A stretch of 64,000 nucleotides of DNA from a virus: the IMG/VR virus record IMGVR_UViG_3300036945_000847, positions 1 to 64,000 of that record. One strand, written 5' to 3'. The notes below the pieces were generated by a model. The model was not told the DNA's origin and searched no databases. It saw only the letters and a list, made by a program, of their open reading frames with translations. The translations under genes were made by a program, and so were the position numbers. This document shows, piece after piece, positions 1 through 64,000 of the stretch (positions are counted from its first letter, which is position 1; every line of letters begins with the position of its first letter).

Positions 1-1194
1 TTCAGCAGCCTCAGGCATATCCAAACTAAGAACTGCACCCGATGCAACACCAGTCATACCGATTCCCAATAGAGCTTCTCTTTCGGTTACTTCTTTCCAC
101 TCGGGTCTCAGATAATGAAAATCAGTATAAGATGCTTGCAATGTTCCAATAAAGGCAGAAGCAGCTGTTCTCTGTTCAAAATCGTACTGATCTGTCAAGT
201 CAGATGCATTAATCTCCACCAAATTACAGAATTGGAACGAGTTCAAACTAATCTCAGCACAAGGATTGGTTCCAAGTTCCAAATCGTTTGTAAAGAAGAA
301 ACCAGGCTCACCCGAATTACTTGCTTCAACTTTCTTCCACAAGTCCAAGAATTGACTCTTGTCAATCTTACCACGGAGTAATTTTGCACTGTTGTTCGCA
401 CGACCACGCTGAGGATTTGTTTCGTACCAATCACCGAACTTGCAAGTTAGCATTTGCTCATCATCGTAATCGAATAGAGCAATCATTGCAGACCTACGAA
501 TACCACCAGCCAATACTGCATTTGCAATGTGACATAGGATATCGTGGCACTCCAAGGTTGTCAACTTCTCACCGTCTTGCTTACGCTCTAGGATAGATTC
601 GATTTGCAACAAACAAATCTTCAAAGGCTCTGGTCCTGGTGCTACTCCACCACTTGTAATCAATAACTCTCCCTTTGCTCTAATAGCACGAAAGTCAAAG
701 GTTGGTTTCCAAGTGCTGAGACCGAAATACGACTTCATCAATACCTTTACGGCATCAGCCCATCCTTCGATGTTATCGGGGATTAAAAATCTTCTTTGCT
801 TTTTTGGTTTTGTAATCGCAGGTAGTTTAGCAATGTGGTTGTTGCTGACTGAATACCCAACACCAGTTCCAGAAAGAAGAAGGAACATGGTCTCATTAAA
901 TGCTCGATAATCATCAATATGCAGATAACTACAATTAAAAAGACGTGCGTTATTAACTTCAATAGGTTTACCAGCAAATTGAAGGGACCGCATTGACGGA
1001 AGGATTTCTTTTTTGTATACAAATGAGTAGGCATTTTTGATTAGGTCTTCTAGTTCGGGAAACTTACGCACGTGCATATCCACGTTGCGGTCAATGATTT
1101 CTTTCCAAGTTTCTCTTCTCTGATTAGTTTTGCTGTACTTGGCATATTTGCTCCATACAACAATGTCCGATAGTATTTCGTGATTTAGTTCCAT
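1..1194 (-). CDS. Class II (adenosylcobalamin-dependent) ribonucleotide reductase, N-terminal 398 residues
   Basis: The frame is open from the ATG at 1194 to the window edge, so the C-terminus is missing. The protein reduces ribonucleotides to deoxyribonucleotides for phage DNA synthesis. Diagnostic motifs are visible: NCSY with Cys88, LLLSGTGVGYS at 106-115, GVAPGPEPLK at 183-192, RRSAMIALFD at 233-242, NPCAEISL with Cys312 and FCNLVE with Cys323. The 11-residue spacing of the last two cysteines matches the thiyl-radical and redox cysteines of monomeric B12-dependent RNRs (family knowledge). No separate small subunit is seen, which agrees with class II. The stop codon of the downstream end lies outside the window. 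MazG follows on the right and ThyX is at 57.3 kb, so the phage supplies much of its own dNTP metabolism. Confidence 0.9.
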   Translation of the reverse strand, partial: MELNHEILSDIVVWSKYAKYSKTNQRRETWKEIIDRNVDMHVRKFPELEDLIKNAYSFVYKKEILPSMRSLQFAGKPIEVNNARLFNCSYLHIDDYRAFNETMFLLLSGTGVGYSVSNNHIAKLPAITKPKKQRRFLIPDNIEGWADAVKVLMKSYFGLSTWKPTFDFRAIRAKGELLITSGGVAPGPEPLKICLLQIESILERKQDGEKLTTLECHDILCHIANAVLAGGIRRSAMIALFDYDDEQMLTCKFGDWYETNPQRGRANNSAKLLRGKIDKSQFLDLWKKVEASNSGEPGFFFTNDLELGTNPCAEISLNSFQFCNLVEINASDLTDQYDFEQRTAASAFIGTLQASYTDFHYLRPEWKEVTEREALLGIGMTGVASGAVLSLDMPEAAE

Positions 1195-1195
1195 A

Positions 1196-1594
1196 TTAGA
1201 ATGCTTTGCCGTGTTTGTAGCCCCTCATTGAATTGTACTTCATCTTCAACTCGATGTGCTTCTGGAGATCGATATTCAAACCTCCACACAAATCAAACAA
1301 ACGAATGGCTACATCTGCGATTTCATCTTGAAAAGTAGATTTGATATTGTCTTCAAATTTACCCTTCCATACGAGTGTCTTCAATAAGAACTCCTCGTCT
1401 GTTTTGTCTAACTCAAGATCCTGAGCTAATGAGTTTACAACTTCTTGGTTGGCGTAGTGATTCTTACGCAGTGCCTCTTGGGCTTCTGCTACTTCGCTGA
1501 CGATTAACATCAACATTTCTGACACATTTCGTTCTGTGTCCCAAAAGCCTTTTTCTTTGGCTGTGCTGTGTGCTCTCTTAATTAAATCTTTCAT
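1196..1594 (-). CDS. MazG-like nucleotide pyrophosphohydrolase
   Basis: A 132-residue protein with the MazG fold signature: SEVAEAQEAL at 33-42 and DEIADVAIRLFDLCGG at 90-105 carry the acidic metal-binding residues (E34, E37, E91, D94). The family hydrolyses (d)NTPs or (p)ppGpp-like nucleotides, and phage copies are thought to tune nucleotide pools. An in-frame ATG lies upstream at 1633, but the promoter -7 element at 1602-1609 lies between it and the ATG at 1594. I therefore chose 1594. It ends one base before the RNR start codon, so the two are probably cotranscribed. Confidence 0.85.
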   Translation of the reverse strand: MKDLIKRAHSTAKEKGFWDTERNVSEMLMLIVSEVAEAQEALRKNHYANQEVVNSLAQDLELDKTDEEFLLKTLVWKGKFEDNIKSTFQDEIADVAIRLFDLCGGLNIDLQKHIELKMKYNSMRGYKHGKAF

Positions 1595-1601
1595 GGGACT
1601 A

Positions 1602-1630
1602 CAAATATAATCTGAGTCCCAATAAGAAAG
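1602..1630 (-). promoter_or_regulatory. Bacteroidota-type promoter for mazG-RNR
   Basis: Read leftward, TATATTTG matches TAnnTTTG and has a TTG 21 bases upstream. The ATG at 1594 begins 7 bases after the element, so the mRNA leader would be only a few bases. Confidence 0.65.
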
Positions 1631-1642
1631 CAAGTTAAATTT

Positions 1643-1918
1643 TTATTTTTTTGTGGTCTTTCCGTTCTGACCGTTGCGAGCCCTGTTTTTACTACGACTT
1701 TCTAGTACCATTTTACCGCTCTTGGTATGAGATAAGTCCTTACCAGCAGCGTGTCGCTTGCCATAAATACCTTTCTTTCGGGCCTCAGCGTTTAATTCTT
1801 GGCGATACTTAACTTGTTCGGGACGTGCATTGTAAGCCTTCTGATACGCAGGTTTACGCCCCGTTGCTTTATTGGAAGCGGGTGCTGTATTTTTTCCAAC
1901 TATTTTATTTCTCGGCAT
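1643..1918 (-). CDS. Small, highly basic phage protein
   Basis: 91 residues, very rich in Lys, Arg, Asn and Gln, with segments RKPAYQKAYNARPEQVKYRQ and DLSHTKSGK and a basic tail RSKNRARNGQNGK. I recognise the overall pattern from uncharacterised phage proteins but know no function. Nucleic-acid binding is an inference from charge. The start at 1918 (MPRNK) is preferred over the ATG at 1942 because it overlaps the preceding small gene by only 14 bases, in keeping with this operon. Confidence 0.7.
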   Translation of the reverse strand: MPRNKIVGKNTAPASNKATGRKPAYQKAYNARPEQVKYRQELNAEARKKGIYGKRHAAGKDLSHTKSGKMVLESRSKNRARNGQNGKTTKK

Positions 1919-2006
1919 CTTTCTTATCGATAATTTCTCCAACGATGTAGGAGATTCCTATTGTAAAGGTAATAAATAAAATACCAAATGAGAAACCTTC
2001 AATCAT
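1905..2006 (-). CDS. 33-residue single-pass membrane peptide
   Basis: A short frame starting MIEGFSFGIL with a hydrophobic stretch over about residues 5-25 and a charged tail IIDKKDAEK. Its start codon overlaps the stop of the upstream gene (ATGA at 2003-2006), which supports translation by coupling. The function is unknown. A small membrane or lysis accessory role is possible. Confidence 0.6.
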   Translation of the reverse strand: MIEGFSFGILFITFTIGISYIVGEIIDKKDAEK

Positions 2007-2149
2007 TTCTTCTTGGCTGTCTTAATAGATTGTTTGAATGCTTTTGCTGTTGGAGCACCCTTGGTTCCAGGCTTTCTCATTACTTCTCCGCTTCCTGATG
2101 CAATGCGCTTTTTCTTAGCATTAATATTTGCATATAATCCTTGTTTCAT
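2003..2149 (-). CDS. Conserved small basic phage protein (GLYANI type)
   Basis: 48 residues starting MKQGLYANINAKKKRI and containing GSGEVMRKPGTKGAPTAKAF. From memory, this pattern (GLYANIxAKxxRI...GSGExMRKPGxKGAPT) recurs in many tailed phages of aquatic bacteria, next to other tiny basic proteins, with no assigned function. ATGA overlaps on both sides place it in a translationally coupled string. Confidence 0.75.
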   Translation of the reverse strand: MKQGLYANINAKKKRIASGSGEVMRKPGTKGAPTAKAFKQSIKTAKKK

Positions 2150-2292
2150 CCTTGCCCTTTGTATTTTTTAACGTAGTTTTTAGAAGTTTTCAAAGAGGAA
2201 CTTTTCTTCTTAGAAACAACCCCCGGTCTTTTAATGGATGCTTTCGGCTTCCACTTTCCTACTTCTTTTGTAGTTTTAACCTTAGTTGCCAT
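2146..2292 (-). CDS. Small basic phage protein (KRPGVVSKK type)
   Basis: 48 residues, strongly cationic, with KRPGVVSKKKSSSLKTSKNY and an ending KKYKGQG. Similar basic peptides occur in the same neighbourhood of other phages. The function is unknown and DNA or capsid-interior binding is only a guess. The stop overlaps the next start (ATGA). Confidence 0.7.
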   Translation of the reverse strand: MATKVKTTKEVGKWKPKASIKRPGVVSKKKSSSLKTSKNYVKKYKGQG

Positions 2293-2294
2293 CT

Positions 2295-2468
2295 TTACTC
2301 TTTAATTTTCTTGATGTAATAAAATGCACCCAAGATACCAGAGATTATACCAATGGTAGCTGCAATTAAAGAAAACACGGGTAACCAAGCAGTAGCAAAA
2401 GAAATAATTGTTGAACTCCCAGAAATAAATGTCAAGGCGTTGGCCGTTGAGTCGTTTTGCTGAATCAT
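2295..2468 (-). CDS. Small membrane protein, holin candidate
   Basis: 57 residues with two hydrophobic segments (about 18-32 and 34-51) separated by a short turn, and a basic cytoplasmic-type tail YYIKKIKE. Size, topology and location near virion-end genes fit a class II holin. No sequence motif proves this, so the lysis role is inferred. A second two-segment membrane protein lies at 2734-2964, so either could be the holin. Confidence 0.6.
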   Translation of the reverse strand: MIQQNDSTANALTFISGSSTIISFATAWLPVFSLIAATIGIISGILGAFYYIKKIKE

Positions 2469-2635
2469 CACTTCTTCTTCTTTTTCAAGTTAGCGTACAT
2501 CATCTTTTCTTTGGCTTCCATTTTCTTACCCTCTTTCTTCTCGTGCTTCATCTCGGCCTTCTTAGATGCATATTTTTCCATACCTCCGTACTCAGAAGTC
2601 TTCTTAGTAACGGCTTTTTTTATAGTTTTTTTCAT
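2468..2635 (-). CDS. Lys-rich small protein
   Basis: 55 residues of very high Lys and Glu content with the segment SEYGGMEKYASKKAEMKHE and an oligolysine C-terminus. An ATG at 2680 would add 15 residues but would overlap the neighbouring gene, so the ATG at 2635 is preferred. The function is unknown. It is one of the run of tiny charged proteins at 1.6-2.8 kb. Confidence 0.6.
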   Translation of the reverse strand: MKKTIKKAVTKKTSEYGGMEKYASKKAEMKHEKKEGKKMEAKEKMMYANLKKKKK

Positions 2636-2636
2636 T

Positions 2637-2747
2637 TTAAAATTTACTTGGTGATTTGCAAAGGTTATTACCTGCTCCACTCTTTGTAGGTAAGTAATTG
2701 GCGTTCTTGCCTTTGGTTGTTTTCGCTATGGGCTTATCCTTGGCCAT
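2637..2747 (-). CDS. 36-residue basic peptide
   Basis: Starts MAKDKPIAKTTKGKNANYL and continues PTKSGAG. The GKxANYxPTKSGAG stretch resembles, from memory, the N-terminus of longer phage proteins, and here it stops soon after, so this may be a shortened form. It ends one base before the start of the Lys-rich gene and overlaps the start side of the membrane gene at 2734-2964. Confidence 0.55.
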   Translation of the reverse strand: MAKDKPIAKTTKGKNANYLPTKSGAGNNLCKSPSKF

Positions 2748-2964
2748 TCTTAATAGAAAATTTCTCGGCCGCTGTTGAACCGATACAAACAATTACCACA
2801 TACTCAACCGCTTGAATAAGATCCGTACTAGGTAGAATACTTTTTGGGTAAATATTATTGTAAACCATAGTACTGAAAAGCACAAATGCCCCAACAATAG
2901 CAATAAATCTCTTATGACTGTACTCATTCTTAACACCTTTGAATATTTCTTGAATGAATTTCAT
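2734..2964 (-). CDS. Two-segment membrane protein, possible holin
   Basis: 76 residues with hydrophobic stretches at about 20-34 and 52-66 and a charged N-terminus MKFIQEIFKGVKNEYSHKRF. Similar short membrane proteins often lie beside lysis genes in phages. A holin role is possible but rests only on topology. Confidence 0.6.
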   Translation of the reverse strand: MKFIQEIFKGVKNEYSHKRFIAIVGAFVLFSTMVYNNIYPKSILPSTDLIQAVEYVVIVCIGSTAAEKFSIKNGQG

Positions 2965-2977
2965 AGTACTAAGTTAG

Positions 2978-3310
2978 TTAATTTTTTTCAAGATTGCAAT
3001 ATGGCGAATCGGGGTTGAGTTGGCAGAACCGTTCTGTATATAGGTGTTCTAAACCAGAGAAAACGTGTATCCCCGCTGGAGAGGGGAAGACCTCTTTTGT
3101 GCTGAATGATTCCAACGGTTCATCGTTCCAAAGGATGTCAACGGCATACAAAGGGGAAAGGTCGGTGCAGTTGCCTTCGGTGTCGTTGGCTAAACATATA
3201 TTGCCGATTTCAACGATGGCACAATTAACAAGTTCCCCGTCTTGTGTGATTTGGGATTTGTATTTGTCCCAATCCGTTTGGCTTAAAAATTCGTATTTTG
3301 AAAAGGTCAT
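2978..3310 (-). CDS. Conserved phage protein of unknown function, Cys-containing
   Basis: 110 residues with VNCAIVEIGNICLANDTEGNC, YAVDILWNDEP and a C-terminal ERFCQLNPDSPYC. I recognise the general family (AVAEIGxICxxxxxEGNC...YAVDIxW...CxxNPDSPYC) as recurring near phage tail genes but it has no known role. It overlaps the end of the upstream fibre gene by 4 bases, suggesting coupled synthesis with that tail protein. Confidence 0.7.
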   Translation of the reverse strand: MTFSKYEFLSQTDWDKYKSQITQDGELVNCAIVEIGNICLANDTEGNCTDLSPLYAVDILWNDEPLESFSTKEVFPSPAGIHVFSGLEHLYTERFCQLNPDSPYCNLEKN

Positions 3311-5163
3311 AAGGTTGTTAATTCAATACATTGTGAATCGGTTAAAGGCGTGGGATGTAGTCCCATTGCTTGGATAAATAATGGGATATCAGTACCAAAT
3401 CCATTTAAAAATTCCATATTGGTTATAGTAAATGCGGTTGCTGATACTTGCTTAGCTCCGTTTACAAACACATCTGCGGTTGTTCCATTCCATTTAATAG
3501 CTACTTTAACAATGTCAGTTGTAGTATTGAATAACAAGGTACCCGTGCCTCCAATTCTTTTTAAGATTGACAATCTCACAGAACTTCCACCCGTTGCATT
3601 TCTAAATTCAAGAGAATTTGAACCTGCCCCACTTGTCGATGTTGAAGATATAAACAATGGAAAAGCACCCGCACCATCACGCACATACGCAATGTTATTC
3701 CTTAACTCGACAAACCAAGTTCCCCCCGATGATGTTATCAAACCATTGATGTAGATGTTATTGCGTGAGAATGAATCCACAACCCTTGTCGCTGATGCTG
3801 AGGTTGTTAAGATTAGCGATGTGGCATAACTTCCCGCCTCCAATTGTGCGCCCCAAATTGAAATGTCTGCCGTTTCCTCGTTCCCGCTGATTGTATCAAA
3901 TAACAAAATTTGAGATTGTGCGTTAACAATAGTTGTAGTCGTAACGCTAAATCTTTGCCATGTTGGTGTAACTGCGCAATTTATTCCTGCACCCTCTAAT
4001 CTGATACCAACATTTTGCGTAGAACTTGTATTGCTTTTTAAATATACCGAAAAGGTATATACCCCAATTTGCACGGAATTTTGTCTAATTCTTGAATATG
4101 AGCCACCAGTTTTATTCAGTTGCAATCTATCGGCACTTTGTGTGCCATCGGGTGAAATAGAATAATTTGCAGTTACTGATTGCCCCGCCCCGTCTCCATC
4201 TAATACCCAAGCCGCATTTGTAAACTGCTCACTATACACAGTGAAATTTGTTCTCTGCGGTTCAAGTAACAACGCTGGACAACTGCCGTAAGTATGGTCT
4301 AACCTAGGTACATTTAATCTGTCGGTTGTGGGGAAATAGGGTTTGGCGGTTGAGCCGATGTTTAATTGTGCGCCCCAAACATAAACATTGCTTAATGCAC
4401 CATCAGCTCCTTCCCAAGCATTAACAGACGTTGAAGATGTTGCTCCATATATATGTCTAACTGTATTTAAAGCATTTGCAAATTTAGTTGTTACAGTTAA
4501 TTTATACCATCCGTCACCTACACTTGTTATAGTAGCAGAAGTTAAAGTATTTGCACCCCCGCTACTTGTGCCAATTAATACTCCAGTAGACAAATTAAAT
4601 AAAGCATCTCCTCTATTAGGATATGCACCTTGAACACGCAATCCAAAATTTGTTGAAACTGTACCTAATTTAGCATATATTGTAGCTGTATATGTGTCAG
4701 AATTTGCTGATGTATAATCTTGAAAAACATTACATCCTAATATAGTACTATTTCTAGCAGCTAAATCAGCAGTTAAAGTTCCATTAGGGGCGGTTGTCGT
4801 ATTTGCGCTTACTGTGACATTTGCTTTGTTCCAAGCCGCATTACTAAATTCCTCGCTATACTGCACAAAATTCCACGGGCAAACCTCAACCAACCCCTCA
4901 CTATTTATTCGTGTTCCGTCTGATGCTCGTGCGAATGAAAAATCACCGTTGCCGTTGGTGGGGATTTCGGCATATGCTTTGCCACCTTTGTATCCGCTTG
5001 GGATAAGCAACAAAGATGATGACTGCAATAACGAACTCACCGCATCAACACATTGCCCCGCTTCGGTGATACCACCATCGGCAACAACACGCAAATTGTA
5101 TGCGTTAAATATGCCTTGAGCATATCTGTTTCTGTTGATACCGATTCCAATGCCGATCCACAT
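3307..5163 (-). CDS. Tail fibre/adhesin with lectin-like repeats
   Basis: 618 residues. The segment FVQYSEEFSNAAWNK followed by VTVSANTTTAPNGT near residue 100, and a second copy YSEQFTNAAWV...SVTANYSISPDGT near residue 310, are typical of carbohydrate-binding jelly-roll modules in phage tail proteins. A C-terminal LamG-like portion (FVELRNN, VAIKWNGTTADVFVNG) follows. It probably contacts host surface glycans. The short N-terminus (MWIGIGIGIN) may dock to the tail. The duplicated module suggests growth by internal duplication. Confidence 0.75.
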   Translation of the reverse strand: MWIGIGIGINRNRYAQGIFNAYNLRVVADGGITEAGQCVDAVSSLLQSSSLLLIPSGYKGGKAYAEIPTNGNGDFSFARASDGTRINSEGLVEVCPWNFVQYSEEFSNAAWNKANVTVSANTTTAPNGTLTADLAARNSTILGCNVFQDYTSANSDTYTATIYAKLGTVSTNFGLRVQGAYPNRGDALFNLSTGVLIGTSSGGANTLTSATITSVGDGWYKLTVTTKFANALNTVRHIYGATSSTSVNAWEGADGALSNVYVWGAQLNIGSTAKPYFPTTDRLNVPRLDHTYGSCPALLLEPQRTNFTVYSEQFTNAAWVLDGDGAGQSVTANYSISPDGTQSADRLQLNKTGGSYSRIRQNSVQIGVYTFSVYLKSNTSSTQNVGIRLEGAGINCAVTPTWQRFSVTTTTIVNAQSQILLFDTISGNEETADISIWGAQLEAGSYATSLILTTSASATRVVDSFSRNNIYINGLITSSGGTWFVELRNNIAYVRDGAGAFPLFISSTSTSGAGSNSLEFRNATGGSSVRLSILKRIGGTGTLLFNTTTDIVKVAIKWNGTTADVFVNGAKQVSATAFTITNMEFLNGFGTDIPLFIQAMGLHPTPLTDSQCIELTTL

Positions 5164-5164
5164 A

Positions 5165-5446
5165 TTAAACTAAATAGGCAATTACTGACCCAGAAGTTAA
5201 AGTAATTGATGAAAAATAAGCCCCCTTAGCTGCGGTAATAAGCATACCTTGTTTAAGAGTTACAGATGTGAGACCCAATGCTGAGGTGATATCTGTACCT
5301 GCTGGGTTTAAAACCTGAGCCACAACAGCGTCTGCATTAACTACAAAACCTTGAAAAGCACCTGTATTGGCTGATGTATTTGAAATAACCAAGCACCCCG
5401 TAAGGCCGCTCTGAAAATCTATTGTACGTGAGAATACTTCTTGCAT
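5165..5446 (-). CDS. Small virion-associated protein
   Basis: 93 residues, Ser/Thr/Ala/Val-rich with beta-type pattern (GAFQGFVVNADAVVAQVLN) and no catalytic motif. It has its own promoter (5451-5458) and sits immediately upstream of the fibre gene at 3307-5163, so it may be a decoration or fibre-attachment protein. I do not recognise a family. Confidence 0.6.
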   Translation of the reverse strand: MQEVFSRTIDFQSGLTGCLVISNTSANTGAFQGFVVNADAVVAQVLNPAGTDITSALGLTSVTLKQGMLITAAKGAYFSSITLTSGSVIAYLV

Positions 5447-5450
5447 ATAT

Positions 5451-5481
5451 CAAAGATACAAAATAAAAACAAAAAAGGCAA
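5451..5481 (-). promoter_or_regulatory. Promoter before the 93-residue gene
   Basis: Leftward TATCTTTG at 5458-5451 with a TTG 20 bases upstream. The ATG at 5446 starts only 4 bases after the element. Confidence 0.6.
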
Positions 5482-5496
5482 CCATATAGATTGCCT
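5471..5496 (-). terminator. Intrinsic terminator after the 85-residue gene
   Basis: Read leftward, AGGCAA, a 9-base loop, TTGCCT and a run of T residues. It lies just after the stop of the gene at 5519-5776 and overlaps the next promoter. Confidence 0.7.
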
Positions 5497-5518
5497 CTCT
5501 TGGATACGGGGGTCGTGT

Positions 5519-5776
5519 TTAGAAACATTCAAGAGCTTGAGCCTTAACCAAAATGGTCATAGTCTCGTTCTCCTTGATGAATGATTTAAGTACTTCAGTA
5601 TCAGTGGGATCTAAGTCCAAAGATTCTCCATTGTACATTTTGTTTGCCCAATGCCAGAACTTGAGAGCATCTCCCTTTCCAGACTGAATTAGTGTTTGAG
5701 CGACAATCTTGCCGATGTTTGTGTCTGCGATTTCCTTTCCGTCTAGACCAAGTAAATTTTTATTTAAGTTTATCAT
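5519..5776 (-). CDS. Conserved small phage protein (NKNLLGLDG type)
   Basis: 85 residues starting MINLNKNLLGLDGKEI, followed by helical segments with KGDALKFWHWANKMYNGE and an end TILVKAQALE. Proteins of this pattern are common in Bacteroidota phages near tail genes, with no assigned role. Its start overlaps the upstream stop by 4 bases. Confidence 0.7.
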   Translation of the reverse strand: MINLNKNLLGLDGKEIADTNIGKIVAQTLIQSGKGDALKFWHWANKMYNGESLDLDPTDTEVLKSFIKENETMTILVKAQALECF

Positions 5777-6045
5777 AAAATTGTAAAGTCTAATTTATTA
5801 CAAGCCCAATCTGTAACGTAAGAATCGTCCGAGCCCCAAGCAGAATACTCTTCTTGGTTCATTGTTAAGTTGCCATCCATCAACGGAGTGCTTGGGATTT
5901 TAACTCCGTCTTCGTCTTCGGCCTCAGATAAAATCTGCCAATAGAAAGTTACAGAACTAGGATTCATAGGGAAGTTCAATGCGAGAATATTGAAGTATTT
6001 CGCAGTCCCTTTAGTTGGTACTATGATGTCTTGTATTTTAATCAT
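5773..6045 (-). CDS. Small protein of the tail-fibre operon
   Basis: 90 residues, acidic, predicted mostly beta, with no motif I can name. It lies between fibre genes and is coupled to the following gene. A chaperone or structural accessory of the fibres is possible but unproven. Confidence 0.6.
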   Translation of the reverse strand: MIKIQDIIVPTKGTAKYFNILALNFPMNPSSVTFYWQILSEAEDEDGVKIPSTPLMDGNLTMNQEEYSAWGSDDSYVTDWACNKLDFTIL

Positions 6046-6054
6046 GTGGCGAAG

Positions 6055-6588
6055 TTACAAAACATTTACGATAATTCCATTTTGTATATCTAAAGTTTGT
6101 TGTCCAGGAGGATTCATAACAACTGTAAAAGATCCTGTATAACCACTTCCACCAGCCGAACCATTTGCTGCGGCAGTAATTCTACCCTTGCTGTCGACAG
6201 TGATATTGGCATTTGTGTAAGCACCAGCCGTTACGCCTGTGTTTGCTAAAGTAGTTGTAATTGCTGTAGCACCCGAACCCGTTACATCCCCGGAAAGAGT
6301 TATAGTTTGGTTTCCACTAACGGGAGTGAAGCCTAGAGCAGTAGTAACATCACTACCACTCAAGGTTATTGCTCCAACTCTTGTATTAAAACTAGTTACT
6401 AAATTGGCTGTACTGAGGCCCAAAGTAACATCACCAGTTCCCGAATCAACACCCGTGCTATTAATAGTCAAAGGCGAATTTACAAATATTCTAGCGGTCA
6501 ATGCTTGACCTGTAGTAGTAGTATTAATATCTACTCTACGAATTGATCCGTCTTCGATTAATGTAGTTGGTATCTGAGTTCTAGCCAT
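6055..6588 (-). CDS. Short tail-fibre protein
   Basis: 177 residues. The segment [20 protein letters not shown] followed by [19 protein letters not shown] is the repeat found in beta-helical phage fibres, and almost the same unit appears in the 564-residue fibre beside it. The C-terminus ([20 protein letters not shown]) may be a trimerisation or tip domain. It probably forms part of the receptor-binding apparatus. The shared repeats are a substrate for recombination between fibre genes. Confidence 0.75.
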
Positions 6589-6590
6589 AG

Positions 6591-8285
6591 TTATGGTTTC
6601 AAGTAATTTATTTTGATTTTATCCGTTGCCACCGGAGCAAATAAGAAAGTAATTATCAAGGGTGTATAAGCAACCGTATAATCATTACCTGCTCCAGACT
6701 CCATCAATACTCCATTTAAGAAAACTTGCTCAGAACCATTAATAGCGGCCGAAGAACAAGTAAATACTGTAGATGCTCCATTAGGAACTGGACTTGGTGT
6801 TTCTCTTATTGTATAGTTAGCACTATTCATTGTTCCAGATGGCAAGTCACTTGTTGATAAAGTAGTACCAGAAGTCACACGACCTTTAGCATCTGTTGTT
6901 ACTTTAGTGTAAGTACCAGCAGTTCCTACAGAAGCAAGAGTTACGCTTATTGAAGTTGTTCCACTTCCAGTTACATCATTGCTTAACGTAATTGTTTGGT
7001 TTCCAGTAATGTAAGTATTAGTATCTAAAGACCAAGTATTCAAAGCAGTCTTTTTCAAAAATCCTGAAGCACCGCCTAAACCAGCAATTGCATCCAAATC
7101 AGCATCCCACTCTTGTACATTCGTACCGATAGTAAGTCCTAAAGTATTACGAGCAGTTGTAGCATCTACATCATCCAACAAAGAACGACCAAAGGCCGTT
7201 AAAGCAGACATTGCAAAAGTATCTACACCTGTAGCGTAAATCAACTGATCAGCAATCGTAGCCAAGCCAGCAAGCGCAGTCAAAGTTGAATCAAGTCCTT
7301 GCTTACCATTCAACTGAGTTTGTATAGCAGAAGTTACTCCATTCACATATCCGATTTCAGTTGCTGTGGTGGTCGCTACTACTACTTTGCCAGAAGCATC
7401 TGAGACCAATGCTCTATTCAAAGTCAAGTTAGAAGTAGTAATCGTTGAAGCACCTCCCGTGATGGCTGATTGAGCACGAGCATTTGTAAAGAATAAATTA
7501 GTACTGCCTTCTACTAAATTATCAGTTGTACCAGCAACCGCAGAAGTAATACGTCCATACAAATCTACTGTAAATCTATTATAAGTTCCAGCAGTTACAC
7601 CCGTAGTTGCTAAATCAATATTGTCGGCATTGACAACAATACGAGAAGAAGATGCAGTTCCTACATCAAAAGTAATACCAGTTTTACTTAAACCTGCTCC
7701 TGCCACATAGTCAGCGGCTCCAGAGAATTGGTTAAATACAATTGATGTTGAACCGATTGTAATAGGACCAGGTGTACTCTGAGTCCAACCCGTTGCTTGC
7801 AAAGTAGTTCCTACATTTACAAAGTAGAAAGCGTTTACTAATTCCGTACCCGTATCAGAATCTGTTGAGCGACTCCAAGCACCGGCTGAAACATCATATA
7901 CACCATTCTGAGTAGTTGTGCTTTGGTTCTTTACAAGTACCCGATCGCCCGCAATAACGGCAATACCATCAATAGTTTGTGTACCGCTTAATGTAATATT
8001 GGCAGTTGTTGCTACACGCACAGAAGTTTTAACGCTCAAACCTTGAGCAACCGAGTCTACATATGCTTTAGTTGCGGCATCTGTTGTTGTTGTAGGAGCA
8101 CCTAAGTTTGTTATTCTAAAACCACCCAAAGATTGGTCGGCTATAAAGGCTACACTTCCATCTTTTTTCACGAAATTCGCACCATCGGCCAATTTAGAAC
8201 TGGCGATAGCCGCAGAGGCATCGATGTCAGCGTTCACAATTGTGAGGGCATCGAGTTGGGATTTTTTGATTTTAGTTATGGCCAT
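6591..8285 (-). CDS. Tail-fibre protein
   Basis: 564 residues. The N-terminus has a widespread phage-fibre pattern ([21 protein letters not shown], then [20 protein letters not shown]), a collar-like domain ([20 protein letters not shown]) follows near residue 115, then beta-helical repeats ([17 protein letters not shown]). The C-terminal 90 residues ([20 protein letters not shown]...) resemble the C-terminus of the 1,113-residue fibre. It is a likely receptor-binding fibre subunit. Confidence 0.85.
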
Positions 8286-8290
8286 GATGT

Positions 8291-11200
8291 TTATATTTGA
8301 TATTCAATTATTAATTGGTCTGTAGCAAAAGGAGCAGCTGCAAATGTGATTTGGTTTGTTCCTGTTTCTATGTAATCGTATCCTACTCCACGAGTTAATC
8401 TCTGACCATTAAGGTAAACTCTCGTTGTGGTAGAAATAAAGGTTGCACTAGTCGTAAAGACTACGTTAGAGCCATTCTTTACGCCTATTATATTTGGATC
8501 GTAATCTATTTTGAACTGAATCGCAATCGGAGCAGTTCCATAGGTCATCAACCCCGTAGAAGAATTATAATAGACTACGCTGTCTGTAAATGCATTTGCT
8601 AGAGTTGCAGTAACTGCTCCTTGTACTCGTGCTGTTCCGTTAACGTCTAAACGATAACCTGCGTCTGTGAATGTTCCTCCGTTTTGTAGGGTAAGGTTTC
8701 CTGTTGTTCTAAAAATAGAAAAGTATTTTGTAGACTCACTTGTTATATCGTAACTAGTTGAAGTTATAGTATTAGCCCATCTTGCAGCTCCTCTTTTTGT
8801 ATAATTTATTATTAAATCTGTTGCATTGCTTGCACTAGAAAATTCAATTTTACCACCTCCTGTGTAATCTCCTAATTCAGACCCTATCTTTATTTTACCA
8901 GTTCCATAATATAATTGTATATCAGTACTTCCCTTAATAGTTGGTGAATTAGCACCAAGCCTTATTGCATAATTTGTTACCCCTGTAAAAGCACCATTAG
9001 TAAATGTTGGTGCAATATCCAATCCCACTAATACATCGTTATTTGCTGCTGCTACAAGTGTATTGTTTAAATATGTTCCTCTTGCTATTGCAGAGGCTGC
9101 GGTGATTGATCCTGTAACTTGGAATTTGGCTGTAGTGGTTGTAGTGCCTATTGACAGACTACCATTTAAATAGTTTTGAGCAGTACCATCCATATAGAGA
9201 TTCCATCGGTTAGTACCTGCAGGTATTTGTCCTTTAAATCCATAGTTAGTGGTAGCACCTATAAGATTTGAATTTACTTGAAATCCTGTTTGTGTTGAAA
9301 CTGTCGAACCTGCCCCAAATGTACCTTGTGAAGTGCTATAATAAACTAAATTATTTAAAGTAAAAGATGCTGCAGCAGTTGCTGATACAACTTGATGATA
9401 TAATGCTTGAGAAGTTACATCTGATTGAATTGTTCCTTCATTAGCAATACCATAAGAAGTAGTTGCTCCTGTAATATTTTTTTGAACTCTTAAATTATAT
9501 CCTGTTAAACTCGTTGTACCAATACCTAAAGCACCATTTAAGTAGTTATTAGCAGTACCACCTGCATAAATATTATATTTACCTGTACCCGAACTAATTT
9601 GTAGATTTACTGCTCTTGTTATAGTAGAAGCAGAAACATCAGCAATGTTTAATCCGTAAAAATTGGTTATATTATTTGAAGGTATATGAGCTGATTCAAA
9701 AACAATATAATTTGTATATGAATTTGTATTTGCTATTGGTCCAGTAGCACCTCCAGCATATAATACAACACTATTAAAATTTCCTGTTCCTGCTGTTAAT
9801 GCTCGCCAAACAGTTGTATTTTCTGTAGCAGTTCCATTATTTATTACATAACCTTGATTTATATTAAAACCATTTGTTGTTGCAATACTTCTTGTTGTTA
9901 TAATTCTATTGTCAAACGCAGAAAAGCCAGCAGTAGTAAAAGCATCGTCATTAAAGTTCCACGTATTTCTACTAACTATACCCCAGCCATTTGCACTACC
10001 TGCAACATTAAATGTTTGCCCTAAAAATGTGTTACCTGCAGGAAGCACTTTAGTGGAACCACCACTTATAAACCCACTGATATTAGTGTCAGAACCTATA
10101 TTTACAAGTGTACCACTATCTGAAATATTACTATTACCTATTGTAGATGCAGCAGTAAATTTAGGAATATAGTTTGTTGAACCTGTTCCACCAACAGGGT
10201 TAGCAGGTATTGCACTTGTTAAAGCCAAAGTTCCTGTTGCACCTGGTAGGGTATAAGTATAAGTTCCATTAGTTATCGTTGAACCTAGTGTTAATACTCC
10301 ACTAACTCTTGCAGTTCCTTGTACATCTAAACGATAACCTGCGTCTGTGAATGTTCCTCCGTTTTGAAGTACTAAGTTTCCTGTACTATATAAACGAGCA
10401 ATTTCAGTACTTCCGCCTGTAAACCATCTAAACTGAGCTCCAGTGGTTGGTTGTAAATAGAATCTGGAATCTGTTCCGTTTACAGTCATCCAGTTACTTC
10501 CGCTAAATCTTATAATACCATTCGCTGATTGAAAATTTACTACACCAGTTCCTCCTATTCTAACGTCTTGAGTTGTTACCCCCGTAAACGCACCATTTGT
10601 AAATGTAGGATTGATGTCTAGTCCTACCAATACGTCATTGTTTGCTGCTGCTACTAAGGTCTGATTAAAATAAGAACCCCTTGCAATTGCTCCACTTGCT
10701 GTTACACTTTGGTTTGCTGTTATTCCCCCTACAGTAATAAAATTAGTAGTGGTATTCCCTGCTGTGGTTACTTGTGCTAGGGTAGGGACTGTGACTAAAG
10801 GAGTACCTCCGAAGATGGTAGATATGCTTTTGTTCTTCCAAAGAGCACTTGAAGTTTCGTAAACTACAAGATCGTTGTTTGCTTCAGAAGTTAGAAGAAC
10901 TCCGTGTAACTCATCAAACTCGTAACCATTCTGAATCGAGATAACCAAACGACCTTGAGTGGGGTGAGCCCTAGCAACATAGCCGATAAATACTGTATGA
11001 TTAGGTTCAGCAGGAACTGTACTTGTAAATGCTCCAGCCGTAGTAGCAGATAACCAAACAGCATCTCCAGCCGTAAAAGCCGAAGTATCTAAATCATGAA
11101 GAGTTCCGTTTGTTGCTACGTATCCATCAGAGTTATTTGCAATATTTGCTACAACTATACCTATGGTTTTAGAGGATGTAGCCTCAGTATGTGCTTGAGA

Positions 11201-11632
11201 TAAAACCGCATTAGGTCTATTTCCTGTTGCTCCACTCAAGTAGACTACTTGCCCTTTAGTTAAAGTAACACCCGTGCTATTTCTTACTATAATCTGAATG
11301 GTCTCAGCACTATCTACAACTCCGTCATTATCAACATCGTATGTAGCTTTGAGCATATCCCCACCACCACCAGCAGCAGGAGTTTGATTCTCCCATTGTA
11401 AACTGGTAGAGTTATAGGTTAGTACTTGTGCGTTGGCAGGGGCACTGATTGTTACATCGTCTAGTCCATTTAAATCTGTTGCCCCAAACGCAACCAATCG
11501 TAAATTTTCAACAATTTTACGCAAGCGGACGGCCTTGTCCCTATACGCTTGGTCACGAGTTTTTTTATAGTTTAAGTCAGCCTCATTGGCAGACTTTAAT
11601 AGTTCGGATGCTATAACGTCTAATGCTGCCAT
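8291..11632 (-). CDS. Large tail-fibre protein with internal duplications
   Basis: 1,113 residues. The N-terminus is helical, followed by a LSGATGNRPNAVLSQAHTEA domain common in phage fibres. Two copies of a unit NNDVLVGLDI-PTFTNGAFTGV and two of NLxLQNGGTFTDAGYRLDV appear near residues 320-450 and 870-1,020, and their DNA contains an identical 41-base stretch (8646-8686 and 10326-10366). The C-terminus ends FAAAPFATDQLIIEYQI, as in the neighbouring fibre. It probably reaches the host surface. Repeats allow module gain and loss. Confidence 0.85.
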   Translation of the reverse strand: MAALDVIASELLKSANEADLNYKKTRDQAYRDKAVRLRKIVENLRLVAFGATDLNGLDDVTISAPANAQVLTYNSTSLQWENQTPAAGGGGDMLKATYDVDNDGVVDSAETIQIIVRNSTGVTLTKGQVVYLSGATGNRPNAVLSQAHTEATSSKTIGIVVANIANNSDGYVATNGTLHDLDTSAFTAGDAVWLSATTAGAFTSTVPAEPNHTVFIGYVARAHPTQGRLVISIQNGYEFDELHGVLLTSEANNDLVVYETSSALWKNKSISTIFGGTPLVTVPTLAQVTTAGNTTTNFITVGGITANQSVTASGAIARGSYFNQTLVAAANNDVLVGLDINPTFTNGAFTGVTTQDVRIGGTGVVNFQSANGIIRFSGSNWMTVNGTDSRFYLQPTTGAQFRWFTGGSTEIARLYSTGNLVLQNGGTFTDAGYRLDVQGTARVSGVLTLGSTITNGTYTYTLPGATGTLALTSAIPANPVGGTGSTNYIPKFTAASTIGNSNISDSGTLVNIGSDTNISGFISGGSTKVLPAGNTFLGQTFNVAGSANGWGIVSRNTWNFNDDAFTTAGFSAFDNRIITTRSIATTNGFNINQGYVINNGTATENTTVWRALTAGTGNFNSVVLYAGGATGPIANTNSYTNYIVFESAHIPSNNITNFYGLNIADVSASTITRAVNLQISSGTGKYNIYAGGTANNYLNGALGIGTTSLTGYNLRVQKNITGATTSYGIANEGTIQSDVTSQALYHQVVSATAAASFTLNNLVYYSTSQGTFGAGSTVSTQTGFQVNSNLIGATTNYGFKGQIPAGTNRWNLYMDGTAQNYLNGSLSIGTTTTTAKFQVTGSITAASAIARGTYLNNTLVAAANNDVLVGLDIAPTFTNGAFTGVTNYAIRLGANSPTIKGSTDIQLYYGTGKIKIGSELGDYTGGGKIEFSSASNATDLIINYTKRGAARWANTITSTSYDITSESTKYFSIFRTTGNLTLQNGGTFTDAGYRLDVNGTARVQGAVTATLANAFTDSVVYYNSSTGLMTYGTAPIAIQFKIDYDPNIIGVKNGSNVVFTTSATFISTTTRVYLNGQRLTRGVGYDYIETGTNQITFAAAPFATDQLIIEYQI
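8646..8686 (+). repeat. 41-base exact direct repeat within the large fibre gene (copy 1)
   Basis: Identical to 10326-10366. It encodes the GGTFTDAGYRLDV unit. The flanking sequence differs, consistent with a duplicated fibre module that has been kept nearly unchanged or recently converted. Confidence 0.85.
10326..10366 (+). repeat. 41-base exact direct repeat within the large fibre gene (copy 2)
   Basis: Second copy of the 8646-8686 repeat, 1,680 bases away on the same strand and in the same reading frame. Confidence 0.85.
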
Positions 11633-11646
11633 CTGAGACCCAAAAT

Positions 11647-12231
11647 TTAGGCGATATCCTTACTTTCGATAACGGTATATGTAAAAGAGTTACCTTGTAA
11701 CTTGGCGGCTTTCTTGCAATGTTGCATAAACACATCAAAGTCCTTCACTCGCTTGAACACGGTACAACCATGAGACCAGTGGTCAATCCAAGTCGAATCT
11801 CGACCAGCCTTATGAATATTGATTCCGTAAACACCTTCGGTAATCTTACTCTCATCATAATTCATATCCTTGTTGGCATCACGATAAACCTTCACATTGG
11901 CTTTCTGCTTCAATGCTTCGTACTTACCTTGGTGCAATCCAACGTAGTGAGAACCGGGGTATTGACCAGGAACGATGCGAGCAGTACCCGTACCATTGTT
12001 TCCCTCAGCCATCGGTGCTTTTCCTGGATCGAGAGTAGCACTCCAAATAAAGGACTGCCATACACCATTCACTTTAAAGGAGATAGACAACCAATCGTCA
12101 AACACATTGGTAACTTTCTTACTGGGGGCGTTATTACGTATTCCGACCACGTTCATATTGTAATCGCCATTTTCAAAGTACTTATACCCTTTGGCCTTTA
12201 TAGCATTCTCAATCTGTTCTCTTGTAAACAT
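11647..12231 (-). CDS. L,D-transpeptidase-like (YkuD-type) virion or lysis protein
   Basis: 194 residues. The segment INIHKAG (His140) followed 13 residues later by SHGC (Ser153-Cys156) matches the catalytic His...[S/T]HGC arrangement of L,D-transpeptidases, where Cys attacks peptidoglycan stem peptides. The expected Arg/Asn after HGC is not obvious (HGCTVFKR), and the overall length is longer than a bare catalytic domain. The N-terminal 90 residues may bind the wall. In a phage such a protein could act as a peptidase at entry or exit. The location among tail genes favours a virion enzyme. The family call is inferred from the motif only. Confidence 0.6.
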   Translation of the reverse strand: MFTREQIENAIKAKGYKYFENGDYNMNVVGIRNNAPSKKVTNVFDDWLSISFKVNGVWQSFIWSATLDPGKAPMAEGNNGTGTARIVPGQYPGSHYVGLHQGKYEALKQKANVKVYRDANKDMNYDESKITEGVYGINIHKAGRDSTWIDHWSHGCTVFKRVKDFDVFMQHCKKAAKLQGNSFTYTVIESKDIA

Positions 12232-13343
12232 TATCTTCCTAATGAATTTAAAAATGTTTTAACTAGGGTGCTTAATGTATCGCACTCAGCATCGGTCAAA
12301 CCATATCCAACGGTAAAGAAACCGAAAGAACGGGTTGTTCCATCTTGTGTTGTATTATCTGCGTTGATTGCACCCATATAAAGGTCTAAGTTCGGGATGG
12401 GACTTACTATACGATTTGACGTATAAGCTCCCAACTCTACTGCCTCTCTCCTCATTCTCAAATCATTCTGAGCCTTGGTAGTAGTGATGTAATAACCTTG
12501 GTTACCACCATCTAAGAAATCGTAAACTACAACACGACCTGCAAGACCACCTTGGGCCCACATATCGGTAAAGTAGTTCTGTCCTACACCATCGAATACA
12601 AAGGTCATTCGATCGTCTCCACCAGGGACTGTATAATCTTGGATTGCGCCCCAAGCGATGTTTCTAGCCACCGTATTTGCATCAGGAGTATAGAATGATA
12701 CGTGAACATCAACAATTTGAGAATATCCCAAACTAGCAAAGTTCAAATTCAAATCTCCGAAGCCATTGGTTGTACCATCAAAGTCTACACCTTTCGTAAC
12801 TGAAGAACTGCCTGAGCCCCAACCTATCTGATGCTTTGCGATATTAACCAAATTGTAAGTTTTGGCAGTCAAATCAGCACCAACAAAAGGATAAATTACA
12901 TGAAATTTACTCCATAAACCAGCAGCTTTGATAGCTTTTACTAACTTATCTAATTCATCAATTTCCAACAAACTTTTAGTCTTATTGGCAACCACAAACT
13001 TCTTAACATCGACATCTAAATCGTCAAAGTTATCGATGATTTCCAAACCTTTTGACGTACCCAAAAAGGCAGCAATTTCAGCATCGCTTATCACACAATC
13101 TGCACAATTCTTGGAGAATCTGTTTGCAATACTGATTAGTTTGTCTTGATCCGTATCTTCATTACAAGCAATATTTTCAAGGGCGAATTTCAAAAACAAA
13201 CCCTTCTTGATATTCGACTCATATGATTTACAAGGCATATCGTACTTCATCTCGGCATATTGTTCCTCAATGAGCGTACAGATAGCCTTATCTACGGCTA
13301 AATATGCTTTAATGTATTGTTCTGTTGTATATTTAACAGCCAC
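12231..13343 (-). CDS. Tail protein with C-terminal lectin-like domain
   Basis: About 370 residues. The N-terminal half is helical with several Cys (C in SKNCADCVISDAE). From about residue 155 (FHVIYPFVGADLTAKTYNLV) a LamG-like fold begins, with VDFDGTTNGFGDLNLNF and the terminal TVGYGLTDAECDTLSTLV seen in many phage tail adhesins. A GTG at 13343 is chosen. An ATG at 13373 is possible but would overlap the upstream gene by 41 bases. Probable surface-binding tail component. Confidence 0.7.
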   Translation of the reverse strand: MAVKYTTEQYIKAYLAVDKAICTLIEEQYAEMKYDMPCKSYESNIKKGLFLKFALENIACNEDTDQDKLISIANRFSKNCADCVISDAEIAAFLGTSKGLEIIDNFDDLDVDVKKFVVANKTKSLLEIDELDKLVKAIKAAGLWSKFHVIYPFVGADLTAKTYNLVNIAKHQIGWGSGSSSVTKGVDFDGTTNGFGDLNLNFASLGYSQIVDVHVSFYTPDANTVARNIAWGAIQDYTVPGGDDRMTFVFDGVGQNYFTDMWAQGGLAGRVVVYDFLDGGNQGYYITTTKAQNDLRMRREAVELGAYTSNRIVSPIPNLDLYMGAINADNTTQDGTTRSFGFFTVGYGLTDAECDTLSTLVKTFLNSLGR

Positions 13344-13872
13344 AGCCCCTGCGAATTGAAGATGAACAACCATTCAGAGCATCATTAATGTCTGCATAGA
13401 TTTCTTCTGCAAGAACGTATTCCTCACACTCCATCACTTGCAACATCTTATCGTAAAGCATCTTTAACTCGGCATAGTCATTACAACTCATATCGCCCAA
13501 TGCCAACTTACCTAAAGCACACTTAATACTAGCGTCACGATAAGTATAGGTTGTTATTACTTCGCTATTTGCACCAACTGTGAAGGTTGTTACAAACTTC
13601 CAAATGCCATCAACTAAAGTCAATGTAGAGGCGATATCTTGAGAGCGAATTATATCATTGTCAAAATCGCCACCAGTCATTGTAATTGTTACAGCCGTAC
13701 CATCGGGACTAGTAGCGACAGTGCTAATAGCAGTTAAAGCAGAACGTGCTTCGTTCGGAGACCCCCAACCTTTGGGGTTAGTCACCGCATTATAGTCACC
13801 AGTAGAATCGATAATAATCAATTTACCGGTAGAATGAGTAAAGGTTACTATTGGATCTACACTTAATGCCAT
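13333..13872 (-). CDS. Tail-region structural protein
   Basis: 179 residues: a beta-rich N-terminal half (GDYNAVTNPKGWG, VTITMTGGDFDND) and an alpha-helical C-terminal half with repeated Cys (CALGKLALGDMSCNDY) ending RRGCGC. The helical half resembles the N-terminal region of the next gene, suggesting that they pair. Function unknown, likely virion. It has its own promoter with a 4-base gap to the ATG. Confidence 0.65.
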   Translation of the reverse strand: MALSVDPIVTFTHSTGKLIIIDSTGDYNAVTNPKGWGSPNEARSALTAISTVATSPDGTAVTITMTGGDFDNDIIRSQDIASTLTLVDGIWKFVTTFTVGANSEVITTYTYRDASIKCALGKLALGDMSCNDYAELKMLYDKMLQVMECEEYVLAEEIYADINDALNGCSSSIRRGCGC

Positions 13873-13876
13873 ATAT

Positions 13877-13884
13877 CAAAGATA
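13877..13884 (-). promoter_or_regulatory. Promoter -7 element before the 179-residue gene
   Basis: Leftward TATCTTTG ends 4 bases before the ATG at 13872. No clear TTTG is seen 20 bases upstream, so the call rests on the -7 element alone. Confidence 0.5.
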
Positions 13885-13895
13885 CAAAAAATGAT

Positions 13896-16800
13896 TTATT
13901 TTCCCCCTATGCCTATGAGTTTTTCGTAGTCGCCCTCGTTCAGAACACCCTTTCTCTTCATTTCCATAAGTAGAAAGCGCTCACGATTTTTGTAATCATT
14001 CTCATAATCCAAGTTAGCAGCACTTCTCGCTTCTGAATACAGAGAGAAGAAGTTTTCTATCTCCTCTTGGGCCAGCAACAAGTCACCATTTCTAATATAG
14101 GATTGAACCTTACCGATGACACCGTTGTCTACAGCATTGCTAACTTCTTGCATAGCGTAGAATTTCTGTAAACCTCTCTTCTTAAGCTCTTCACGATACA
14201 TAGCCAAAGGCAAAGAGTAAGTAGCAGAATACTTCTGTCTGATTTGACTTACAGATTGCTGTTGTCTTGTGTCCTCACTAGAGAAAGTAAACTCATTCTT
14301 TTTAGCATCGGTTACCAACTTAAGCAAATTCATCTTTTCTCCGTCTACTTCGTATACATATTCTGAGCCCGTAAGTTCAGCATAAGCCAAAGCCAAATTG
14401 ACCAAGGTAGTATGAATATTCATGGACCTTCTGTACAATTCTTTTTGCTCTTCTACTTGCTTAGTAGTCAATGTAAAACCACCTTTGTAAACTCTAGATG
14501 AGAATGGATTTACCATGGTTTCCAAGTAGGCTTGCGCTGTTCCAGGTTCAGATGTAGTTGTTCTGTACTGCATTTCTTCACCAAATGGGCCAATCTGTGC
14601 TTCATAATATTCATTCTTAGCCAAGAAGGATACGTTACGATTCAACTTCTGAATTGTATTGGCAAATATTTTACCGACTGAGTTTGGTAACACTCCATAT
14701 ACACCTTTTTGCATACTTGGTTCGTATTGAGGTTGCAACTGACTAAGACTTTGAATCAATTCTGCATTTCCTTTGCTGATAACAGACAAAACAGATGGCG
14801 AGAATACAGATAAAGAAGCAGCAGTTGTTCCCGAGGCCCAGTTACTAAATTTGTAACCTTTCTCATCTGTGAACGCTTGATAAATTCTAGTTGTACCCTG
14901 CAACATTGGAAGTTGTTTTGCACCACTAGTAAGTAACTCGCCAAACAATAGTCCGCCCAAACCATAACTAATCGCTTTCAATTTGTTCTTAGATTCCATT
15001 AACTCTCCTCTGTACGCACCATATGCAGAACTATAAGAACCCAAGGCATAACCGCTGATACCCATATTACCAAAACTATTTATTTGATCTCCGGGTTTAA
15101 CCGCACCGCCTCTTCGAATTGCAAAGTTATCTACGGGTTTACCAGAAAGTACAGCTTTCAAATATTCCATGTGAATAGTTCTGTTATATGTTCCAGCCTT
15201 AAGGTTTGCCGCTGGGTACAATTTATCCTTCTCTTCCCCTGGTTCAGATGAAGCAATTACAGCACCCGCAAGAACCGCTGTTGTAGCAAATGCAGCCACA
15301 CCAAACGATACCTCAATCTGAGCGAAATCATAAGTTACTTGGCGCTTCAATTTAACCAACTCCATCTTATCTTTTTCGTAAGCCTTCTTTTGGGCCTCGG
15401 TTGCAAACTTCTTAACAGCCTTTGGGTATTTCTTATCGAATTCATTTTGCTTTTTATCGTAGGCTCTCTGAGACCCATAATAAATCGTCAATGCAGCGGG
15501 AGGGAAACTCTTCTGAGTTGCAACATACACCACGTTCGCAGGAACCTTCGCAAAAGGAACAACGCTCCAAGCAACAACATCTGCTGTTTGTAAAGCTCTG
15601 AATTTCAAAGAAGTCATCAAATCGAACTTATCATTTCTCTGAATTTCTCTATATGTTTCTTTGATTCCTCCACGAATATTTTTTCTAATTGAACCGACAC
15701 CTTTGGCGAACATATTATCACCCAAGAATACTTTTTTCAAACCTTCTTTTTCAAAAGGATTGTCTCCCTCTAGACCAAAGTCAACGATGGACAACAATTT
15801 CTTAAGAGTATTACGATCGAGCGTCAAATCTCTGTCGGCAATGTAATCTTCAATAAAACCACCCGTGGCATCTCCATTTGCAGTATTCTTGAAGTAATCA
15901 ATCAACGCTCTAGTTGTGTAAGAGTTAGCAAATGCTTTATCGCCTCCTAAAGACATCAAACGACCCGTAACTTCTGTAGCTTGTGGAGCAAGAGTCCAAC
16001 CCCAGAATAAACTAGTCAACAATTTGTATGTCTTACCATCGGCAAGTTTCAAATCACCATTTTTGGTTTTATAAATAATTTGATTAAAGGCATCGGCATA
16101 CTCTTCATCTGTCATTTCCCACAACTTTTTACCATCAACTTTACCGAAGATAGAACCTAACATCTTGTAAGCCAAGTGAGTATCTTTGAAGAAGTTTACT
16201 TGAGCCAAACCATCGTAGAATTTCTCAATGTAATTAGGATCGCTTTCAAATCCATACTTCAACATCTCTGCCATGTCAGCCAACGTTTTATCTTTTGAAA
16301 TAGCAACTGCGTTTGCCCAGTTGGTCAAACTCAAAGTATCTGATTTCACACCACCAATCGCAGCGTCATATGCTTTTCTTGTACCAGCAACAATAAAATT
16401 CTGATTGAACAAAGCATTCTCCACGTTCGAAAGAATAGAAAGTCCAACAGTCTGAATTCCCAAAAGTGCTCGGCTACCACCGGATGTTAATCTATCATTC
16501 CAAAACTTAGGTTTGAAATTATCTAGGAATTTCATCAATCCCCTTGCGGAATTTCTCAATTCTTTTTCGGCTTTCTTTGCAGCATCATAATCTTGGTCAG
16601 AAAATGACTCAACAAAAGTGGCAGCAGCAGCATCCAAAGCATCTTTGCTTTGATTCAGTTGGGTAGTCAATCTTTCCAACTCCGCCTTTTGCTTTTCAGT
16701 AAGAGCAATACCCGCTCTTTCCAAACTTTTGGCAATCATTGAACCCATTTTCTTAGGGAACAAATTTCTGCCCAACTGCAACATGAAACCAGCATTAGAT

Positions 16801-19800
16801 AAAAGCGCACTGAAGGTCACTAGACCGTCTCTCAACTCCTCTTGGGTAGTCACACCCTCCAACTCCTTACGCATTGCAACAGCGGCCTCCGCTAGCCCTT
16901 TTTCTTCGAATGCATCTGCATATGCTTCAACCATCGACATAGCATCGGTGAAATCCATACCCGCTCTCTGCCAAGTTTCGTATAAATCATCCGCTACCTT
17001 TTTCTTTTTGATTGTGCGAGTATCAACAGTCAATTCATCAAGATAGTCATCGCTGAAGCCTTCCGATTCGATGGCATTCTTTATTGTGTTGCGATAGTCT
17101 GTTCCAAATACTTCTTTCAAATCTTCAGAACTCGCCATATCCATATTGTACATGGTTCTGAAAATCTCGTAGTGTGTGAAACCCTGATCGAGCAACTCAG
17201 AAACTTGTTCAGCCAAAGGCATCATATAGTTAGAGTTGATGAAGGTTTCAATATCTGAGGCCGTATCTCTTTTGGCTTGATTTAATTTCTCGATGCTTTC
17301 CACTGCCAACTCTGCGTGGGCTTGCTTGTATTTTGCCTCATCTACATATGGCAAACCCAATTGATTCTTGATATCGCTCAAAAGGTAACCCTTCTTAACG
17401 ATATTTTTGAGTGCTTCGGCTTCGGTCAAACCAGACATCAAATCAGATTGAAATTCAGGACTGATGTCACTAACATTCAATTGTGATTTACTCTTAACAT
17501 CGGGACTCAAAGCAGCATCTACAGCATTAATAAGTTCTGGATTGGTACCAGTTTCTTTTGCTTTCAGATACGCTCTAGCAACTTGATTAGAAACAACTTG
17601 TTTTGCATTTTTAACACTTCCATCGAGGTTAAAACCATAAGTCTCATAATCAAAAGGAGTAGTTCTAGGTAAGTCTTTTGCTTTATTTTCTTTGTTGATT
17701 TGGTCTACTTCTGCTTGAGTCAATACCTTATTGACTTTCATTTCGCCAGATATAATCCAACTTCCGGTCATATTTGAATTTGTCTTATACTTATAAGAAC
17801 CACCCAAAGGTACTTGGTCTGTGATGTGAGCAGTTTTTGCAATCGGTTGACCATTCTTGCCAATTTCTGCTCTTTCATTAGCAATTGTTTGCCAATCGAT
17901 ATCATTTCCAACTTCTACTTCTGCCCATACTTGATTGGGAGATCTAAATGAAGGAGCCTTATCGTTTTTGTTTACTTTAGATCCAATATGCGTAGCAAGA
18001 GGTATGTCACCCGAGTGCCAACCTGGTCTGTATGCCAAAGGCCCTAGTGTTGATTTAACCATAGTCTTACCTTCTTTAGTCTGAGTCAATGCTCCAGCCT
18101 TTGCTTGAATCCACTCGCCCGTAGTTATAGATTGATCCGCACCTACAAACAGAGGGAACAATTCACCAGGGAATCCCTTCTTAACCTTGAACAATTTGTA
18201 AACGGTCTTAGTTTCAGTAGGAACTTTAACATCATTGTTTATTAATTTCTTAAGGTCGTTTAACTTAGCATCTGATACCTTAGTTGATAAATCTGTAGAA
18301 ACAGTGCTTACTTCTTTTGGATTCAATTGTGCTTTAGAACTAAGATTAACTTCTCCATCCTCAATACCAAATTGTTCATCAGCAATTTTAAAATCCGCAG
18401 TTTTCATTGCTTCTCGTCCTTCTATACTAGGCTGAAAACCAATGCCTTTAGCCACATCTGTAGCAACATTTGTAACTTGTTCCTTTAGAAGACCCATTGG
18501 CTGCGCAATGGCTTTTTTAAATTCTATTTTTTTAGCTCCTTTTAAATCTGTATATCTTAATTCGGGAAGTATTTTAGTTTGAAAATCAACTTGCGCATTA
18601 GGAGGATAATTTTCCTTGATTTTTTCAACGGCTTCTTCCTTGTAACTTGTTTCGTTCTTAAAATTATCACGAACCAACTGATTTATTTTGTCATCGGCAT
18701 AAACTGCTCCTTCAATCGCACCTTTCTTGGGTTTCTTTGATGGAATCAGATTCTCACTTTTGAATTTCTCAGAAACTGCTTTATAATCAACCACCGTCTG
18801 TGGAACATTAAACCTTGCGAAATTCTTATTAACATCATATAGACCATCCAAAGCGAAATGTTTAGTACCGGGAAGTTTACCATTGAACAAGGGGTGAACA
18901 AATCCTTTGCTTTGCAAATCTTCAATTTCCTTATCCATTTCGGTTTTTTCTTTGATGTTAATTTCAAAACCACCAACAACAAAACCACCCTTATCACCGT
19001 TTATTATATCATCGCTCAAAAATGTCTTATCACCATACTCTTTCAAAAAACTTTGAGTATTGAATCCGTTGTTTAACAACAGTCTTTTGATGGTCGGTGC
19101 ATTTTTATTTACTTGTAAATCTGCTTTGTCTGGAACCAAACCTTGAAGAATCGCTTTGCGAGAATCAAAAGTTGTATCTTTTAAAAACTCCTTGGTGAAT
19201 TGATTAACATCAGTATTTGCATCAATAGAATCAACTAACTTAAATAAAGCAGATAATGTATTTCTTTTTCCGGTTCTGCTATCTTCTTTCTTCAGGTTTC
19301 TCATTGTCTCTTTATTGCTGAGAACCCATTCTTTAAATGAATTTTTAGCAGCTAACAATTCTTGAGGATTAGAAGATAACGATTTCATACCTCTGATGAA
19401 ATAATGAGACCCATATGAGTTATTTATAGTAGTATAAGGAGGCTGAATCATAACTAAAACAGCTACTTTATTATCACCATAAAACTTTCTTATTGCTGTT
19501 GTTGTAGCTTTAACGGTAGATGTATCTACAGAAGCAAAACCAACTCCATCTTCTTGATTTTTAGGATGCGTTAAGAAACCAAAACCTCCATAAATAGGAT
19601 TTCCTTCAGAATCAAGTCCATAACCTGTACCATCGCTTGTTATAATAAATAGTCTACCATTATATTCTTTAGCGATATCCTTAAGTGATTTAACTGGTAA
19701 AGCATTTGAAAAACTTTCCCCATTGAAAACTGCACCTTCGTATGAACCCAACTGCGATTTAGAAGTTGTCGATTCAAAATTATCATTGGGATTTACAGAA

Positions 19801-22800
19801 ACTGCAACACCAGCATTGAATTCGTCCGCATTTTCAACAAAGTCAGCAATCTCTTCCTGTTTGATTTCTTGTTCCTTAGGGCTTAATTCAGCAATAGGCT
19901 GATCAGTATTCAATACATTTGGGTTAACTATGTATAAGTTCTTCTCCTCTTTGTTCTGTAATCCGTTATCTACGAATTCTACTCCATCGAAGCCTGCTGT
20001 CTTAAGTGCATCTTTGAACTTTTTAATGTCTGAGGCCGAAAGACTAGTTTCACCCATGTTTGGATCGACCAACTCCATGAACATCAACTCATCTCTGTTG
20101 TACTCTGCATTCTGTGGTTTCAAATCCAAATCTTGCATTATCTTCATTGCCTCATCTTCAGTAGCAATGTTGCCAGTAATTTTGAATTCGTTTACAGCAT
20201 TTGGTTGCTCGCCTTGAGGACTTTGTTCTGCATATCTCTGTGCCTCTTCTTTGTTTTGGCTGACAAACAAAACGCCATCTTGACCCAACTTACCCAAGAT
20301 ATCAGGAGAACCTCCATGATATACAGGCAAGTCTTCAACTTCACCAACTTGTGCTTTAGTACTTACTTCTTTTTGACCTTCTTCGGTAGGGACTTGAGTT
20401 TCTGGTTGGGGTTCTCTTTGGACCACTTCTTCGCCAACTCTGGCTTCTGGCTGTACAGATACTTCACCTGCTGTTTGCTCTTGAACGGCATATTTGTTTA
20501 ATTTTTTGTTTAACTTACCTGACTTGATAGAATCGGACAAAGAGTTGAAGAAATCAGAAACCTCAACCACATCCGCAATGTCTTTAAATGGCACAACAGT
20601 ACCGAAAGTAATTTTAGATACAAACTGATTAATAAGGGCAGCAATCTTCTGCATGAGTGTTGTATCTACCTTGATGTTTTCGTTTGCCATCAATGCAGTC
20701 AACTGCGCAATATACTCCTCACCAATCTCTATACTTTTGTATTGCTTAACGAAATCATTTAACAATTTATTGTCGGAGTCCTTTACCAGAGCGGAAAGAC
20801 GATCTTTGAAATCTGTAAACAATTCAACATCCTCACCAAACACTTTTAACAATGCAGCGTGAGTTACCTCGTGAGCAATCGTAGTTTCGTTCGCCTTATC
20901 TAGGTTGACTTGGATTTCTACAGAGTATGTTCCATCTTGATTTTGTACATAAGCGAAATTACCGAATGACTCTTTCTTACCTTTAACATTTTTCATTTTG
21001 TCTTGGTATGATTCATCGGTATGTAGAACAATCTTAACGCCAGGCATAATGGTATCCAATACTTTCTGTGCGTTCTTGGCTTCTTGAACACGAGAATCCA
21101 ACTCTGCTTGATCACGAGTGCTAGAACTCAACAAATTATTCAACTCATCTTGATTCTCAACAGTAGCCGCATTCAGATTTGTTCCAGAACTATAAGCCTT
21201 AACTTCTTTAGAACCTTTCTTTTCAGCCAAGCCCTTGGTCATTTCTTGAACTGTAGCATTGATATCAGTATCCTTGGTACTTACTTTAACCAAACCCGTT
21301 TCAATGGCTTCTTTATTTCGTTCGATGATTTGAGTTGCTCTCTGCTTATCGGTAACATATTTGAAACCTCCTTTATTCTCGAATACTACAAAATCAACAT
21401 CTTTACCACCAACAAGGTCTTTCATTGTATTCTTCACAGACTCAATCTTACCTTGTACAAAGTCACGAAGTACATTACCTTCGGGAATAGCCTCTAGATT
21501 CTTTTCTAGCTCCTTCTGCTGACCCATAAGGTCAACATAGTACTTACTCTTGTTTTCGTCCTTTATGACGCTCTTGGCGCTTGGATACGTTGTTGCAATA
21601 TCACGTACTCCTTGAGCAATCATTTGGAATTCGCCTGCCTCAATCTGACCAGATTGCAATAGATATTCTGGAATGGCTTGAGCAGCGTTTGGTCCTATAA
21701 CATCAATTGCACTAGCAATCATTTGGTCGAGACCTCTCGGACCTATAAATTGTTTGAAAGCATCAATTCTTTTTTCTCTTTGGACAGATTCATATCTAGA
21801 TTTTACTACACCTGCTCCAGACATAACTGCAACACTAGGTAAAATTTCCAAAGCCAATGTTGGTCCTTCTGCCTGAGCATACTCTGCAAAGGTTGCATCT
21901 TTATATTTTGGGTCGTTATTTAATTTAGCCGCAGTATAATTCTGTACCAATTCCGTTACCAATTCGGGAGCATATTCAACCAATGCTAATTTACCTACAT
22001 CTTGTGCTACTGCCTTTGCGCTTATACCTCTTGCTGTACTGAAGAATTTTCCAGTAAATGGCATAAATTGTACTGCGTACAACGGAACCATTTGAGTTTG
22101 TATTTTTAATGTCTCCGCTGCTGATTTGCGAGCTTCTATTTCTGAGCCCGTTGCCTCAAATTTATCTTTGTAGTTTTGTCCTACTTGATCAACAGTATCT
22201 TGAGCCCAAGAAACCATTCCACCAATGTATGGATTTGCTGTAAGCACACCAGCAGAAATACCAGTTGCTAAGTTTGGAACTTGGTCCAAAATAGAACTTA
22301 GAGCAGCCTCAGTAGACTCAGAAAAACCCTCAGCATCGGCAAAAGTAAGATTTGACTTCTTATTGTTTACCTCTACATACTTGACATACTTAAGCATATC
22401 AGCCAAAGGATTATTTTCATAACCCACTGTGGCGTTAAGTGCTTCAATAGCATTGTCAAATGTTCTTGCTGTTGCAGCTTGTATTCTATCTCCGGCCCAT
22501 TCGACCAAAGCACCCGTTTTGAAATCTGCCTCCGACAATCTATTCGCCAAACTCTGAGAACTAAGTCTTTGTGCATCTCTACCATCCATAAACTCTTTGT
22601 ATGCATCTTGATGCATCTGAGTCAACTTCTCAACGGCTGCAAACGACACCTTACCATCCTTGACGGTCGCATCATACTTAGCATATAACTTATCTAATTC
22701 TGCCTTCTTAGTCTTTTCAATTTCGGCTTTTTTAATTCTGAAATTTTCTTCTGCTCTAGTGACAAGATTGTTTCTCAATTCAATCCCCTCTGTGGTTGCA

Positions 22801-24209
22801 TCTGAGACCATTCTCGTGTAAACCTCAGAGTCTGCAATCAATTCAGCCTCAGACAAATAACCACCAGTCTTAGAACGAGTTTCAATTTCCTTGGCGAAAT
22901 TTTCCAATTCAATTTTCTTATTCGTGCTGAAATCTGATATTTCCTTTGTGATATTTTCTATTGATGCATTTTGATATTCTTGCAAATTGCTAAAACCATA
23001 GTTGGCCAACTTACGAACTTCCAAATCAAACTCTTGCGGAATCTTCGTATAGTCAGTTACAGTCTTATTTTGCTTCGCTAATTTATCATTAAATACTTTT
23101 TCTTGACCTTCGCTAATCAATCTGTTCTCCGCCTCTTGCTGTACCAATCTAGTCAATCTGCGAGTAACAGTAGGTTGCAATTGCTCGGGCACTCCGCCCA
23201 TCGCACTACGAACATACTTTTCAACTTGATTGGAAACCTTAATCGGATCAACTTCAACAACCCCATCGTCATTACTAAACAAAAATCCTCCAGGTTGTTT
23301 GTTATTGGTAGTTGGCTGAATCCAAACACCATCAGTAATTAGATTTTTTGCATCTTTTGATAATTCCGCATCTAATTTTTGATTAGCAATTTGTTCTTCC
23401 TCGGCAGTTTTAACGGGTCTATTTTCAAACGCAAAATAAGAATTAAACACCTTATCTCTTTCATTCCCTGGAAGATTTGCGCTTTTAACTACGCTCGGAG
23501 CCTTTGGCTTGACCTTTAAACTCTCTGGAGTAAAGCCAGTAGCACTAGTAATTGTGATTCCTGAGTCCCTTAAAGATTTTTGTACATCCGGTTTATCAAA
23601 AAGATTCTTACTTTTAGTATAAATATTTTTGCCAAATGAGTCATTGATTTGCTTGATTTGTTCATTGAAATAACCTTTTTCTTTTAATTCCTTATACTTC
23701 GGATCGACAATCAAACGCTGAAAATCCGACAATGCCCTAAACGAGCCCTTGTCTATTTCTCCCTTAAATTCGTTCAGCTTCTGAACATACATATCGCTCA
23801 TCTGCTTATCCTTAGGATTAACAGCGGGCGGCTTTACGGGAGGAGCAAGGTTAGATTGAAATGATTTACCATAAACAGGTACTTCTGGCATTACATCACC
23901 GTAAACGCCAGCCATATTAATACCTTGTGCTTCTGCTCCTTCGGGAGTTACAACTTGATTGTCTTGCGGAATTCCCACCTCTGAGGCAGTCTCATTCCCA
24001 ACCGATTGCAAATTCGATAAAGAATCGCCTTCTTCTTTTTTTTTTAAGAACGATGTTGCATTTTCAACACCATACTGAATCTTCATGTCCTCATCTGCAT
24101 CAGGAGATTTTGCTAGATAATCTTCAAAATCTTTCTTAGTTGTAAATGTGTTATTAAATCTGTAATCAGATTTTAATTCATCGTAGAGTTCTTCGAAGTT
24201 ATTGGCCAT
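13896..24209 (-). CDS. Giant multidomain (polyvalent-type) internal virion protein
   Basis: 3,437 residues, one uninterrupted frame. Visible parts: charged coiled-coil-rich N-terminus; AHEVTHAAL near residue 1,110, an HExxH zinc-metallopeptidase motif; VYHGGSPDILGKLG near 1,290, resembling the start of ADP-ribosyltransferase (ART) domains; an unassigned domain near 1,520 (FIITSDGTGYGLDSEG...FGFLTHPK); another near 2,060 (LAYRPGWHSGDIPLATHIG); a helical region of 2,400-2,900; hydrophobic segments near 2,970-2,995. Such polyvalent proteins are known to be injected with phage or plasmid DNA and act in the new host. It lies in the internal virion cluster, as do the large cargo proteins of crAss-like phages. 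Ejection and enzymatic roles are inferred. Confidence 0.85.
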   Translation of the reverse strand: MANNFEELYDELKSDYRFNNTFTTKKDFEDYLAKSPDADEDMKIQYGVENATSFLKKKEEGDSLSNLQSVGNETASEVGIPQDNQVVTPEGAEAQGINMAGVYGDVMPEVPVYGKSFQSNLAPPVKPPAVNPKDKQMSDMYVQKLNEFKGEIDKGSFRALSDFQRLIVDPKYKELKEKGYFNEQIKQINDSFGKNIYTKSKNLFDKPDVQKSLRDSGITITSATGFTPESLKVKPKAPSVVKSANLPGNERDKVFNSYFAFENRPVKTAEEEQIANQKLDAELSKDAKNLITDGVWIQPTTNNKQPGGFLFSNDDGVVEVDPIKVSNQVEKYVRSAMGGVPEQLQPTVTRRLTRLVQQEAENRLISEGQEKVFNDKLAKQNKTVTDYTKIPQEFDLEVRKLANYGFSNLQEYQNASIENITKEISDFSTNKKIELENFAKEIETRSKTGGYLSEAELIADSEVYTRMVSDATTEGIELRNNLVTRAEENFRIKKAEIEKTKKAELDKLYAKYDATVKDGKVSFAAVEKLTQMHQDAYKEFMDGRDAQRLSSQSLANRLSEADFKTGALVEWAGDRIQAATARTFDNAIEALNATVGYENNPLADMLKYVKYVEVNNKKSNLTFADAEGFSESTEAALSSILDQVPNLATGISAGVLTANPYIGGMVSWAQDTVDQVGQNYKDKFEATGSEIEARKSAAETLKIQTQMVPLYAVQFMPFTGKFFSTARGISAKAVAQDVGKLALVEYAPELVTELVQNYTAAKLNNDPKYKDATFAEYAQAEGPTLALEILPSVAVMSGAGVVKSRYESVQREKRIDAFKQFIGPRGLDQMIASAIDVIGPNAAQAIPEYLLQSGQIEAGEFQMIAQGVRDIATTYPSAKSVIKDENKSKYYVDLMGQQKELEKNLEAIPEGNVLRDFVQGKIESVKNTMKDLVGGKDVDFVVFENKGGFKYVTDKQRATQIIERNKEAIETGLVKVSTKDTDINATVQEMTKGLAEKKGSKEVKAYSSGTNLNAATVENQDELNNLLSSSTRDQAELDSRVQEAKNAQKVLDTIMPGVKIVLHTDESYQDKMKNVKGKKESFGNFAYVQNQDGTYSVEIQVNLDKANETTIAHEVTHAALLKVFGEDVELFTDFKDRLSALVKDSDNKLLNDFVKQYKSIEIGEEYIAQLTALMANENIKVDTTLMQKIAALINQFVSKITFGTVVPFKDIADVVEVSDFFNSLSDSIKSGKLNKKLNKYAVQEQTAGEVSVQPEARVGEEVVQREPQPETQVPTEEGQKEVSTKAQVGEVEDLPVYHGGSPDILGKLGQDGVLFVSQNKEEAQRYAEQSPQGEQPNAVNEFKITGNIATEDEAMKIMQDLDLKPQNAEYNRDELMFMELVDPNMGETSLSASDIKKFKDALKTAGFDGVEFVDNGLQNKEEKNLYIVNPNVLNTDQPIAELSPKEQEIKQEEIADFVENADEFNAGVAVSVNPNDNFESTTSKSQLGSYEGAVFNGESFSNALPVKSLKDIAKEYNGRLFIITSDGTGYGLDSEGNPIYGGFGFLTHPKNQEDGVGFASVDTSTVKATTTAIRKFYGDNKVAVLVMIQPPYTTINNSYGSHYFIRGMKSLSSNPQELLAAKNSFKEWVLSNKETMRNLKKEDSRTGKRNTLSALFKLVDSIDANTDVNQFTKEFLKDTTFDSRKAILQGLVPDKADLQVNKNAPTIKRLLLNNGFNTQSFLKEYGDKTFLSDDIINGDKGGFVVGGFEINIKEKTEMDKEIEDLQSKGFVHPLFNGKLPGTKHFALDGLYDVNKNFARFNVPQTVVDYKAVSEKFKSENLIPSKKPKKGAIEGAVYADDKINQLVRDNFKNETSYKEEAVEKIKENYPPNAQVDFQTKILPELRYTDLKGAKKIEFKKAIAQPMGLLKEQVTNVATDVAKGIGFQPSIEGREAMKTADFKIADEQFGIEDGEVNLSSKAQLNPKEVSTVSTDLSTKVSDAKLNDLKKLINNDVKVPTETKTVYKLFKVKKGFPGELFPLFVGADQSITTGEWIQAKAGALTQTKEGKTMVKSTLGPLAYRPGWHSGDIPLATHIGSKVNKNDKAPSFRSPNQVWAEVEVGNDIDWQTIANERAEIGKNGQPIAKTAHITDQVPLGGSYKYKTNSNMTGSWIISGEMKVNKVLTQAEVDQINKENKAKDLPRTTPFDYETYGFNLDGSVKNAKQVVSNQVARAYLKAKETGTNPELINAVDAALSPDVKSKSQLNVSDISPEFQSDLMSGLTEAEALKNIVKKGYLLSDIKNQLGLPYVDEAKYKQAHAELAVESIEKLNQAKRDTASDIETFINSNYMMPLAEQVSELLDQGFTHYEIFRTMYNMDMASSEDLKEVFGTDYRNTIKNAIESEGFSDDYLDELTVDTRTIKKKKVADDLYETWQRAGMDFTDAMSMVEAYADAFEEKGLAEAAVAMRKELEGVTTQEELRDGLVTFSALLSNAGFMLQLGRNLFPKKMGSMIAKSLERAGIALTEKQKAELERLTTQLNQSKDALDAAAATFVESFSDQDYDAAKKAEKELRNSARGLMKFLDNFKPKFWNDRLTSGGSRALLGIQTVGLSILSNVENALFNQNFIVAGTRKAYDAAIGGVKSDTLSLTNWANAVAISKDKTLADMAEMLKYGFESDPNYIEKFYDGLAQVNFFKDTHLAYKMLGSIFGKVDGKKLWEMTDEEYADAFNQIIYKTKNGDLKLADGKTYKLLTSLFWGWTLAPQATEVTGRLMSLGGDKAFANSYTTRALIDYFKNTANGDATGGFIEDYIADRDLTLDRNTLKKLLSIVDFGLEGDNPFEKEGLKKVFLGDNMFAKGVGSIRKNIRGGIKETYREIQRNDKFDLMTSLKFRALQTADVVAWSVVPFAKVPANVVYVATQKSFPPAALTIYYGSQRAYDKKQNEFDKKYPKAVKKFATEAQKKAYEKDKMELVKLKRQVTYDFAQIEVSFGVAAFATTAVLAGAVIASSEPGEEKDKLYPAANLKAGTYNRTIHMEYLKAVLSGKPVDNFAIRRGGAVKPGDQINSFGNMGISGYALGSYSSAYGAYRGELMESKNKLKAISYGLGGLLFGELLTSGAKQLPMLQGTTRIYQAFTDEKGYKFSNWASGTTAASLSVFSPSVLSVISKGNAELIQSLSQLQPQYEPSMQKGVYGVLPNSVGKIFANTIQKLNRNVSFLAKNEYYEAQIGPFGEEMQYRTTTSEPGTAQAYLETMVNPFSSRVYKGGFTLTTKQVEEQKELYRRSMNIHTTLVNLALAYAELTGSEYVYEVDGEKMNLLKLVTDAKKNEFTFSSEDTRQQQSVSQIRQKYSATYSLPLAMYREELKKRGLQKFYAMQEVSNAVDNGVIGKVQSYIRNGDLLLAQEEIENFFSLYSEARSAANLDYENDYKNRERFLLMEMKRKGVLNEGDYEKLIGIGGK

Positions 24210-25743
24210 TTAGATATAGGTTATTTATATAATCGTTAATTTCTTGATATTTATTTTCGTCAATCAATTTCTTCAATGCGGGATCTGCTTTGAGTTTTTG
24301 ATTAAATAGAGTTGTGGCCTTGGCAGCATCATTCTTTTGCGCTTGTATATTTTCATCAACAATACCAGCCTCTTGCTTATTTCCAATTAGACCGCTAGAT
24401 GAGAAATTTCTTGCGGGAATATAGTAATATTGTCCGGGCTTTCCAAACATAACGAACGGAGCAACGCCTAATATATACTTACTGGATACCTTTGCTCCTT
24501 TTTGAATAGGATAAGTTCTAGTCACTCCATTTTCTGTCACTTGACCATATGGAAGAACGACAGATTGAATTACCTTCTTATCACTCAATACAGCACCACT
24601 AGCAGCAGTACCATCGGCATTGGATGTTTGACCAGTCACAACACCGCTGTAACCATCCGCTGGCAACCCATATTCATCATGGGTATAATATTCAATTTCA
24701 GCACCGCTAGGTTCTTTACCCAACTTAAGAATATTCTTAGTTTTGGTTCTGCTCATAACGCTTTGCTTTTCGGAGTCCCCAAAATTAAATACACTGCGTC
24801 CTTTGACAGTACTTGTCTTGACTGTAGGGTTTGAATATTCTTCTAAGTACTTCAACAAGTACTCATTCAACTTGCCTTGGTCTTCTGGAGTATAATAACC
24901 AGTATTAGGATCAACTTCAAAACCTAAATTCTTAGAATCTACCAACTGAACCATCGCCTCTGGTCTTTGAGTGATATAAGCCAAAGAAATATCTTCTAGA
25001 GATCTTGGTCTACCATCAGGATACAACTGAGGATTATCTTCATATGCTTTTTGAGCGGATGCTATACGAACAGGTCTTTGTTGAACCATTGTTGTTTTTA
25101 CACCACCTTCTCCAATAGGAGTATTGTAAGAAGAAGCAATTGTTTTGTCTAATTTGTTTGCATCGGTCTCAAGTTCGTTCTCCACGGGAATAACAGATGC
25201 ACCTCTGTACTTAGGAATACCATCTTCATTGATTTGAAAAAATGGGTCATTCTTAATTCCTTTCTTTGCCAAATTTCCTTGAAGTTCACTATGCGATGTT
25301 GCCTTTCCATTTTCAACAAGATAGTTCTTGAAGTTTTTAGTAAAGTAAACTTTGTTCTTATCTAAACTTTGAGTCTGAGCATCAAATTTATTATACTCAT
25401 CGCTCAGAGATTTATATTTTACTAATTCCAAATCGAACTCATTAGCCAATTTATAACCTTCGTTAACCCAAGATGGATTACCGCTTGTTTTAAGTTTATG
25501 CAATCTATCGATATACTCACTAGCAGTTTTAATCAAGTCTGGAGCAACCAAACGATTATAACTACCATCTATTTTGAAATTCTTTTCTAATTCTTTTGCA
25601 GCATTCGCAGCAGCAACATCGGCTTTTGCCGCACGTGCCTTATCTGCTTGAGCCGCTTGAAACGCAAGTCTACCTACTCTCTGAGCACTATCTAGTTTAC
25701 CTTGCAGTGCTATTCCTTGACCTAATGTTGAGGGTGTTGCCAT
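24199..25743 (-). CDS. Internal virion protein
   Basis: 514 residues. The N-terminus (LDSAQRVGRLAFQAAQADKARAAKADVAAANAAKELE) is a long Ala-rich amphipathic helix as in podovirus ejection proteins. The remainder has repeated YKLANEFDLELVKYK-type helices and beta segments. It overlaps the giant protein start by 11 bases and follows the 246-residue gene by 2 bases, so the three are made together, probably as the DNA-ejection complex inside the head. Confidence 0.7.
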   Translation of the reverse strand: MATPSTLGQGIALQGKLDSAQRVGRLAFQAAQADKARAAKADVAAANAAKELEKNFKIDGSYNRLVAPDLIKTASEYIDRLHKLKTSGNPSWVNEGYKLANEFDLELVKYKSLSDEYNKFDAQTQSLDKNKVYFTKNFKNYLVENGKATSHSELQGNLAKKGIKNDPFFQINEDGIPKYRGASVIPVENELETDANKLDKTIASSYNTPIGEGGVKTTMVQQRPVRIASAQKAYEDNPQLYPDGRPRSLEDISLAYITQRPEAMVQLVDSKNLGFEVDPNTGYYTPEDQGKLNEYLLKYLEEYSNPTVKTSTVKGRSVFNFGDSEKQSVMSRTKTKNILKLGKEPSGAEIEYYTHDEYGLPADGYSGVVTGQTSNADGTAASGAVLSDKKVIQSVVLPYGQVTENGVTRTYPIQKGAKVSSKYILGVAPFVMFGKPGQYYYIPARNFSSSGLIGNKQEAGIVDENIQAQKNDAAKATTLFNQKLKADPALKKLIDENKYQEINDYINNLYLNGQ

Positions 25744-25745
25744 TT

Positions 25746-26486
25746 TTATCTTAATTTAGGAGTAAAGCCCAATCCGGCTGGTTTACCTCCTAGTGAATAG
25801 TTAGGTATTCCACCAGTTGAAGTGTATTGACTCGGAGTCCCAAACTTTCTATAAAGTGATAAAGGATTAGCGAATGGATTAACTGCGCTAGGTTCTCCAG
25901 CGGTCATGCCATTGACATCTCTATAAGCCTGTCTGTCTTTTTCTGCATTTTCCATGCTCATTTTCGATGTAGTATAACCTTCCAAAGCGCCCATTCCGCT
26001 ATAAACAGCATCTTGAACTCCTTGACCAAATGCTTGCTGTCTTCTGTTGTAATCACTTATATCTTCGGCCACTTGTCTTTGCTGCAAACCACTGAGTTGC
26101 TGATTGGCACCCATTCTGATTGCTTGACCTCTTTCAGAAGCGGCTTGGCTTTGCGCTGCCAATCCCATACCAAACTGTGCATTGCTTGATGCACCCATTC
26201 TAGATATCGCACTTGACAATTGCCCTCCAGATGTATCTGTAGCTGCACGATAACTACCCGCTCTTGCTTGACCAAAACCTTCTTTTGCCGTGGCCAAAGC
26301 AATTGGAGACAACCCCCTTCTTTCTTGAGCTAATCCCAACTGCCTATTTTCTTGAATTGGGGCAGCAGCATCTATGTATTCAGCTTTCCTCTCACCCTTC
26401 ATTCCCATCAATCCTTGGGCGCTCTTAATACCTCGATAGATAGAGGTTCCCAATTGTACTCCGGCTAGTATTGCTGGTAATGCCAT
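25746..26486 (-). CDS. Ala/Gly/Gln-rich internal virion protein
   Basis: 246 residues. The N-terminus (MALPAILAGVQLGTSIYRG) is weakly hydrophobic, followed by Ala-, Gln- and Arg-rich helices with small-residue motifs (GASSNAQFGMGLAAQSQAA). Composition and position match the small membrane-active ejection protein of podoviruses (T7 gp14-like role), which helps form the channel across the envelope. This role is inferred. Confidence 0.65.
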   Translation of the reverse strand: MALPAILAGVQLGTSIYRGIKSAQGLMGMKGERKAEYIDAAAPIQENRQLGLAQERRGLSPIALATAKEGFGQARAGSYRAATDTSGGQLSSAISRMGASSNAQFGMGLAAQSQAASERGQAIRMGANQQLSGLQQRQVAEDISDYNRRQQAFGQGVQDAVYSGMGALEGYTTSKMSMENAEKDRQAYRDVNGMTAGEPSAVNPFANPLSLYRKFGTPSQYTSTGGIPNYSLGGKPAGLGFTPKLR

Positions 26487-26492
26487 ATATTA

Positions 26493-26524
26493 CAAATTTA
26501 GTTTATTTTTATTGATTATACAAA
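26493..26524 (-). promoter_or_regulatory. Promoter of the ejection-protein operon
   Basis: Leftward TTTG (26524-26521), 20 bases, TAAATTTG (26500-26493), then 6 bases to the ATG at 26486. It is a near-perfect Bacteroidota promoter and predicts an mRNA with almost no leader. Confidence 0.75.
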
Positions 26525-29500
26525 CGAGCCATTGTCCTAAACTTGACAATGAAGTTAATCAGTTTCTGTTTTGCAGAACTTGACTCAAGAGAAATTTTTA
26601 CTTTCAACCATTTACCCCACAGTCGTGATGTATCTCCATTATTCAAACCGCTGATGGTAGAATCGTTTTTGATTGGGCTATACCACAAATCCTCTCTCTT
26701 TTCGAACTCGGTTTCATCCAAATAAGAAATTTGAGTAGGTGTGGTCAAGTATACTTCAAAAGGTTGTCTATCCGTTACAAATTGTAACGCTTCGAAGTTC
26801 TTACTGACGTTTGGTTCATAGTTCATCACCGCTGTTATAGTGGCGGGGTAGTATGTTCCATAGTAAGTGGATTCTGAGCCCCTATCATGAAGGTATAAAG
26901 TTTTTGTCAAACCAACCGTAGGATTAGGAGAAAAGAAAGTGTTTTTGTAACGCAAGTAGATATTTGGGTAGTAAGAATGAAAACAGATAAATCCATTTTT
27001 CAATTCATCATACACCAGAGTAAACTGTTTATTTGTTACTCCTTCTGTGTACTTGAATGTAAAAATAGCCTCACCATACTTATCATTCCACACACCATTG
27101 ATTCCTTTTCCGGTCAGTGGGTATTTATCATTGAGTCCAAACTTACCATTGTTTGTTAAATAACTTATCAATCCCTTATCGCTAATTACTCTTGTACCAT
27201 CTTGACCGAAACGAACAACTTTTTGACTCTGATCGTTATACCAATAGAAAGTATCTTTACCTGTTGTGGTTTTTCCTTTAACGTGGGCCCACTTGTTAAA
27301 TATTCCAATTGCTGTCAACTCTTGACCTGGAGCACCCAAGATTGAGCCACTACCTACAACAACATCTGATCCTTCTTGAGAACCCAATAGAGATGCATCT
27401 CTGAAGTATTGTCTCTGTACACTAAATGGTTGCCAAGTATAAAAAGAATTGTTTATAATATCGTGATGCACAATTGGTCCAAATGTCAAATCTAAATCTA
27501 CAAAATCCAAAGGTTTGAATGTTCTGTAGTTATCTTTCTGAGACCCAATCACTTTCTTAGCAGACCATGTTACACGTGAAGGTAAAGAACCATCGTATTT
27601 AACATTTGAATTATAGTTGGTTTCGATAATCGTATCATCTTTGTAATTATACGAACGACTATAGTTATTTTGATTACTTACTTCGGGCCATTGCTCCAAC
27701 CAATAAAATAGTCCACTACCTATCGAACCTTCTGGAAGCGCAGTAAGTACGGGACTTCCTAAATAATCAACCCAATAATTACCAGTGGAGTTTTTATCTA
27801 AATATTGAGGGAACACATAACCTGGACCACTGAAGGAATCATCATGATCCAAGATATTGAACATCTGATAATTACCACTGTTCTGACTATAGAAAGAAAT
27901 ACCATAACCCATACCCCAAAGCAAATTATTGTGAGGCATACGATGAATTGCCATGTGACTCTTCTGTATGAATGTGTCTCCACCATAAACCGAAATGTTG
28001 TTTATTACTCCGCTTTGGCCGGGGGTCAAAAGATAATAATGGCCGGTACTTTCATAGAAACTCAATTCTTTGTTGGCGGGGTATTTTTTATTACCTCCTA
28101 AATCTCTAAAGATTTGTCCATACCACATCCCATTATCTGTTAATCCCGTATTGGTATGTGCTTTAGAACTAATTTTGAATACTTCGCTTGATGCAAGATT
28201 CGAATAAAGAGTTTGCCACGCATACGCTGCCGAAACAGTCTTCGTATTCAAAGAAGTGTTAGAACCAGTTTCTAAATGAGTATGGTGAGTAGCAAGAAAA
28301 TCTGTGTAATTTTGTGTAGTAGCACCGAAGTACCCTCCATAATCTTGATACGAACTATTATTACTTCCGTTTGCGTGTCTTTGGTTTGCTCTAGAATGCC
28401 CAGAAAAAATAGCGTGCTCATATGGAGCAGCTGCCAATCTTACTTTATCGGTGCTTGCATTAAACTGATAATCAGCATTGTTAAAATAAAAATCAGGACT
28501 ATAGAAGAAGAGATAATCGGAATAGTCAGTTGCACCAGTACCTCCACAAACTGATACGAGCGAACTAGTACTACTAGTACCAATAGCTAAATTCTGAGCG
28601 GTTCCAAAAATGTAACCTGCATTATTTCTCATTAGCGGATTAGCCACACCAAGCGTTGTTCCGTTTTGAATTCCTAAGAAGGGAACAATTGGAAAGGTAG
28701 TAGTAAATCGTCCATCTGAATGTTCAACACCAGCATAAAATATACCAGTCGCTAAAACCTCAGGAATCCTTTTACTTCTAACTATTCTGAACCCGCTAAT
28801 TAAATCACGAATTCTTTTTCCGCCAACAACAGCATTCAAATTGATATTGTTGAAATTGACATGATAATATTTGACTCTATTGTTGGATGTATCTTGCAAA
28901 TTGATATCCACACCACTTACCGAAGCATCTCTTCTATTGCCGATTACATTCGTTGCAGAGCCATCAATTCTTATATCATCAATCCAATAAGGTAAACTCC
29001 ACTTGTTATATTCTTTCCACTGTACTTGAATACCAAAACGATAGGTATCATTATACATATAGGAAGTGTAATCAAATGTGTTATTAGGAACTAAATACTC
29101 TCCGTACTTATGGTCTGTAAAACTATTTACCAAGTTTTGATTTTGCTCAAATGATTTACCGACACCTTCGATGTAACCTTGTTCTATACTATGACGAATG
29201 GTCTGAGCCCAATTGGCCAAATTCAAATCTACACTCTCTGTTAAATTACTAAGTGTAATTCTATTATCAAAAACTTTTAAACTCTGAGATGTCAAATACT
29301 TTGAGGTAATTGCGACTAACTCATTGTTACTCAATATAATATTTTCTTGTCCTAGATTCGTATGTTCTACATCGATACTAGTTTGATTTGAGGCAAGTTT
29401 GAATCTTTGAACAATTACCGCACTAAACGCAGCATCTTTATATTCAATCGCAACAAGTTCGAAATAAGTATATAAATCTGGAGTAATATTTTCAATAGTC

Positions 29501-30639
29501 ATACTGACATATTTATTTGTCGATGTACTATCTTGTTCTCCTCTGATTTCGCTAGGAGTTGTAATTTTCCTATCGTAAATATTTATAATATTTGTTGGGT
29601 ATAAGAAATCTGTAGGAGTTAAATCCTCAGTTAAAAAACGACCCGTATATCTCTTATTGCCAGAAGTTAAAAATCCACCTGTCTCCTTAACTTCAATATT
29701 GGTAAAGTAGGCTTGGGGTACCCTTGAGAAAAATGCCGATTCTTCTTCTATTGTTTCTAATTCGTATTGTCCTCCAGAAGTAAATAAGAAAGCATCTGTA
29801 GTTGTAATGAGACTATACTTCAAATACATAGCACGTGGTTTGTTAAAACCATCGGTCCAATACAAATTTACCTCATCTCCATTTCTTTCAATCTCTGCCT
29901 CTACTCTACGATCAACTGAAAAATTTAATTTCTTACTTCTGAGCAGCCGAACATAGTTAAAAGTAACATCGTTATCTGTAGAATATACTACACCAATCTC
30001 ACTAATGCCTGTACCCGCCAACCACACAAACAAGTAATCTTGCAATTGCTGAGACCCAATCACTTTAAAACTACCACCCGTTGCAATGTACTCATTTACC
30101 AATTTGATGGTACACAACTCAGCAGTGATATTATTTATGGTCAATACGAGATCAGTATCTAAACTCGTAGTAATATCAAAATACGCTTCTACAGAACTAG
30201 TTTCTGTATAGTTGCTATAAGTCAACAAACCACCATAGGCAGTATTTGAAAGGATATTAAAATAACTTTGCAGTGTGGCAGCATAGTTTACCAATGTAAC
30301 TCCGGGAACCACTGGCATCGGAGGCGAAATAGAATGCAGAATACTTGTGAATACAGTACCCGCAGAATTCTTAAGAATTATATATCCTTCGTTAGCAGCA
30401 ACACTTCCATCTTGCACTTTCGATATATCGATATAAATTCTATATTTCTTACTCGATGATATATAATCAGGAAAAGTTAAAACATTCGTATTTCCAATCA
30501 CAGACATAACACCACCGAAATTACTACCATCAGCTTGGCGATGGCGAATATCGTTTGCATCAATGTAATTACCTTGATTGACATATGCTGGATCGGTATC
30601 CTTATCCATGATACCCGAAGGAGTTACTCTTATCTGCAT
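26509..30639 (-). CDS. Tail stabilisation/muzzle-type protein
   Basis: 1,376 residues, beta-rich throughout. The start (MQIRVTPSGIMDKDTDPAYV, then NQGNYIDANDIRHRQ) is the pattern of large tail-tube or stabilisation proteins of podoviruses and crAss-like phages, which form the distal tail (gp12-like tubular protein B or muzzle). It follows two ring-type genes, as expected. Its stop-start junction with the next upstream gene is 30639, with one shared base. I rely on position, size and N-terminal pattern. Confidence 0.75.
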   Translation of the reverse strand: MQIRVTPSGIMDKDTDPAYVNQGNYIDANDIRHRQADGSNFGGVMSVIGNTNVLTFPDYISSSKKYRIYIDISKVQDGSVAANEGYIILKNSAGTVFTSILHSISPPMPVVPGVTLVNYAATLQSYFNILSNTAYGGLLTYSNYTETSSVEAYFDITTSLDTDLVLTINNITAELCTIKLVNEYIATGGSFKVIGSQQLQDYLFVWLAGTGISEIGVVYSTDNDVTFNYVRLLRSKKLNFSVDRRVEAEIERNGDEVNLYWTDGFNKPRAMYLKYSLITTTDAFLFTSGGQYELETIEEESAFFSRVPQAYFTNIEVKETGGFLTSGNKRYTGRFLTEDLTPTDFLYPTNIINIYDRKITTPSEIRGEQDSTSTNKYVSMTIENITPDLYTYFELVAIEYKDAAFSAVIVQRFKLASNQTSIDVEHTNLGQENIILSNNELVAITSKYLTSQSLKVFDNRITLSNLTESVDLNLANWAQTIRHSIEQGYIEGVGKSFEQNQNLVNSFTDHKYGEYLVPNNTFDYTSYMYNDTYRFGIQVQWKEYNKWSLPYWIDDIRIDGSATNVIGNRRDASVSGVDINLQDTSNNRVKYYHVNFNNINLNAVVGGKRIRDLISGFRIVRSKRIPEVLATGIFYAGVEHSDGRFTTTFPIVPFLGIQNGTTLGVANPLMRNNAGYIFGTAQNLAIGTSSTSSLVSVCGGTGATDYSDYLFFYSPDFYFNNADYQFNASTDKVRLAAAPYEHAIFSGHSRANQRHANGSNNSSYQDYGGYFGATTQNYTDFLATHHTHLETGSNTSLNTKTVSAAYAWQTLYSNLASSEVFKISSKAHTNTGLTDNGMWYGQIFRDLGGNKKYPANKELSFYESTGHYYLLTPGQSGVINNISVYGGDTFIQKSHMAIHRMPHNNLLWGMGYGISFYSQNSGNYQMFNILDHDDSFSGPGYVFPQYLDKNSTGNYWVDYLGSPVLTALPEGSIGSGLFYWLEQWPEVSNQNNYSRSYNYKDDTIIETNYNSNVKYDGSLPSRVTWSAKKVIGSQKDNYRTFKPLDFVDLDLTFGPIVHHDIINNSFYTWQPFSVQRQYFRDASLLGSQEGSDVVVGSGSILGAPGQELTAIGIFNKWAHVKGKTTTGKDTFYWYNDQSQKVVRFGQDGTRVISDKGLISYLTNNGKFGLNDKYPLTGKGINGVWNDKYGEAIFTFKYTEGVTNKQFTLVYDELKNGFICFHSYYPNIYLRYKNTFFSPNPTVGLTKTLYLHDRGSESTYYGTYYPATITAVMNYEPNVSKNFEALQFVTDRQPFEVYLTTPTQISYLDETEFEKREDLWYSPIKNDSTISGLNNGDTSRLWGKWLKVKISLESSSAKQKLINFIVKFRTMARLYNQ

Positions 30640-31136
30640 TATACGTTAGCTAGTTTTTGTGTTTGATATTCCCTCTGATAGTTTTGCATTACTGCAACAC
30701 CAAAATCTTTAATGTATCTACGTGTGTATTTCCATCCGATATAAGCAACCAACATACGTTCCCAATCATCGGGAACAATTAGACCGCCATCAGAATCAAT
30801 ATTCAATCCATAGTATCTGAAAGTAAACTTTGTACCATCGGCAATTCCGAGACCCGAATCAAAAATGATACAATCGTTTTGAATTCCATAATCGATATCA
30901 GGACACAACTTCTCTCCACTACCACACAAATACAAGCCCATGATTCTCAACCAACCTTCAGGAAGAGTAATTTTATTATCGTAAGCCTTAAGAATCACAT
31001 CGATTTCTTTAAACTTGCGAGGAGTCTTATGTGTTTTAACAGCCTGGTTAATCAGAACCTCAAACCACAAGGCGTTGTTTTCATAAGAAGCATTTAATTC
31101 TTCTGATGCCGCAGCTATTACATCTTGTACTTTCAT
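30639..31136 (-). CDS. Tail ring/adaptor protein
   Basis: 165 residues with NNALWFEVLINQAVKTHKTPRKF and DWERMLVAYIGWKYTRRYI. Size and gene order match the small ring (connector) proteins between the portal and the stabilisation protein. It overlaps both neighbours, so this operon is tightly coupled. The exact ring position is unknown. Confidence 0.65.
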   Translation of the reverse strand: MKVQDVIAAASEELNASYENNALWFEVLINQAVKTHKTPRKFKEIDVILKAYDNKITLPEGWLRIMGLYLCGSGEKLCPDIDYGIQNDCIIFDSGLGIADGTKFTFRYYGLNIDSDGGLIVPDDWERMLVAYIGWKYTRRYIKDFGVAVMQNYQREYQTQKLANV

Positions 31137-31771
31137 CGTGGTATATTAGTTTGGTTATCGTTATTTGGTTCAACTGGAACACGAGTTTTACGAATCAAGT
31201 CGAGAGTAATCATTTCAACAATATCTTTCTTCAAGTTCTCATCAACTGGATAGTGATCTAACTCTTTATCATAGTTAGGAATAGTTGTAGGATTATTAAA
31301 CATCGCTCTGACCATAATATATGCCAAATGCTTTGCGTTGTAAAACTGCAATACATTTCTACCTTGAGTCATGTGCTTATAGTCCCACATAACCTCTGTC
31401 TTCTTCCCAAATAAAGAATGGCGTGTGAGTGTTGTAAATCCTTTACGGATGCGTACAAAGGGCTTTAAACCGTCTGAATGACCAACGTAGATGAATCCAT
31501 CTGCTTGACCATCGAGCGAAATGACATTGGGACATTCAAAAGTCTTAACTTCACACTCTTTTTCGTCTTCGCTAAAACGCATATCCAAAGTCTGTATCCA
31601 AGCATCGTTGATGAACTTACCACTCTTCATCATGTAGTTCATGATTAATGTAGCACGGGCACCATGAATTTTGTTCTCAATGTATTCATCATCGAAACGA
31701 CTATCGTTGTAAGTCATTCCACTATGTAAGTCGCTCTTAATTTCGTCTACGATTTCTTGTAAGTAAATCAT
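31133..31771 (-). CDS. Tail ring protein (tubular A-like)
   Basis: 212 residues, starting MIYLQEIVDEIKSDL and containing YENKIHGARATLIMNYMMKSGKF-like helices and a beta middle. It corresponds in position and length to the gp11-like tail tubular protein of podoviruses. 4-base overlaps occur at both ends. No catalytic motif is seen. Confidence 0.65.
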   Translation of the reverse strand: MIYLQEIVDEIKSDLHSGMTYNDSRFDDEYIENKIHGARATLIMNYMMKSGKFINDAWIQTLDMRFSEDEKECEVKTFECPNVISLDGQADGFIYVGHSDGLKPFVRIRKGFTTLTRHSLFGKKTEVMWDYKHMTQGRNVLQFYNAKHLAYIMVRAMFNNPTTIPNYDKELDHYPVDENLKKDIVEMITLDLIRKTRVPVEPNNDNQTNIPR

Positions 31772-32553
31772 GGGTTTTCAATTATATCTTGTTGTGCACT
31801 CTGCTTTGTTGGATAGTCTTTTGTCTGAGCCCCAAAGTTCAATACACATTCATCCATCAAACGATACAAAAACTTCATCCCGTAATAATCCTCGAGAATA
31901 GTTGTTGTACTCGCCACGTCAATATCTATAGGTGGTACACGCATATAGTCAATAGTACAAGTAGCGGGAGAAGGACTAACCTTAAATCCTCTCGGAGTTG
32001 CTGTACCCGTATTCAAAGATTCAAATCTTGGAGTTGAAAAAGTAGCGCTATGGAAAGCACCATTCTTTCGATCCCCAACCATTTGCTTAGCTTCTTTGTC
32101 TACCACTTGCTTATATGTTCCCGTGGCCAAACCAGCAGTACCCAAATCAAAAGTGTCTCCTTTGACTTTGCTTACGACATAAGAAGTTACGCCTAACTTA
32201 ACAGTATTTCCTTTTCTTAATTTGTGCTTTGCTGAAGTTAAAGTTGTACCACTAACCGCAGTTACAACAACATCTACTTCATATCTCACACCCATACGCA
32301 TAATGTGCATATAGTTGGGAAGCAAAGTCTTAATATCGATAACACCAGCAACGGGCGTAACTGTAAAATCACGAATCATGAGACCTACCATCTCATCATC
32401 CTCACGTTCAAAGGAAAGACCACGCCAATATTTATCAGCAAGACGATACATGGATTCTTTAATGAGTCCATTCGCCTTGGCGTTATCCAAGTATGCTGAG
32501 TAGGCTTTATCTAGTTTTTGCTGAAGATAAGTCCAAAATTGTGCACCTGTCAT
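31768..32553 (-). CDS. Head-tail ring protein
   Basis: 261 residues. The helical N-terminus FWTYLQQKLDKAYSAYLDN is followed by an SH3-like beta part (TSAKHKLRKGNTVKLGVTSY, VSKVKGDTFDLG). It is the first of three coupled ring genes downstream of the capsid genes. The role in connector assembly is inferred from order. Confidence 0.65.
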   Translation of the reverse strand: MTGAQFWTYLQQKLDKAYSAYLDNAKANGLIKESMYRLADKYWRGLSFEREDDEMVGLMIRDFTVTPVAGVIDIKTLLPNYMHIMRMGVRYEVDVVVTAVSGTTLTSAKHKLRKGNTVKLGVTSYVVSKVKGDTFDLGTAGLATGTYKQVVDKEAKQMVGDRKNGAFHSATFSTPRFESLNTGTATPRGFKVSPSPATCTIDYMRVPPIDIDVASTTTILEDYYGMKFLYRLMDECVLNFGAQTKDYPTKQSAQQDIIENP

Positions 32554-32559
32554 TTATAT

Positions 32560-32567
32560 CAAAGATA
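32560..32567 (-). promoter_or_regulatory. Promoter -7 element before the ring genes
   Basis: Leftward TATCTTTG, 6 bases before the ATG at 32553. The -33 region is poor, so the confidence is moderate. Confidence 0.5.
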
Positions 32568-32583
32568 CAAAAAAACAAGTAAA

Positions 32584-32608
32584 GTAAAAAGGGGGACCAT
32601 GCCCCCTT
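32584..32608 (-). terminator. Intrinsic terminator after the 283-residue gene
   Basis: Leftward AAGGGGG, a 5-base loop, CCCCCTT and a T run. It closes the 33485-32634 unit immediately before the ring-gene promoter. Confidence 0.8.
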
Positions 32609-32633
32609 AATACAGAAATACTAAAAACTAGGT

Positions 32634-33485
32634 TTAATCTAAACCAGGCTTTCTCGCTTTACGCTTATCATTCGCACCAGTTACGGGCAAAAGATTCTTG
32701 ATTTCTTCTGGCAAATCCAAAGGATCTACAGTATCAAGTTTCAAAGTTTCACTAACGTCATACTTATCTACCTCGGGCTTAATGTAGTTTTCAAACGTAT
32801 CGGTGTCAGCCAAAAGCATTGCAACTACAGCATCCATTGTGGTACCTGCGTTACGACCTCCGATTTTATAAACGGGACCATCCTTTTGGATAATCTTGTA
32901 AGCCATTGCTTTGTTTGCATAAACGGTTGCAATCCTTTCGTTGGCACGAACAGAAAGATATGTTTTAACATAGTCCTTACGTGCAATAGCGATACCATTT
33001 AGCGTCAAACCAACCAAGTGAAGGTATACCTCCATCGGAGACATTTCACGAGGATCTGAGCCCAATGCGAAAGCCAAATTCATTTGCTCTTGGAATGTCA
33101 TATTTGACACTTGTCCAATACACTGCAAACGACCTAACAATTCGCTGTATTCAGTTTGAATCTTTTCTTCTTTGATTTCAAATTTGAATTGTTGAGATAT
33201 CAAATTTGGATTATCATAACCATCGCTAAACACCAAAGGATGCTTTTTCCAAAACTCAATAACTGCCTGCTCTTCGAAACGCTCGCTATCAAAATTCAAT
33301 GTCAAAGGAAAACCCTCTTCGAAAGTATATTGAAATACTCGATCGTTCTCATTCAACGTAGTAACAACCTTCTTACCAGAGGCCATCAAGAACATTTCTT
33401 TGTCAGTGCTCTTGTCACGATACGAACCAACAATACTGATATTGCCTTTAGTTCTCTGTGGGATAATTAATGCTTTAATTCTCAT
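32634..33485 (-). CDS. Virion-module protein of unknown function
   Basis: 283 residues. The N-terminal half is beta-rich (SIVGSYRDKSTDKEMFLMAS) and the C-terminal half helical with an acidic-basic tail (NDKRKARKPGLD). It has its own promoter and terminator, so it can be expressed separately from its neighbours. This suggests dosage control, perhaps of a scaffold-like or head-completion factor. No family recognised. Confidence 0.6.
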   Translation of the reverse strand: MRIKALIIPQRTKGNISIVGSYRDKSTDKEMFLMASGKKVVTTLNENDRVFQYTFEEGFPLTLNFDSERFEEQAVIEFWKKHPLVFSDGYDNPNLISQQFKFEIKEEKIQTEYSELLGRLQCIGQVSNMTFQEQMNLAFALGSDPREMSPMEVYLHLVGLTLNGIAIARKDYVKTYLSVRANERIATVYANKAMAYKIIQKDGPVYKIGGRNAGTTMDAVVAMLLADTDTFENYIKPEVDKYDVSETLKLDTVDPLDLPEEIKNLLPVTGANDKRKARKPGLD

Positions 33486-33494
33486 AACTTTTTA

Positions 33495-33526
33495 CAAATA
33501 TAAATTATTTTACTACCTAAAACAAA
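33495..33526 (-). promoter_or_regulatory. Promoter before the 283-residue gene
   Basis: Leftward TTTG (33526-33523), 20 bases, TATATTTG (33502-33495), then 9 bases to the ATG. It matches the Bacteroidota consensus perfectly. Confidence 0.75.
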
Positions 33527-33554
33527 AAAAGAGGGAGATTTTATTCCCCCTCTT
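33524..33554 (-). terminator. Intrinsic terminator after the head protein gene
   Basis: Leftward AGAGGGGG paired with CTCCCTCT around a short loop, followed by a 7-T run. It separates the capsid transcripts from the next unit and overlaps its promoter. Confidence 0.75.
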
Positions 33555-33572
33555 CTTGAGATTGGTTATTTA

Positions 33573-34319
33573 TTATTTAACCAATAAACCAGAAAGAGCA
33601 GTGATAAGAAGAGCCCAGTTACCACCAGAGTTGATGTAAAGGGTTAATTTCTCATCAGCACCACCACCCAATACGCTTTCGCCTTGGGGTTTGATTTCGA
33701 AAACCATAGCGCTGTAGGTTTGACCAGCAACAGGAAGACCTGTATCAGTGTTGAAATAGCCAGAAGCCAACAAATCAGCACCTTTGGCACCGTACTCCGG
33801 GGAACCAGCAGTAGAAACTACGGTAGCCATCAAAGGTCCACCGGCAGCACTAAAGATTGGAAAACCAGCCTTAGCAGTGATAATCAAAGTAGTAGTACCA
33901 GAAGCAACAACACGAGTACTCCAATAAGGATGGTTGTTAATAGCAGTACGGAAAGCATCACCGATAGTAGTCGCAGTACCACCTGTAGCGGCAGTAGTGT
34001 GAGTAAATACAGTTTGTACTTCATTAGGCAAGTTGTTATTAAAAGTTTGTCCTTTTTCAGCGCTCAATACAACACGGTAATCAGTGTTAGCAGCGGCAGT
34101 AGGAGTAATAGTAATAACACGCAAAACCTCAGCAGCATAAGCCTTATAGTAGCCATTTTTGATAGCGTTCAACTGGAAAGGAAAGTTTCTCAAAGCAGAA
34201 GGAAGACCAGCCAAGGCTTGAGTTCCACCCAAAGAGATAAATCCACCCTTGTTTACAGCGGTACCATCATTAGCACTAGGGTTAGCGGCTAAACAGTAAT
34301 ATTTTTGAGTCATTGACAT
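33573..34319 (-). CDS. Capsid decoration or head-fibre protein
   Basis: 248 residues, Ala/Gly/Thr-rich and beta-type (TPTAAANTDYRVVLSAEKGQ, TATTIGDAFRTAINNHPYW). The C-terminal part (FEIKPQGESVLGGGADEKLT) may be the exposed domain. It lies directly after the major capsid gene in a short gap of 11 bases, where auxiliary capsid or head-fibre proteins are encoded in crAss-like phages. A major tail protein is the alternative. Confidence 0.6.
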   Translation of the reverse strand: MSMTQKYYCLAANPSANDGTAVNKGGFISLGGTQALAGLPSALRNFPFQLNAIKNGYYKAYAAEVLRVITITPTAAANTDYRVVLSAEKGQTFNNNLPNEVQTVFTHTTAATGGTATTIGDAFRTAINNHPYWSTRVVASGTTTLIITAKAGFPIFSAAGGPLMATVVSTAGSPEYGAKGADLLASGYFNTDTGLPVAGQTYSAMVFEIKPQGESVLGGGADEKLTLYINSGGNWALLITALSGLLVK

Positions 34320-34330
34320 AGTTATAAATA

Positions 34331-35677
34331 TTAGATAGCGAATTCAATCAGACCCATTTTGTCTGCAATACAATACAAACCACAATCAGAAAGGATGTGG
34401 AAGTCAACTCCGTCAACATCACTAGTACCCAAAGATACAGACTGACCACCGCTCAAAGCAGCTTTAACAGTTGAAGCACTACTTGACTCCAAACCAATCA
34501 TACCAGGAACGTAGTTGGCGATCAACTCGTCTTGATTGAAGTGGTATTTTTGCAAAGCAGCGATATTTCCAGAACCATCAGCAGCAGGAACAGCAGTAGT
34601 GTCGATGAAGTAAATAGAGTTACTCATACGAGGCTTACCGTTTACGCTTGACAATTCACCACGGAACATCTCGTCATCCAACAATGCCCAACGAACGAAT
34701 TCGATTTCCAAACCAGCGTAAGCATACTTCATCACGTTCAAACCGGTTACGGTAGTTCCACCCAAGGTGTTAGCAGTACCAGCATATTTGATGTAGTCAC
34801 CCAAGATAGTTTGCAAACGAGCCATGGCAGCAGATCCCATCAAAGCAATCAACTTACGTCCACCTTCAGCAGATACACGAACCATTTGCTCCAAGAAATC
34901 ATTGAATACAGACTGAGTCAACTCAGAAGTCAAAGACAAATAAGAACCACCATTGTTGATGATTGACCAACGCAAACCACCGGTAGTGTAATACTCACCG
35001 AAAGGACCTTGCTTGATTTGACGCTCAGAGAAAGCATATTTGTACTCCAATTGCTTGGCGAACGCTTTCAAAGTCAAATCATCATAAGACCTCCACCAGA
35101 AATCGCCATTCCACTTCACGAAAGAAGCAGTACGATCTCTACGAGATTGGTGTGAACTTTCACGAGTTACCGCAGTCAAAGCAAAGTCGGTATCAGGTGT
35201 GTAGTTCAAAGTGCTCTTACCTTGGCTAGAACGGTTAGCAGAAGCATCAAAGAAACGCTTTGCGTGTTGGTTCGCCAAAAAGTGAGATCCAGCAGTCAAT
35301 GAAGTTACGCTATGAGGAGCAATAGTCAAACTATTTGCTACAGTATCAACGCTAACTACAATACCTTGAACCAAGTTACCGTCAGCAACGATGTCACTAA
35401 CACGGAACTTACTTGCATCAGATACAGGAACGGTCAACATACCGCTACCAGCAGCAGTACCGTTAGATACAATTTTAGAGTAAACACCCAAGTTACCCAA
35501 AGAAGAAATCTCTACTTTCGGCTGTGAAGTCGAAATAGAAGAAGACAACTTAGAAGTAAGCTGAGTCAACACGTTATAACCGTAATCTTGGCTATAAACC
35601 ATTGCCATTTTGTTTGGCAAAGAAAGTCCTTTAAGCAATAAAGATTGACTTAATGGAAGATTTGAAATGGTTGACAT
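34331..35677 (-). CDS. Major capsid protein
   Basis: 448 residues. The N-terminal arm (SQSLLLKGLSLPNKMAMVYS), RRDRTASFVKWNGDFWW near residue 175 and the spine-helix region FNDFLEQMVRVSAEGGRKLI followed by ALMGSAAMARLQTIL are consistent with an HK97-fold capsid protein. It is flanked by a coiled-coil acidic scaffold and the portal, the standard order. Codon choice is biased to few codons compared with neighbours, typical of a highly expressed gene. Confidence 0.8.
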   Translation of the reverse strand: MSTISNLPLSQSLLLKGLSLPNKMAMVYSQDYGYNVLTQLTSKLSSSISTSQPKVEISSLGNLGVYSKIVSNGTAAGSGMLTVPVSDASKFRVSDIVADGNLVQGIVVSVDTVANSLTIAPHSVTSLTAGSHFLANQHAKRFFDASANRSSQGKSTLNYTPDTDFALTAVTRESSHQSRRDRTASFVKWNGDFWWRSYDDLTLKAFAKQLEYKYAFSERQIKQGPFGEYYTTGGLRWSIINNGGSYLSLTSELTQSVFNDFLEQMVRVSAEGGRKLIALMGSAAMARLQTILGDYIKYAGTANTLGGTTVTGLNVMKYAYAGLEIEFVRWALLDDEMFRGELSSVNGKPRMSNSIYFIDTTAVPAADGSGNIAALQKYHFNQDELIANYVPGMIGLESSSASTVKAALSGGQSVSLGTSDVDGVDFHILSDCGLYCIADKMGLIEFAI

Positions 35678-35710
35678 TTTTTATCGTTTTTTTTGTTTTT
35701 GTCCCTCTTA

Positions 35711-36628
35711 TCAGCCAGGGAACATAGCTGCAAAAGCCTCTTGTGCGGCCTCAAGTCCAGAACCAACCGAACGTCCACCGCCTGTCATGTTTTTACTAGG
35801 GTTACTAACTTCTTTAATAACCTGTTCTTTACCTTCGTTGCGAGCTTTCGTAATGTTGGCTTTTACTAAGTCTTTTCCGTATTTCATCCATAGAGATACA
35901 GAATAAACCTTTTCGATGTCGAACGATCCGTCTTCCTTTTGGAGAGTAAATTCTTCGTTAATGAATTTTTTCAAATCCTTAGACATTTCGTCTGTAATTT
36001 TTAGTCCATAAACTTCTTTACCTACAACTTCCTTAGAAAAACTTTCCAATTCAACTTCGTATTTTTTAGCAATAGCTTCTTGAACTTCAGTAGTTTGTTT
36101 ATTATTTGAGGTCAACTGTTTCAGTTTGTCCGCATTTTTATTATCAAACTTCTGTTTAAAGTTCTCAGCCCATTGTTTCTTTTGAAAAATAGACGCAGTG
36201 TCATATTCGTAAGCTGCTTGTTCGAGTTCTTCATCGCTAAGATTCATAAACTCTTTCAAACCTTCTTTTACGATTTTCTCCTCTGTCCATTGCGAATGGT
36301 CTTCGATTTGATATTCCTTTACAAAATCAGCAAGAGTTTTACCGCTCTTTTTGTATTCTGAAAGTAATTTCAAATCATCGTCCAATTCATATGTTGGCTT
36401 ATCTTCTACAGGCTTAACTTCAGTATTTGCAACAGGTTTTTCATCTTCATCCCACCATTCTTTTGTTTGAGTTACAGCATCTGTAATTTGATCATTAACT
36501 TCTGTCTCGGGAACTATTGGTTCAGCGGTTGTTTGTTCTTCCGCTTGTACTTCTACCGTTTCGGTAGCATTTGGAATCTGCTGGCCTCTCAGCTCATCAG
36601 CAATCTGACTCAAGAAATCTTCTGACAT
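35711..36628 (-). CDS. Scaffold protein
   Basis: 305 residues, very acidic in the first 100 (EVQAEEQTTAEPIVPETEVN), then helices rich in Lys and Glu, and a Gly-rich C-terminal tail (NMTGGGRSVGSGLEAAQEAF) ending AAMFPG. This composition and the place between portal and capsid genes fit the internal capsid scaffold. The C-terminal tail is the likely capsid-binding part. Confidence 0.75.
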   Translation of the reverse strand: MSEDFLSQIADELRGQQIPNATETVEVQAEEQTTAEPIVPETEVNDQITDAVTQTKEWWDEDEKPVANTEVKPVEDKPTYELDDDLKLLSEYKKSGKTLADFVKEYQIEDHSQWTEEKIVKEGLKEFMNLSDEELEQAAYEYDTASIFQKKQWAENFKQKFDNKNADKLKQLTSNNKQTTEVQEAIAKKYEVELESFSKEVVGKEVYGLKITDEMSKDLKKFINEEFTLQKEDGSFDIEKVYSVSLWMKYGKDLVKANITKARNEGKEQVIKEVSNPSKNMTGGGRSVGSGLEAAQEAFAAMFPG

Positions 36629-36635
36629 ATTCTAA

Positions 36636-36667
36636 CAAATTTAGTTTATTTTTACTATTATTACAAA
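36636..36667 (-). promoter_or_regulatory. Promoter of scaffold-capsid genes
   Basis: Leftward TTTG (36667-36664), 20 bases, TAAATTTG (36643-36636), then 7 bases to the ATG at 36628. Confidence 0.75.
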
Positions 36668-36671
36668 TTTT

Positions 36672-38891
36672 TTATTGTTGAGGCATCTGTTCTTCACCAC
36701 CGCCCATGATTTGTTGCATCAAGTCTGCTGGCATTTCTTCTCCATTTGCAGTTGATTTATCAATCATAGTAGAAGCCATCTTACCTTGAACATCCAATTC
36801 TTTTCTGTAATTAGAACCTTCTTCTTTCATTCCTGCTACTTGCTGTTGCTGTGCCATCTGTTGTTCTTGCTGTGCCTGTTGCATCATCTGCATCATTGCT
36901 TGTTGTTTTTCAGCATCTCTCTTCTTCTTATTCAAAGAGTATTCCAATTCGCTTACCAACTCGGTATACGTCTTGGCTCTTTCAATTCGCAAGTAATCCA
37001 ACATATCAATCATTTGGTTCTGCATAGATGCTTGAGCCAAACTCAACAAACGTTCTCTAGCTGCATCATCAATAAAGTCTTTAACTTTGATATAAACGCC
37101 CAACTCTTCGAATTGGAAATCTTTAACAATCTTCAACCATTGTTTGCCCCGAGACCCAATCACTGGAATTTCTTCTTCTGATTCAGCCATCAATGAAACT
37201 TTAAATTGATTCAAAGCAAAGGCCAATTCTTTTTGGATGAATTGAATGAATCCTTGGTAAAGATAAGTAGTTCCCAAGTTAGATTGAGCGATGGTACCGG
37301 CTTGTGTTTTAGCACCGACATAACCGCTCTGTTGTCCCAAAGCAATTTTAGGAACAGATACGATTTCTTCCATCAATCTTTCTTCTTCTTGGCGCAAGTT
37401 GATTAGCAAATTCACATTGGGATCAAGCGTCATGTCTACAACTTCGACCATCTTGGCTTCTTGACCAGATACAAAATCTTCTCCGGTTGCTGAACCATCA
37501 GTAATATGAATACCCATTCTTTCGAAATCAGAGATTACATCCTTAGCCGTAGAAGAACCCAACTTCTGTTTGTTAATCAGATATACTTTACCCTTACTAC
37601 GAGTCATCATTTTGGTAATCTCGTTGGTAATGTAATCGATACGATCTTGGTGTTGGTGGAGACGTGCCACTACAGAACGATTCTCACCCATAACCATATT
37701 CGGAATAAATACTTTTAATGGTAATTCCACATCGCCAGGGTTGTCGTGCTTTCTCACTTGGTTTGTTACCTCCTCAGCATCAACAATATACTTATTACCG
37801 ATTAGAGTTCCTTTGTAAATTGTTTTGGTCCAATACTGACCCTTCCTACCATTTCTAATTTTACTGTAGTGAGTATTACCAAATTTATCTCCAGACTTCT
37901 CATAACCCATATCCTTCATACCAACCCAATAGCCAGTAACACACGCCAAGGTTGGCAAATTGTTTACGTTGAATGCCCAGTTGGTTGCATAAGGGTGAGT
38001 AGTCAAATCGAGCAACTGATATAAGTTGTTCATATTGATTTGCTTGATTTCTTCAATCTCTTCAATAGTGAGTGAGTCTTGATAACGTTCGATTATATCA
38101 GTTACATTCAACCAATCAATTTTACCTACAAAACGGGCCTCAGAATTGAAATCGTCATCTTTCGCCCTATCAACAATAAGATTATGAGGTAGCACAACAT
38201 CAAAATACTGCTTACCATTTTCTATTCTATTTTCTATTCCTACGTATCCACCTAGCAAGGTATACAAAAAGGCTTGCTTGAATTTCTCCATGTATGAATT
38301 ACGATGTAGAATATCCTCACACATTGTCATAGCAATGATTTCAGAATATTCTTTGTAATCGTATTCCATGTAACGATAAATGTCTTCTGGAACTTCAAAC
38401 CCTTGTTGGGCATTACCCATGGGATTATATTCAATTCCAAATTGCGCCATCCTCTCAAATAACTCGGGCATATCAAATTTCAATAGCGCCTGATCGAGCA
38501 ATTTGGTTTTTTTGTTGATGGTCGCCTTACTCTGAGATTTAACACTTGGTTCAACGTTCTCAATCATCTTGATTGCGTTACCAACCATGTAGTCAACTAA
38601 GGAGGTTATTTTTTGACCATTGATCCAAACTGTTGGCAAATCACAACCGCTTTGGTCTTGGGTTGTGTAGTAATAATCTTTGTTGTATTGTCTCCCTAGA
38701 TAGTAGGTAAACATTCTCACCACTTCATCAATAGGATTTTCTAAATCTTCTTGTTTTCTAATTCTTGAAATGCGGTCGTGTCTCTTATTGAAATGAGACA
38801 TGATAAATTTTAGATTCTCCTTATACCAAATTTTGTTTTTTTCACTTTCTGATAAAAACTGCTTTGGTTGATTAGTTATAGTGAATGCCAT
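36672..38891 (-). CDS. Portal protein
   Basis: 739 residues. The beginning (FIMSHFNKRHDRISRIRKQE) and the long central helix region are typical. TTYLYQGFIQFIQKELAFAL near 585 and the Gln-rich coiled C-terminus (MMQMMQQAQQEQQMAQQQQ) resemble portals of podoviruses and crAss-like phages, which form the dodecameric DNA gate. No terminase gene is found next to it, which is unusual for this gene order. Confidence 0.8.
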   Translation of the reverse strand: MAFTITNQPKQFLSESEKNKIWYKENLKFIMSHFNKRHDRISRIRKQEDLENPIDEVVRMFTYYLGRQYNKDYYYTTQDQSGCDLPTVWINGQKITSLVDYMVGNAIKMIENVEPSVKSQSKATINKKTKLLDQALLKFDMPELFERMAQFGIEYNPMGNAQQGFEVPEDIYRYMEYDYKEYSEIIAMTMCEDILHRNSYMEKFKQAFLYTLLGGYVGIENRIENGKQYFDVVLPHNLIVDRAKDDDFNSEARFVGKIDWLNVTDIIERYQDSLTIEEIEEIKQINMNNLYQLLDLTTHPYATNWAFNVNNLPTLACVTGYWVGMKDMGYEKSGDKFGNTHYSKIRNGRKGQYWTKTIYKGTLIGNKYIVDAEEVTNQVRKHDNPGDVELPLKVFIPNMVMGENRSVVARLHQHQDRIDYITNEITKMMTRSKGKVYLINKQKLGSSTAKDVISDFERMGIHITDGSATGEDFVSGQEAKMVEVVDMTLDPNVNLLINLRQEEERLMEEIVSVPKIALGQQSGYVGAKTQAGTIAQSNLGTTYLYQGFIQFIQKELAFALNQFKVSLMAESEEEIPVIGSRGKQWLKIVKDFQFEELGVYIKVKDFIDDAARERLLSLAQASMQNQMIDMLDYLRIERAKTYTELVSELEYSLNKKKRDAEKQQAMMQMMQQAQQEQQMAQQQQVAGMKEEGSNYRKELDVQGKMASTMIDKSTANGEEMPADLMQQIMGGGEEQMPQQ

Positions 38892-38896
38892 TACTA

Positions 38897-38928
38897 CAAA
38901 TTTATGAAATTTTATTTGTAATTCACAA
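38897..38928 (-). promoter_or_regulatory. Promoter of the portal gene
   Basis: Leftward TAAATTTG at 38904-38897 with a TTG about 21 bases upstream. The ATG at 38891 follows after 5 bases. Confidence 0.65.
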
Positions 38929-39173
38929 TACTATTACTTAGTATATTGCCTTCCGAGACGTAAGACAGAGTATTTTCTTGGGTGAACCACTATTTAAACC
39001 ATACCCCCCTTTCCCCCCTTTCCTTTAAAAGCCTCAAAAAAAGCTTTTGTGAAAATTGGTTCAGGTGTGGTAGTGGTTGTGATTCCCAAGCGTACTTTCT
39101 CGTTCATCCCCACACAGTCCTTCAAGACATACCCCCATTAAAAACTAAGGACTGCGGTGCAAACATAATATCA
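38929..39173. other. Non-coding gap between RusA-like and portal genes
   Basis: About 245 bases with no supported gene. It contains C-rich runs and an imperfect inverted repeat AAAAGC...GCTTTT at about 39028-39050 that could end the leftward RusA transcript, although the T run after it is weak. An open frame on the plus strand here has no coding character. Confidence 0.5.
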
Positions 39174-39572
39174 TTATTCTGAAAAGTCAAGTATGTAATG
39201 TCTTGGAGTCAACTTTTTTATGTAGAACTCAATAAACTCGGCACCTTTCAGAACTAATTTTTTTTCTACGATGAGTCTGAAGATGTATTTATCGTTGAAT
39301 CCGTACTTCTTCTGCAAGATGTCTACGAAGGGTTTTACGACATTATCTATGTCTGAGGCCATGTTGGATAACCCTACGACCATTGAGAGCTCTATGGGCT
39401 CCTTAGACGTGCTTAAATCGTATGGTTGTAACTTCAGCAGTACTTCCTTTTCGTAAGCGGTGTATTCTGGTGTTTTGAATCTTTTACCTTGCCAGGCTCT
39501 GTTTACTGACAAAGGTTTAATTTCTACTCTGTTTGAAAAGAGCAGGATATGTTTTTTTGAGGATATCGCCAT
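39174..39572 (-). CDS. RusA-like Holliday junction resolvase
   Basis: 132 residues. DIDNVVKPFVDILQ (Asp74, Asp76, Asn77, Lys80, Asp84) followed by YGFNDKYI (Asp94) matches the RusA catalytic pattern DxDNxxKxxxDxL...DD. RusA enzymes resolve branched DNA before packaging. The second Asp of the final pair is replaced by Lys (ND then K), as in several phage members as far as I recall. It overlaps the upstream gene by 56 bases. Confidence 0.85.
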   Translation of the reverse strand: MAISSKKHILLFSNRVEIKPLSVNRAWQGKRFKTPEYTAYEKEVLLKLQPYDLSTSKEPIELSMVVGLSNMASDIDNVVKPFVDILQKKYGFNDKYIFRLIVEKKLVLKGAEFIEFYIKKLTPRHYILDFSE

Positions 39573-39930
39573 GAGTTTCTAAATCGTTAAATAATAAAAG
39601 TTCTACGGGCAATCCGTAAAACTCAGCCACAAGAAAGAAAGTTCTTAAACTTCCTACTCTCTTCTTGCCAAAAATGTAATCGTTGTGATCGGGATGAGCA
39701 ATGACACCCATAAATTCCCTAATTTTTCCGTAAGTTGGATATTGTTTATGTAGAGTTTCTAGATAACTGACATTCTTAACAAAAGTACTGCTGATTTCTT
39801 GCATCTTTTGGTCAATGCGAACATTGTAGAATGTTTCTCTTACTTCAGCAATCATGGAGGCTTCGAGAATTATATTCAAGCCTTTCTTTTTGATGTCAAT
39901 TATCTGCTTGTCTAATTCATCGTAGGTCAT
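39517..39930 (-). CDS. Possible helix-turn-helix regulator
   Basis: 137 residues, helical. The C-terminal part (KIREFMGVIAHPDHNDYIFG, SLRTFFLVAEFYGLPVELLL) resembles the layout of XRE-type repressors but no clear HTH score can be given. It sits between a small HTH gene and RusA in the same transcript. Confidence 0.55.
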   Translation of the reverse strand: MTYDELDKQIIDIKKKGLNIILEASMIAEVRETFYNVRIDQKMQEISSTFVKNVSYLETLHKQYPTYGKIREFMGVIAHPDHNDYIFGKKRVGSLRTFFLVAEFYGLPVELLLFNDLETHGDILKKTYPALFKQSRN

Positions 39931-40169
39931 ACGGTAATTGACTGGTTAAAATACTCCATGTATTTTTCATTTTCATTGATGCAGTTTTGAACTTCACGCA
40001 TAACAAGAATTAATTTTTGACTATCGATTAATGATTTTCCGTTTAGGATGTTGTAAACGTCATACTTCTTAACGCCAAATGCTGACGTTCTCTCCACGAT
40101 GCGAGCCATGTCCCCCCTGCGGAGTTTTGATTTTAGCTCGACCACTTTATTTTTTAATTCGTTGTTCAT
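39927..40169 (-). CDS. Small Cro/XRE-like regulator
   Basis: About 80 residues from the ATG at 40169. An upstream ATG at 40232 would run through the promoter region and is not chosen. RGDMARIVERTSAFGVKKYD followed by VYNILNGKSLIDSQKLI fits a helix-turn-helix with the characteristic NGK turn. It is transcribed divergently from the SSB gene and probably controls this divergent promoter pair. Confidence 0.7.
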   Translation of the reverse strand: MNNELKNKVVELKSKLRRGDMARIVERTSAFGVKKYDVYNILNGKSLIDSQKLILVMREVQNCINENEKYMEYFNQSITV

Positions 40170-40195
40170 AATAATATACAATTTTAATATTTTTT

Positions 40196-40226
40196 TTTGT
40201 AATTTCCAAATTTGGTTGTATATTCG
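40196..40226 (+). promoter_or_regulatory. Early rightward promoter before SSB
   Basis: TTTG, 19 bases, TATATTCG (one mismatch to TAnnTTTG). A 15-base gap leads to the ATG at 40242. It lies in the 72-base divergent gap shared with the Cro-like gene. Confidence 0.65.
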
Positions 40227-40241
40227 CCTCACAATATAGTT

Positions 40242-40847
40242 ATGGCTTTAAAAGAAAAAACAACCCCATTAGTTTATCTTACTATCAGAGAAGGTAAGAT
40301 TGCAAAGAAAGAAGGCGAAAAGTACATCTTGTTCGACTCAGTAGAAGGTTACATCCGTGCGATTAGTACGAGAGACCACAAGTATGGTACAGATTTGTGC
40401 ATCACGTTGGAAGACGATCAGATGTATCAATTGCAAATTAAAATGAAAGGTGAAGAACCTACTAGTAAGCAGACTTCTTACTTTATTGCTTTTGCGCATT
40501 GTTGCCCTTCAATCAATCCTCACTTGAGAGTGGAATTTATTCCAAACTTGAAAATTGTTGATGATAAGAAGAGAAGTGCTTTGTTTATCAAACAGAATGG
40601 CGAAGTAATGAAGTGGGCCTTTAAAATCGGTCAAGAAGGCGTACCTGCTCCAGAGGAATTGAAGAACAAAAAAGGAGAAGTGATTAGTGTGGATTGGTCA
40701 GAGGTTGAGGCTTACAGAGTTGATAAAGTAAATGAGTTTACTCGTAACTTGGCTCCTGTAGTTCCAAATGATATCGTTACTGACCATGCGGTTAATCCTT
40801 ACGTAGAGTCTCCTCAGGACGATGATTTTGGGGATCTTCCGTTCTAA
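40242..40847 (+). CDS. Single-stranded DNA-binding protein
   Basis: 201 residues. The N-terminal beta-rich region (LVYLTIREGKIAKK, YGTDLCITLEDDQMYQLQI) fits an OB fold and the acidic tail ending DDDFGDLPF matches the C-terminal tip used by SSBs to recruit partners. It starts the rightward early operon and precedes the YqaJ exonuclease, a common recombination pair. A start at 40212 is possible but falls in the promoter. Confidence 0.75.
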   Translation: MALKEKTTPLVYLTIREGKIAKKEGEKYILFDSVEGYIRAISTRDHKYGTDLCITLEDDQMYQLQIKMKGEEPTSKQTSYFIAFAHCCPSINPHLRVEFIPNLKIVDDKKRSALFIKQNGEVMKWAFKIGQEGVPAPEELKNKKGEVISVDWSEVEAYRVDKVNEFTRNLAPVVPNDIVTDHAVNPYVESPQDDDFGDLPF

Positions 40848-41086
40848 TGGCAAGAGGCGTAAACGATATGGCATTGGCTAATAAGATTGGAGGTAAAGTT
40901 GAACCTGCTCATATGAAACATTATGGGCAGGAGCAGCGCTCTATAGTTCGGCAGTCTTCTTTGAAAAGTGCCGTTTCTTTGGTGGAGGCAATACTACCCA
41001 GACTCCAAGTAGATTTCACGGTTAGCGATATTCGCAACCTCACTTTGGAAACCGCTGAGATGTTTGAGGAATGGGTCTCCAGATAG
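40847..41086 (+). CDS. Small protein between SSB and exonuclease
   Basis: 79 residues, starting within the SSB stop (TAATG) and overlapping the next gene by 16 bases. Helical C-terminal half (SDIRNLTLETAEMFEEWVSR). The coupling suggests a partner in recombination or replication. No family recognised. Confidence 0.65.
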   Translation: MARGVNDMALANKIGGKVEPAHMKHYGQEQRSIVRQSSLKSAVSLVEAILPRLQVDFTVSDIRNLTLETAEMFEEWVSR

Positions 41087-42054
41087 TTCAAATCAACAAA
41101 GACAAGTCATACGAAGAGTGGATTAATTTCCGCTCTCGTGGGCTTGGTGCCTCAGAGATTGGTACCTTAATGGGTGTCAACTCTTGGAAAAGCCCAGCAG
41201 AACTTTATTATCAGAAGATTGGTTTAATCCCACAGAAGGTAGAGCCCAACATTCCTATGTTCATGGGTACTATCTTGGAGAAAACTGTTGCTGAGATATT
41301 CGAGTACTGGGATGGAGATGATGAGAGTATGCTGCGTAACCACGAAGCCCAAACAAAAGTGCGGACTTTGTACGAGCCTGTAGGGTATGTAATCAATCCC
41401 GATTACCCACACCTATTCTTTTCTCCAGACCGATTGCAAATCAAATCAAAAAATTTACGTATAAGAGATGGTAGAATTAACTTGGAAAATGTGGAAGCGG
41501 TTATTGAGATTAAGACAATTAGTGGATGGAGTAGCAAGCAGTGGGCAGGTGGTGTACCACCGTCTTATTACTTACAGCTCCAAACGTATCTTATGGGTCT
41601 TGGGATTGATACCGGCTATCTTGTTGCTCTCGAAGACGGACGGAATCTAAAGGTTCACAAGTTTGATAGGGATCAAGAGATGATTGAAATGATTGGCAAT
41701 GTAACTCGAGAGTTTTGGAATCGAGTAGAGGCTGGTCGTTTGGCTCTTGAATTGGGAGAGGACTACGAGCAATTTGCTCCGCCACCAGATGGTACAGAGG
41801 CTTACTCTGAGTTCTTAAATGAGAAGTACAAGAACCCCGAGGAGAATTCAATTGTATCTACTCCAGAGATTGACGAGTTTATCTTGCAATACAAAGTTAA
41901 GAATACAGAGATTTCTATTCTTGAGGATGAGAAGCGAGAGGCTGCCAATTTCATCAAAGATTACATGGGTAACAATATGATTTTGGCCTCAGACGAGGGT
42001 AAAGTCACTTGGAGACCCAATACCAAGGGATCTAGAGTATTCAGAGTTGGATGA
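41071..42054 (+). CDS. YqaJ-like viral exonuclease/recombinase
   Basis: 327 residues. The hallmark FRSRGLGASEIGTLMGV at 20-36, PHLFFSPDRL near 115-125, VIEIKT near 150 and YYLQLQTYLMGLG near 170 are the lambda-exonuclease/YqaJ motifs (Glu, Asp and ExK metal site). The enzyme degrades one strand of dsDNA to give tails for annealing. With the SSB upstream it would serve phage recombination and end processing. Confidence 0.85.
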   Translation: MGLQIVQINKDKSYEEWINFRSRGLGASEIGTLMGVNSWKSPAELYYQKIGLIPQKVEPNIPMFMGTILEKTVAEIFEYWDGDDESMLRNHEAQTKVRTLYEPVGYVINPDYPHLFFSPDRLQIKSKNLRIRDGRINLENVEAVIEIKTISGWSSKQWAGGVPPSYYLQLQTYLMGLGIDTGYLVALEDGRNLKVHKFDRDQEMIEMIGNVTREFWNRVEAGRLALELGEDYEQFAPPPDGTEAYSEFLNEKYKNPEENSIVSTPEIDEFILQYKVKNTEISILEDEKREAANFIKDYMGNNMILASDEGKVTWRPNTKGSRVFRVG

Positions 42055-42332
42055 GCAAGAAAGATATTGGATGGTATCAAAAGATGTGGAACACACGTCC
42101 TCATCAGTGCCAGGAGTGTGGTATACATCTACCACACTTCAGTCCGATGTTCATCTCGCATATCATTACAAAAGGAAGTTATCCGAGTCTGAGGAATCAT
42201 CCCGAAAACTTTATGATATACTGTACCTCATGTCATCAGCAATGGGAGTTTGGGAAGAGGACGGAGATGAAGACGTATGATGAGGCTATGGAGATAATGG
42301 ATAGATTAAAAAGAGAGTATCATACAAAATAA
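42051..42332 (+). CDS. HNH-type zinc nuclease-like protein
   Basis: 93 residues with two Cys pairs (C20-x2-C23 and C58-x2-C61) and His37 in FISHIITKG, the arrangement of small HNH or zinc-ribbon phage proteins. It overlaps the exonuclease stop (ATGA). The nuclease activity is inferred, since the third catalytic position (Asn/His near 53) is only suggestive (NFMIYCTSCH). Confidence 0.65.
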   Translation: MSKKDIGWYQKMWNTRPHQCQECGIHLPHFSPMFISHIITKGSYPSLRNHPENFMIYCTSCHQQWEFGKRTEMKTYDEAMEIMDRLKREYHTK

Positions 42333-42334
42333 AG

Positions 42335-42366
42335 TTTGCATAAGTAAACCTTTTAATATATCTTTG
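42335..42366 (+). promoter_or_regulatory. Promoter directly at the HNH gene start
   Basis: TTTG (42335-42338), 20 bases, TATCTTTG (42359-42366), then only 4 bases to the ATG at 42371. A start site 6-7 bases after the element would make the mRNA leaderless. Confidence 0.75.
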
Positions 42367-42370
42367 TATT

Positions 42371-42781
42371 ATGCCTAGAAAAAGAGATAGCAAATATGAT
42401 GATGCTTACCAACTTTATTTGGATGGGATGTCGTTAGATCAAATTGCCAATTCTATTGGGGTTACAAGACAATGTGTTTATAAAGCATTTAAGAAAAGAG
42501 AATTTATTCTTCGGAGTCCTAATTTTCAACCTCATCAATATTTTGACGAACATAAGTTTACTTTGAGGAATCATGGCTATTATGAGAAAACTACTGGTAA
42601 TAGAGAATTAATGCATCGTTATGTTTGGGAAAAGCATAATGGAGCAATTCCCGAAAAACACGATATTCACCACAAGAATCATAATAAGGCCGACAACTCA
42701 ATTGAAAATCTTGAATTGCTTTGTCACAAAGAACACGCAAGAAAATATGCAACGGGGAATAATCAGCATACGAAAAAATGA
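42371..42781 (+). CDS. HNH homing-type endonuclease with HTH
   Basis: 136 residues. An N-terminal helix-turn-helix (MSLDQIANSIGVTRQCVYKA at 20-39) precedes an HNH_3-like domain with MHRYVWEKHNGAIPEK followed by HDIHHKNHNKADNSIENLEL. This architecture is common for free-standing homing endonucleases in phages. Its own promoter and position inside the recombination-methylase operon suggest an inserted selfish gene. It overlaps the methylase start by 4 bases. Confidence 0.8.
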   Translation: MPRKRDSKYDDAYQLYLDGMSLDQIANSIGVTRQCVYKAFKKREFILRSPNFQPHQYFDEHKFTLRNHGYYEKTTGNRELMHRYVWEKHNGAIPEKHDIHHKNHNKADNSIENLELLCHKEHARKYATGNNQHTKK

Positions 42782-43764
42782 TTCACTTTAGTTTATTTTC
42801 GGGTTTGGGAGGATTTGATCTAGCTGCCGAGTGGATGGGTTGGAAAAACTATTTAAGTTGTGATATCAATCCTTTCAGCAGAAAGATATGTGAATTCTAT
42901 TGGCCAGAAGGATATCACCACGATGATATTAAGACATTAAACTATGACACAATTAACATTGAACTTTCAAGGAGATTCGGAAGCCACTGGAGAAATGAGG
43001 ACATTATCCTCACCGGTGGCTTCCCATAACTGTGCCAGCCCTTCAGTGTCGCTGGAAAAAGGATGGGAAAAGAAGATAATCGCCATCTTTGGCCAGAGTT
43101 CTTCCGAGCAATCAGAGAAATTAAACCAAGATATGTCGTGGGGGAAAATGTTCGTGGATTCCTTAATTGGTCGGACGGATTGGTCCTCGAAGAGGTGTAC
43201 GCTGATTTGGAAAGTGAAGGATACGAAGTCCAAACGTTTGTACTTCCAGCTGTCGGCATTAACGCCCCGCACCGCAGAGATAGAGTCTACATTATTGCCC
43301 ACGCCAACAGCGATGCAGGACGAAGCGAATCCAGCGAAGGTGGACGCACGGAATGCGAAGCAAGTGGCAATGGGGAATCCTCCATTTATCTTGGGTCTCA
43401 GTCAAATGGCAATGAGGGGAATGCTACCAACACCGAACAGTTACGATTGGAACACAGCAGCAAAACCCGAAACGTATTTGGCTCGGTCTCAGAGGCACAA
43501 GGACAAGAATGTAAATCTCCAGATGAGTTTAAGACAAATGACAATGTTCATCCCCAACAAGGTGGACCATCCGAAACTTGGGACGGCTTCCCAATTAAAT
43601 CCCCACTTTGTAGCGGAGATTATGGGCTTCCCACTGAATTGGACGGACTTACCTTTCCTAAGTGGAGAAAAGAAAGTATAATGGGATATGGCAATGCCAT
43701 TGTTCCTCAAATCGCTTACCGTATATTTGCAACCATAGATGAAATCGAATCACAGAAGTCCTAA
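42778..43764 (+). pseudogene. Cytosine-5 DNA methyltransferase interrupted by an in-frame TAA at the catalytic motif
   Basis: One reading frame runs across 329 codons. Before the stop it encodes motif I (FSGLGGFDLA at 6-15) and GGFP at 80-83. At 43027-43029 is TAA, then CTG, and the frame continues in phase with CQPFSVAGKRMGKEDNRHLW, VVGENVRG, PHRRDRVYIIAHA and the C-terminal IMGYGNAIVPQIAYRIF. The normal motif IV is GGFPCQPF, so a 6-base insertion puts a stop between Pro and the catalytic Cys. Neither half alone has a complete catalytic site, so the enzyme is probably inactive unless the stop is read through. The overlapping +2 frame (42944-43681) stays open. Confidence 0.8.
42944..43681 (+). 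CDS. Overlapping-frame protein within the methyltransferase gene
   Basis: 245 residues in a different frame from the methylase. It starts MTQLTLNFQGDSEATGEM and contains LSSPVASHNCASPSVSLEK, LIWKVKDTKSKRLYFQLSAL, two LLPTP/MLPTPNS-type motifs and the end NPHFVAEIMGFPLNWTDLPF. From memory this pattern (LTWK...LFQL...LPTP...LNPxxVxxxMGFPxxWT) occurs as separate hypothetical proteins near cytosine methylases in phages and Bacteroidota, so it is not a random shadow. The hexamer insertion that stops the methylase adds just two codons (Asn-Cys) here. Function unknown. Confidence 0.6.
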   Translation: MTQLTLNFQGDSEATGEMRTLSSPVASHNCASPSVSLEKGWEKKIIAIFGQSSSEQSEKLNQDMSWGKMFVDSLIGRTDWSSKRCTLIWKVKDTKSKRLYFQLSALTPRTAEIESTLLPTPTAMQDEANPAKVDARNAKQVAMGNPPFILGLSQMAMRGMLPTPNSYDWNTAAKPETYLARSQRHKDKNVNLQMSLRQMTMFIPNKVDHPKLGTASQLNPHFVAEIMGFPLNWTDLPFLSGEKKV

Positions 43765-44182
43765 GATAGACAAGAAGCAGTATCTGCGTTACATGAAGAC
43801 GTACTTGTGGGCAATTCGCCATAGCAAGGATGAATTAATCCAAACGGTTATGGGTAGACACATAGATGATTACCCGACTAGCGCAGCAACTCTAGAAGAG
43901 GCTGTAAACAACATGGATTTCAAACACGAGTTGCGTCAGACTGGTTTAAGTATGACCGATATGTATGCAATCAAAGAAGCACTTAATTTAATTGAGAAAA
44001 ATGACACCGAAAGAAGAAGCATTGAAGATGGAGCGGGAGATAACGAATCTCCCATTTCAAATGGACACCTTCCGTTACAGGGAGATAGCGAAGTACTCGA
44101 TAAACCTATTGAAGAGAGAACTACAAGAGGTAGAAAAAGTATCGAGAGTCAACATGACGGAGTTAATCCGCTATTGGGATGA
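43739..44182 (+). CDS. Small protein after the methylase
   Basis: Up to 147 residues. The first 90 (SPKIDKKQYLRYMKTYLWAI, LSMTDMYAIKEALNLIEKN) look like a real helical protein, whereas the last 55 overlap another gene and have low-information composition. Either the gene truly ends at 44182 or a frame change has extended it. Starts within the methylase end. Function unknown. Confidence 0.5.
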   Translation: MKSNHRSPKIDKKQYLRYMKTYLWAIRHSKDELIQTVMGRHIDDYPTSAATLEEAVNNMDFKHELRQTGLSMTDMYAIKEALNLIEKNDTERRSIEDGAGDNESPISNGHLPLQGDSEVLDKPIEERTTRGRKSIESQHDGVNPLLG

Positions 44183-44204
44183 AGTAAAAAATAATTTACC
44201 ATGA
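44001..44204 (+). CDS. Small helical protein
   Basis: 67 residues starting MTPKEEALKMEREITNL, a start pattern seen in other short genes of this phage (MTPQEKANEL at 57.9 kb). Helical throughout, with RELQEVEKVSRVNMTELIRYW. It overlaps the previous gene by 182 bases and the chaperonin gene by 4. No known family. Confidence 0.6.
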   Translation: MTPKEEALKMEREITNLPFQMDTFRYREIAKYSINLLKRELQEVEKVSRVNMTELIRYWDEVKNNLP

Positions 44205-44488
44205 CAAAATATACAGTAAGAGGTCAGAGAGTTATTGTAACTCCGCCAGAGATTAAACAAAGCGTTATCGAAGTAGACGATAAGTTGAAAAGAGAACTGA
44301 TGGAAAAGGAAATGAAGAAGTGGTGGAATTTGACCACTTTAGCCGTGGGTGATGAAGTTGTAGGGATTGAACCTGGAGACGAAGTTTATGTCAATCCTAT
44401 CTTCTTGCACAATGCAGAGAGAATCGAGATAGATGGAGTAGAGCACATGATTGTGCGTGCTGCTGATATATCTATTGTTTGGAAATAA
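44201..44488 (+). CDS. GroES-like co-chaperonin
   Basis: 95 residues. VGDEVVGIEPGDEVYVNPIF and IEIDGVEHMIVRAADISIVW match the beta-barrel end of Cpn10/GroES proteins (GDxVxVxxxxGxxI...YxIVRxxDILA). The mobile-loop region (around 20-45) is atypical and charged. Phage versions, such as T4 gp31, replace host GroES to fold large capsid proteins. Here it may work with host GroEL. Overlaps the preceding stop by 4 bases. Confidence 0.75.
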   Translation: MTKYTVRGQRVIVTPPEIKQSVIEVDDKLKRELMEKEMKKWWNLTTLAVGDEVVGIEPGDEVYVNPIFLHNAERIEIDGVEHMIVRAADISIVWK

Positions 44489-44493
44489 AAATT

Positions 44494-44649
44494 ATGGAAT
44501 CAAATACAGCAAAACAGATCATCGCTGAGGCGTTGAACATCGCAATCGCAAGGGGTTGCTTCGGATTGGTAGAAGTACAAAACATTGTTAAGGCCCTAGA
44601 GGTAATTAATGAAGTGCCAGAAATTCAGTTTGAGAAAGAGGTAGATTAA
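44494..44649 (+). CDS. 51-residue protein before the RNA cassette
   Basis: Starts MESNTAKQIIAEALNIAIAR and ends FEKEVD. Helical and mildly acidic. No family recognised. Its last codons contain the -33 element of the promoter for the following small RNA. Confidence 0.55.
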   Translation: MESNTAKQIIAEALNIAIARGCFGLVEVQNIVKALEVINEVPEIQFEKEVD

Positions 44650-44660
44650 ATCTATCTTTG
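44629..44660 (+). promoter_or_regulatory. Promoter for the small RNA
   Basis: TTTG (44629-44632), 20 bases, TATCTTTG (44653-44660). Perfect match to the Bacteroidota consensus, but no start codon follows, so it probably drives a non-coding RNA. Confidence 0.75.
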
Positions 44661-44664
44661 TATC

Positions 44665-44738
44665 GCCTTGGGATAGCATCCCTCGGCCAAAAGTTCCCAC
44701 CTGCATACCGTAAGATCTGCTCGTGGGACTTTTTTTTG
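44665..44738 (+). ncRNA. Candidate small RNA with own promoter and terminator
   Basis: About 74 nt. It has a small hairpin GGGAT-AGC-ATCCC (44670-44682), a single-stranded C-G-rich link, then a terminator hairpin with AAGTTCCCAC (44691-44700) pairing to GTGGGACTT (44723-44731), a 22-nt loop with further pairing potential, and a run of T residues. No open frame of use is present. Promoter and terminator define an independent transcript. Target unknown. Confidence 0.6.
44691..44738 (+). terminator. Strong intrinsic terminator
   Basis: A 9-10-bp stem (AAGTTCCCAC/GTGGGACTT) with an eight-T tail. It ends the small RNA and insulates the tmRNA promoter that starts 7 bases later. Confidence 0.75.
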
Positions 44739-44744
44739 TAAAAA

Positions 44745-44776
44745 TTTGTATTAATTGGTATTTCTAGTTATATTTG
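44745..44776 (+). promoter_or_regulatory. tmRNA promoter
   Basis: TTTG (44745-44748), 20 bases, TATATTTG (44769-44776), about 21 bases before the mature tmRNA 5' end. The spacing is identical to the preceding small-RNA promoter. Confidence 0.75.
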
Positions 44777-44797
44777 CATTCTAGTTCTTTGATTTAT

Positions 44798-45143
44798 GGG
44801 GAAGAAATGGAATCGACAGGATTGATTGGGTTCGATGTTCACGCAGAGAGATGGTACTGTTCTCTTTAATCACGTATCAAAAAATTTAAACGGCAACGTA
44901 GAATTATCACCAATGGCTTTTGAAGATGCAATGTCTTTCGTTTCTAACGAATACAAAGTAGCAGCTTAAGCTATGGGGAGTCATCCCTGGGAACAGAAAA
45001 TGGCAAAAGACGTTTTGCTAGTTATGTCAAAACTAGATGGTGGAATTGAAATACGGTGCAGAGTTTACTCAGTACTAAGCGTGTAAATAAAGACATTGGA
45101 TTGCGACTTTCTCTGGACGGGAGTTCGATACTCCCCTTCTCCA
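44798..45143 (+). ncRNA. ssrA: Transfer-messenger RNA (phage-encoded)
   Basis: 346 nt. The 5' end GGGGAAG pairs with CTTCTCC at the 3' end in a 7-bp acceptor stem with the G3-U70 pair that makes alanyl-tRNA synthetase recognise tmRNA. The conserved tmRNA blocks GGAATCGACAGGATT (5') and TGGACGGGAGTTCGATACTCCC (3' T arm) are present. CCA is not encoded. A reading frame from a GGC at 44892 to TAA at 44967-44969 codes 25 residues, beginning GNVELSP and ending NEYKVAA, so it gives an AA-ended degradation-type tag. Bacteroidota host tags are usually shorter (about 9 residues), so the resume codon might lie later. It should rescue stalled ribosomes during infection. Confidence 0.9.
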
Positions 45144-45149
45144 CAACAT

Positions 45150-45271
45150 AGTCAGGTGGCGAAATGAAGGTAACGCAATGTGATGCTGCTATCCGTAAGC
45201 AAAAACGGTGAAAGGATTTAGCAAATCACGCTAAGAAACACATTTTACAGGTTCGAATCCTGTCCTGACTA
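45150..45271 (+). tRNA. tRNA-like gene with a 50-odd-base insertion in the anticodon arm
   Basis: The acceptor AGTCAGG pairs with CCTGACT, D arm TGGCG...CGC and T arm ACAGG-TTCGAAT-CCTGT are canonical. Between a stem ATGTG and CACAT, where a 7-base anticodon loop is expected, lie 56 bases that fold into nested hairpins (GTGAT/ATCAC, TGCTA/TAGCA, CCGT/ACGG). The anticodon cannot be assigned. It may be a tRNA with a tiny intron, a decayed tRNA or a new tRNA-like RNA. Acceptor stem identical to the tRNA at 45494. Confidence 0.55.
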
Positions 45272-45333
45272 CGAAAGCCAAGAGCCTCTCGAAGTAAGCA
45301 CACTGGTTGACGGCTCGGAAAGACGAGCAATAT
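45272..45333 (+). other. Short spacer with hairpin potential
   Basis: 62 bases between two tRNA-like genes. GCTCG (45313-45317) pairs with CGAGC (45324-45328), and GAGCC (45282-45286) could pair with GGCTC (45312-45316). No gene can be named. Confidence 0.4.
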
Positions 45334-45488
45334 AGTAAGATGGCGGAAAGATTACGGTGCCGGGATAAAAACTGGGACCTTGATAATCGTGGTAGACGCT
45401 AGTGTGGAAATTGGAATTGCGGTGTGGAAGCCGTAGTTCCGCCAAGAAAGCTACATGACCATTATGGGTTCGAGTCCCATTCTAACTA
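45334..45488 (+). tRNA. tRNA-like gene, 155 nt, with a large internal insertion
   Basis: Acceptor AGTAAGA/TCTAACT (six pairs and one A-A mismatch), a D-like arm GGC...GCC and a perfect T arm ATGGG-TTCGAGT-CCCAT. Over 90 bases lie between them, with stems CGTG(g)TAG/CTACATG and GGAA-TTGCGG...CCGTAG-TTCC. No normal anticodon arm is found. Confidence 0.45.
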
Positions 45489-45493
45489 CAAAT

Positions 45494-45566
45494 AGTCAGG
45501 TGGCGCAATGGTGACGTTACGGAATCGCTCTCCGTGTTGATGTAGGTTCGAATCCTACCCTGACTA
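45494..45566 (+). tRNA. tRNA of near-canonical size, anticodon CGC by position
   Basis: 73 nt with all four arms: acceptor AGTCAGG/CCTGACT, D stem GCG/CGT, anticodon arm ACGGA-ATCGCTC-TCCGT, T arm GTAGG-TTCGAAT-CCTAC and discriminator A. T33 is present and the anticodon reads CGC (Ala by the code), but position 37 is T, not a purine, which is rare, so the identity is uncertain. CCA is not encoded. Confidence 0.7.
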
Positions 45567-45572
45567 CAAAAT

Positions 45573-45680
45573 AACAGAGTGGCGGAATTGGTAACGCACA
45601 TACAACGAGAGTTCTGCAAACTCGCCCGTAAAGTAAGTTGTATGGTGGTATAAATACAGGTTCGAGTCCTGTCTCTGTTA
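45573..45680 (+). tRNA. Class II (Leu/Ser-like) tRNA-like gene with enlarged anticodon arm
   Basis: 108 nt. Acceptor AACAGAG/CTCTGTT, D arm TGGCGGAATTGGTAACGC (the bacterial tRNA-Leu pattern), T arm ACAGG-TTCGAGT-CCTGT and an 11-base variable region. The anticodon stem CATACAA/TTGTATG is 7 bp and encloses about 32 bases with another hairpin (GAGTT...AACTC) instead of a 7-base loop. Anticodon not assignable. Confidence 0.55.
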
Positions 45681-45681
45681 C

Positions 45682-45788
45682 AACAACTGGAGTCATAAAC
45701 AAAAACACTTGTGGTAATTGGGTAAGTTGCATGACCGTACAGACCTTAGAAGCAACTTGTTGTGTGAGTGACACAAACTCCAGTTGTT
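45682..45788 (+). ncRNA. Structured RNA closed by a perfect 12-bp stem
   Basis: AACAACTGGAGT (45682-45693) pairs with ACTCCAGTTGTT (45777-45788). Inside are AAGTTGC (45724-45730) paired with GCAACTT (45752-45758), and TGTG-TGAGTGA-CACA (near 45760-45775). The layout is cloverleaf-like and it sits between tRNA-like genes, yet it has no TTCGA T loop. The role is unknown. It may be a spacer hairpin that guides processing or a separate RNA. Confidence 0.55.
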
Positions 45789-45789
45789 T

Positions 45790-45896
45790 AAGCCAAGTGT
45801 CGTATATCCGAAGCGGGGTTACCCCAGAGATGGGCCTCCGAAATATGTGAAATTCATAGACTTAGGAACTGAGGGTTCGAATCCCCCCTTGGCTTA
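45790..45896 (+). tRNA. tRNA-like gene with extra internal structure
   Basis: 107 nt. Acceptor AAGCCAAG/CTTGGCTT (7-8 bp) and T arm GAGGG-TTCGAAT-CCCCC (one A-C mismatch). After a reduced D-like stem TCG/CGA without GG in its loop comes GGGG-TTA-CCCC and TATG...CATA hairpins. No regular anticodon arm can be drawn. Probably the most degenerate member of the array. Confidence 0.45.
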
Positions 45897-45900
45897 CAAA

Positions 45901-45935
45901 TAAAAAAGGGCTGCCTTTCAGCAACCCCTTAAGTT
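45901..45935. terminator. Convergent terminator between RNA cassette and fibre genes
   Basis: AAAAAAGGGCTG, a short loop, CAGCAACCCC and TT. A-rich on the left and T-containing on the right, so it can stop both the rightward RNA array and the leftward fibre transcript. Confidence 0.6.
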
Positions 45936-45950
45936 AATTTAGAATGGGTC

Positions 45951-46277
45951 TCAGCTCCAAGGTAGAGGAGTAATCTCCGGTGATGTAGGAGGATTCTTTT
46001 GACTTTCAATTTGTCCGTCAATAGTAGAAGTAATAGAGATAACGCCATTTTCTCCTAATTCAGATTGAATCCAAGAAAGGACTACTTCCTCTGTTAAGGA
46101 ATCAAAAGGAATTACTGTTTGACCTTCTATAAAGGAGAAGGAGATCATAGAACTCATCTCACTAGAGTAAGTGCCATCGTTTCCCGATACCTTGTAGCCT
46201 GCGTTCACTACGAATCCTTGTTCTGGAGTACTCACTGTATAGAGTGAGGTAACTTCCCATTTATATATTGTTTCCAT
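45951..46277 (-). CDS. Protein downstream of the repeat-rich fibre
   Basis: 108 residues starting METIYKWEVTSLYTVSTPEQ. It has beta character (VEVVLSWIQSELGENG type). Its start overlaps the fibre stop by one base. Such short proteins next to fibres are often chaperones or tips. Similar sequences occur in marine phages as far as I recall, with no function. Confidence 0.6.
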   Translation of the reverse strand: METIYKWEVTSLYTVSTPEQGFVVNAGYKVSGNDGTYSSEMSSMISFSFIEGQTVIPFDSLTEEVVLSWIQSELGENGVISITSTIDGQIESQKNPPTSPEITPLPWS

Positions 46278-48241
46278 TATGCTAGTAAGATTTTTTGTGC
46301 TACTCCATTAATTATTACACTCCAAGTTTTTGTTTGTACAGCAGTTTCTGTTGTTACTGCACCTGCGTTGTAGCCAGTACTACCAACTACAAATTGATTT
46401 GAAGCGGTTGCAGTAGCGTCTCTTCCAAGAATAATTGAAGCACTGAAGTTTCCTGATTGAGTAGTATGACCTATTGCTGTATTACTACTACCTGTTGTAT
46501 TGTTTTGCAAAGCAGCATTTCCAATTGCCGTATTACTATTACCTGTTGTAGTTGACACTAGTGCAGAACTACCAATTGCAGTATTATTTGCACCTGTTGT
46601 GTTTGCGGCAAGTGCAGAATTTCCCAAAGCAGTATTATTATTTCCTGTACTCAATCTTAACGCTTGATACCCGATAGCTGTGATACCTGTTCCGCTTGTA
46701 TTGGTAAACGCTGCTTCGTGACCTACTGCAATGTTGGTTCCTGCGGTGTTATTATATAAAGCATTTTGTCCTATAGCCAAGTTGTTACTACCTGATACAT
46801 TTGATCCTAACGCTTGTAATCCTATTGCAGTATTACTTGCTCCTGTAGTATTTGAAAACATAGTACTCTGACCAATTGCTGTATTGTTGTTACCTGTTGA
46901 ATTTAATAATAAAGCAGAACTACCAATTGCAGTATTATTTGCTGCCGTTGTATTTGCCGCAAGTGCAGAATTTCCCAAAGCAGTATTATTATTTCCTGTA
47001 CTCAATCTCAAAGCCTGATATCCTACAGCAGTTATGTTTATTCCAGTACTATTCGTTGTAGCCGCCTCAAATCCTACTGCTGTGTTGTTGGATGCGGTGT
47101 TTGAGTTCAGTGCGCTACGACCTACTGCTACGTTGTTACTTCCTGATGTATTATCAATTAAAGAAGCATTTCCTATTGATGTATTATTAGCACCTGTCGT
47201 GTTAGCTAGTAAAGAATTTCTGCCTAATGCAGTATTGCCTCCTCCTGTTGTGTTAGCTGTTAAACAGGCATAACCTACAGCTGTATTGTCACTTCCTGTT
47301 GAACTACGTAACGCTTGATATCCTACAGCAGTTATGTTTATTCCACTCGTATTACTAAAACCTGCCTCAAAACCTACTGCGGTGTTGTCGGATGCGGTGT
47401 TTGACGCCAAAGCACTTCTACCAACAGCCGTATTGCTACTACCCGTTACGTTGGCCGATAAAGAAGTTCCGCCAATGGCTGTGTTACCAGAGCCTACTGT
47501 ATTAAGAAATAAAGAAAAAGATCCTAAAGCGGAATTATTACCACCAGTAGTATTTGATGGCAAAGTAGATGTACCAACCGCAGTATTATTTGTGCCCGTA
47601 TTTAATTTCAACGCTTGATAACCGATAGCCGTGATTCCTGCTCCACTCGTATTAGTAAACGCTGACTCAAAACCTACTGCGGTGTTGTTGGAGGCGGTGT
47701 TGTTTTGTAACGCATTCGAACCAACCGCTACGATACTATTACCCGTAGTATTATTGCGGAGGCTTCTAAATCCATTTGCTACATTGTTCTGTCCACTCGT
47801 ATTACTAAACCCTGCCTCAAAACCTACTGCTGTGTTATTGTTGGCGGTGGTGGAGTTTAATGCAGTATAACCTACTGCGGTGTTGTTATTACCCGTTACG
47901 TTGCTTAATAACGCATTTAAACCAATGGCTGTATTACTTGCTCCAGTTGTGTTTGCTTCCAGAGCACTATCGCCAAAGGCAGTATTTGAGGCTATGTTTC
48001 CGCCACCCCTACTTGTAATTGATGTTGTCGATAAGAAGATAGAACTTAAATTCCCGTCCCTATCTTGTACTTGTTGTAAAATAGAATCCAGAGGAAGAGG
48101 AACCATAAGAGTGCCATTGGGTGTTATTTGACTAGGACGAATAACTCCTACAACACCAGCCTTCTTACTGAAGACTTCTATTAGATCTGTATCTAGACTG
48201 AAATTGTCTAAGGATAAGTTTAATCTACTACCATATGTCAT
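46277..48241 (-). CDS. Repeat-rich tail fibre or adhesin (head-repeat type)
   Basis: 654 residues. The body is more than 20 tandem units of 14-23 residues of the type NTAxGxxALxxNTTGxNNTAVG, the pattern of trimeric-autotransporter head repeats that fold as a left-handed parallel beta-roll. The C-terminus (IILGRDATATASNQFVVGS...TKTWSVIINGVAQKILLA) is a phage-fibre end. It lies 30 kb from the other fibre genes and has its own promoter, so it may be an accessory receptor-binding protein. DNA of the repeats is nearly identical in places and could change length by recombination. Confidence 0.8.
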   Translation of the reverse strand: MTYGSRLNLSLDNFSLDTDLIEVFSKKAGVVGVIRPSQITPNGTLMVPLPLDSILQQVQDRDGNLSSIFLSTTSITSRGGGNIASNTAFGDSALEANTTGASNTAIGLNALLSNVTGNNNTAVGYTALNSTTANNNTAVGFEAGFSNTSGQNNVANGFRSLRNNTTGNSIVAVGSNALQNNTASNNTAVGFESAFTNTSGAGITAIGYQALKLNTGTNNTAVGTSTLPSNTTGGNNSALGSFSLFLNTVGSGNTAIGGTSLSANVTGSSNTAVGRSALASNTASDNTAVGFEAGFSNTSGINITAVGYQALRSSTGSDNTAVGYACLTANTTGGGNTALGRNSLLANTTGANNTSIGNASLIDNTSGSNNVAVGRSALNSNTASNNTAVGFEAATTNSTGINITAVGYQALRLSTGNNNTALGNSALAANTTAANNTAIGSSALLLNSTGNNNTAIGQSTMFSNTTGASNTAIGLQALGSNVSGSNNLAIGQNALYNNTAGTNIAVGHEAAFTNTSGTGITAIGYQALRLSTGNNNTALGNSALAANTTGANNTAIGSSALVSTTTGNSNTAIGNAALQNNTTGSSNTAIGHTTQSGNFSASIILGRDATATASNQFVVGSTGYNAGAVTTETAVQTKTWSVIINGVAQKILLA

Positions 48242-48245
48242 AGAA

Positions 48246-48276
48246 CAAAGTTAACGAAAATACGTCAAATGTCAAA
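48246..48276 (-). promoter_or_regulatory. Promoter of the repeat-rich fibre
   Basis: Leftward TTTG (48276-48273), 19 bases, TAACTTTG (48253-48246), then 4 bases to the ATG at 48241. Confidence 0.7.
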
Positions 48277-49089
48277 ATGCGCCTACTTTTCATAAGATGC
48301 GCCCATTATTCTCAGAACAACTAAAGTTCAACTAAAGTACAACTGATAAATGCCAGTAAATAGAAAAAGTGGCAAATATTTGTGGAACAAGCTGCTGCAT
48401 AATTATAGTTTTCTTTAGTTGGTCTGCCAAAATGCCGTGTTGAGACCCAAAACACTAGAGTGCATGGCAAAAATGGAAAAATTCATGCAACAACTGCTGC
48501 ACGAATGTACCGCTCGGTAAAAAATATACCCCCTGGTATAATACTCCTTGGTATAATACCGCTCGGTAAAAAATAGCCCCCCCCTAGTATATTCAGCATA
48601 GTTTGTGCGAGTGGTGGTGGTAATGTAACGTTACGGATCGATGAGGTGGCGAAAAAAAACAGTCCCCCCTATCTCAATGGCATTCTGCGATTTTTAATGG
48701 CATCCCGCATTCGCTCGGCCTTGATTGATATCAGAGCGCAAAACAAATCGGGAATTGCATACACGTTCGGTCATATGTATATGCAAACAATAAACCCATC
48801 AGCGCATCGCAACAAATAAACAATAACAAATCGCCATATGTATATGCATTGTGTATGTCTGTGCATTGTGTATGTGCATCAGATGAAAGTAAGCATCCAT
48901 CTCACCCAAATCCATCCATCCAATCGCCACATCATTTGCATCGATTTTTGCCCATATACATCCATCCATATCTCGTGAATCACTTTTTTTCAAATTTTTT
49001 TTTCTGCTCTCAAATCCAGTATTTGCAAGGGTTGACGTAAAAGCTCCATCATTTTCTCACCCCTTTTTCAAAACTTTTTTCACAAAATG
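48277..49089. other. Repeat-dense non-coding region between divergent promoters (origin/control candidate)
   Basis: About 810 bases with no convincing gene. It holds exact repeats: a 19-mer starting TACCGCTCGGT (48508, 48557), TGGTATAATAC (48534, 48549), CATATGTATATGCA (48772, 48835), TGCATTGTGTATGT (48845, 48862), CAACTAAAGT pairs near 48320 and several CATCCATC units. Many are palindromic (ACCG-CT-CGGT, TATACC-N4-GGTATA). Poly-C and poly-A runs alternate. This density suits protein-binding iterons of an origin or a promoter switch. Confidence 0.6.
48508..48575 (+). repeat. Palindromic iteron-like repeats
   Basis: Two exact 19-base copies 49 bases apart (48508-48526, 48557-48575), each containing ACCGCTCGGT, with two TGGTATAATAC copies 15 bases apart between them. 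Confidence 0.8.
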
Positions 49090-49122
49090 TTTGGTGGTCT
49101 GAAAACTATCCACTTATCTTTG
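49090..49122 (+). promoter_or_regulatory. Rightward promoter of the early small-gene operon
   Basis: TTTG (49090-49093), 21 bases, TATCTTTG (49115-49122). The leader to the ATG at 49163 is about 35 bases and A-rich. Confidence 0.7.
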
Positions 49123-49162
49123 CCATCGTTAATCACAACATAATCACTAAACAAACCACAAT

Positions 49163-49468
49163 ATGAACACACAAATCTCTACCTTCTTTTGGAATGCAAA
49201 TGCGGACAATTGCATCGCCATCCTTAACTATGAATTTCAATCAGTATGTGAGGTCGTGAATGATTCTTACGGAAACGATGAATCACCATCTTGCACATTC
49301 ACTATCGATGGCATCACCTATAAGTTATTCTTTCCATCTGACTACCGAGGAGACTATTCGAACTTTGCTCTATTCAATTCTACAGATTATACAGATGAAC
49401 AACATATAGGTGAGTATACTACCATAGGGGATGTGCTTGACTATTTCAAATCTATCAATGTAATCTGA
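49163..49468 (+). CDS. Early protein of unknown function
   Basis: 101 residues, acidic, Phe/Tyr-rich (NTQISTFFWNANADNCIAIL, YKLFFPSDYRGDYSNF). First gene after the rightward promoter, so probably made early. Its stop TGA is part of a GAGACCCA motif copy. No family recognised. Confidence 0.65.
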   Translation: MNTQISTFFWNANADNCIAILNYEFQSVCEVVNDSYGNDESPSCTFTIDGITYKLFFPSDYRGDYSNFALFNSTDYTDEQHIGEYTTIGDVLDYFKSINVI

Positions 49469-49494
49469 GACCCAAACCAAACACTCATAAAACT

Positions 49495-49806
49495 ATGAAC
49501 TACAAAGTTGAACTCAAAAACGGAATGACCTTTGTCTGCAATCAAATCTCTGATGCATTGTATGACCGAAAGTATGCCATCACCATTGACGATGTTGTTA
49601 CCTTTATCGCTGTATCAGATGTTCAGTGGATAGACCCGACATTCGAATCGCCCGAAGTAATCATCGAAAGAAACCAAGCCAATCGCACAGCATCAATTGT
49701 TGCAGTATGGAATGACAAAATGTTGGTGAGATATCAGATGCCGAAAGGCAAGGTATTTCACAACTACCTCTACCCAAACAACACATACAAATCAGTTAAA
49801 TTTTAA
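49495..49806 (+). CDS. Early protein of unknown function
   Basis: 103 residues, beta-rich (VELKNGMTFVCNQISDALYD, NDKMLVRYQMPKGK). Start context AAAACTATG is shared by several genes here. No family recognised. Confidence 0.65.
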   Translation: MNYKVELKNGMTFVCNQISDALYDRKYAITIDDVVTFIAVSDVQWIDPTFESPEVIIERNQANRTASIVAVWNDKMLVRYQMPKGKVFHNYLYPNNTYKSVKF

Positions 49807-49829
49807 ACCATCTAAACCCAAATAAGACT

Positions 49830-49991
49830 ATGAAATCTCAAATCTATTTCTTTTTCGTCCTTGCAATTTTATCTATGTGCAACTTTGCCTATGCAGTATT
49901 CACTATGGATGTCTATGGAGCATTGTTGTCTCTTGTCCTTTGTGTATTCTCTCTCTACATTGTTTTACAATCTGAGACCCAAACCAAATAA
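49830..49991 (+). CDS. 53-residue two-segment membrane protein
   Basis: MKSQIYFFFVLAILSMCNF and a second hydrophobic run GALLSLVLCVFSLYIVL. Start context AAGACTATG. The last codons are again a GAGACCCAAACC copy. An inner-membrane role (exclusion or lysis accessory) is possible. Confidence 0.6.
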   Translation: MKSQIYFFFVLAILSMCNFAYAVFTMDVYGALLSLVLCVFSLYIVLQSETQTK

Positions 49992-50008
49992 CAACAACTC
50001 TCACAGAC

Positions 50009-50104
50009 ATGGAATTTGCCATCGCTTTCGGAATGCTATCTTTTATTGTCCTCATCGGATTGGGGATTGTTGATCACCTTTTAAGAAAACATATTGAGAA
50101 ATGA
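50009..50104 (+). CDS. 31-residue membrane peptide
   Basis: MEFAIAFGMLSFIVLIGLGI followed by a basic end RKHIEK, a single-pass peptide. The stop overlaps the next start (ATGA), which supports translation. Confidence 0.55.
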   Translation: MEFAIAFGMLSFIVLIGLGIVDHLLRKHIEK

Positions 50105-50313
50105 AGACCTTCGAAATTCTATCAGATAACAAAATCACCACCATCCAATGTCACGATACATTGGATGCAATAACCCGATGCAAGAACGTCTCAAAAATCA
50201 GAGAGGTCTACCCCTGGACAGATGGTACAGCAAGATTTATCTTGGGTGAATCTGAATGGATGGATTTTGAAGAGTTTAAAATTGCCTTTTTTGAATACCA
50301 ACACGAAATGTAA
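50101..50313 (+). CDS. 70-residue early protein
   Basis: Starts MKTFEILSDNKITTIQCHDT, with WTDGTARFILGESEWMDFEE in the second half. Acidic, alpha/beta. Translationally coupled to the membrane peptide. Function unknown. Confidence 0.65.
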   Translation: MKTFEILSDNKITTIQCHDTLDAITRCKNVSKIREVYPWTDGTARFILGESEWMDFEEFKIAFFEYQHEM

Positions 50314-50323
50314 AAAAACAGAA

Positions 50324-51040
50324 ATGAAAAAATTAATCTTTACCCAAAACGACATACTCACCGTAATTACATTCGGTAAGACTACCAACAAAAAGATTGC
50401 AGAATCTGATGAGAAAATTGTGCAAACATCTCACTACAGCAGAGAGCAGTTCGAAATCGCCCAAAGACAGACATCGATGAAAGAATTCTTTTCTGCTGAT
50501 GGCAAGGTCTGTATGGATTGTCCATTTGCAGTAAGTAATGGCGCAAAACTTTCTGCTTGCTACACTCACAAAATGATGCAATACAGCGGATTCCTATCCT
50601 CGCTCCGTTCAATCGGTAAGACCTACACATCATTCGATGACATCCCAAAATTGTCTCCATTGGATTATGACAAAATTGTGTTACTATGTCAAAATCTTTA
50701 TGTGAGATTCGGCACATATGGTGAGCCATCACTTTTACCTCTCGAGTTGGTGGAGCGCATCTGTAATGTAGCAAAATCTTGGACGGGATATACCCACCAA
50801 TGGAAAAAGAAACCCGAATTCGCTCCTTTCTTTATGGCATCTACCCATACTGAAGATGAAGAGCGCATTGCAACACTCATCGGTTATCGATCCTTTGTTG
50901 CATCGCCATCGCCAATTGCAAAATTCATTTCTTGCCCAGCATCCTCTGAGATGGGATTCAAATCGAACTGCTCGAAATGTGGTTTGTGTTCCGGGACAAA
51001 AGGAAAAGGTACAAAATCAGTAATCATTTTAGAACATTAA
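50324..51040 (+). CDS. Cys-rich conserved phage protein
   Basis: 238 residues from the ATG at 50324. An upstream in-frame ATG would overlap the previous gene and is not used. CMDCPFAVSNGAKLSACYTH at about 56-75, GYTHQWKKKPEF near 165 and the end SCPASSEMGFKSNCSKCGLC are arranged like a metal (Zn or Fe-S) site. I recall similar proteins as a domain of unknown function in phages and plasmids. No enzymatic role is known to me. Confidence 0.7.
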   Translation: MKKLIFTQNDILTVITFGKTTNKKIAESDEKIVQTSHYSREQFEIAQRQTSMKEFFSADGKVCMDCPFAVSNGAKLSACYTHKMMQYSGFLSSLRSIGKTYTSFDDIPKLSPLDYDKIVLLCQNLYVRFGTYGEPSLLPLELVERICNVAKSWTGYTHQWKKKPEFAPFFMASTHTEDEERIATLIGYRSFVASPSPIAKFISCPASSEMGFKSNCSKCGLCSGTKGKGTKSVIILEH

Positions 51041-51044
51041 AACT

Positions 51045-51266
51045 ATGAACTTTTTAAAATTAACAGAATTAAACCTTACTATTCAAGGCAATGTTGTAGA
51101 AAAAACAATCTATGTCAACGCTCATCACATCAAAAAATTTTACGAAGCATATCAAGAAAACTTCAAGATGGATTTGACAAGAATACATTGGGCATTGGGC
51201 GGATTTAACGCAACCCTTGTAAAAGAAACACCTGAAGAAATCAATCACCAATTAATCGCTTGCTAA
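51045..51266 (+). CDS. 73-residue early protein
   Basis: Beta N-terminus (LTELNLTIQGNVVEKTIYVN) and helical C-terminus. Start context AAAACTATG. No family recognised. Confidence 0.6.
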   Translation: MNFLKLTELNLTIQGNVVEKTIYVNAHHIKKFYEAYQENFKMDLTRIHWALGGFNATLVKETPEEINHQLIAC

Positions 51267-51278
51267 ACAAAAAAAACT

Positions 51279-51938
51279 ATGAAAAAACTAAATGTATTAA
51301 TCGCTTGTGAATTCAGTGGAACAGTTCGAAATGCTTTCCGTAAACTTGGACATAACGCATTCTCTTGCGACATCGAACCATCAGATGACAATTCACCTTA
51401 TCACTACCAATGCGATGTGCGTAATGTGATCAATGCATACGAATGGGATTTGTTAATCGCTCACCCACCTTGCACATATCTGACCTTGGCGGGCAACAGA
51501 TGGTTCAAACCGGAATTCAAAGATAAATTCCCTACAAGAGAGCAAGACAGACAAGATGCCTATGATTTCTTTATGGAGATGTATAATGCGCCTATCCCAC
51601 ATATATGTGTTGAGAATCCCATTGGAGTTATGTCCTCTCTATTCCGCAAGCCCGATCAAATCATTCAACCTTGGCAGTTCGGAGACCCATTCCAAAAAAG
51701 TACTTGCCTATGGACAAAAAATCTTCCAACTCTCACCCATACCAATGTAGTTGACAAAGGTGAATTTTTTGAATGGACAGATAAAAAAACGGGCAAAGTA
51801 AAACGCCAAGCACAATGGTATATGGATGCGCTCAAAGGCAAATCTGCTTACGAAAGACAGAAGATTCGCAACAAAACTTTTCAAGGTATTGCCGATGCGA
51901 TCGCAGACCAGTATTCGAACTACATAATAAATTTGTAA
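51279..51938 (+). CDS. Cytosine-methylase-like protein
   Basis: 219 residues. LIACEFSGTVRNAF near 7-20 is SAM-motif-like, HPPCTYLTLAGNRW near 66-79 carries the Pro-Cys catalytic-type motif, and CVENPIGVM near 108-116 the ENP motif. This compact family is widespread in phages and is annotated as DNA (cytosine-5) methyltransferase. I cannot judge activity. It is one of three related proteins in the window. Confidence 0.75.
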   Translation: MKKLNVLIACEFSGTVRNAFRKLGHNAFSCDIEPSDDNSPYHYQCDVRNVINAYEWDLLIAHPPCTYLTLAGNRWFKPEFKDKFPTREQDRQDAYDFFMEMYNAPIPHICVENPIGVMSSLFRKPDQIIQPWQFGDPFQKSTCLWTKNLPTLTHTNVVDKGEFFEWTDKKTGKVKRQAQWYMDALKGKSAYERQKIRNKTFQGIADAIADQYSNYIINL

Positions 51939-51977
51939 AAAAAGATAAAAAATAGTAAATAAACACAACTTAATCAC

Positions 51978-51985
51978 TATATTTG
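51978..51985 (+). promoter_or_regulatory. Promoter -7 element before the 84-residue gene
   Basis: TATATTTG with a 20-base A-rich leader to the ATG at 52006. No clear -33 is seen. The 67-base gap before it is one of the few in this operon. Confidence 0.5.
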
Positions 51986-52005
51986 CATACCCAATAAACA
52001 AGACT

Positions 52006-52260
52006 ATGAACAAGAAACAAGCAATCGAAATTATCAAAAGTAACAAATTCTTTTCTGCCGAATTCCTCAAAAAGGATGGCACAATCAGATACATCACTGC
52101 TCGAGCTGGTGTAAAGAAAGGTCTGAAACCCGATGCTCGACCCAAAAGTTATGACCCAAGTGAATTAGGTTATGCGACCGTTTGGGATTTGAAAGAAAAG
52201 AACTATCGCCTAATCAATTTGCAAACACTCACCAAAGTAAACCAACAGAAAGTTAAATAA
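52006..52260 (+). CDS. SH3-like small phage protein
   Basis: 84 residues. FSAEFLKKDGTIRYITARAG, then VKKGLKP and a GYATVWDLKEKNYRLINLQT end. From memory this pattern (F-KKDGxxRxxxxRxGVKKxLKG...VxDxxxxxxRxI) occurs widely in phages and plasmids with no known role. Possible nucleic-acid binding. Confidence 0.7.
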   Translation: MNKKQAIEIIKSNKFFSAEFLKKDGTIRYITARAGVKKGLKPDARPKSYDPSELGYATVWDLKEKNYRLINLQTLTKVNQQKVK

Positions 52261-52268
52261 ATAGAACC

Positions 52269-52964
52269 ATGCCAAATCACGTTTATTATCAATTCATCTG
52301 TGCTGAGTTAAGCGCAGAACAATTAGAAAAATTAGATACAATCTCTACAACCCTAAACGGATTCTGTGGTTACTATCGCCCGATGCCCGATGACATCCGT
52401 AAGACCACATCACCTACTCGTGTTGTGACTCAGAAGGAATACGATAAGCAGATGAAGGAGAATGAGAAAATCGATCGGACTCAGGAGTGGTATCACGAGC
52501 CATTCCCCATCACCAAAAAAATGCAGAAAGCATTACTTGAAAAGTATGGTGTGGACAATTGGTATGACTGGACCTACGAGAATTGGGGTACAAAGTGGGG
52601 ATGTTACGATCACGAAAGAGACGGCAACAATCTTCATTTCTCTACTGCTTGGGGATTATTCGATGCATCTATATTGGAGCAGATCGCAATTGATTTCCCA
52701 TCGTTTATCTTATCCTATGAAGAAGAGCAAGGATGGGGTGGTGAGTTTATATATGAGAATGGTATCTGCACCGGCCATAGCGAATATGATATACCATCTT
52801 GGTCTGAGTCTTTGGTGGATTCAGAGGACGGTATGATTACAGAATTGCTCACTGAAATATCTGAGACCCATTTCAATGAATTTGTACCGGTGGGTTATTA
52901 CTACGATTGGGATGTTAATTGCCCTGTTCCACAAGATGTATTAAAGAAACACAAACTAAATTAA
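52269..52964 (+). CDS. Api92-like/DUF1281-type protein
   Basis: 231 residues. MPNHVYYQF at the start, DWTYENWGTKWG near 97-108 and FSTAWGLFDASI near 120 are characteristic of the Api92/YubB family found in phages and plasmids (ferredoxin-like fold, unknown function). The middle includes a charged linker. Confidence 0.75.
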   Translation: MPNHVYYQFICAELSAEQLEKLDTISTTLNGFCGYYRPMPDDIRKTTSPTRVVTQKEYDKQMKENEKIDRTQEWYHEPFPITKKMQKALLEKYGVDNWYDWTYENWGTKWGCYDHERDGNNLHFSTAWGLFDASILEQIAIDFPSFILSYEEEQGWGGEFIYENGICTGHSEYDIPSWSESLVDSEDGMITELLTEISETHFNEFVPVGYYYDWDVNCPVPQDVLKKHKLN

Positions 52965-52966
52965 TT

Positions 52967-53248
52967 ATGAACAAACAAACACTCATCAAATCGCTAACCA
53001 AAAAATATCCTAACATCGGAATTATGGCTGATGGCAACGGATGGATTCCCAAATCACCAGATTCATTTGTGATCAGTGCTGAGGATGGTATCATGGACAG
53101 CAGAGGATACGATATGTTTAACTATTGGACTCAGAACTATACTTATTACGAATTCGGAGTAAGTACTGAACTAACTGAATACTTAGAAAAGAACGGATGG
53201 TTTTGCCAATGGGTTAACCCCGGAGTTGTAGCACTGTATAAAAATTAA
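52967..53248 (+). CDS. 93-residue early protein
   Basis: MNKQTLIKSLTKKYPNIG start, aromatic C-terminal half (NYWTQNYTYYEFGVS, WFCQWVNPGV). The ATG at 52967 follows the upstream stop by 2 bases. No family recognised. Confidence 0.65.
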   Translation: MNKQTLIKSLTKKYPNIGIMADGNGWIPKSPDSFVISAEDGIMDSRGYDMFNYWTQNYTYYEFGVSTELTEYLEKNGWFCQWVNPGVVALYKN

Positions 53249-53273
53249 CAAACCAAAAATAAAACACCTAAAA

Positions 53274-53543
53274 ATGAGAATTGATACACTAATCAAACAA
53301 CTTGAGGAAAAGGGATTTATATTTCCCTCTTGCTTACAATGGACTCCTGCCGACATCAACCTTCGAATGATTGCTATCGGTCAGAAAGATTCACTTAAAA
53401 CGATGAGTCAGATGGATAAGAAAATGATTATGGATGACTTCTTTGCGGAATACGAAGATGACATCATAGAATTCATTAATCAAAAACTTGAAGACCATCT
53501 CGATGCATTGACCCATTATCAACCAGCTAACGAACCATTTTAA
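53274..53543 (+). CDS. 89-residue early protein
   Basis: MRIDTLIKQLEEKGFIF start and acidic helical end (FAEYEDDIIEFINQKLEDHL). Ends 2 bases before the next methylase-like gene, so likely coupled. Function unknown. Confidence 0.6.
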   Translation: MRIDTLIKQLEEKGFIFPSCLQWTPADINLRMIAIGQKDSLKTMSQMDKKMIMDDFFAEYEDDIIEFINQKLEDHLDALTHYQPANEPF

Positions 53544-53545
53544 TT

Positions 53546-54169
53546 ATGAGAGTTTTAGAACTATTTGCGGGTAGCCGATCGATTGGCAAAGTATGTGATG
53601 AATTAGGACATGAGGTGTTCTCCTCTGACTGGACTCCGTTTGAAGGCATTGACTATGCTGTGGATATCAATCAATTTGATACCGATAAGGTACCATTCAT
53701 CCCGGACATGATATGGGCATCTCCTCCTTGTACTACATTCTCTGTTGCTTCTATAGGTAAGCATTGGGATATGAATCGGAGACCCAAAACTCAAGATGCT
53801 ATGATGGGCTTGCAAATCCTCAAAAAAACAATTGATATTGTTGAATACTATTTGACATTAAATCCCAACCTTATTTGGTACATCGAGAATCCTCGTGGTA
53901 TGATGCGTAAGATAGGTATGTGGGATGAAATACTTCACATCCGTAACACCATTACTTATTGTCAGTATGGCGATACACGAATGAAACCTACAGATATCTG
54001 GACCAACAATTACCAATGGCAACCCCGCACTGCTTGTAAGAATGGTATGTCTTGCCACATCTCTGCACCTCGAGGTAGTAGAACTGGTACACAAGGTCTG
54101 AAAGGTTCGTACTTACGATCGCAGATACCCTATGAATTGTGTAAGGAGATAATACTTTCAACAAGGTAA
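53546..54169 (+). CDS. Cytosine-methylase-like protein
   Basis: 207 residues. LELFAGSRSIGKVCDELG at 4-21 is motif I, WASPPCTTFSVAS at 58-70 has the catalytic-type Pro-Cys, YIENPRGMM near 110-118 has ENP, and RMKPTDIWTNN near 145. It is a compact C5-methylase-like phage protein. The target-recognition region is short. With the protein at 51279, it gives the phage two intact methylase-type genes against one broken one. Confidence 0.8.
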   Translation: MRVLELFAGSRSIGKVCDELGHEVFSSDWTPFEGIDYAVDINQFDTDKVPFIPDMIWASPPCTTFSVASIGKHWDMNRRPKTQDAMMGLQILKKTIDIVEYYLTLNPNLIWYIENPRGMMRKIGMWDEILHIRNTITYCQYGDTRMKPTDIWTNNYQWQPRTACKNGMSCHISAPRGSRTGTQGLKGSYLRSQIPYELCKEIILSTR

Positions 54170-54179
54170 TAAAAAAGAT

Positions 54180-54536
54180 ATGGAAAAAATAATAGAAAGA
54201 TTGTTAACCGTTGGATATGTTTCATACAACCCATTCACTATGGAAGAAAGAAACCATCGTTACTTAGTATCAACAGATGTATACGAATTCGATGAGACAT
54301 CTGTAGATACAATAACTGTAACAGATTATGTTATGAGCAAACATAACGATAGAGATAAACTATATACAGGCGATATGAAATCGAATTGTTTTTTGGAAAT
54401 CGGTGCTGAGAATTTTTTCTACAATATGAGTGTTGATTTATGCTTCGATAATAAACTCCAAGCCTTGAAGGTAGCTCAATCAATCGGTGCTGATGAAATC
54501 TACGATTTGTGGGAAGATAAATTTATCGATGTATGA
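54180..54536 (+). CDS. 118-residue early protein
   Basis: Starts MEKIIERLLTVGYVSYN, acidic and alpha/beta with an end EIYDLWEDKFIDV. Overlaps the next gene by 4 bases. No family recognised. Confidence 0.6.
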   Translation: MEKIIERLLTVGYVSYNPFTMEERNHRYLVSTDVYEFDETSVDTITVTDYVMSKHNDRDKLYTGDMKSNCFLEIGAENFFYNMSVDLCFDNKLQALKVAQSIGADEIYDLWEDKFIDV

Positions 54537-54814
54537 GCAGTTTTAATGTTTTGGTGGAGACTACCTTGTTCAATAAATTACTGACCAAGTTCAAGACCAG
54601 AAAGGCAACAACAGATGCAATCTCATTACGATTGGAACAGATGCTCAGAATGGAGCGCAGAAAAGTAATCATGGGTGAGACCACAGATACAAAAGTAACT
54701 GATGTGGAAGTTCATGTACCCGATTACCTATCTCCATATGTGAACGAGTATTGCATCAACAGAAACATAAGCAAGGCAGAACTGATAAAAAAGATAATAA
54801 CAAGAATGTTATGA
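54533..54814 (+). CDS. Possible ribbon-helix-helix type protein
   Basis: 93 residues: N-terminal FNVLVETTLFNKLLTKFKTR and C-terminal VHVPDYLSPYVNEYCINRNI then SKAELIKKII, a strand-helix-helix pattern like small DNA-binding regulators. It is followed with a 4-base overlap by the serine recombinase and may regulate it. The fold is inferred by eye. Confidence 0.55.
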   Translation: MSSFNVLVETTLFNKLLTKFKTRKATTDAISLRLEQMLRMERRKVIMGETTDTKVTDVEVHVPDYLSPYVNEYCINRNISKAELIKKIITRML

Positions 54815-55503
54815 AAGCAGTAGGATACATCCGGGTGAGTACGGATATGCAAGCAGATAAAGGTACATCCCTTGATAACCAGATAGCACGCATTAAGGAA
54901 TATGCTAAGGAAAAGGGGTTTACATTGGAAAATATCTTCCAAGATGCGGGTTATAGTGGAAGAAATACCAACAGACCTGGCTTCCAAGCCATGTTCAGCA
55001 GATTAAGGCAAGGTGGTGTGAATGCTGTTATAGTATGGCACAGCACACGTTTTGCTCGTAATTTGAAAGACAATATCATCCACATGGCTGAGTTGGAACA
55101 TCGTAAGATTAAATTCTATTCGATTGAAGAACCAATGATGTCGGGTTCGTCAGGTAAAGCGATGCGCAACTTGATGGCCGTATTTGCCGAATACCAATCA
55201 GATGTCACTGGTGACCATACACGATCGGTTAAGGCGAATTTAAAAAAGACTTTGAAGGTCTACTGCCCATACCCACCGCTTGGCTTTTCCAATAAGGATG
55301 GAGAACTCCAAGTAGATTGTGAGAGTATGCGCATTGTGGATCAAATTACCCACTTTTATGCAAGTGGTTTATCATTACATTCAATCGCCCAAGAACTTAA
55401 TAACCAAGGTTTGACTGGTTCTAAGGGTGGTAAGTTTTATACATCAACAATTCAAAAAATAATTAACAACCCTATATATGAAATACATAGAAACAAAAAT
55501 TAA
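54811..55503 (+). CDS. Serine recombinase (resolvase/integrase family)
   Basis: 230 residues. AVGYIRVSTDMQADKGTSLD has the nucleophile Ser10 with Arg8, and IVWHSTRFAR (Arg80, Arg83) is the second catalytic block. The C-terminal part (YPPLGFSN, HFYASGLSLHSIAQELNNQG, NPIYEI) is a shortened recombinase domain, far smaller than in large serine integrases. It may act as a DNA invertase or resolvase, or as an integrase of reduced size. No att sites were found. Start ATG at 54811 overlaps the upstream stop. Confidence 0.85.
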   Translation: MKAVGYIRVSTDMQADKGTSLDNQIARIKEYAKEKGFTLENIFQDAGYSGRNTNRPGFQAMFSRLRQGGVNAVIVWHSTRFARNLKDNIIHMAELEHRKIKFYSIEEPMMSGSSGKAMRNLMAVFAEYQSDVTGDHTRSVKANLKKTLKVYCPYPPLGFSNKDGELQVDCESMRIVDQITHFYASGLSLHSIAQELNNQGLTGSKGGKFYTSTIQKIINNPIYEIHRNKN

Positions 55504-55813
55504 CAGAGAGAAAAAACAAACTATTCTTGAGACAATAGAAGATGTAACAGGTGTTCCAAGAGAATACTTTGAATTCAAGAGAACCCGTAAGCCCGAAGAA
55601 GTTTTGCTGAGAACATTGTATGTCTATATGCTAAAAAAGACTACGGGATGGTCGCTGAATCAGATTGCCTATGCTGTAGGCTTGAAGGATCACACTGGTC
55701 CAATGGTTGCCTTAAGAAACATAGATGATTGGATGAGCGTACCGCAAGCTCACAAAGAAAAAATTGAACTGCTAACCCTAATAGAACAAGAATATGCAAA
55801 ACGAAATAGTTGA
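55478..55813 (+). CDS. DnaA domain-IV-like DNA-binding protein
   Basis: 111 residues. RKPEEVLLRTLYVYMLKKTT, GWSLNQIAYAVGLKDHTG (D71-H72-T73) and ALRNI match the DnaA C-terminal helix-turn-helix (AR-hAMYL...SLxxIGxxFGGRDHTTVxxAxxKI), which binds DnaA boxes. There is no AAA+ domain. It may mark the phage origin or compete with host DnaA. It overlaps the recombinase by 26 bases. Confidence 0.75.
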   Translation: MKYIETKINREKKQTILETIEDVTGVPREYFEFKRTRKPEEVLLRTLYVYMLKKTTGWSLNQIAYAVGLKDHTGPMVALRNIDDWMSVPQAHKEKIELLTLIEQEYAKRNS

Positions 55814-56105
55814 TCTCTTCGAGTACATCCTCGACCAGATAGAACCAAGATGGAGAACCAATGAGGCAGTAGTGGAAACATTGGAGAAAATCAAAGAAGG
55901 TAAGAACAAACGATTTACTCCTCCCGCATTGCATGAAGTTGCTTTAGAACTCAAGAGGCAGAATGTTCGCCATCCCAACGCACAAGCAGATAAGTTTTGG
56001 AACTTTTACGAATCTAAGAATTGGATGATTGGTAAGAATAAGATGAAGAATTGGAAAGCTGCCATCAAAACTTGGAACTTTGATAAAGATAATTTAATAC
56101 TATAG
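55794..56105 (+). CDS. 103-residue protein, basic C-terminal half
   Basis: MQNEIVDLFEYILDQIEPRW start, then LELKRQNVRHPNAQADKFWN and FYESKNWMIGKNKMKNWKAA, a pattern seen in replisome accessory proteins or primosomal domains of phages (KFxxYYxxKGWxxGKxxMKNWKAA). It ends in a TAG stop. Its position after the DnaA-like gene supports a replication role, as inference. Confidence 0.65.
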   Translation: MQNEIVDLFEYILDQIEPRWRTNEAVVETLEKIKEGKNKRFTPPALHEVALELKRQNVRHPNAQADKFWNFYESKNWMIGKNKMKNWKAAIKTWNFDKDNLIL

Positions 56106-56218
56106 TGAAAAATAAAGTAAAATCTATTATAATTGCATTTACATTTATATTCACCCTTGGTAGTTACCACATAGCGATAAAAAAGATAGAAAATGAAATA
56201 CATAGTAAATACAAATGA
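56105..56218 (+). CDS. Small membrane peptide with GTG start
   Basis: 37 residues beginning MKNKVKSIIIAFTFIFTLGS, a basic N-terminus and one hydrophobic segment. It may be a signal anchor or a spanin-type piece. It overlaps the muramidase-like gene by 26 bases, so a lysis link is plausible. Confidence 0.45.
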   Translation: MKNKVKSIIIAFTFIFTLGSYHIAIKKIENEIHSKYK

Positions 56219-56696
56219 TTTAGATGTTCGAGAATTCAAAACGAACTATACCAAACGCATATTGCTTTACGGCTTGGTTACTATGCTGGTCGGTTGTAAT
56301 ATATATTTATTTGGTCGTAAGGAATCCATAAAAGTGATATACAAAAAATGGACAGCGATTGATACTGTGAGTGTTGATTTACCCATCGATGAACTCGCCT
56401 GGACCAACTACTTAGTGGAGCAAGGTTGTGTACTGCCGAATATCTGCATCGCCCAAGCCAAAGTAGAGAGTGGGTTCTGTAAAAGTAATGTGGCGAAGAA
56501 GGCTCACAATCCATTTGGTATTACCTACCATAAATGCAACTATGTAGATGGCAAACATGGTGTATATGCCAACTATAAGACTTGGAAGGATGCCATCCGG
56601 TGCTACATACACATTCAAGACAATTACTTAAAAAATATAAACGGAAAATATGCAACAGATCCAAATTATGTTCAAGCCATTAAAAATGTTAAGTAA
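56193..56696 (+). CDS. Membrane-anchored glucosaminidase/muramidase-like lysin
   Basis: 167 residues. A transmembrane segment at about 22-41 follows a basic N-terminus, then IAQAKVESGF (Glu92 as proton donor), HNPFGIT and GVYANYKTWKDAIRCYIHIQ, the signature of Bax/flagellar-type N-acetylglucosaminidases. The enzyme would cut peptidoglycan glycans from the periplasmic side. The anchor suggests a signal-arrest-release route. The C-terminus is short against the family. Confidence 0.8.
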   Translation: MKYIVNTNDLDVREFKTNYTKRILLYGLVTMLVGCNIYLFGRKESIKVIYKKWTAIDTVSVDLPIDELAWTNYLVEQGCVLPNICIAQAKVESGFCKSNVAKKAHNPFGITYHKCNYVDGKHGVYANYKTWKDAIRCYIHIQDNYLKNINGKYATDPNYVQAIKNVK

Positions 56697-56886
56697 GTTA
56701 TTCGCCAAGGAAGAAATGCCAGAGGCACAACCTTACGTATTTGAGTACGATAGACCAGTACCAAATTTCAATGAATTCACACAAAATTTAATCAAACACA
56801 GATATGACACCAAACGACATTCAACAACTGATGAATTTGCTCCACAGACTTCAAAGAGAGGTAGAGCAGTTAAGGGAACAAATTAA
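56686..56886 (+). CDS. Short protein after the lysin
   Basis: 66 residues from the ATG at 56686, with PYVFEYDRPVPNFNEFTQNL. The final third overlaps a coiled-coil frame and has a basic, low-information composition. The function is unknown and coding is only moderately supported. Confidence 0.45.
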   Translation: MLSKLFAKEEMPEAQPYVFEYDRPVPNFNEFTQNLIKHRYDTKRHSTTDEFAPQTSKRGRAVKGTN

Positions 56887-56950
56887 AAGATTAGAAGAAA
56901 AAATAGAACTTTATGAAGGCGATACTGGAATTCAACTTGCCGGAGGATAA
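56804..56950 (+). CDS. 48-residue coiled-coil peptide
   Basis: MTPNDIQQLMNLLHRLQREV continues as EQLREQIKRLEEKIELYEG, a clean heptad pattern that is unlikely in a shadow frame. It overlaps the previous gene by 83 bases and the next by 38. Function unknown. Confidence 0.5.
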   Translation: MTPNDIQQLMNLLHRLQREVEQLREQIKRLEEKIELYEGDTGIQLAGG

Positions 56951-57140
56951 TAACGAATTTACTTTGGCTGTTAACGCATCCAAGTGGTATAGTTTAGCGT
57001 GGGAATTAGATCAGCACTTACGGTCTCAGACCAAGTACGCTCCTGATTCCATGCCCGATGAATACCACAAGGCTCTTAAGGATACACGAAAGAAATTGTA
57101 TGAGATACTCAATGAGGAAGGCTTGCTATTTAACTTATGA
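56913..57140 (+). CDS. Conserved small phage protein (ILEFNLPED type)
   Basis: 75 residues. MKAILEFNLPEDNNEFTLAV, then SKWYSLAWELDQHLRSQTKY. This pattern recurs in many phages, often close to ThyX or replication genes, with unknown function. Overlaps its downstream gene by 4 bases. Confidence 0.75.
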   Translation: MKAILEFNLPEDNNEFTLAVNASKWYSLAWELDQHLRSQTKYAPDSMPDEYHKALKDTRKKLYEILNEEGLLFNL

Positions 57141-57274
57141 ACGCTAGAGTAGTTAAGGCCACAGTTAACAGAGTAGATGTGTGGCGAGTGTATTACAACC
57201 AAGAATTATTCGCCACGTTTGATACGGAGTATTCTGCTCGGTTATGTGCTGATTACTTAAATGAGAACTATTAA
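57137..57274 (+). CDS. 45-residue protein
   Basis: MNARVVKATVNRVDVWRVYY then FATFDTEYSARLCADYLNEN, an SH3-like or small beta-alpha unit. ATGA overlap with the previous stop. Function unknown. Confidence 0.6.
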   Translation: MNARVVKATVNRVDVWRVYYNQELFATFDTEYSARLCADYLNENY

Positions 57275-57290
57275 TAACAAAACACAAAAT

Positions 57291-57911
57291 ATGAAGAACA
57301 AAGTTGAACTATTGGGCTACTATGGTAGCGACCAAGTAATAGCACAGTCCGCTTGGACATCTACATCTCGTGAGTTAAGCGAGGACAAATTAGCACGCAT
57401 CCCTAAGTTGATCGAGATGCTGTGGACAGAGGGCCACGAGACACCATTCGAGAAAGGTAGCGTACACTTCTTGGTAACGTGCGACATCGCATCACACATT
57501 CATCTGCTGAAGCACCGGATCGCATCAATCAATGCCGAGTCGGCCAGGTACAAGGAGTTGAAGGAGGACAAGTTTTATTTGCCAGAGGATTGGAGTGGTA
57601 CACACTGGGATGCTATGTTGTACGCAAAAACAATTGAGATGAATGGTCTTTACCATAAATGCCTTGAAGAGTTAACGCCTGTGCTTGGTCGCAAGAGAGC
57701 CAAGGAGAGTGCACGATTCTTCAAGACATACAACTCTCAGATAACCGCTGATGTGCAATTCAATATGCGTTCATTTGCTAACTTTCTTAAACTTCGGGCC
57801 TCAGAGCACGCACAGGTCGAGATACGAGACATCGCATGGGAGATGTTACTACTGGTACAGGGCATCGAGGGAAACCCATTCAAGCACACACTTAAAATGA
57901 TAAAACCATGA
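57291..57911 (+). CDS. thyX: Flavin-dependent thymidylate synthase
   Basis: 206 residues. KHRIASINAESARY at 74-87 is the ThyX signature RHRxxSxNExSxRY, with the first Arg replaced by Lys. PFEKGSVHFLVTCDIASHIH at 52-71 holds the conserved His/Phe positions. ThyX makes dTMP from dUMP with FAD and methylene-tetrahydrofolate. The ATG at 57291 is chosen over 57261, which overlaps the preceding gene. It complements RNR and MazG at the left end. Confidence 0.9.
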   Translation: MKNKVELLGYYGSDQVIAQSAWTSTSRELSEDKLARIPKLIEMLWTEGHETPFEKGSVHFLVTCDIASHIHLLKHRIASINAESARYKELKEDKFYLPEDWSGTHWDAMLYAKTIEMNGLYHKCLEELTPVLGRKRAKESARFFKTYNSQITADVQFNMRSFANFLKLRASEHAQVEIRDIAWEMLLLVQGIEGNPFKHTLKMIKP

Positions 57912-58132
57912 CACCACAAGAGAAAGCAAACGAATTAGTACATAAAATGCAACTAGATTGGGGGTGTAATTGCTGCCACAATGATTGGGTAAAAGAATGT
58001 GCGGGGATTGCGGTTGAGGAATTAATAATGGCACACAATAAAATGAAAGATTTTTTATTTGATGAAATTGGGTATTTAATTACTACCCCCGATTATTGGC
58101 AACAAGTAAAAAAAGAAATAGAAAAACTATGA
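57908..58132 (+). CDS. 74-residue Cys-containing protein
   Basis: MTPQEKANELVHKMQLDWGC then NCCHNDWVKECAGIAVEELI, a short helical protein common among Bacteroidota phages and prophages with no known role. Overlaps both neighbours by 4 bases. Confidence 0.65.
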   Translation: MTPQEKANELVHKMQLDWGCNCCHNDWVKECAGIAVEELIMAHNKMKDFLFDEIGYLITTPDYWQQVKKEIEKL

Positions 58133-58305
58133 TACTAAGAGTTAAACACAAAGACACCGAGATTGAAATTGATGACAATAATGGTGAAACAACCATCAAA
58201 TATTCAACTAGCGAATTAATTAAAATGCTTGAAAAAATGTCACTAGAAATTCAAGCAATAGAAAACAACTATAATCAAATAACATACGAAAATGAAACAA
58301 ACTAG
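58129..58305 (+). CDS. 58-residue protein
   Basis: Starts MILRVKHKDTEIEIDDNNGE and continues with helices. The ATG overlaps the upstream TGA. An earlier ATG at 58096 lies inside the previous gene. Unknown function. Confidence 0.55.
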   Translation: MILRVKHKDTEIEIDDNNGETTIKYSTSELIKMLEKMSLEIQAIENNYNQITYENETN

Positions 58306-58510
58306 CAAAGAGTGGTTAGAAGATATAGGAACAATTATCGCTCAACCAAAACCAAAAAAAATAGTAGGATGGTATTGCTTATCAAGTAAGATTAAAGTAA
58401 ATACTATTGCATTTGTTACATATAGTAAGCCTAACTTTATTAAAAGATTCTTTATGAGAACCTTACTAGACTTTTATTGGGTTAAAGACACAAACAATGA
58501 CAAACAATAA
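58292..58510 (+). CDS. 72-residue protein with hydrophobic patches
   Basis: MKQTSKEWLEDIGTIIAQPK start, then a hydrophobic end FMRTLLDFYWVKDTN. Overlaps the next gene by 14 bases. Not recognised. Confidence 0.55.
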   Translation: MKQTSKEWLEDIGTIIAQPKPKKIVGWYCLSSKIKVNTIAFVTYSKPNFIKRFFMRTLLDFYWVKDTNNDKQ

Positions 58511-58766
58511 ACAACAAACGGCATTACAAGAGCATATTGCATGGCTCAAAAAACAATTACAACAATGTATTGATGATGGATATTCAAGTAGTTGGATTTA
58601 CGCTTACCAATTAGCAATTGACAATGCTGAATTAATGCTTGATGTGGAAAAAAAGCAAATAAAGGAAGCAGTTTGGAGAAATTTGCCTATTGAAGATGGG
58701 GTAATGACTGCGGTACAAAAAGCCGAACACTACTACAACGAAACATACGGAGGAGGTAAGCAATGA
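58497..58766 (+). CDS. 89-residue protein, MTNNKQ family member 1
   Basis: MTNNKQQTALQEHIAWLKKQ, ending HYYNETYGGGKQ. The start and end are shared with the gene at 59087, so the two are paralogues or carry common coupling sequences. The last codons include a GGAGG that is the ribosome site of the next gene. Similar to short Bacteroidota phage proteins, unknown function. Confidence 0.65.
   Translation: MTNNKQQTALQEHIAWLKKQLQQCIDDGYSSSWIYAYQLAIDNAELMLDVEKKQIKEAVWRNLPIEDGVMTAVQKAEHYYNETYGGGKQ
58752..58756 (+). promoter_or_regulatory. Strong Shine-Dalgarno for the 58763 gene
   Basis: GGAGG 6 bases before the ATG and inside the upstream gene end. This is unusual in a genome where most starts lack any SD. 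Further copies lie at 58970, 59360, 59649 and 59857. Confidence 0.7.
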
Positions 58767-58984
58767 AACTATACACAGAAGAAGAAGTAGTAAGAGCAAT
58801 TGAATTAAGTGATGGCCGTTCAACAGATGAAGTATTGGCAGGATTAACACCCATTGAACTACCAACTGATAAGGAAATAAGGGAAGTTATTCAACCATTC
58901 CAAAATGAAATGGACGATTTTGATTTGGGATTTAGAAATGGTGTACAATGGTTAAGAGAAAAAATACAAGGAGGTGAGCAATGA
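58763..58984 (+). CDS. 73-residue acidic protein
   Basis: MKLYTEEEVVRAIELSDGRS start and NEMDDFDLGFRNGVQWLREK end, a short helical pattern typical of phage proteins with KLYTEEQVR starts. SD GGAGG at 58752. Overlaps the next start by 4 bases. Unknown function. Confidence 0.65.
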   Translation: MKLYTEEEVVRAIELSDGRSTDEVLAGLTPIELPTDKEIREVIQPFQNEMDDFDLGFRNGVQWLREKIQGGEQ

Positions 58985-59100
58985 GCAACGAAATGGCATC
59001 TATTTTAATAATAACAATATCAATAGGCACAATGAAAATATCTTATTGGTTAAAAGAAATTTGTAAAATTTTAAGAGATAAAGCAAATGACAAACAATAA
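58981..59100 (+). CDS. 39-residue peptide with membrane segment
   Basis: MSNEMASILIITISIGTMKI then basic SYWLKEICKILRDKAND. A GGAGG at 58970-58974 precedes the ATG. A single-pass or amphipathic peptide. Confidence 0.5.
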   Translation: MSNEMASILIITISIGTMKISYWLKEICKILRDKANDKQ

Positions 59101-59377
59101 ACAACTGACGGCAGTGGACATTATCTATCAGGGGATGAGTGATAAAATAGTTATGCAAGATGTAAACAAAGCATTAATTTGTATTCATATTTCACATGAC
59201 GATTTTATCAAACTACATAGACAAGCCAAAGAAATGGAGAAGGAAAAACACGAAAAATTCAACAAGTTTCTTAACGATGAAAAGCAATTGAAAATCTCTA
59301 ATTTGAAAACAATAGAAAGAATACAATGGTATTACAACATTTATTTTAACGAAACCTACGGAGGAACCAAGCAATGA
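59087..59377 (+). CDS. 96-residue protein, MTNNKQ family member 2
   Basis: MTNNKQLTAVDIIYQGMSDK start and NETYGGTKQ end, related to the gene at 58497. The middle (KALICIHISHDDFIKLHRQA) differs. Overlaps both neighbours. Confidence 0.6.
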   Translation: MTNNKQLTAVDIIYQGMSDKIVMQDVNKALICIHISHDDFIKLHRQAKEMEKEKHEKFNKFLNDEKQLKISNLKTIERIQWYYNIYFNETYGGTKQ

Positions 59378-59481
59378 AACTATTCACACAACATCAATTG
59401 CTAAACACTGCCGAGGCAATCAAAAATTACTACGAGAATAATCCAGATACTGCACAAGAAATGGTAAAAAACATCTTATGA
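59374..59481 (+). CDS. 35-residue protein
   Basis: MKLFTQHQLLNTAEAIKNYY, then ENNPDTAQEMVKNIL. Helical and preceded by GGAGG at 59360-59364. Overlaps the next ATG (ATGA). Confidence 0.5.
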   Translation: MKLFTQHQLLNTAEAIKNYYENNPDTAQEMVKNIL

Positions 59482-59666
59482 ATTTGGCACCCGTTACCAC
59501 AAAAAGAACTCTCATCATCTACAATACCAAAGAAACAACGGAAGAAGAAGCAAGGCATCTATTAGAGATTCTAAATTGTGATGATTCAACTTTATGGGAT
59601 AACGCAGACCATTGCGGAGTTCAAGTAATTGAAGTACCATTAACCTACGGAGGATGTGAGCAATGA
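59478..59666 (+). CDS. 62-residue protein
   Basis: MNLAPVTTKRTLIIYNTKET start and VIEVPLTYGGCEQ end. The TYGG-EQ end recurs in this cassette because it contains the GGAGG for the next gene. Unknown function. Confidence 0.55.
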   Translation: MNLAPVTTKRTLIIYNTKETTEEEARHLLEILNCDDSTLWDNADHCGVQVIEVPLTYGGCEQ

Positions 59667-59878
59667 TTAGGATAGTGGTACACGATAAGCAATGGTTCAT
59701 TGACAGGATAGGCAAAAGGGTATACAGGGAAAACAATATCTGTAACTGTAAGGTTTGCGTTAATGTACACGAACATGGCTTAATCATCACCGATGAACAA
59801 CACGCAATTTATTTATATGATTGCCAAGAATTAGATTTAATTTATTACGATAAAAAGGAGGTGAGCAATGAAAAGTAA
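59663..59878 (+). CDS. 71-residue Cys-containing protein
   Basis: MIRIVVHDKQWFIDRIGKRV start, NNICNCKVCVNVHEHGLIIT in the middle with a CxCxxC cluster that may bind metal. SD GGAGG at 59649-59653. Unknown family. Confidence 0.6.
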   Translation: MIRIVVHDKQWFIDRIGKRVYRENNICNCKVCVNVHEHGLIITDEQHAIYLYDCQELDLIYYDKKEVSNEK

Positions 59879-60059
59879 AAACTTAGCGGTGCTATTAACA
59901 GCATTATTTATTTTGATCACCTTTGCGATTGTAGTTGCGCACACTCTTGAAGAAGGGGTTGCCATTGTATGCTTGGTCTCATTGGCTTTTATTCTTTTTT
60001 ATGGTTTATTATCTTCCATGCACGAACTAATTAAACTTACAAGAGATGAGCAAGATTGA
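59868..60059 (+). CDS. 63-residue two-segment membrane protein
   Basis: MKSKNLAVLLTALFILITFA and GVAIVCLVSLAFILFYGLLS are hydrophobic, followed by MHELIKLTRDEQD. SD GGAGG at 59857-59861. Role unknown. Third holin-like candidate in the window. Confidence 0.6.
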   Translation: MKSKNLAVLLTALFILITFAIVVAHTLEEGVAIVCLVSLAFILFYGLLSSMHELIKLTRDEQD

Positions 60060-60339
60060 ACAGACTACAATACACCTAGCAGAGCCACACTATAAACTGA
60101 CTCGTGAGGATGATGAGTTGGTTAAGTATTCTAACGATGTGATGTGGCTAGAGTGGAACGAAGAAGGTCACTGGAAGGATAGACATAGCGAGCCAGCGGT
60201 GGGTCGATCTCTACTGATGTCTCCCTTTAACGATGCTTTTACGTGGATGACTACAGAAATCACAGAGATACTGCATGAAGATGCTAATTTCATCAGATTT
60301 AAAACTAAGAACAGCACCTACAGACTATGCAAGATTTAG
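60046..60339 (+). CDS. 97-residue protein of the replication operon
   Basis: Aromatic and acidic (VMWLEWNEEGHWKDRHSEPA, FTWMTTEITEILHEDANFIR). Reads like small phage proteins in replication operons but I know no function. Overlaps both neighbours by 14 and 13 bases. Confidence 0.6.
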   Translation: MSKIEQTTIHLAEPHYKLTREDDELVKYSNDVMWLEWNEEGHWKDRHSEPAVGRSLLMSPFNDAFTWMTTEITEILHEDANFIRFKTKNSTYRLCKI

Positions 60340-60497
60340 ATTTGTACGGACTCACGCCAAGACAGTATGCTGTACTCATTCTCCGGGATGAATTGAAATA
60401 CTCTTGGGAGAAATGTGGTCGTAGATTGGGTATCAGCCGTTACGCAGCACGGGAATTGTTCAAGAGGGCAATGATGAAGGAGTATGAGAAGGGATGA
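60327..60497 (+). CDS. 56-residue HTH-like protein
   Basis: MQDLDLYGLTPRQYAVLILR then WEKCGRRLGISRYAARELFK, a sigma-4-like helix-turn-helix pattern. It may be a small transcription regulator before the primase gene. Overlaps neighbours on both sides. Confidence 0.6.
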   Translation: MQDLDLYGLTPRQYAVLILRDELKYSWEKCGRRLGISRYAARELFKRAMMKEYEKG

Positions 60498-60633
60498 TGT
60501 TTATAGATTGGTGTTGTTTGTTATGTATTTAACTTTTATATTTGCCATTTACTATAGCACAATGTTCCAAACCTTTATTGTTTTACTAATAACCATAGCA
60601 GTAACTACCATAGCATATAAACTAATAAAATGA
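60484..60633 (+). CDS. 49-residue two-segment membrane peptide
   Basis: MRRDDVYRLVLFVMYLTFIF and TFIVLLITIAVTTIAYKLIK. Its stop overlaps the primase start (ATGA at 60630). Unknown role. Confidence 0.5.
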   Translation: MRRDDVYRLVLFVMYLTFIFAIYYSTMFQTFIVLLITIAVTTIAYKLIK

Positions 60634-62366
60634 ACGCAGATAAGTTAATCAAAATCGGGATAGACCTTAGAAACAAATGGAGCGGAGAAGTTAAGACTAC
60701 TTGCCCTAAATGTGCCCACCAAAGAAAGAAGAAGAACGATCCATCCTTAGGCGTTAATATAGACGATGGGGTATGGAAGTGTCACCATTGTGGTTGGAGT
60801 GGCTCAGTGAACCAGTATGTAAGGCCTGAGGCCCGTCCTCAAGTTACAACTGATGGTATCTTCTCCTACTTTACCAAGAGAGCTATTTTACCTGAGACCG
60901 TAACTAAATTCCAAATCAGCGAGGGTGTGGAGTGGATGCCTCAAGACCAAAAGGAGCACAAGGTTATCTGCTTCAACTATTTTCTCGAGGACGATTTGAT
61001 TAACATCAAGTTCAAGACATCCGATAAGATGTTCAAGATGGTTAAGGATGCTCGCAAGATTCCTTACAACATCAATTCGATTAAGGATAAGGACTATGTA
61101 ATTATCTGCGAAGGTGAGGAAGAATGCATGGTGTGGGATCAGTCTGGTCATTCCTCTGCTGTATCTGTACCCAATGGTGCTAGTAAGAACAATAATAATC
61201 TAGAGTGGTTGGATGCTGTATACGATATGTTTGAGGGCAAGATTATCTATTTGGCCACAGATAACGATGAGCCAGGCCGTAAGTTGGGTGAAGACTTAGC
61301 CCGTAGGTTTGATGCTTCGGACATACGCATCATTCGTTTTCCAGAAGGGCAGAAGGATGCTAACGATTGTCTTAAGGCATTTGGTGGTCTGTTTGTGTCT
61401 CGCTTATTTCAAGATGCGGAACACTTGCCAGTAGCAGAGATATCCTCGGCATCTGATTATAGGTCCCTCATTGAATCCTATTATGAGAGTGGTTATCCCG
61501 TAGGTTCTTTAGTCGATATGTCTGAGACCGATAACCATTTGTCTTGGAATCGTGGCGAGTTAGTAGTAGTTACGGGCATCCCTGGTAGCGGTAAGAGTAC
61601 GTGGTTAGACTTTATGTTTATTCGCCTCGCTTACTTGAAAGGATGGAAGTTTGGTATGTTTAGTCCCGAGAACATCGCCCCATTGAAAATTACACGTATG
61701 ACCGAGCAGTTGATGGGTAAGGGGATGAAGCAGATGAATAGAACAGAACTTGATCGTGGTATCTCAATCATCGATAAGCACTTTTGGTTTTACAATGTGG
61801 AGACCATGGAGGACTATAGTCTAACCGCCTTGCTGAAGATTGCAGCTACAATGGTCAAGCGCAACGGAATCGATTGTCTGTGCTTAGATCCTTTCAACTA
61901 CATCGAGCAAGATAGTTCGGATGAAAGCAGTAATGAGAAGATTGGTAATCTATTGCGCAAGTTGAAACAATTTGCAGTTAAATATAATGTGAATGTAACC
62001 TTGGTGGCTCACCCCCGGAAGATGGATAAGACCTCTGCTGGTTACAATGTACCAAGGCTCTATGATATTTCGGGCTCACACCACTTCTTTAACGTACCCG
62101 ATGTGGGTATCGCTGTTCACCGTACCTTTGAGAACGGACAGAAAGACCCCGTAGAAGTACACGTACAGAAAATCAAATACCATTTTCGTGGTAAGTTAGG
62201 TCGCATCGACTATGAGTTCAATAGAGATAGCGGTCAGTACTCAGAGGATGGTGTATTTCAAAACTTATTAAATAAACCATATGATACTGAAACTATTGCT
62301 GAAGATTTGTTCAGCTCACCACAAGCATGGGGAAGAGGTAGTGGAATTCAACCTGAACCCCATTGA
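60630..62366 (+). CDS. T7-type primase-helicase
   Basis: 578 residues. A zinc ribbon (C25-x2-C28 ... C51-x2-C54), a Toprim region with IICEGEEE near 160 and ATDNDEPG near 210, and a RecA-like helicase with Walker A GIPGSGKST near 316, LCLDPFNYIE (Walker B-like) near 420 and VTLVAHPRKM near 455. It unwinds DNA and makes primers at the fork. It is followed by DNA polymerase, as in many podoviruses. The C-terminal tail (SSPQAWGRGSGIQPEPH) is short. Confidence 0.9.
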   Translation: MNADKLIKIGIDLRNKWSGEVKTTCPKCAHQRKKKNDPSLGVNIDDGVWKCHHCGWSGSVNQYVRPEARPQVTTDGIFSYFTKRAILPETVTKFQISEGVEWMPQDQKEHKVICFNYFLEDDLINIKFKTSDKMFKMVKDARKIPYNINSIKDKDYVIICEGEEECMVWDQSGHSSAVSVPNGASKNNNNLEWLDAVYDMFEGKIIYLATDNDEPGRKLGEDLARRFDASDIRIIRFPEGQKDANDCLKAFGGLFVSRLFQDAEHLPVAEISSASDYRSLIESYYESGYPVGSLVDMSETDNHLSWNRGELVVVTGIPGSGKSTWLDFMFIRLAYLKGWKFGMFSPENIAPLKITRMTEQLMGKGMKQMNRTELDRGISIIDKHFWFYNVETMEDYSLTALLKIAATMVKRNGIDCLCLDPFNYIEQDSSDESSNEKIGNLLRKLKQFAVKYNVNVTLVAHPRKMDKTSAGYNVPRLYDISGSHHFFNVPDVGIAVHRTFENGQKDPVEVHVQKIKYHFRGKLGRIDYEFNRDSGQYSEDGVFQNLLNKPYDTETIAEDLFSSPQAWGRGSGIQPEPH

Positions 62367-62523
62367 TTATGAAAAATCTAAACACATTGATTTCATTTAC
62401 AGAGGAAAAAAAATTAACTTTGTGTGCGACCATTGGGTAAAAATAGATAAGCATTATTATAGAGAAATCAATTCATCAGAAGGATACATATACATTAGCA
62501 CCTTAACTTATAGACTAAAATGA
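62341..62523 (+). CDS. Small protein between primase and polymerase
   Basis: About 60 residues from a GTG at 62341, or 80 from an ATG at 62281 that overlaps the primase by 86 bases. Content: DYEKSKHIDFIYRGKKINFV, then HYYREINSSEGYIYISTLTY, a small beta protein. Its stop overlaps the polymerase ATG. Unknown function. Confidence 0.55.
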   Translation: MEFNLNPIDYEKSKHIDFIYRGKKINFVCDHWVKIDKHYYREINSSEGYIYISTLTYRLK

Positions 62524-64000
62524 TTAAAATTTACGACATCGAAACATTCGCCAATTGTTTTACTTACACAGATTACGATCCAGAAACCAAGGAAATTAAT
62601 ATCTTTGTTATTTCAGATTTTAGAGATGAGCAAGTACAATTTAGAGCCTACCTAGATTCAATTAAGAATGCTGGTATGGTTGGATTCAACAACTTACATT
62701 TCGACTGGCCTGTAACAAATTTCATATGGAATTCGTTACAAATTACTGGCGAGCAGATATACGCCTTCGCCCAAGAAATCATTAGGGAAGAGGAGAAGAG
62801 AACGACCCCCCAAACAATCAAACAACTTGACCTATTTCTACTCAACCACTATGACAACAAGGCTAGGTCTACCTCGCTCAAAGCATTGGAGGTATCCTTG
62901 GGGTGGAATGATGTGCAAGATATGCCATATTCTCACACAGAATTAATTGATGAAGAGAAATTAGAATTCGTATTAAACTATAACAAGAATGATGTGCTCT
63001 TTACCGCTAAATTTTATGAGTTGTGTAGTGAGAAAATTGCATTGAGAAAACAGATAGGAAAGAAATACAAATTAAATGTTTCCAATAAAAGCGATGTCGT
63101 TATTGGTGAGACTATTTTCCTTAAATATTTATCAGATTCTATGGACAGAACCATCTACGAACTCAAGCAGTTGCGTGGTAAAAGGGCCGAGGTAGTATTG
63201 AATAAAATCATATTTCCTTATGTATCTTTTAAGAGCGAGAAATTACAAGGCATCCTTCAACTGATGCGAGAAACACGCAGTTCATCTGCTTACCTTAAGA
63301 ACTTTGTAGAACACTTGAACACCTCTTTATCAACCAATGTATTATATGACAAACTTAAACAAAATAATATCGATGTTAAGAAGACTGCCCAGCAGAAAAA
63401 ATCCTTCTCTTTTACAACTAACTACTCTGGAATTCGCTTGGATTACGGGGTTGGGGGGATTCATGGTTGTGTTACTCCTGGCGTATATACTTCAGGTGAT
63501 CGGGTTGACATCTTGGATATCGATGTAAAGTCGTACTACCCTAACCTATTTATTCAAAATCGTCTGCATCCTAGACAGATGGACCAAGATACATTTGTCA
63601 AAGTGTATTCCGATATCTTCCAAGAAAGATTGAAGGCCCAACAAGAGGGCGATAAGTTGACTTCTGATGCATTGAAGTTATCACTGAATGGTTTATTTGG
63701 TAAGACGGGCTCAGATGTATCTTGTTTCTACGATCCGAACGTATTCTTTGCTGTAACAGTTAATGGCCAATTACTTATTTCTATGCTATTAGAAAGACTT
63801 TGTGAGGTTGGCTGTGAAGTTTTACAAGTAAACACGGATGGTGTTACCATACGCCACCTCGTAGGCAAAAAGAATGCATTGCTGCAGGCTTGTAAGGAAT
63901 GGGAAGCCAAGACCAAATTGACTTTGGAATATGCCAACTACTCCAAGATGATTATCCGGGATGTAAATAATTATATCGCCATCTCTGTTGATGGTAAGGT
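62520..64000 (+). CDS. Family B DNA polymerase, N-terminal 493 residues
   Basis: Open to the window edge. Exonuclease motifs: YDIETF (Asp6, Glu8), FNNLHFDW near 58-65 and NYNKNDVLF near 157. Polymerase motifs: A, DIDVKSYYPNLF near 333; B, LKLSLNGLFGKTG near 384; C, VNTDGV near 437 with Asn in place of the first Asp of the usual DTD. Other phage PolBs have the NTDG form as far as I recall. It is the replicative, proofreading polymerase, working with the primase-helicase and SSB. Confidence 0.9.
   Translation, partial: MIKIYDIETFANCFTYTDYDPETKEINIFVISDFRDEQVQFRAYLDSIKNAGMVGFNNLHFDWPVTNFIWNSLQITGEQIYAFAQEIIREEEKRTTPQTIKQLDLFLLNHYDNKARSTSLKALEVSLGWNDVQDMPYSHTELIDEEKLEFVLNYNKNDVLFTAKFYELCSEKIALRKQIGKKYKLNVSNKSDVVIGETIFLKYLSDSMDRTIYELKQLRGKRAEVVLNKIIFPYVSFKSEKLQGILQLMRETRSSSAYLKNFVEHLNTSLSTNVLYDKLKQNNIDVKKTAQQKKSFSFTTNYSGIRLDYGVGGIHGCVTPGVYTSGDRVDILDIDVKSYYPNLFIQNRLHPRQMDQDTFVKVYSDIFQERLKAQQEGDKLTSDALKLSLNGLFGKTGSDVSCFYDPNVFFAVTVNGQLLISMLLERLCEVGCEVLQVNTDGVTIRHLVGKKNALLQACKEWEAKTKLTLEYANYSKMIIRDVNNYIAISVDGK

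What the first reader, a model, noticed from the sequence alone, without database searches (positions are those of the whole stretch)
13896..24209. 3,437-residue polyvalent virion protein with peptidase and ART-like parts
Seen: AHEVTHAAL, VYHGGSPD and at least two other unassigned compact domains within one protein in the ejection gene cluster. Known: polyvalent proteins carry effector domains into hosts. Inference: a set of injected effectors including a zinc peptidase and perhaps an ADP-ribosyltransferase, with the domain near 1,520 (TSDGTGYGLD...FGFLTHPK) unassigned and possibly new.
Basis: partly seen in the sequence, partly recalled or inferred. Interest (0 to 1): 0.55.

Follow-up and report, generated by a model that had tools for sequence, protein, structure and literature searches.

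The report
Giant phage cargo protein with punctuated modules
This phage encodes a very large protein, probably carried inside the virus particle and injected into bacteria, in which swappable effector modules are separated by a short recurring signal that changes in step within each protein and may be a cutting or docking site.

Summary
The 3,437-aa ORF (13896-24209, minus strand) is real and intact. It sits three genes after a crAss-type muzzle gene, where crassviruses encode virion cargo. Calling it a polyvalent protein is right. The zincin has a complete active site (H1113, E1114, H1117, E1165). The YHGG domain has one clear ART-like relative, but F1315 replaces the expected strand-2 Tyr. 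The "1520" domain is not unique: it occurs in 21 other ORFs fetched here, mostly just after a zincin; fold unresolved (weak YTH-like match). Residues 1997-2191 (phrog_30118) give weak ART-fold matches.

The main new result lies between the modules. A short motif, roughly [STNA][KR][ASG]Q[LK], stands in low-confidence linkers at residues 1284, 1483, 1958 and 2240. In 23 related giants, 66 of 87 motif sites lie within 10 aa of a homology-block end (random 19.1). Variants are concerted within a protein (SKSQ, NKGQ, ARAQK). A 75%-identical relative exchanged its whole effector block exactly at motifs 1284 and 2240. I propose an injected polyprotein whose modules are released by cleavage at these sites. 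Cleavage is inferred, not shown; many relatives have an HExxE zincin, so it cannot be the general cutter.

The parts
13896..24209 (-). giant polyvalent cargo protein, 3437 aa
   Evidence: synteny
21105..24209 (-). N-terminal chassis, residues 1-1035, conserved in the C-chassis family
20514..21074 (-). zincin-like metallopeptidase domain, residues 1046-1232; H1113 E1114 H1117 E1165
20346..20363 (-). junction motif 1, STKAQV, residues 1283-1288
   Evidence: pLDDT <50
19890..20348 (-). ART-like (H-Y-D type) domain, residues 1288-1440; H1298, F1315 in place of Tyr, D1414
19749..19766 (-). junction motif 2, TSKSQL, residues 1482-1487
   Evidence: pLDDT <50
18819..19697 (-). 1520 domain (D1520), residues 1505-1797, unassigned; weak YTH-like fold match
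18324..18341 (-). junction motif 3, SSKAQL, residues 1957-1962
   Evidence: pLDDT <50
17637..18221 (-). phrog_30118 domain, residues 1997-2191; weak ART-superfamily fold matches
17478..17495 (-). junction motif 4, KSKSQL, residues 2239-2244
   Evidence: low pLDDT
13905..17444 (-). C-terminal chassis, residues 2256-3435
24199..25743 (-). 514-aa neighbour, conserved directly upstream of the giant in relatives
25746..26486 (-). 246-aa neighbour, conserved in relatives
26509..30639 (-). crAss-type muzzle protein (PF25731 E 2e-53)
31133..31771 (-). crAss-type tail ring protein 2 (PF25702 E 4.1e-11)
13333..13872 (-). 179-aa neighbour directly downstream of the giant, conserved in relatives

Best explanation
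The protein is a polyvalent virion cargo protein of a phage with crassvirus-type tail genes. Conserved N- and C-terminal chassis (about residues 1-1035 and 2256-3435) carry it in the particle, and a zincin sits at the end of the N chassis. Between zincin and C chassis lies a cassette of exchangeable effector modules: an ART-like domain, D1520, and a possible second ART-like domain (phrog_30118). Each module boundary is marked by a short lineage-specific motif, about [STNA][KR][ASG]Q[LK], in a flexible linker. Shown here: architecture, module exchange at the motifs, concerted variation of the motif within each protein, and low model confidence at the motifs. Inferred: the protein is ejected with the DNA, and a phage or host factor recognises the motif and cuts there, so that each effector works as a separate enzyme in the host.
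For: Cargo position next to muzzle and ring genes, order conserved in relatives. One recognised module per motif-bounded slot in L047: ART / methyltransferase / Kinase-PolyVal between NKAQ1318, NKGQ1503, NKGQ1704, NKGQ1973. In 8 family giants 26 of 26 hits of [STN]K[ASG]Q fall between zincin and C chassis (shuffle expectation 1.18 there, 4.66 in all) and 0 in recognised domains (pattern fitted to these proteins). Held-out: L074, 2 of 3 hits in the cassette; 24 R-group giants, 44 of 69 hits of [STNAV][KR][ASG]Q in cassettes against 7.4 expected. Homology-block ends: 68 of 243 within 5 aa of a motif, random 12.9. Concerted variants: within-protein identity 0.259 against 0.212, 0 of 2000 permutations as high. 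Window versus L044 DNA homology stops at residue 1283.3 and resumes at 2240.0. All four window motifs lie in low-pLDDT linkers. Codons of the motif copies differ, so selection seems to act on the peptide.
Against: No proteomics or processing data. The obvious cutter, the embedded zincin, has HExxE or HExxD in many giants that keep the motif. The major capsid protein has no such site; elsewhere in the window's ORFs the pattern occurs singly, e.g. VKSQ at portal residue 117 and one match each in two tail-region proteins. No phage protease gene was recognised among the ORFs scanned. In L074 one hit lies inside a chassis domain, against my written prediction. Outside cassettes the R-group shows no depletion of the motif (25 hits, about 22.7 expected), as a strict cleavage code might predict. 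Elemo-type giants have the zincin but not this motif.
Confidence: 0.5

Rival explanations
1. Same polyvalent cargo protein, but the junction motif is a docking site, not a cut site. It binds a partner (portal, small cargo protein, chaperone or unfoldase) that loads or threads the modules one by one through the tail; the protein stays whole.
For: Same placement and concerted variation; the crAss cargo gp45 is bound at portal and tail barrel, and cargo must partly unfold to pass (PMC10172136, passages); no protease found; zincin degenerate in many motif-bearing giants.
Against: No partner identified. Motifs are confined to the effector cassette and absent from N and C chassis in 8 of 8 family giants, where loading sites would be equally expected.
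Confidence: 0.25
2. The motif is a by-product of modular evolution: a shared short linker that marks where cassettes were joined, with no recognition by any factor.
For: Motifs coincide with homology-block ends and with both exchange points between window and L044; a longer Q/E/P-rich linker also travels between positions.
Against: Motif codons differ between copies, so it does not look like a DNA-level recombination site; variants change together within a protein, and homologous junctions carry S or N according to the protein they are in.
Confidence: 0.12
3. The zincin cuts its own protein at the junctions, as proposed in general for polyvalent proteins.
For: Proposed in PMC5512222 section 8 (read); the window zincin is complete; the motif-bearing C-chassis giants (window, L006, L007, L044, L047-L051, L074) all have HExxH.
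Against: Most R-group giants have HEAWE or similar yet dense motifs; zincins without this motif are common.
Confidence: 0.13

Closest known systems
Polyvalent proteins of phages and conjugative elements (Iyer et al. 2017, PMC5512222)
   Same: Many disparate domains in one polypeptide; zincin with HExxH plus distal Glu; H-Y-D type ART; Kinase-PolyVal and other modules in relatives. The paper already predicts processing by zincins.
   Different: A sequence-defined junction motif is not in the sections read (8, 9, 29) and 'linker' occurs 0 times in the text; most R-group zincins are HExxE.
Flavobacterium phage elemo gp18, 3694 aa 'structural protein' (NC_055853)
   Same: Giant in the corresponding gene position, zincin 28% identical; probable D1520 (24% alignment; fold match to an elemo structural protein, E 3.1e-3).
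   Different: No detectable homology of its N and C regions by BLASTP, other modules (DUF3293 note); the canonical motif is absent, with only TRQQK 2078 and VRMQK 2301 as look-alikes.
Crassvirus phicrAss001 cargo proteins gp45-gp50 (PMC10172136)
   Same: Muzzle and ring genes alongside; cargo coded after the muzzle.
   Different: crAss cargo is described as channel-forming and RNA polymerase proteins; the words zincin, peptidase and polyvalent do not occur in that paper.
Prohead-protease processing of internal head proteins (SPN3US gp245, PMC10052503; T4, recalled)
   Same: Short cleavage motif in proteins of the head, several of them probably ejected (passages).
   Different: There the identified cleavages produce N-terminal propeptides apart from the protease's own; here motifs separate effector modules, and the major capsid protein lacks the motif.

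Membership tests
Polyvalent protein (Iyer 2017) | several domains of disparate predicted activity in one polypeptide | tested here: met
   zincin, ART-like, D1520, phrog_30118 in the window; kinase, methyltransferase, weak GNAT in relatives
Polyvalent protein (Iyer 2017) | transferred into the host with the invading DNA | not testable with these tools
   only gene position supports it
Polyvalent-type zincin MPTase | three-strand sheet, N-terminal helix, two C-terminal helices, HExxH and a Glu on the second helix | tested here: met
   H2-15, E20-24, E44-50, E56-63, H71-85 then further helices; H1113, E1114, H1117, E1165; best VIA rows Certhrax and anthrax lethal factor, Z 7.3-6.3 over 134-159 residues, a Z the tool calls middling
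Tox-ART-HYD2-like ART | His in strand 1 | tested here: met
   H1298 in YHGG, shared with L047
Tox-ART-HYD2-like ART | Tyr in strand 2 | tested here: not met
   F1315 in the window, Tyr in L047
Tox-ART-HYD2-like ART | Asp in strand 5 | tested here: inconclusive
   D1414 is shared with L047, but the strand order was not resolved in the model
ART superfamily (phrog_30118 domain) | ART fold | tested here: inconclusive
   tankyrase 2 and rifampin ART Z 4.2, PE-like toxins 3.7 over about model 504-701; below the tool's noise guide
YTH domain (D1520) | YTH fold | tested here: inconclusive
   top 12 VIA rows are YTH, Z 6.0-4.8, below the tool's guide of 7-8 for models without a clear match; Foldseek itself gave none at E 0.001
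Crassvirales | crAss-type muzzle and ring proteins | tested here: met
   PF25731 2e-53, PF25702 4.1e-11
Crassvirales | position in the order's tree | not tested
   the related genus Elemovirus is not placed in Crassvirales in NCBI taxonomy

The most novel reading that the evidence does not exclude
The giant is an injected effector polyprotein with its own punctuation code: a phage or host factor, co-evolving with the protein, recognises one lineage-specific K/R-x-Q motif at every junction and releases the effectors, which lets phages exchange effector cassettes without losing delivery or release.
Probability: 0.4. Interest if true: 0.82.

Novelty: new variant of a known kind. Interest (0 to 1): 0.62.

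Why it matters
How polyvalent phage proteins with several enzymes pass a narrow tail and then work separately is open; zincin self-processing was proposed without known cut sites. A motif that marks module boundaries and changes in step within a protein gives exact, testable sites, a way to find module borders in unannotated giants, and a handle to find the recognising factor. It also links crAss-type virion genes to polyvalent effectors; a search of the held library for both terms found one paper, on an N4-like phage (listing only).

Tried and rejected
Unsupervised recurrence search for 4-letter patterns did not recover the motif in the window; it was seen by eye and then tested. A broader [FY]S.[RK] junction motif in other polyvalent lineages, suggested by QYSVRTKPAP-type sequences, was enriched in only 1 of 8 giants tested, so I dropped it. 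Capsid-protease idea: no motif in the major capsid protein. DNA-level recombination site: codons differ. Pfam on the whole giant gave nothing above cut-off; PDB sequence search gave none. Foldseek against PDB gave nothing at E 0.001 for either model. Near DNA search of phages with window 30000-38900: none. tblastn of residues 1-1050 against phages: none. Genome-contig scan with the C chassis: none.

Rows dropped before counts: near-duplicate L050 and fragment L002; copies of contigs already held (L005, L011, L028, L041, L045, L046, L054, L060, L068, L070, L071); the copies of training R-group proteins L080, L089, L092, L094, L095; giants lacking a recognised zincin or chassis, or with a cassette under 200 residues. 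The 24 held-out giants are not mutually independent (L090 and L100, for example, look like close copies). In one search I chose 23 giants of the two motif-bearing families; it therefore tests placement, not prevalence.

Full report
Observation. The window is part of a 69,485-base virus record. The ORF at 13896-24209 (-) is intact, 3437 aa. HEVTH starts at residue 1113 and YHGG at 1297. Pfam finds no family above cut-off in it; PHROGs finds phrog_30118 at residues 2000-2193, E 6.3e-57.

Setting. Upstream in the same direction lie portal and a weakly crAss/SU10-like major capsid protein, ring protein 2 and a 1376-aa crAss-type muzzle protein (PF25731, E 2e-53), then 246-aa and 514-aa genes, then the giant. 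The order muzzle, 246, 514, giant, 179, 380 is kept wholly or in part in L044, L006, L048, L049, L051 and L074 (short or truncated loci show only some genes). In phicrAss001 the cargo proteins gp45-gp50 are virion proteins and must partly unfold to pass a tail barrel with constrictions below 50 A (PMC10172136, passages). The giant in the corresponding position of the cultured Flavobacterium phage elemo (3694 aa) is annotated 'structural protein'; I saw the label only, no proteomics.

Domains. HMM iteration over ORFs of the fetched loci gives: N chassis, zincin 1046-1232, ART-like 1288-1440, D1520 1505-1797, phrog_30118 1997-2191, C chassis. Zincin: in 27 aligned rows H1113 and E1114 are 27/27, H1117 24/27, E1165 27/27; model confidence is high and the best structural rows are Certhrax, anthrax lethal factor and PPEP-3, Z 7.3 to 5.8, which the tool calls middling. 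ART: only L047 has a clear homologue; H1298 and D1414 are shared, and F1315 stands where L047 has Tyr. D1520: 21 other ORFs in the fetched set carry it (some from related contigs); of the 21 giants with both domains in that table, window included, it begins within about 80 residues of the zincin in 18 (not in the window, L007 and L044). Conserved polar residues include S1525, D1526, N1551, Q1589, N1597, Y1599, R1684, D1727, H1772, so an enzyme or ligand-binding domain is likely (inference). Its top 12 VIA rows are YTH domains at Z 6.0-4.8, too weak to assign. The phrog_30118 domain was found in 32 viral loci (some of them copies of one contig), in some as short proteins on their own (L023, L024), and the structural rows over it are mostly of the ART superfamily (tankyrase, rifampin ART, PE-like toxins; Z about 4).

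Junction motif. Reading the protein I saw STKAQV, TSKSQL, SSKAQL and KSKSQL between the modules. In the window [STAV][KR][AS]Q occurs 4 times against 0.86 expected, 7 of 500 shuffles reaching that. All four lie in linkers of low model confidence. Relatives carry their own versions: SKSQ four times in L006; NKAQ, NKGQ, NKGQ, NKGQ in L047; NKSQ, NKSQ, NKGQ in L049; NKSE, NKSQ, NKSQ in L044; AR[AS]QK in L008. In 8 C-chassis giants, 26 of 26 [STN]K[ASG]Q hits fall in the cassette (expected 1.18) and none in a recognised domain. That pattern was fitted on these proteins, so I wrote down predictions before looking further. One new family member, L074, had 2 of 3 hits in the cassette and one inside a chassis domain, so most but not all predictions held. 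A second chassis family gave 24 held-out giants with 69 hits of [STNAV][KR][ASG]Q: 44 in cassettes against 7.4 expected, 25 elsewhere against about 22.7, and 16 in recognised domains, several of them a TRGQ/TKGQ inside the zincin. Six members (L091, L102, L104, L122-L125 less one) are poor: L091, L102, L104, L122, L123, L124 and L125 have no strict hit in the cassette, although several of them have related ones such as IKAQK, PKFQK or VKFQK there.

Modules and motif coincide. In L047 each slot between motifs holds one recognised domain: ART, methyltransferase (E 1.7e-6), Kinase-PolyVal (E 1e-17). One block containing an HYS motif (ART-like by eye only) precedes phrog_30118 in L008 and follows it in L009 and L012, with motifs on its borders. 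Across 23 giants of the two motif-bearing families, 68 of 243 homology-block ends lie within 5 aa of a motif (random 12.9, maximum 24 in 500 draws) and 66 of 87 motifs have a block end within 10 aa (random 19.1, maximum 27). L044 is about 75% identical to the window in DNA on both sides, yet the block between residues 1283.3 and 2240.0 is replaced; those points are junction motifs 1 and 4.

Concerted change. In 33 non-redundant giants, 204 loose x[KR]xQ instances in cassettes are more alike within a protein than expected (0.259 against 0.212; 0 of 2000 permutations as high). The set includes background matches, which dilute the signal. Codons of the copies differ. Selection on the peptide, by something that sees all copies, is the simplest reading.

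Mechanism. I think the protein is packed, ejected in an unfolded or partly unfolded state, and then separated into single effectors by cleavage at the motifs (about 0.5 for the whole account). Iyer et al. proposed zincin processing (abstract, passages and sections 8, 9, 29 read). The zincin is complete in the window family, but HExxE or HExxD occurs in many motif-bearing relatives, so the zincin is not a general answer. No other protease was recognised in the window genes I scanned, which were the larger ORFs and not all of them. A docking motif for loading or threading is the main rival (0.25).

Novelty. Polyvalent proteins are known; motif punctuation of their modules is, to my searching, not described: 'linker' is absent from the 2017 paper, and library searches with polyvalent protein plus linker (10 of 13 listed) and crAss-like plus polyvalent protein (1 listed) showed nothing on it in their listings. 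The library lacks many journals.

Noticed in passing
window 44798-45146 (+): Phage-encoded tmRNA with a 25-aa tag peptide, found by ARAGORN and Rfam (RF00023, E 1.9e-34), followed by a tRNA-Ala(CGC) at 45494-45567.
   Followed up: partly
giant residues 1241-1286 (window about 20352-20489, -): A Q/E/P-rich linker (AVQEQTAGEVSVQPEARVGEE...) recurs at 46-67% identity in other giants at different positions relative to the zincin: a second, longer mobile linker.
   Followed up: no
zincins of L008, L010, L012, L081-L086, L103, L110, L118-L120: Second zinc-ligand His replaced by Glu (HEAWE, HEVWE, HEIWE); other lineages have HESSD or HENTD: inactive or differently ligated zincins.
   Followed up: partly
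window 54751-55503 (+) and 57261-57911 (+): Serine resolvase/recombinase (PF00239, E 1.7e-34) and ThyX-type thymidylate synthase (PF02511, E 1.6e-34) in the right arm.
   Followed up: no
window 11647-12231 (-); L051:15731-16306: The 194-aa gene (phrog_3000, weak endolysin match) is 94% identical to a gene in L051 although the giants share only 29-34% identity over their chassis, suggesting recent transfer.
   Followed up: no
L023, L024, L026: The phrog_30118 domain also exists in 218-286 aa proteins on its own in other phages.
   Followed up: no
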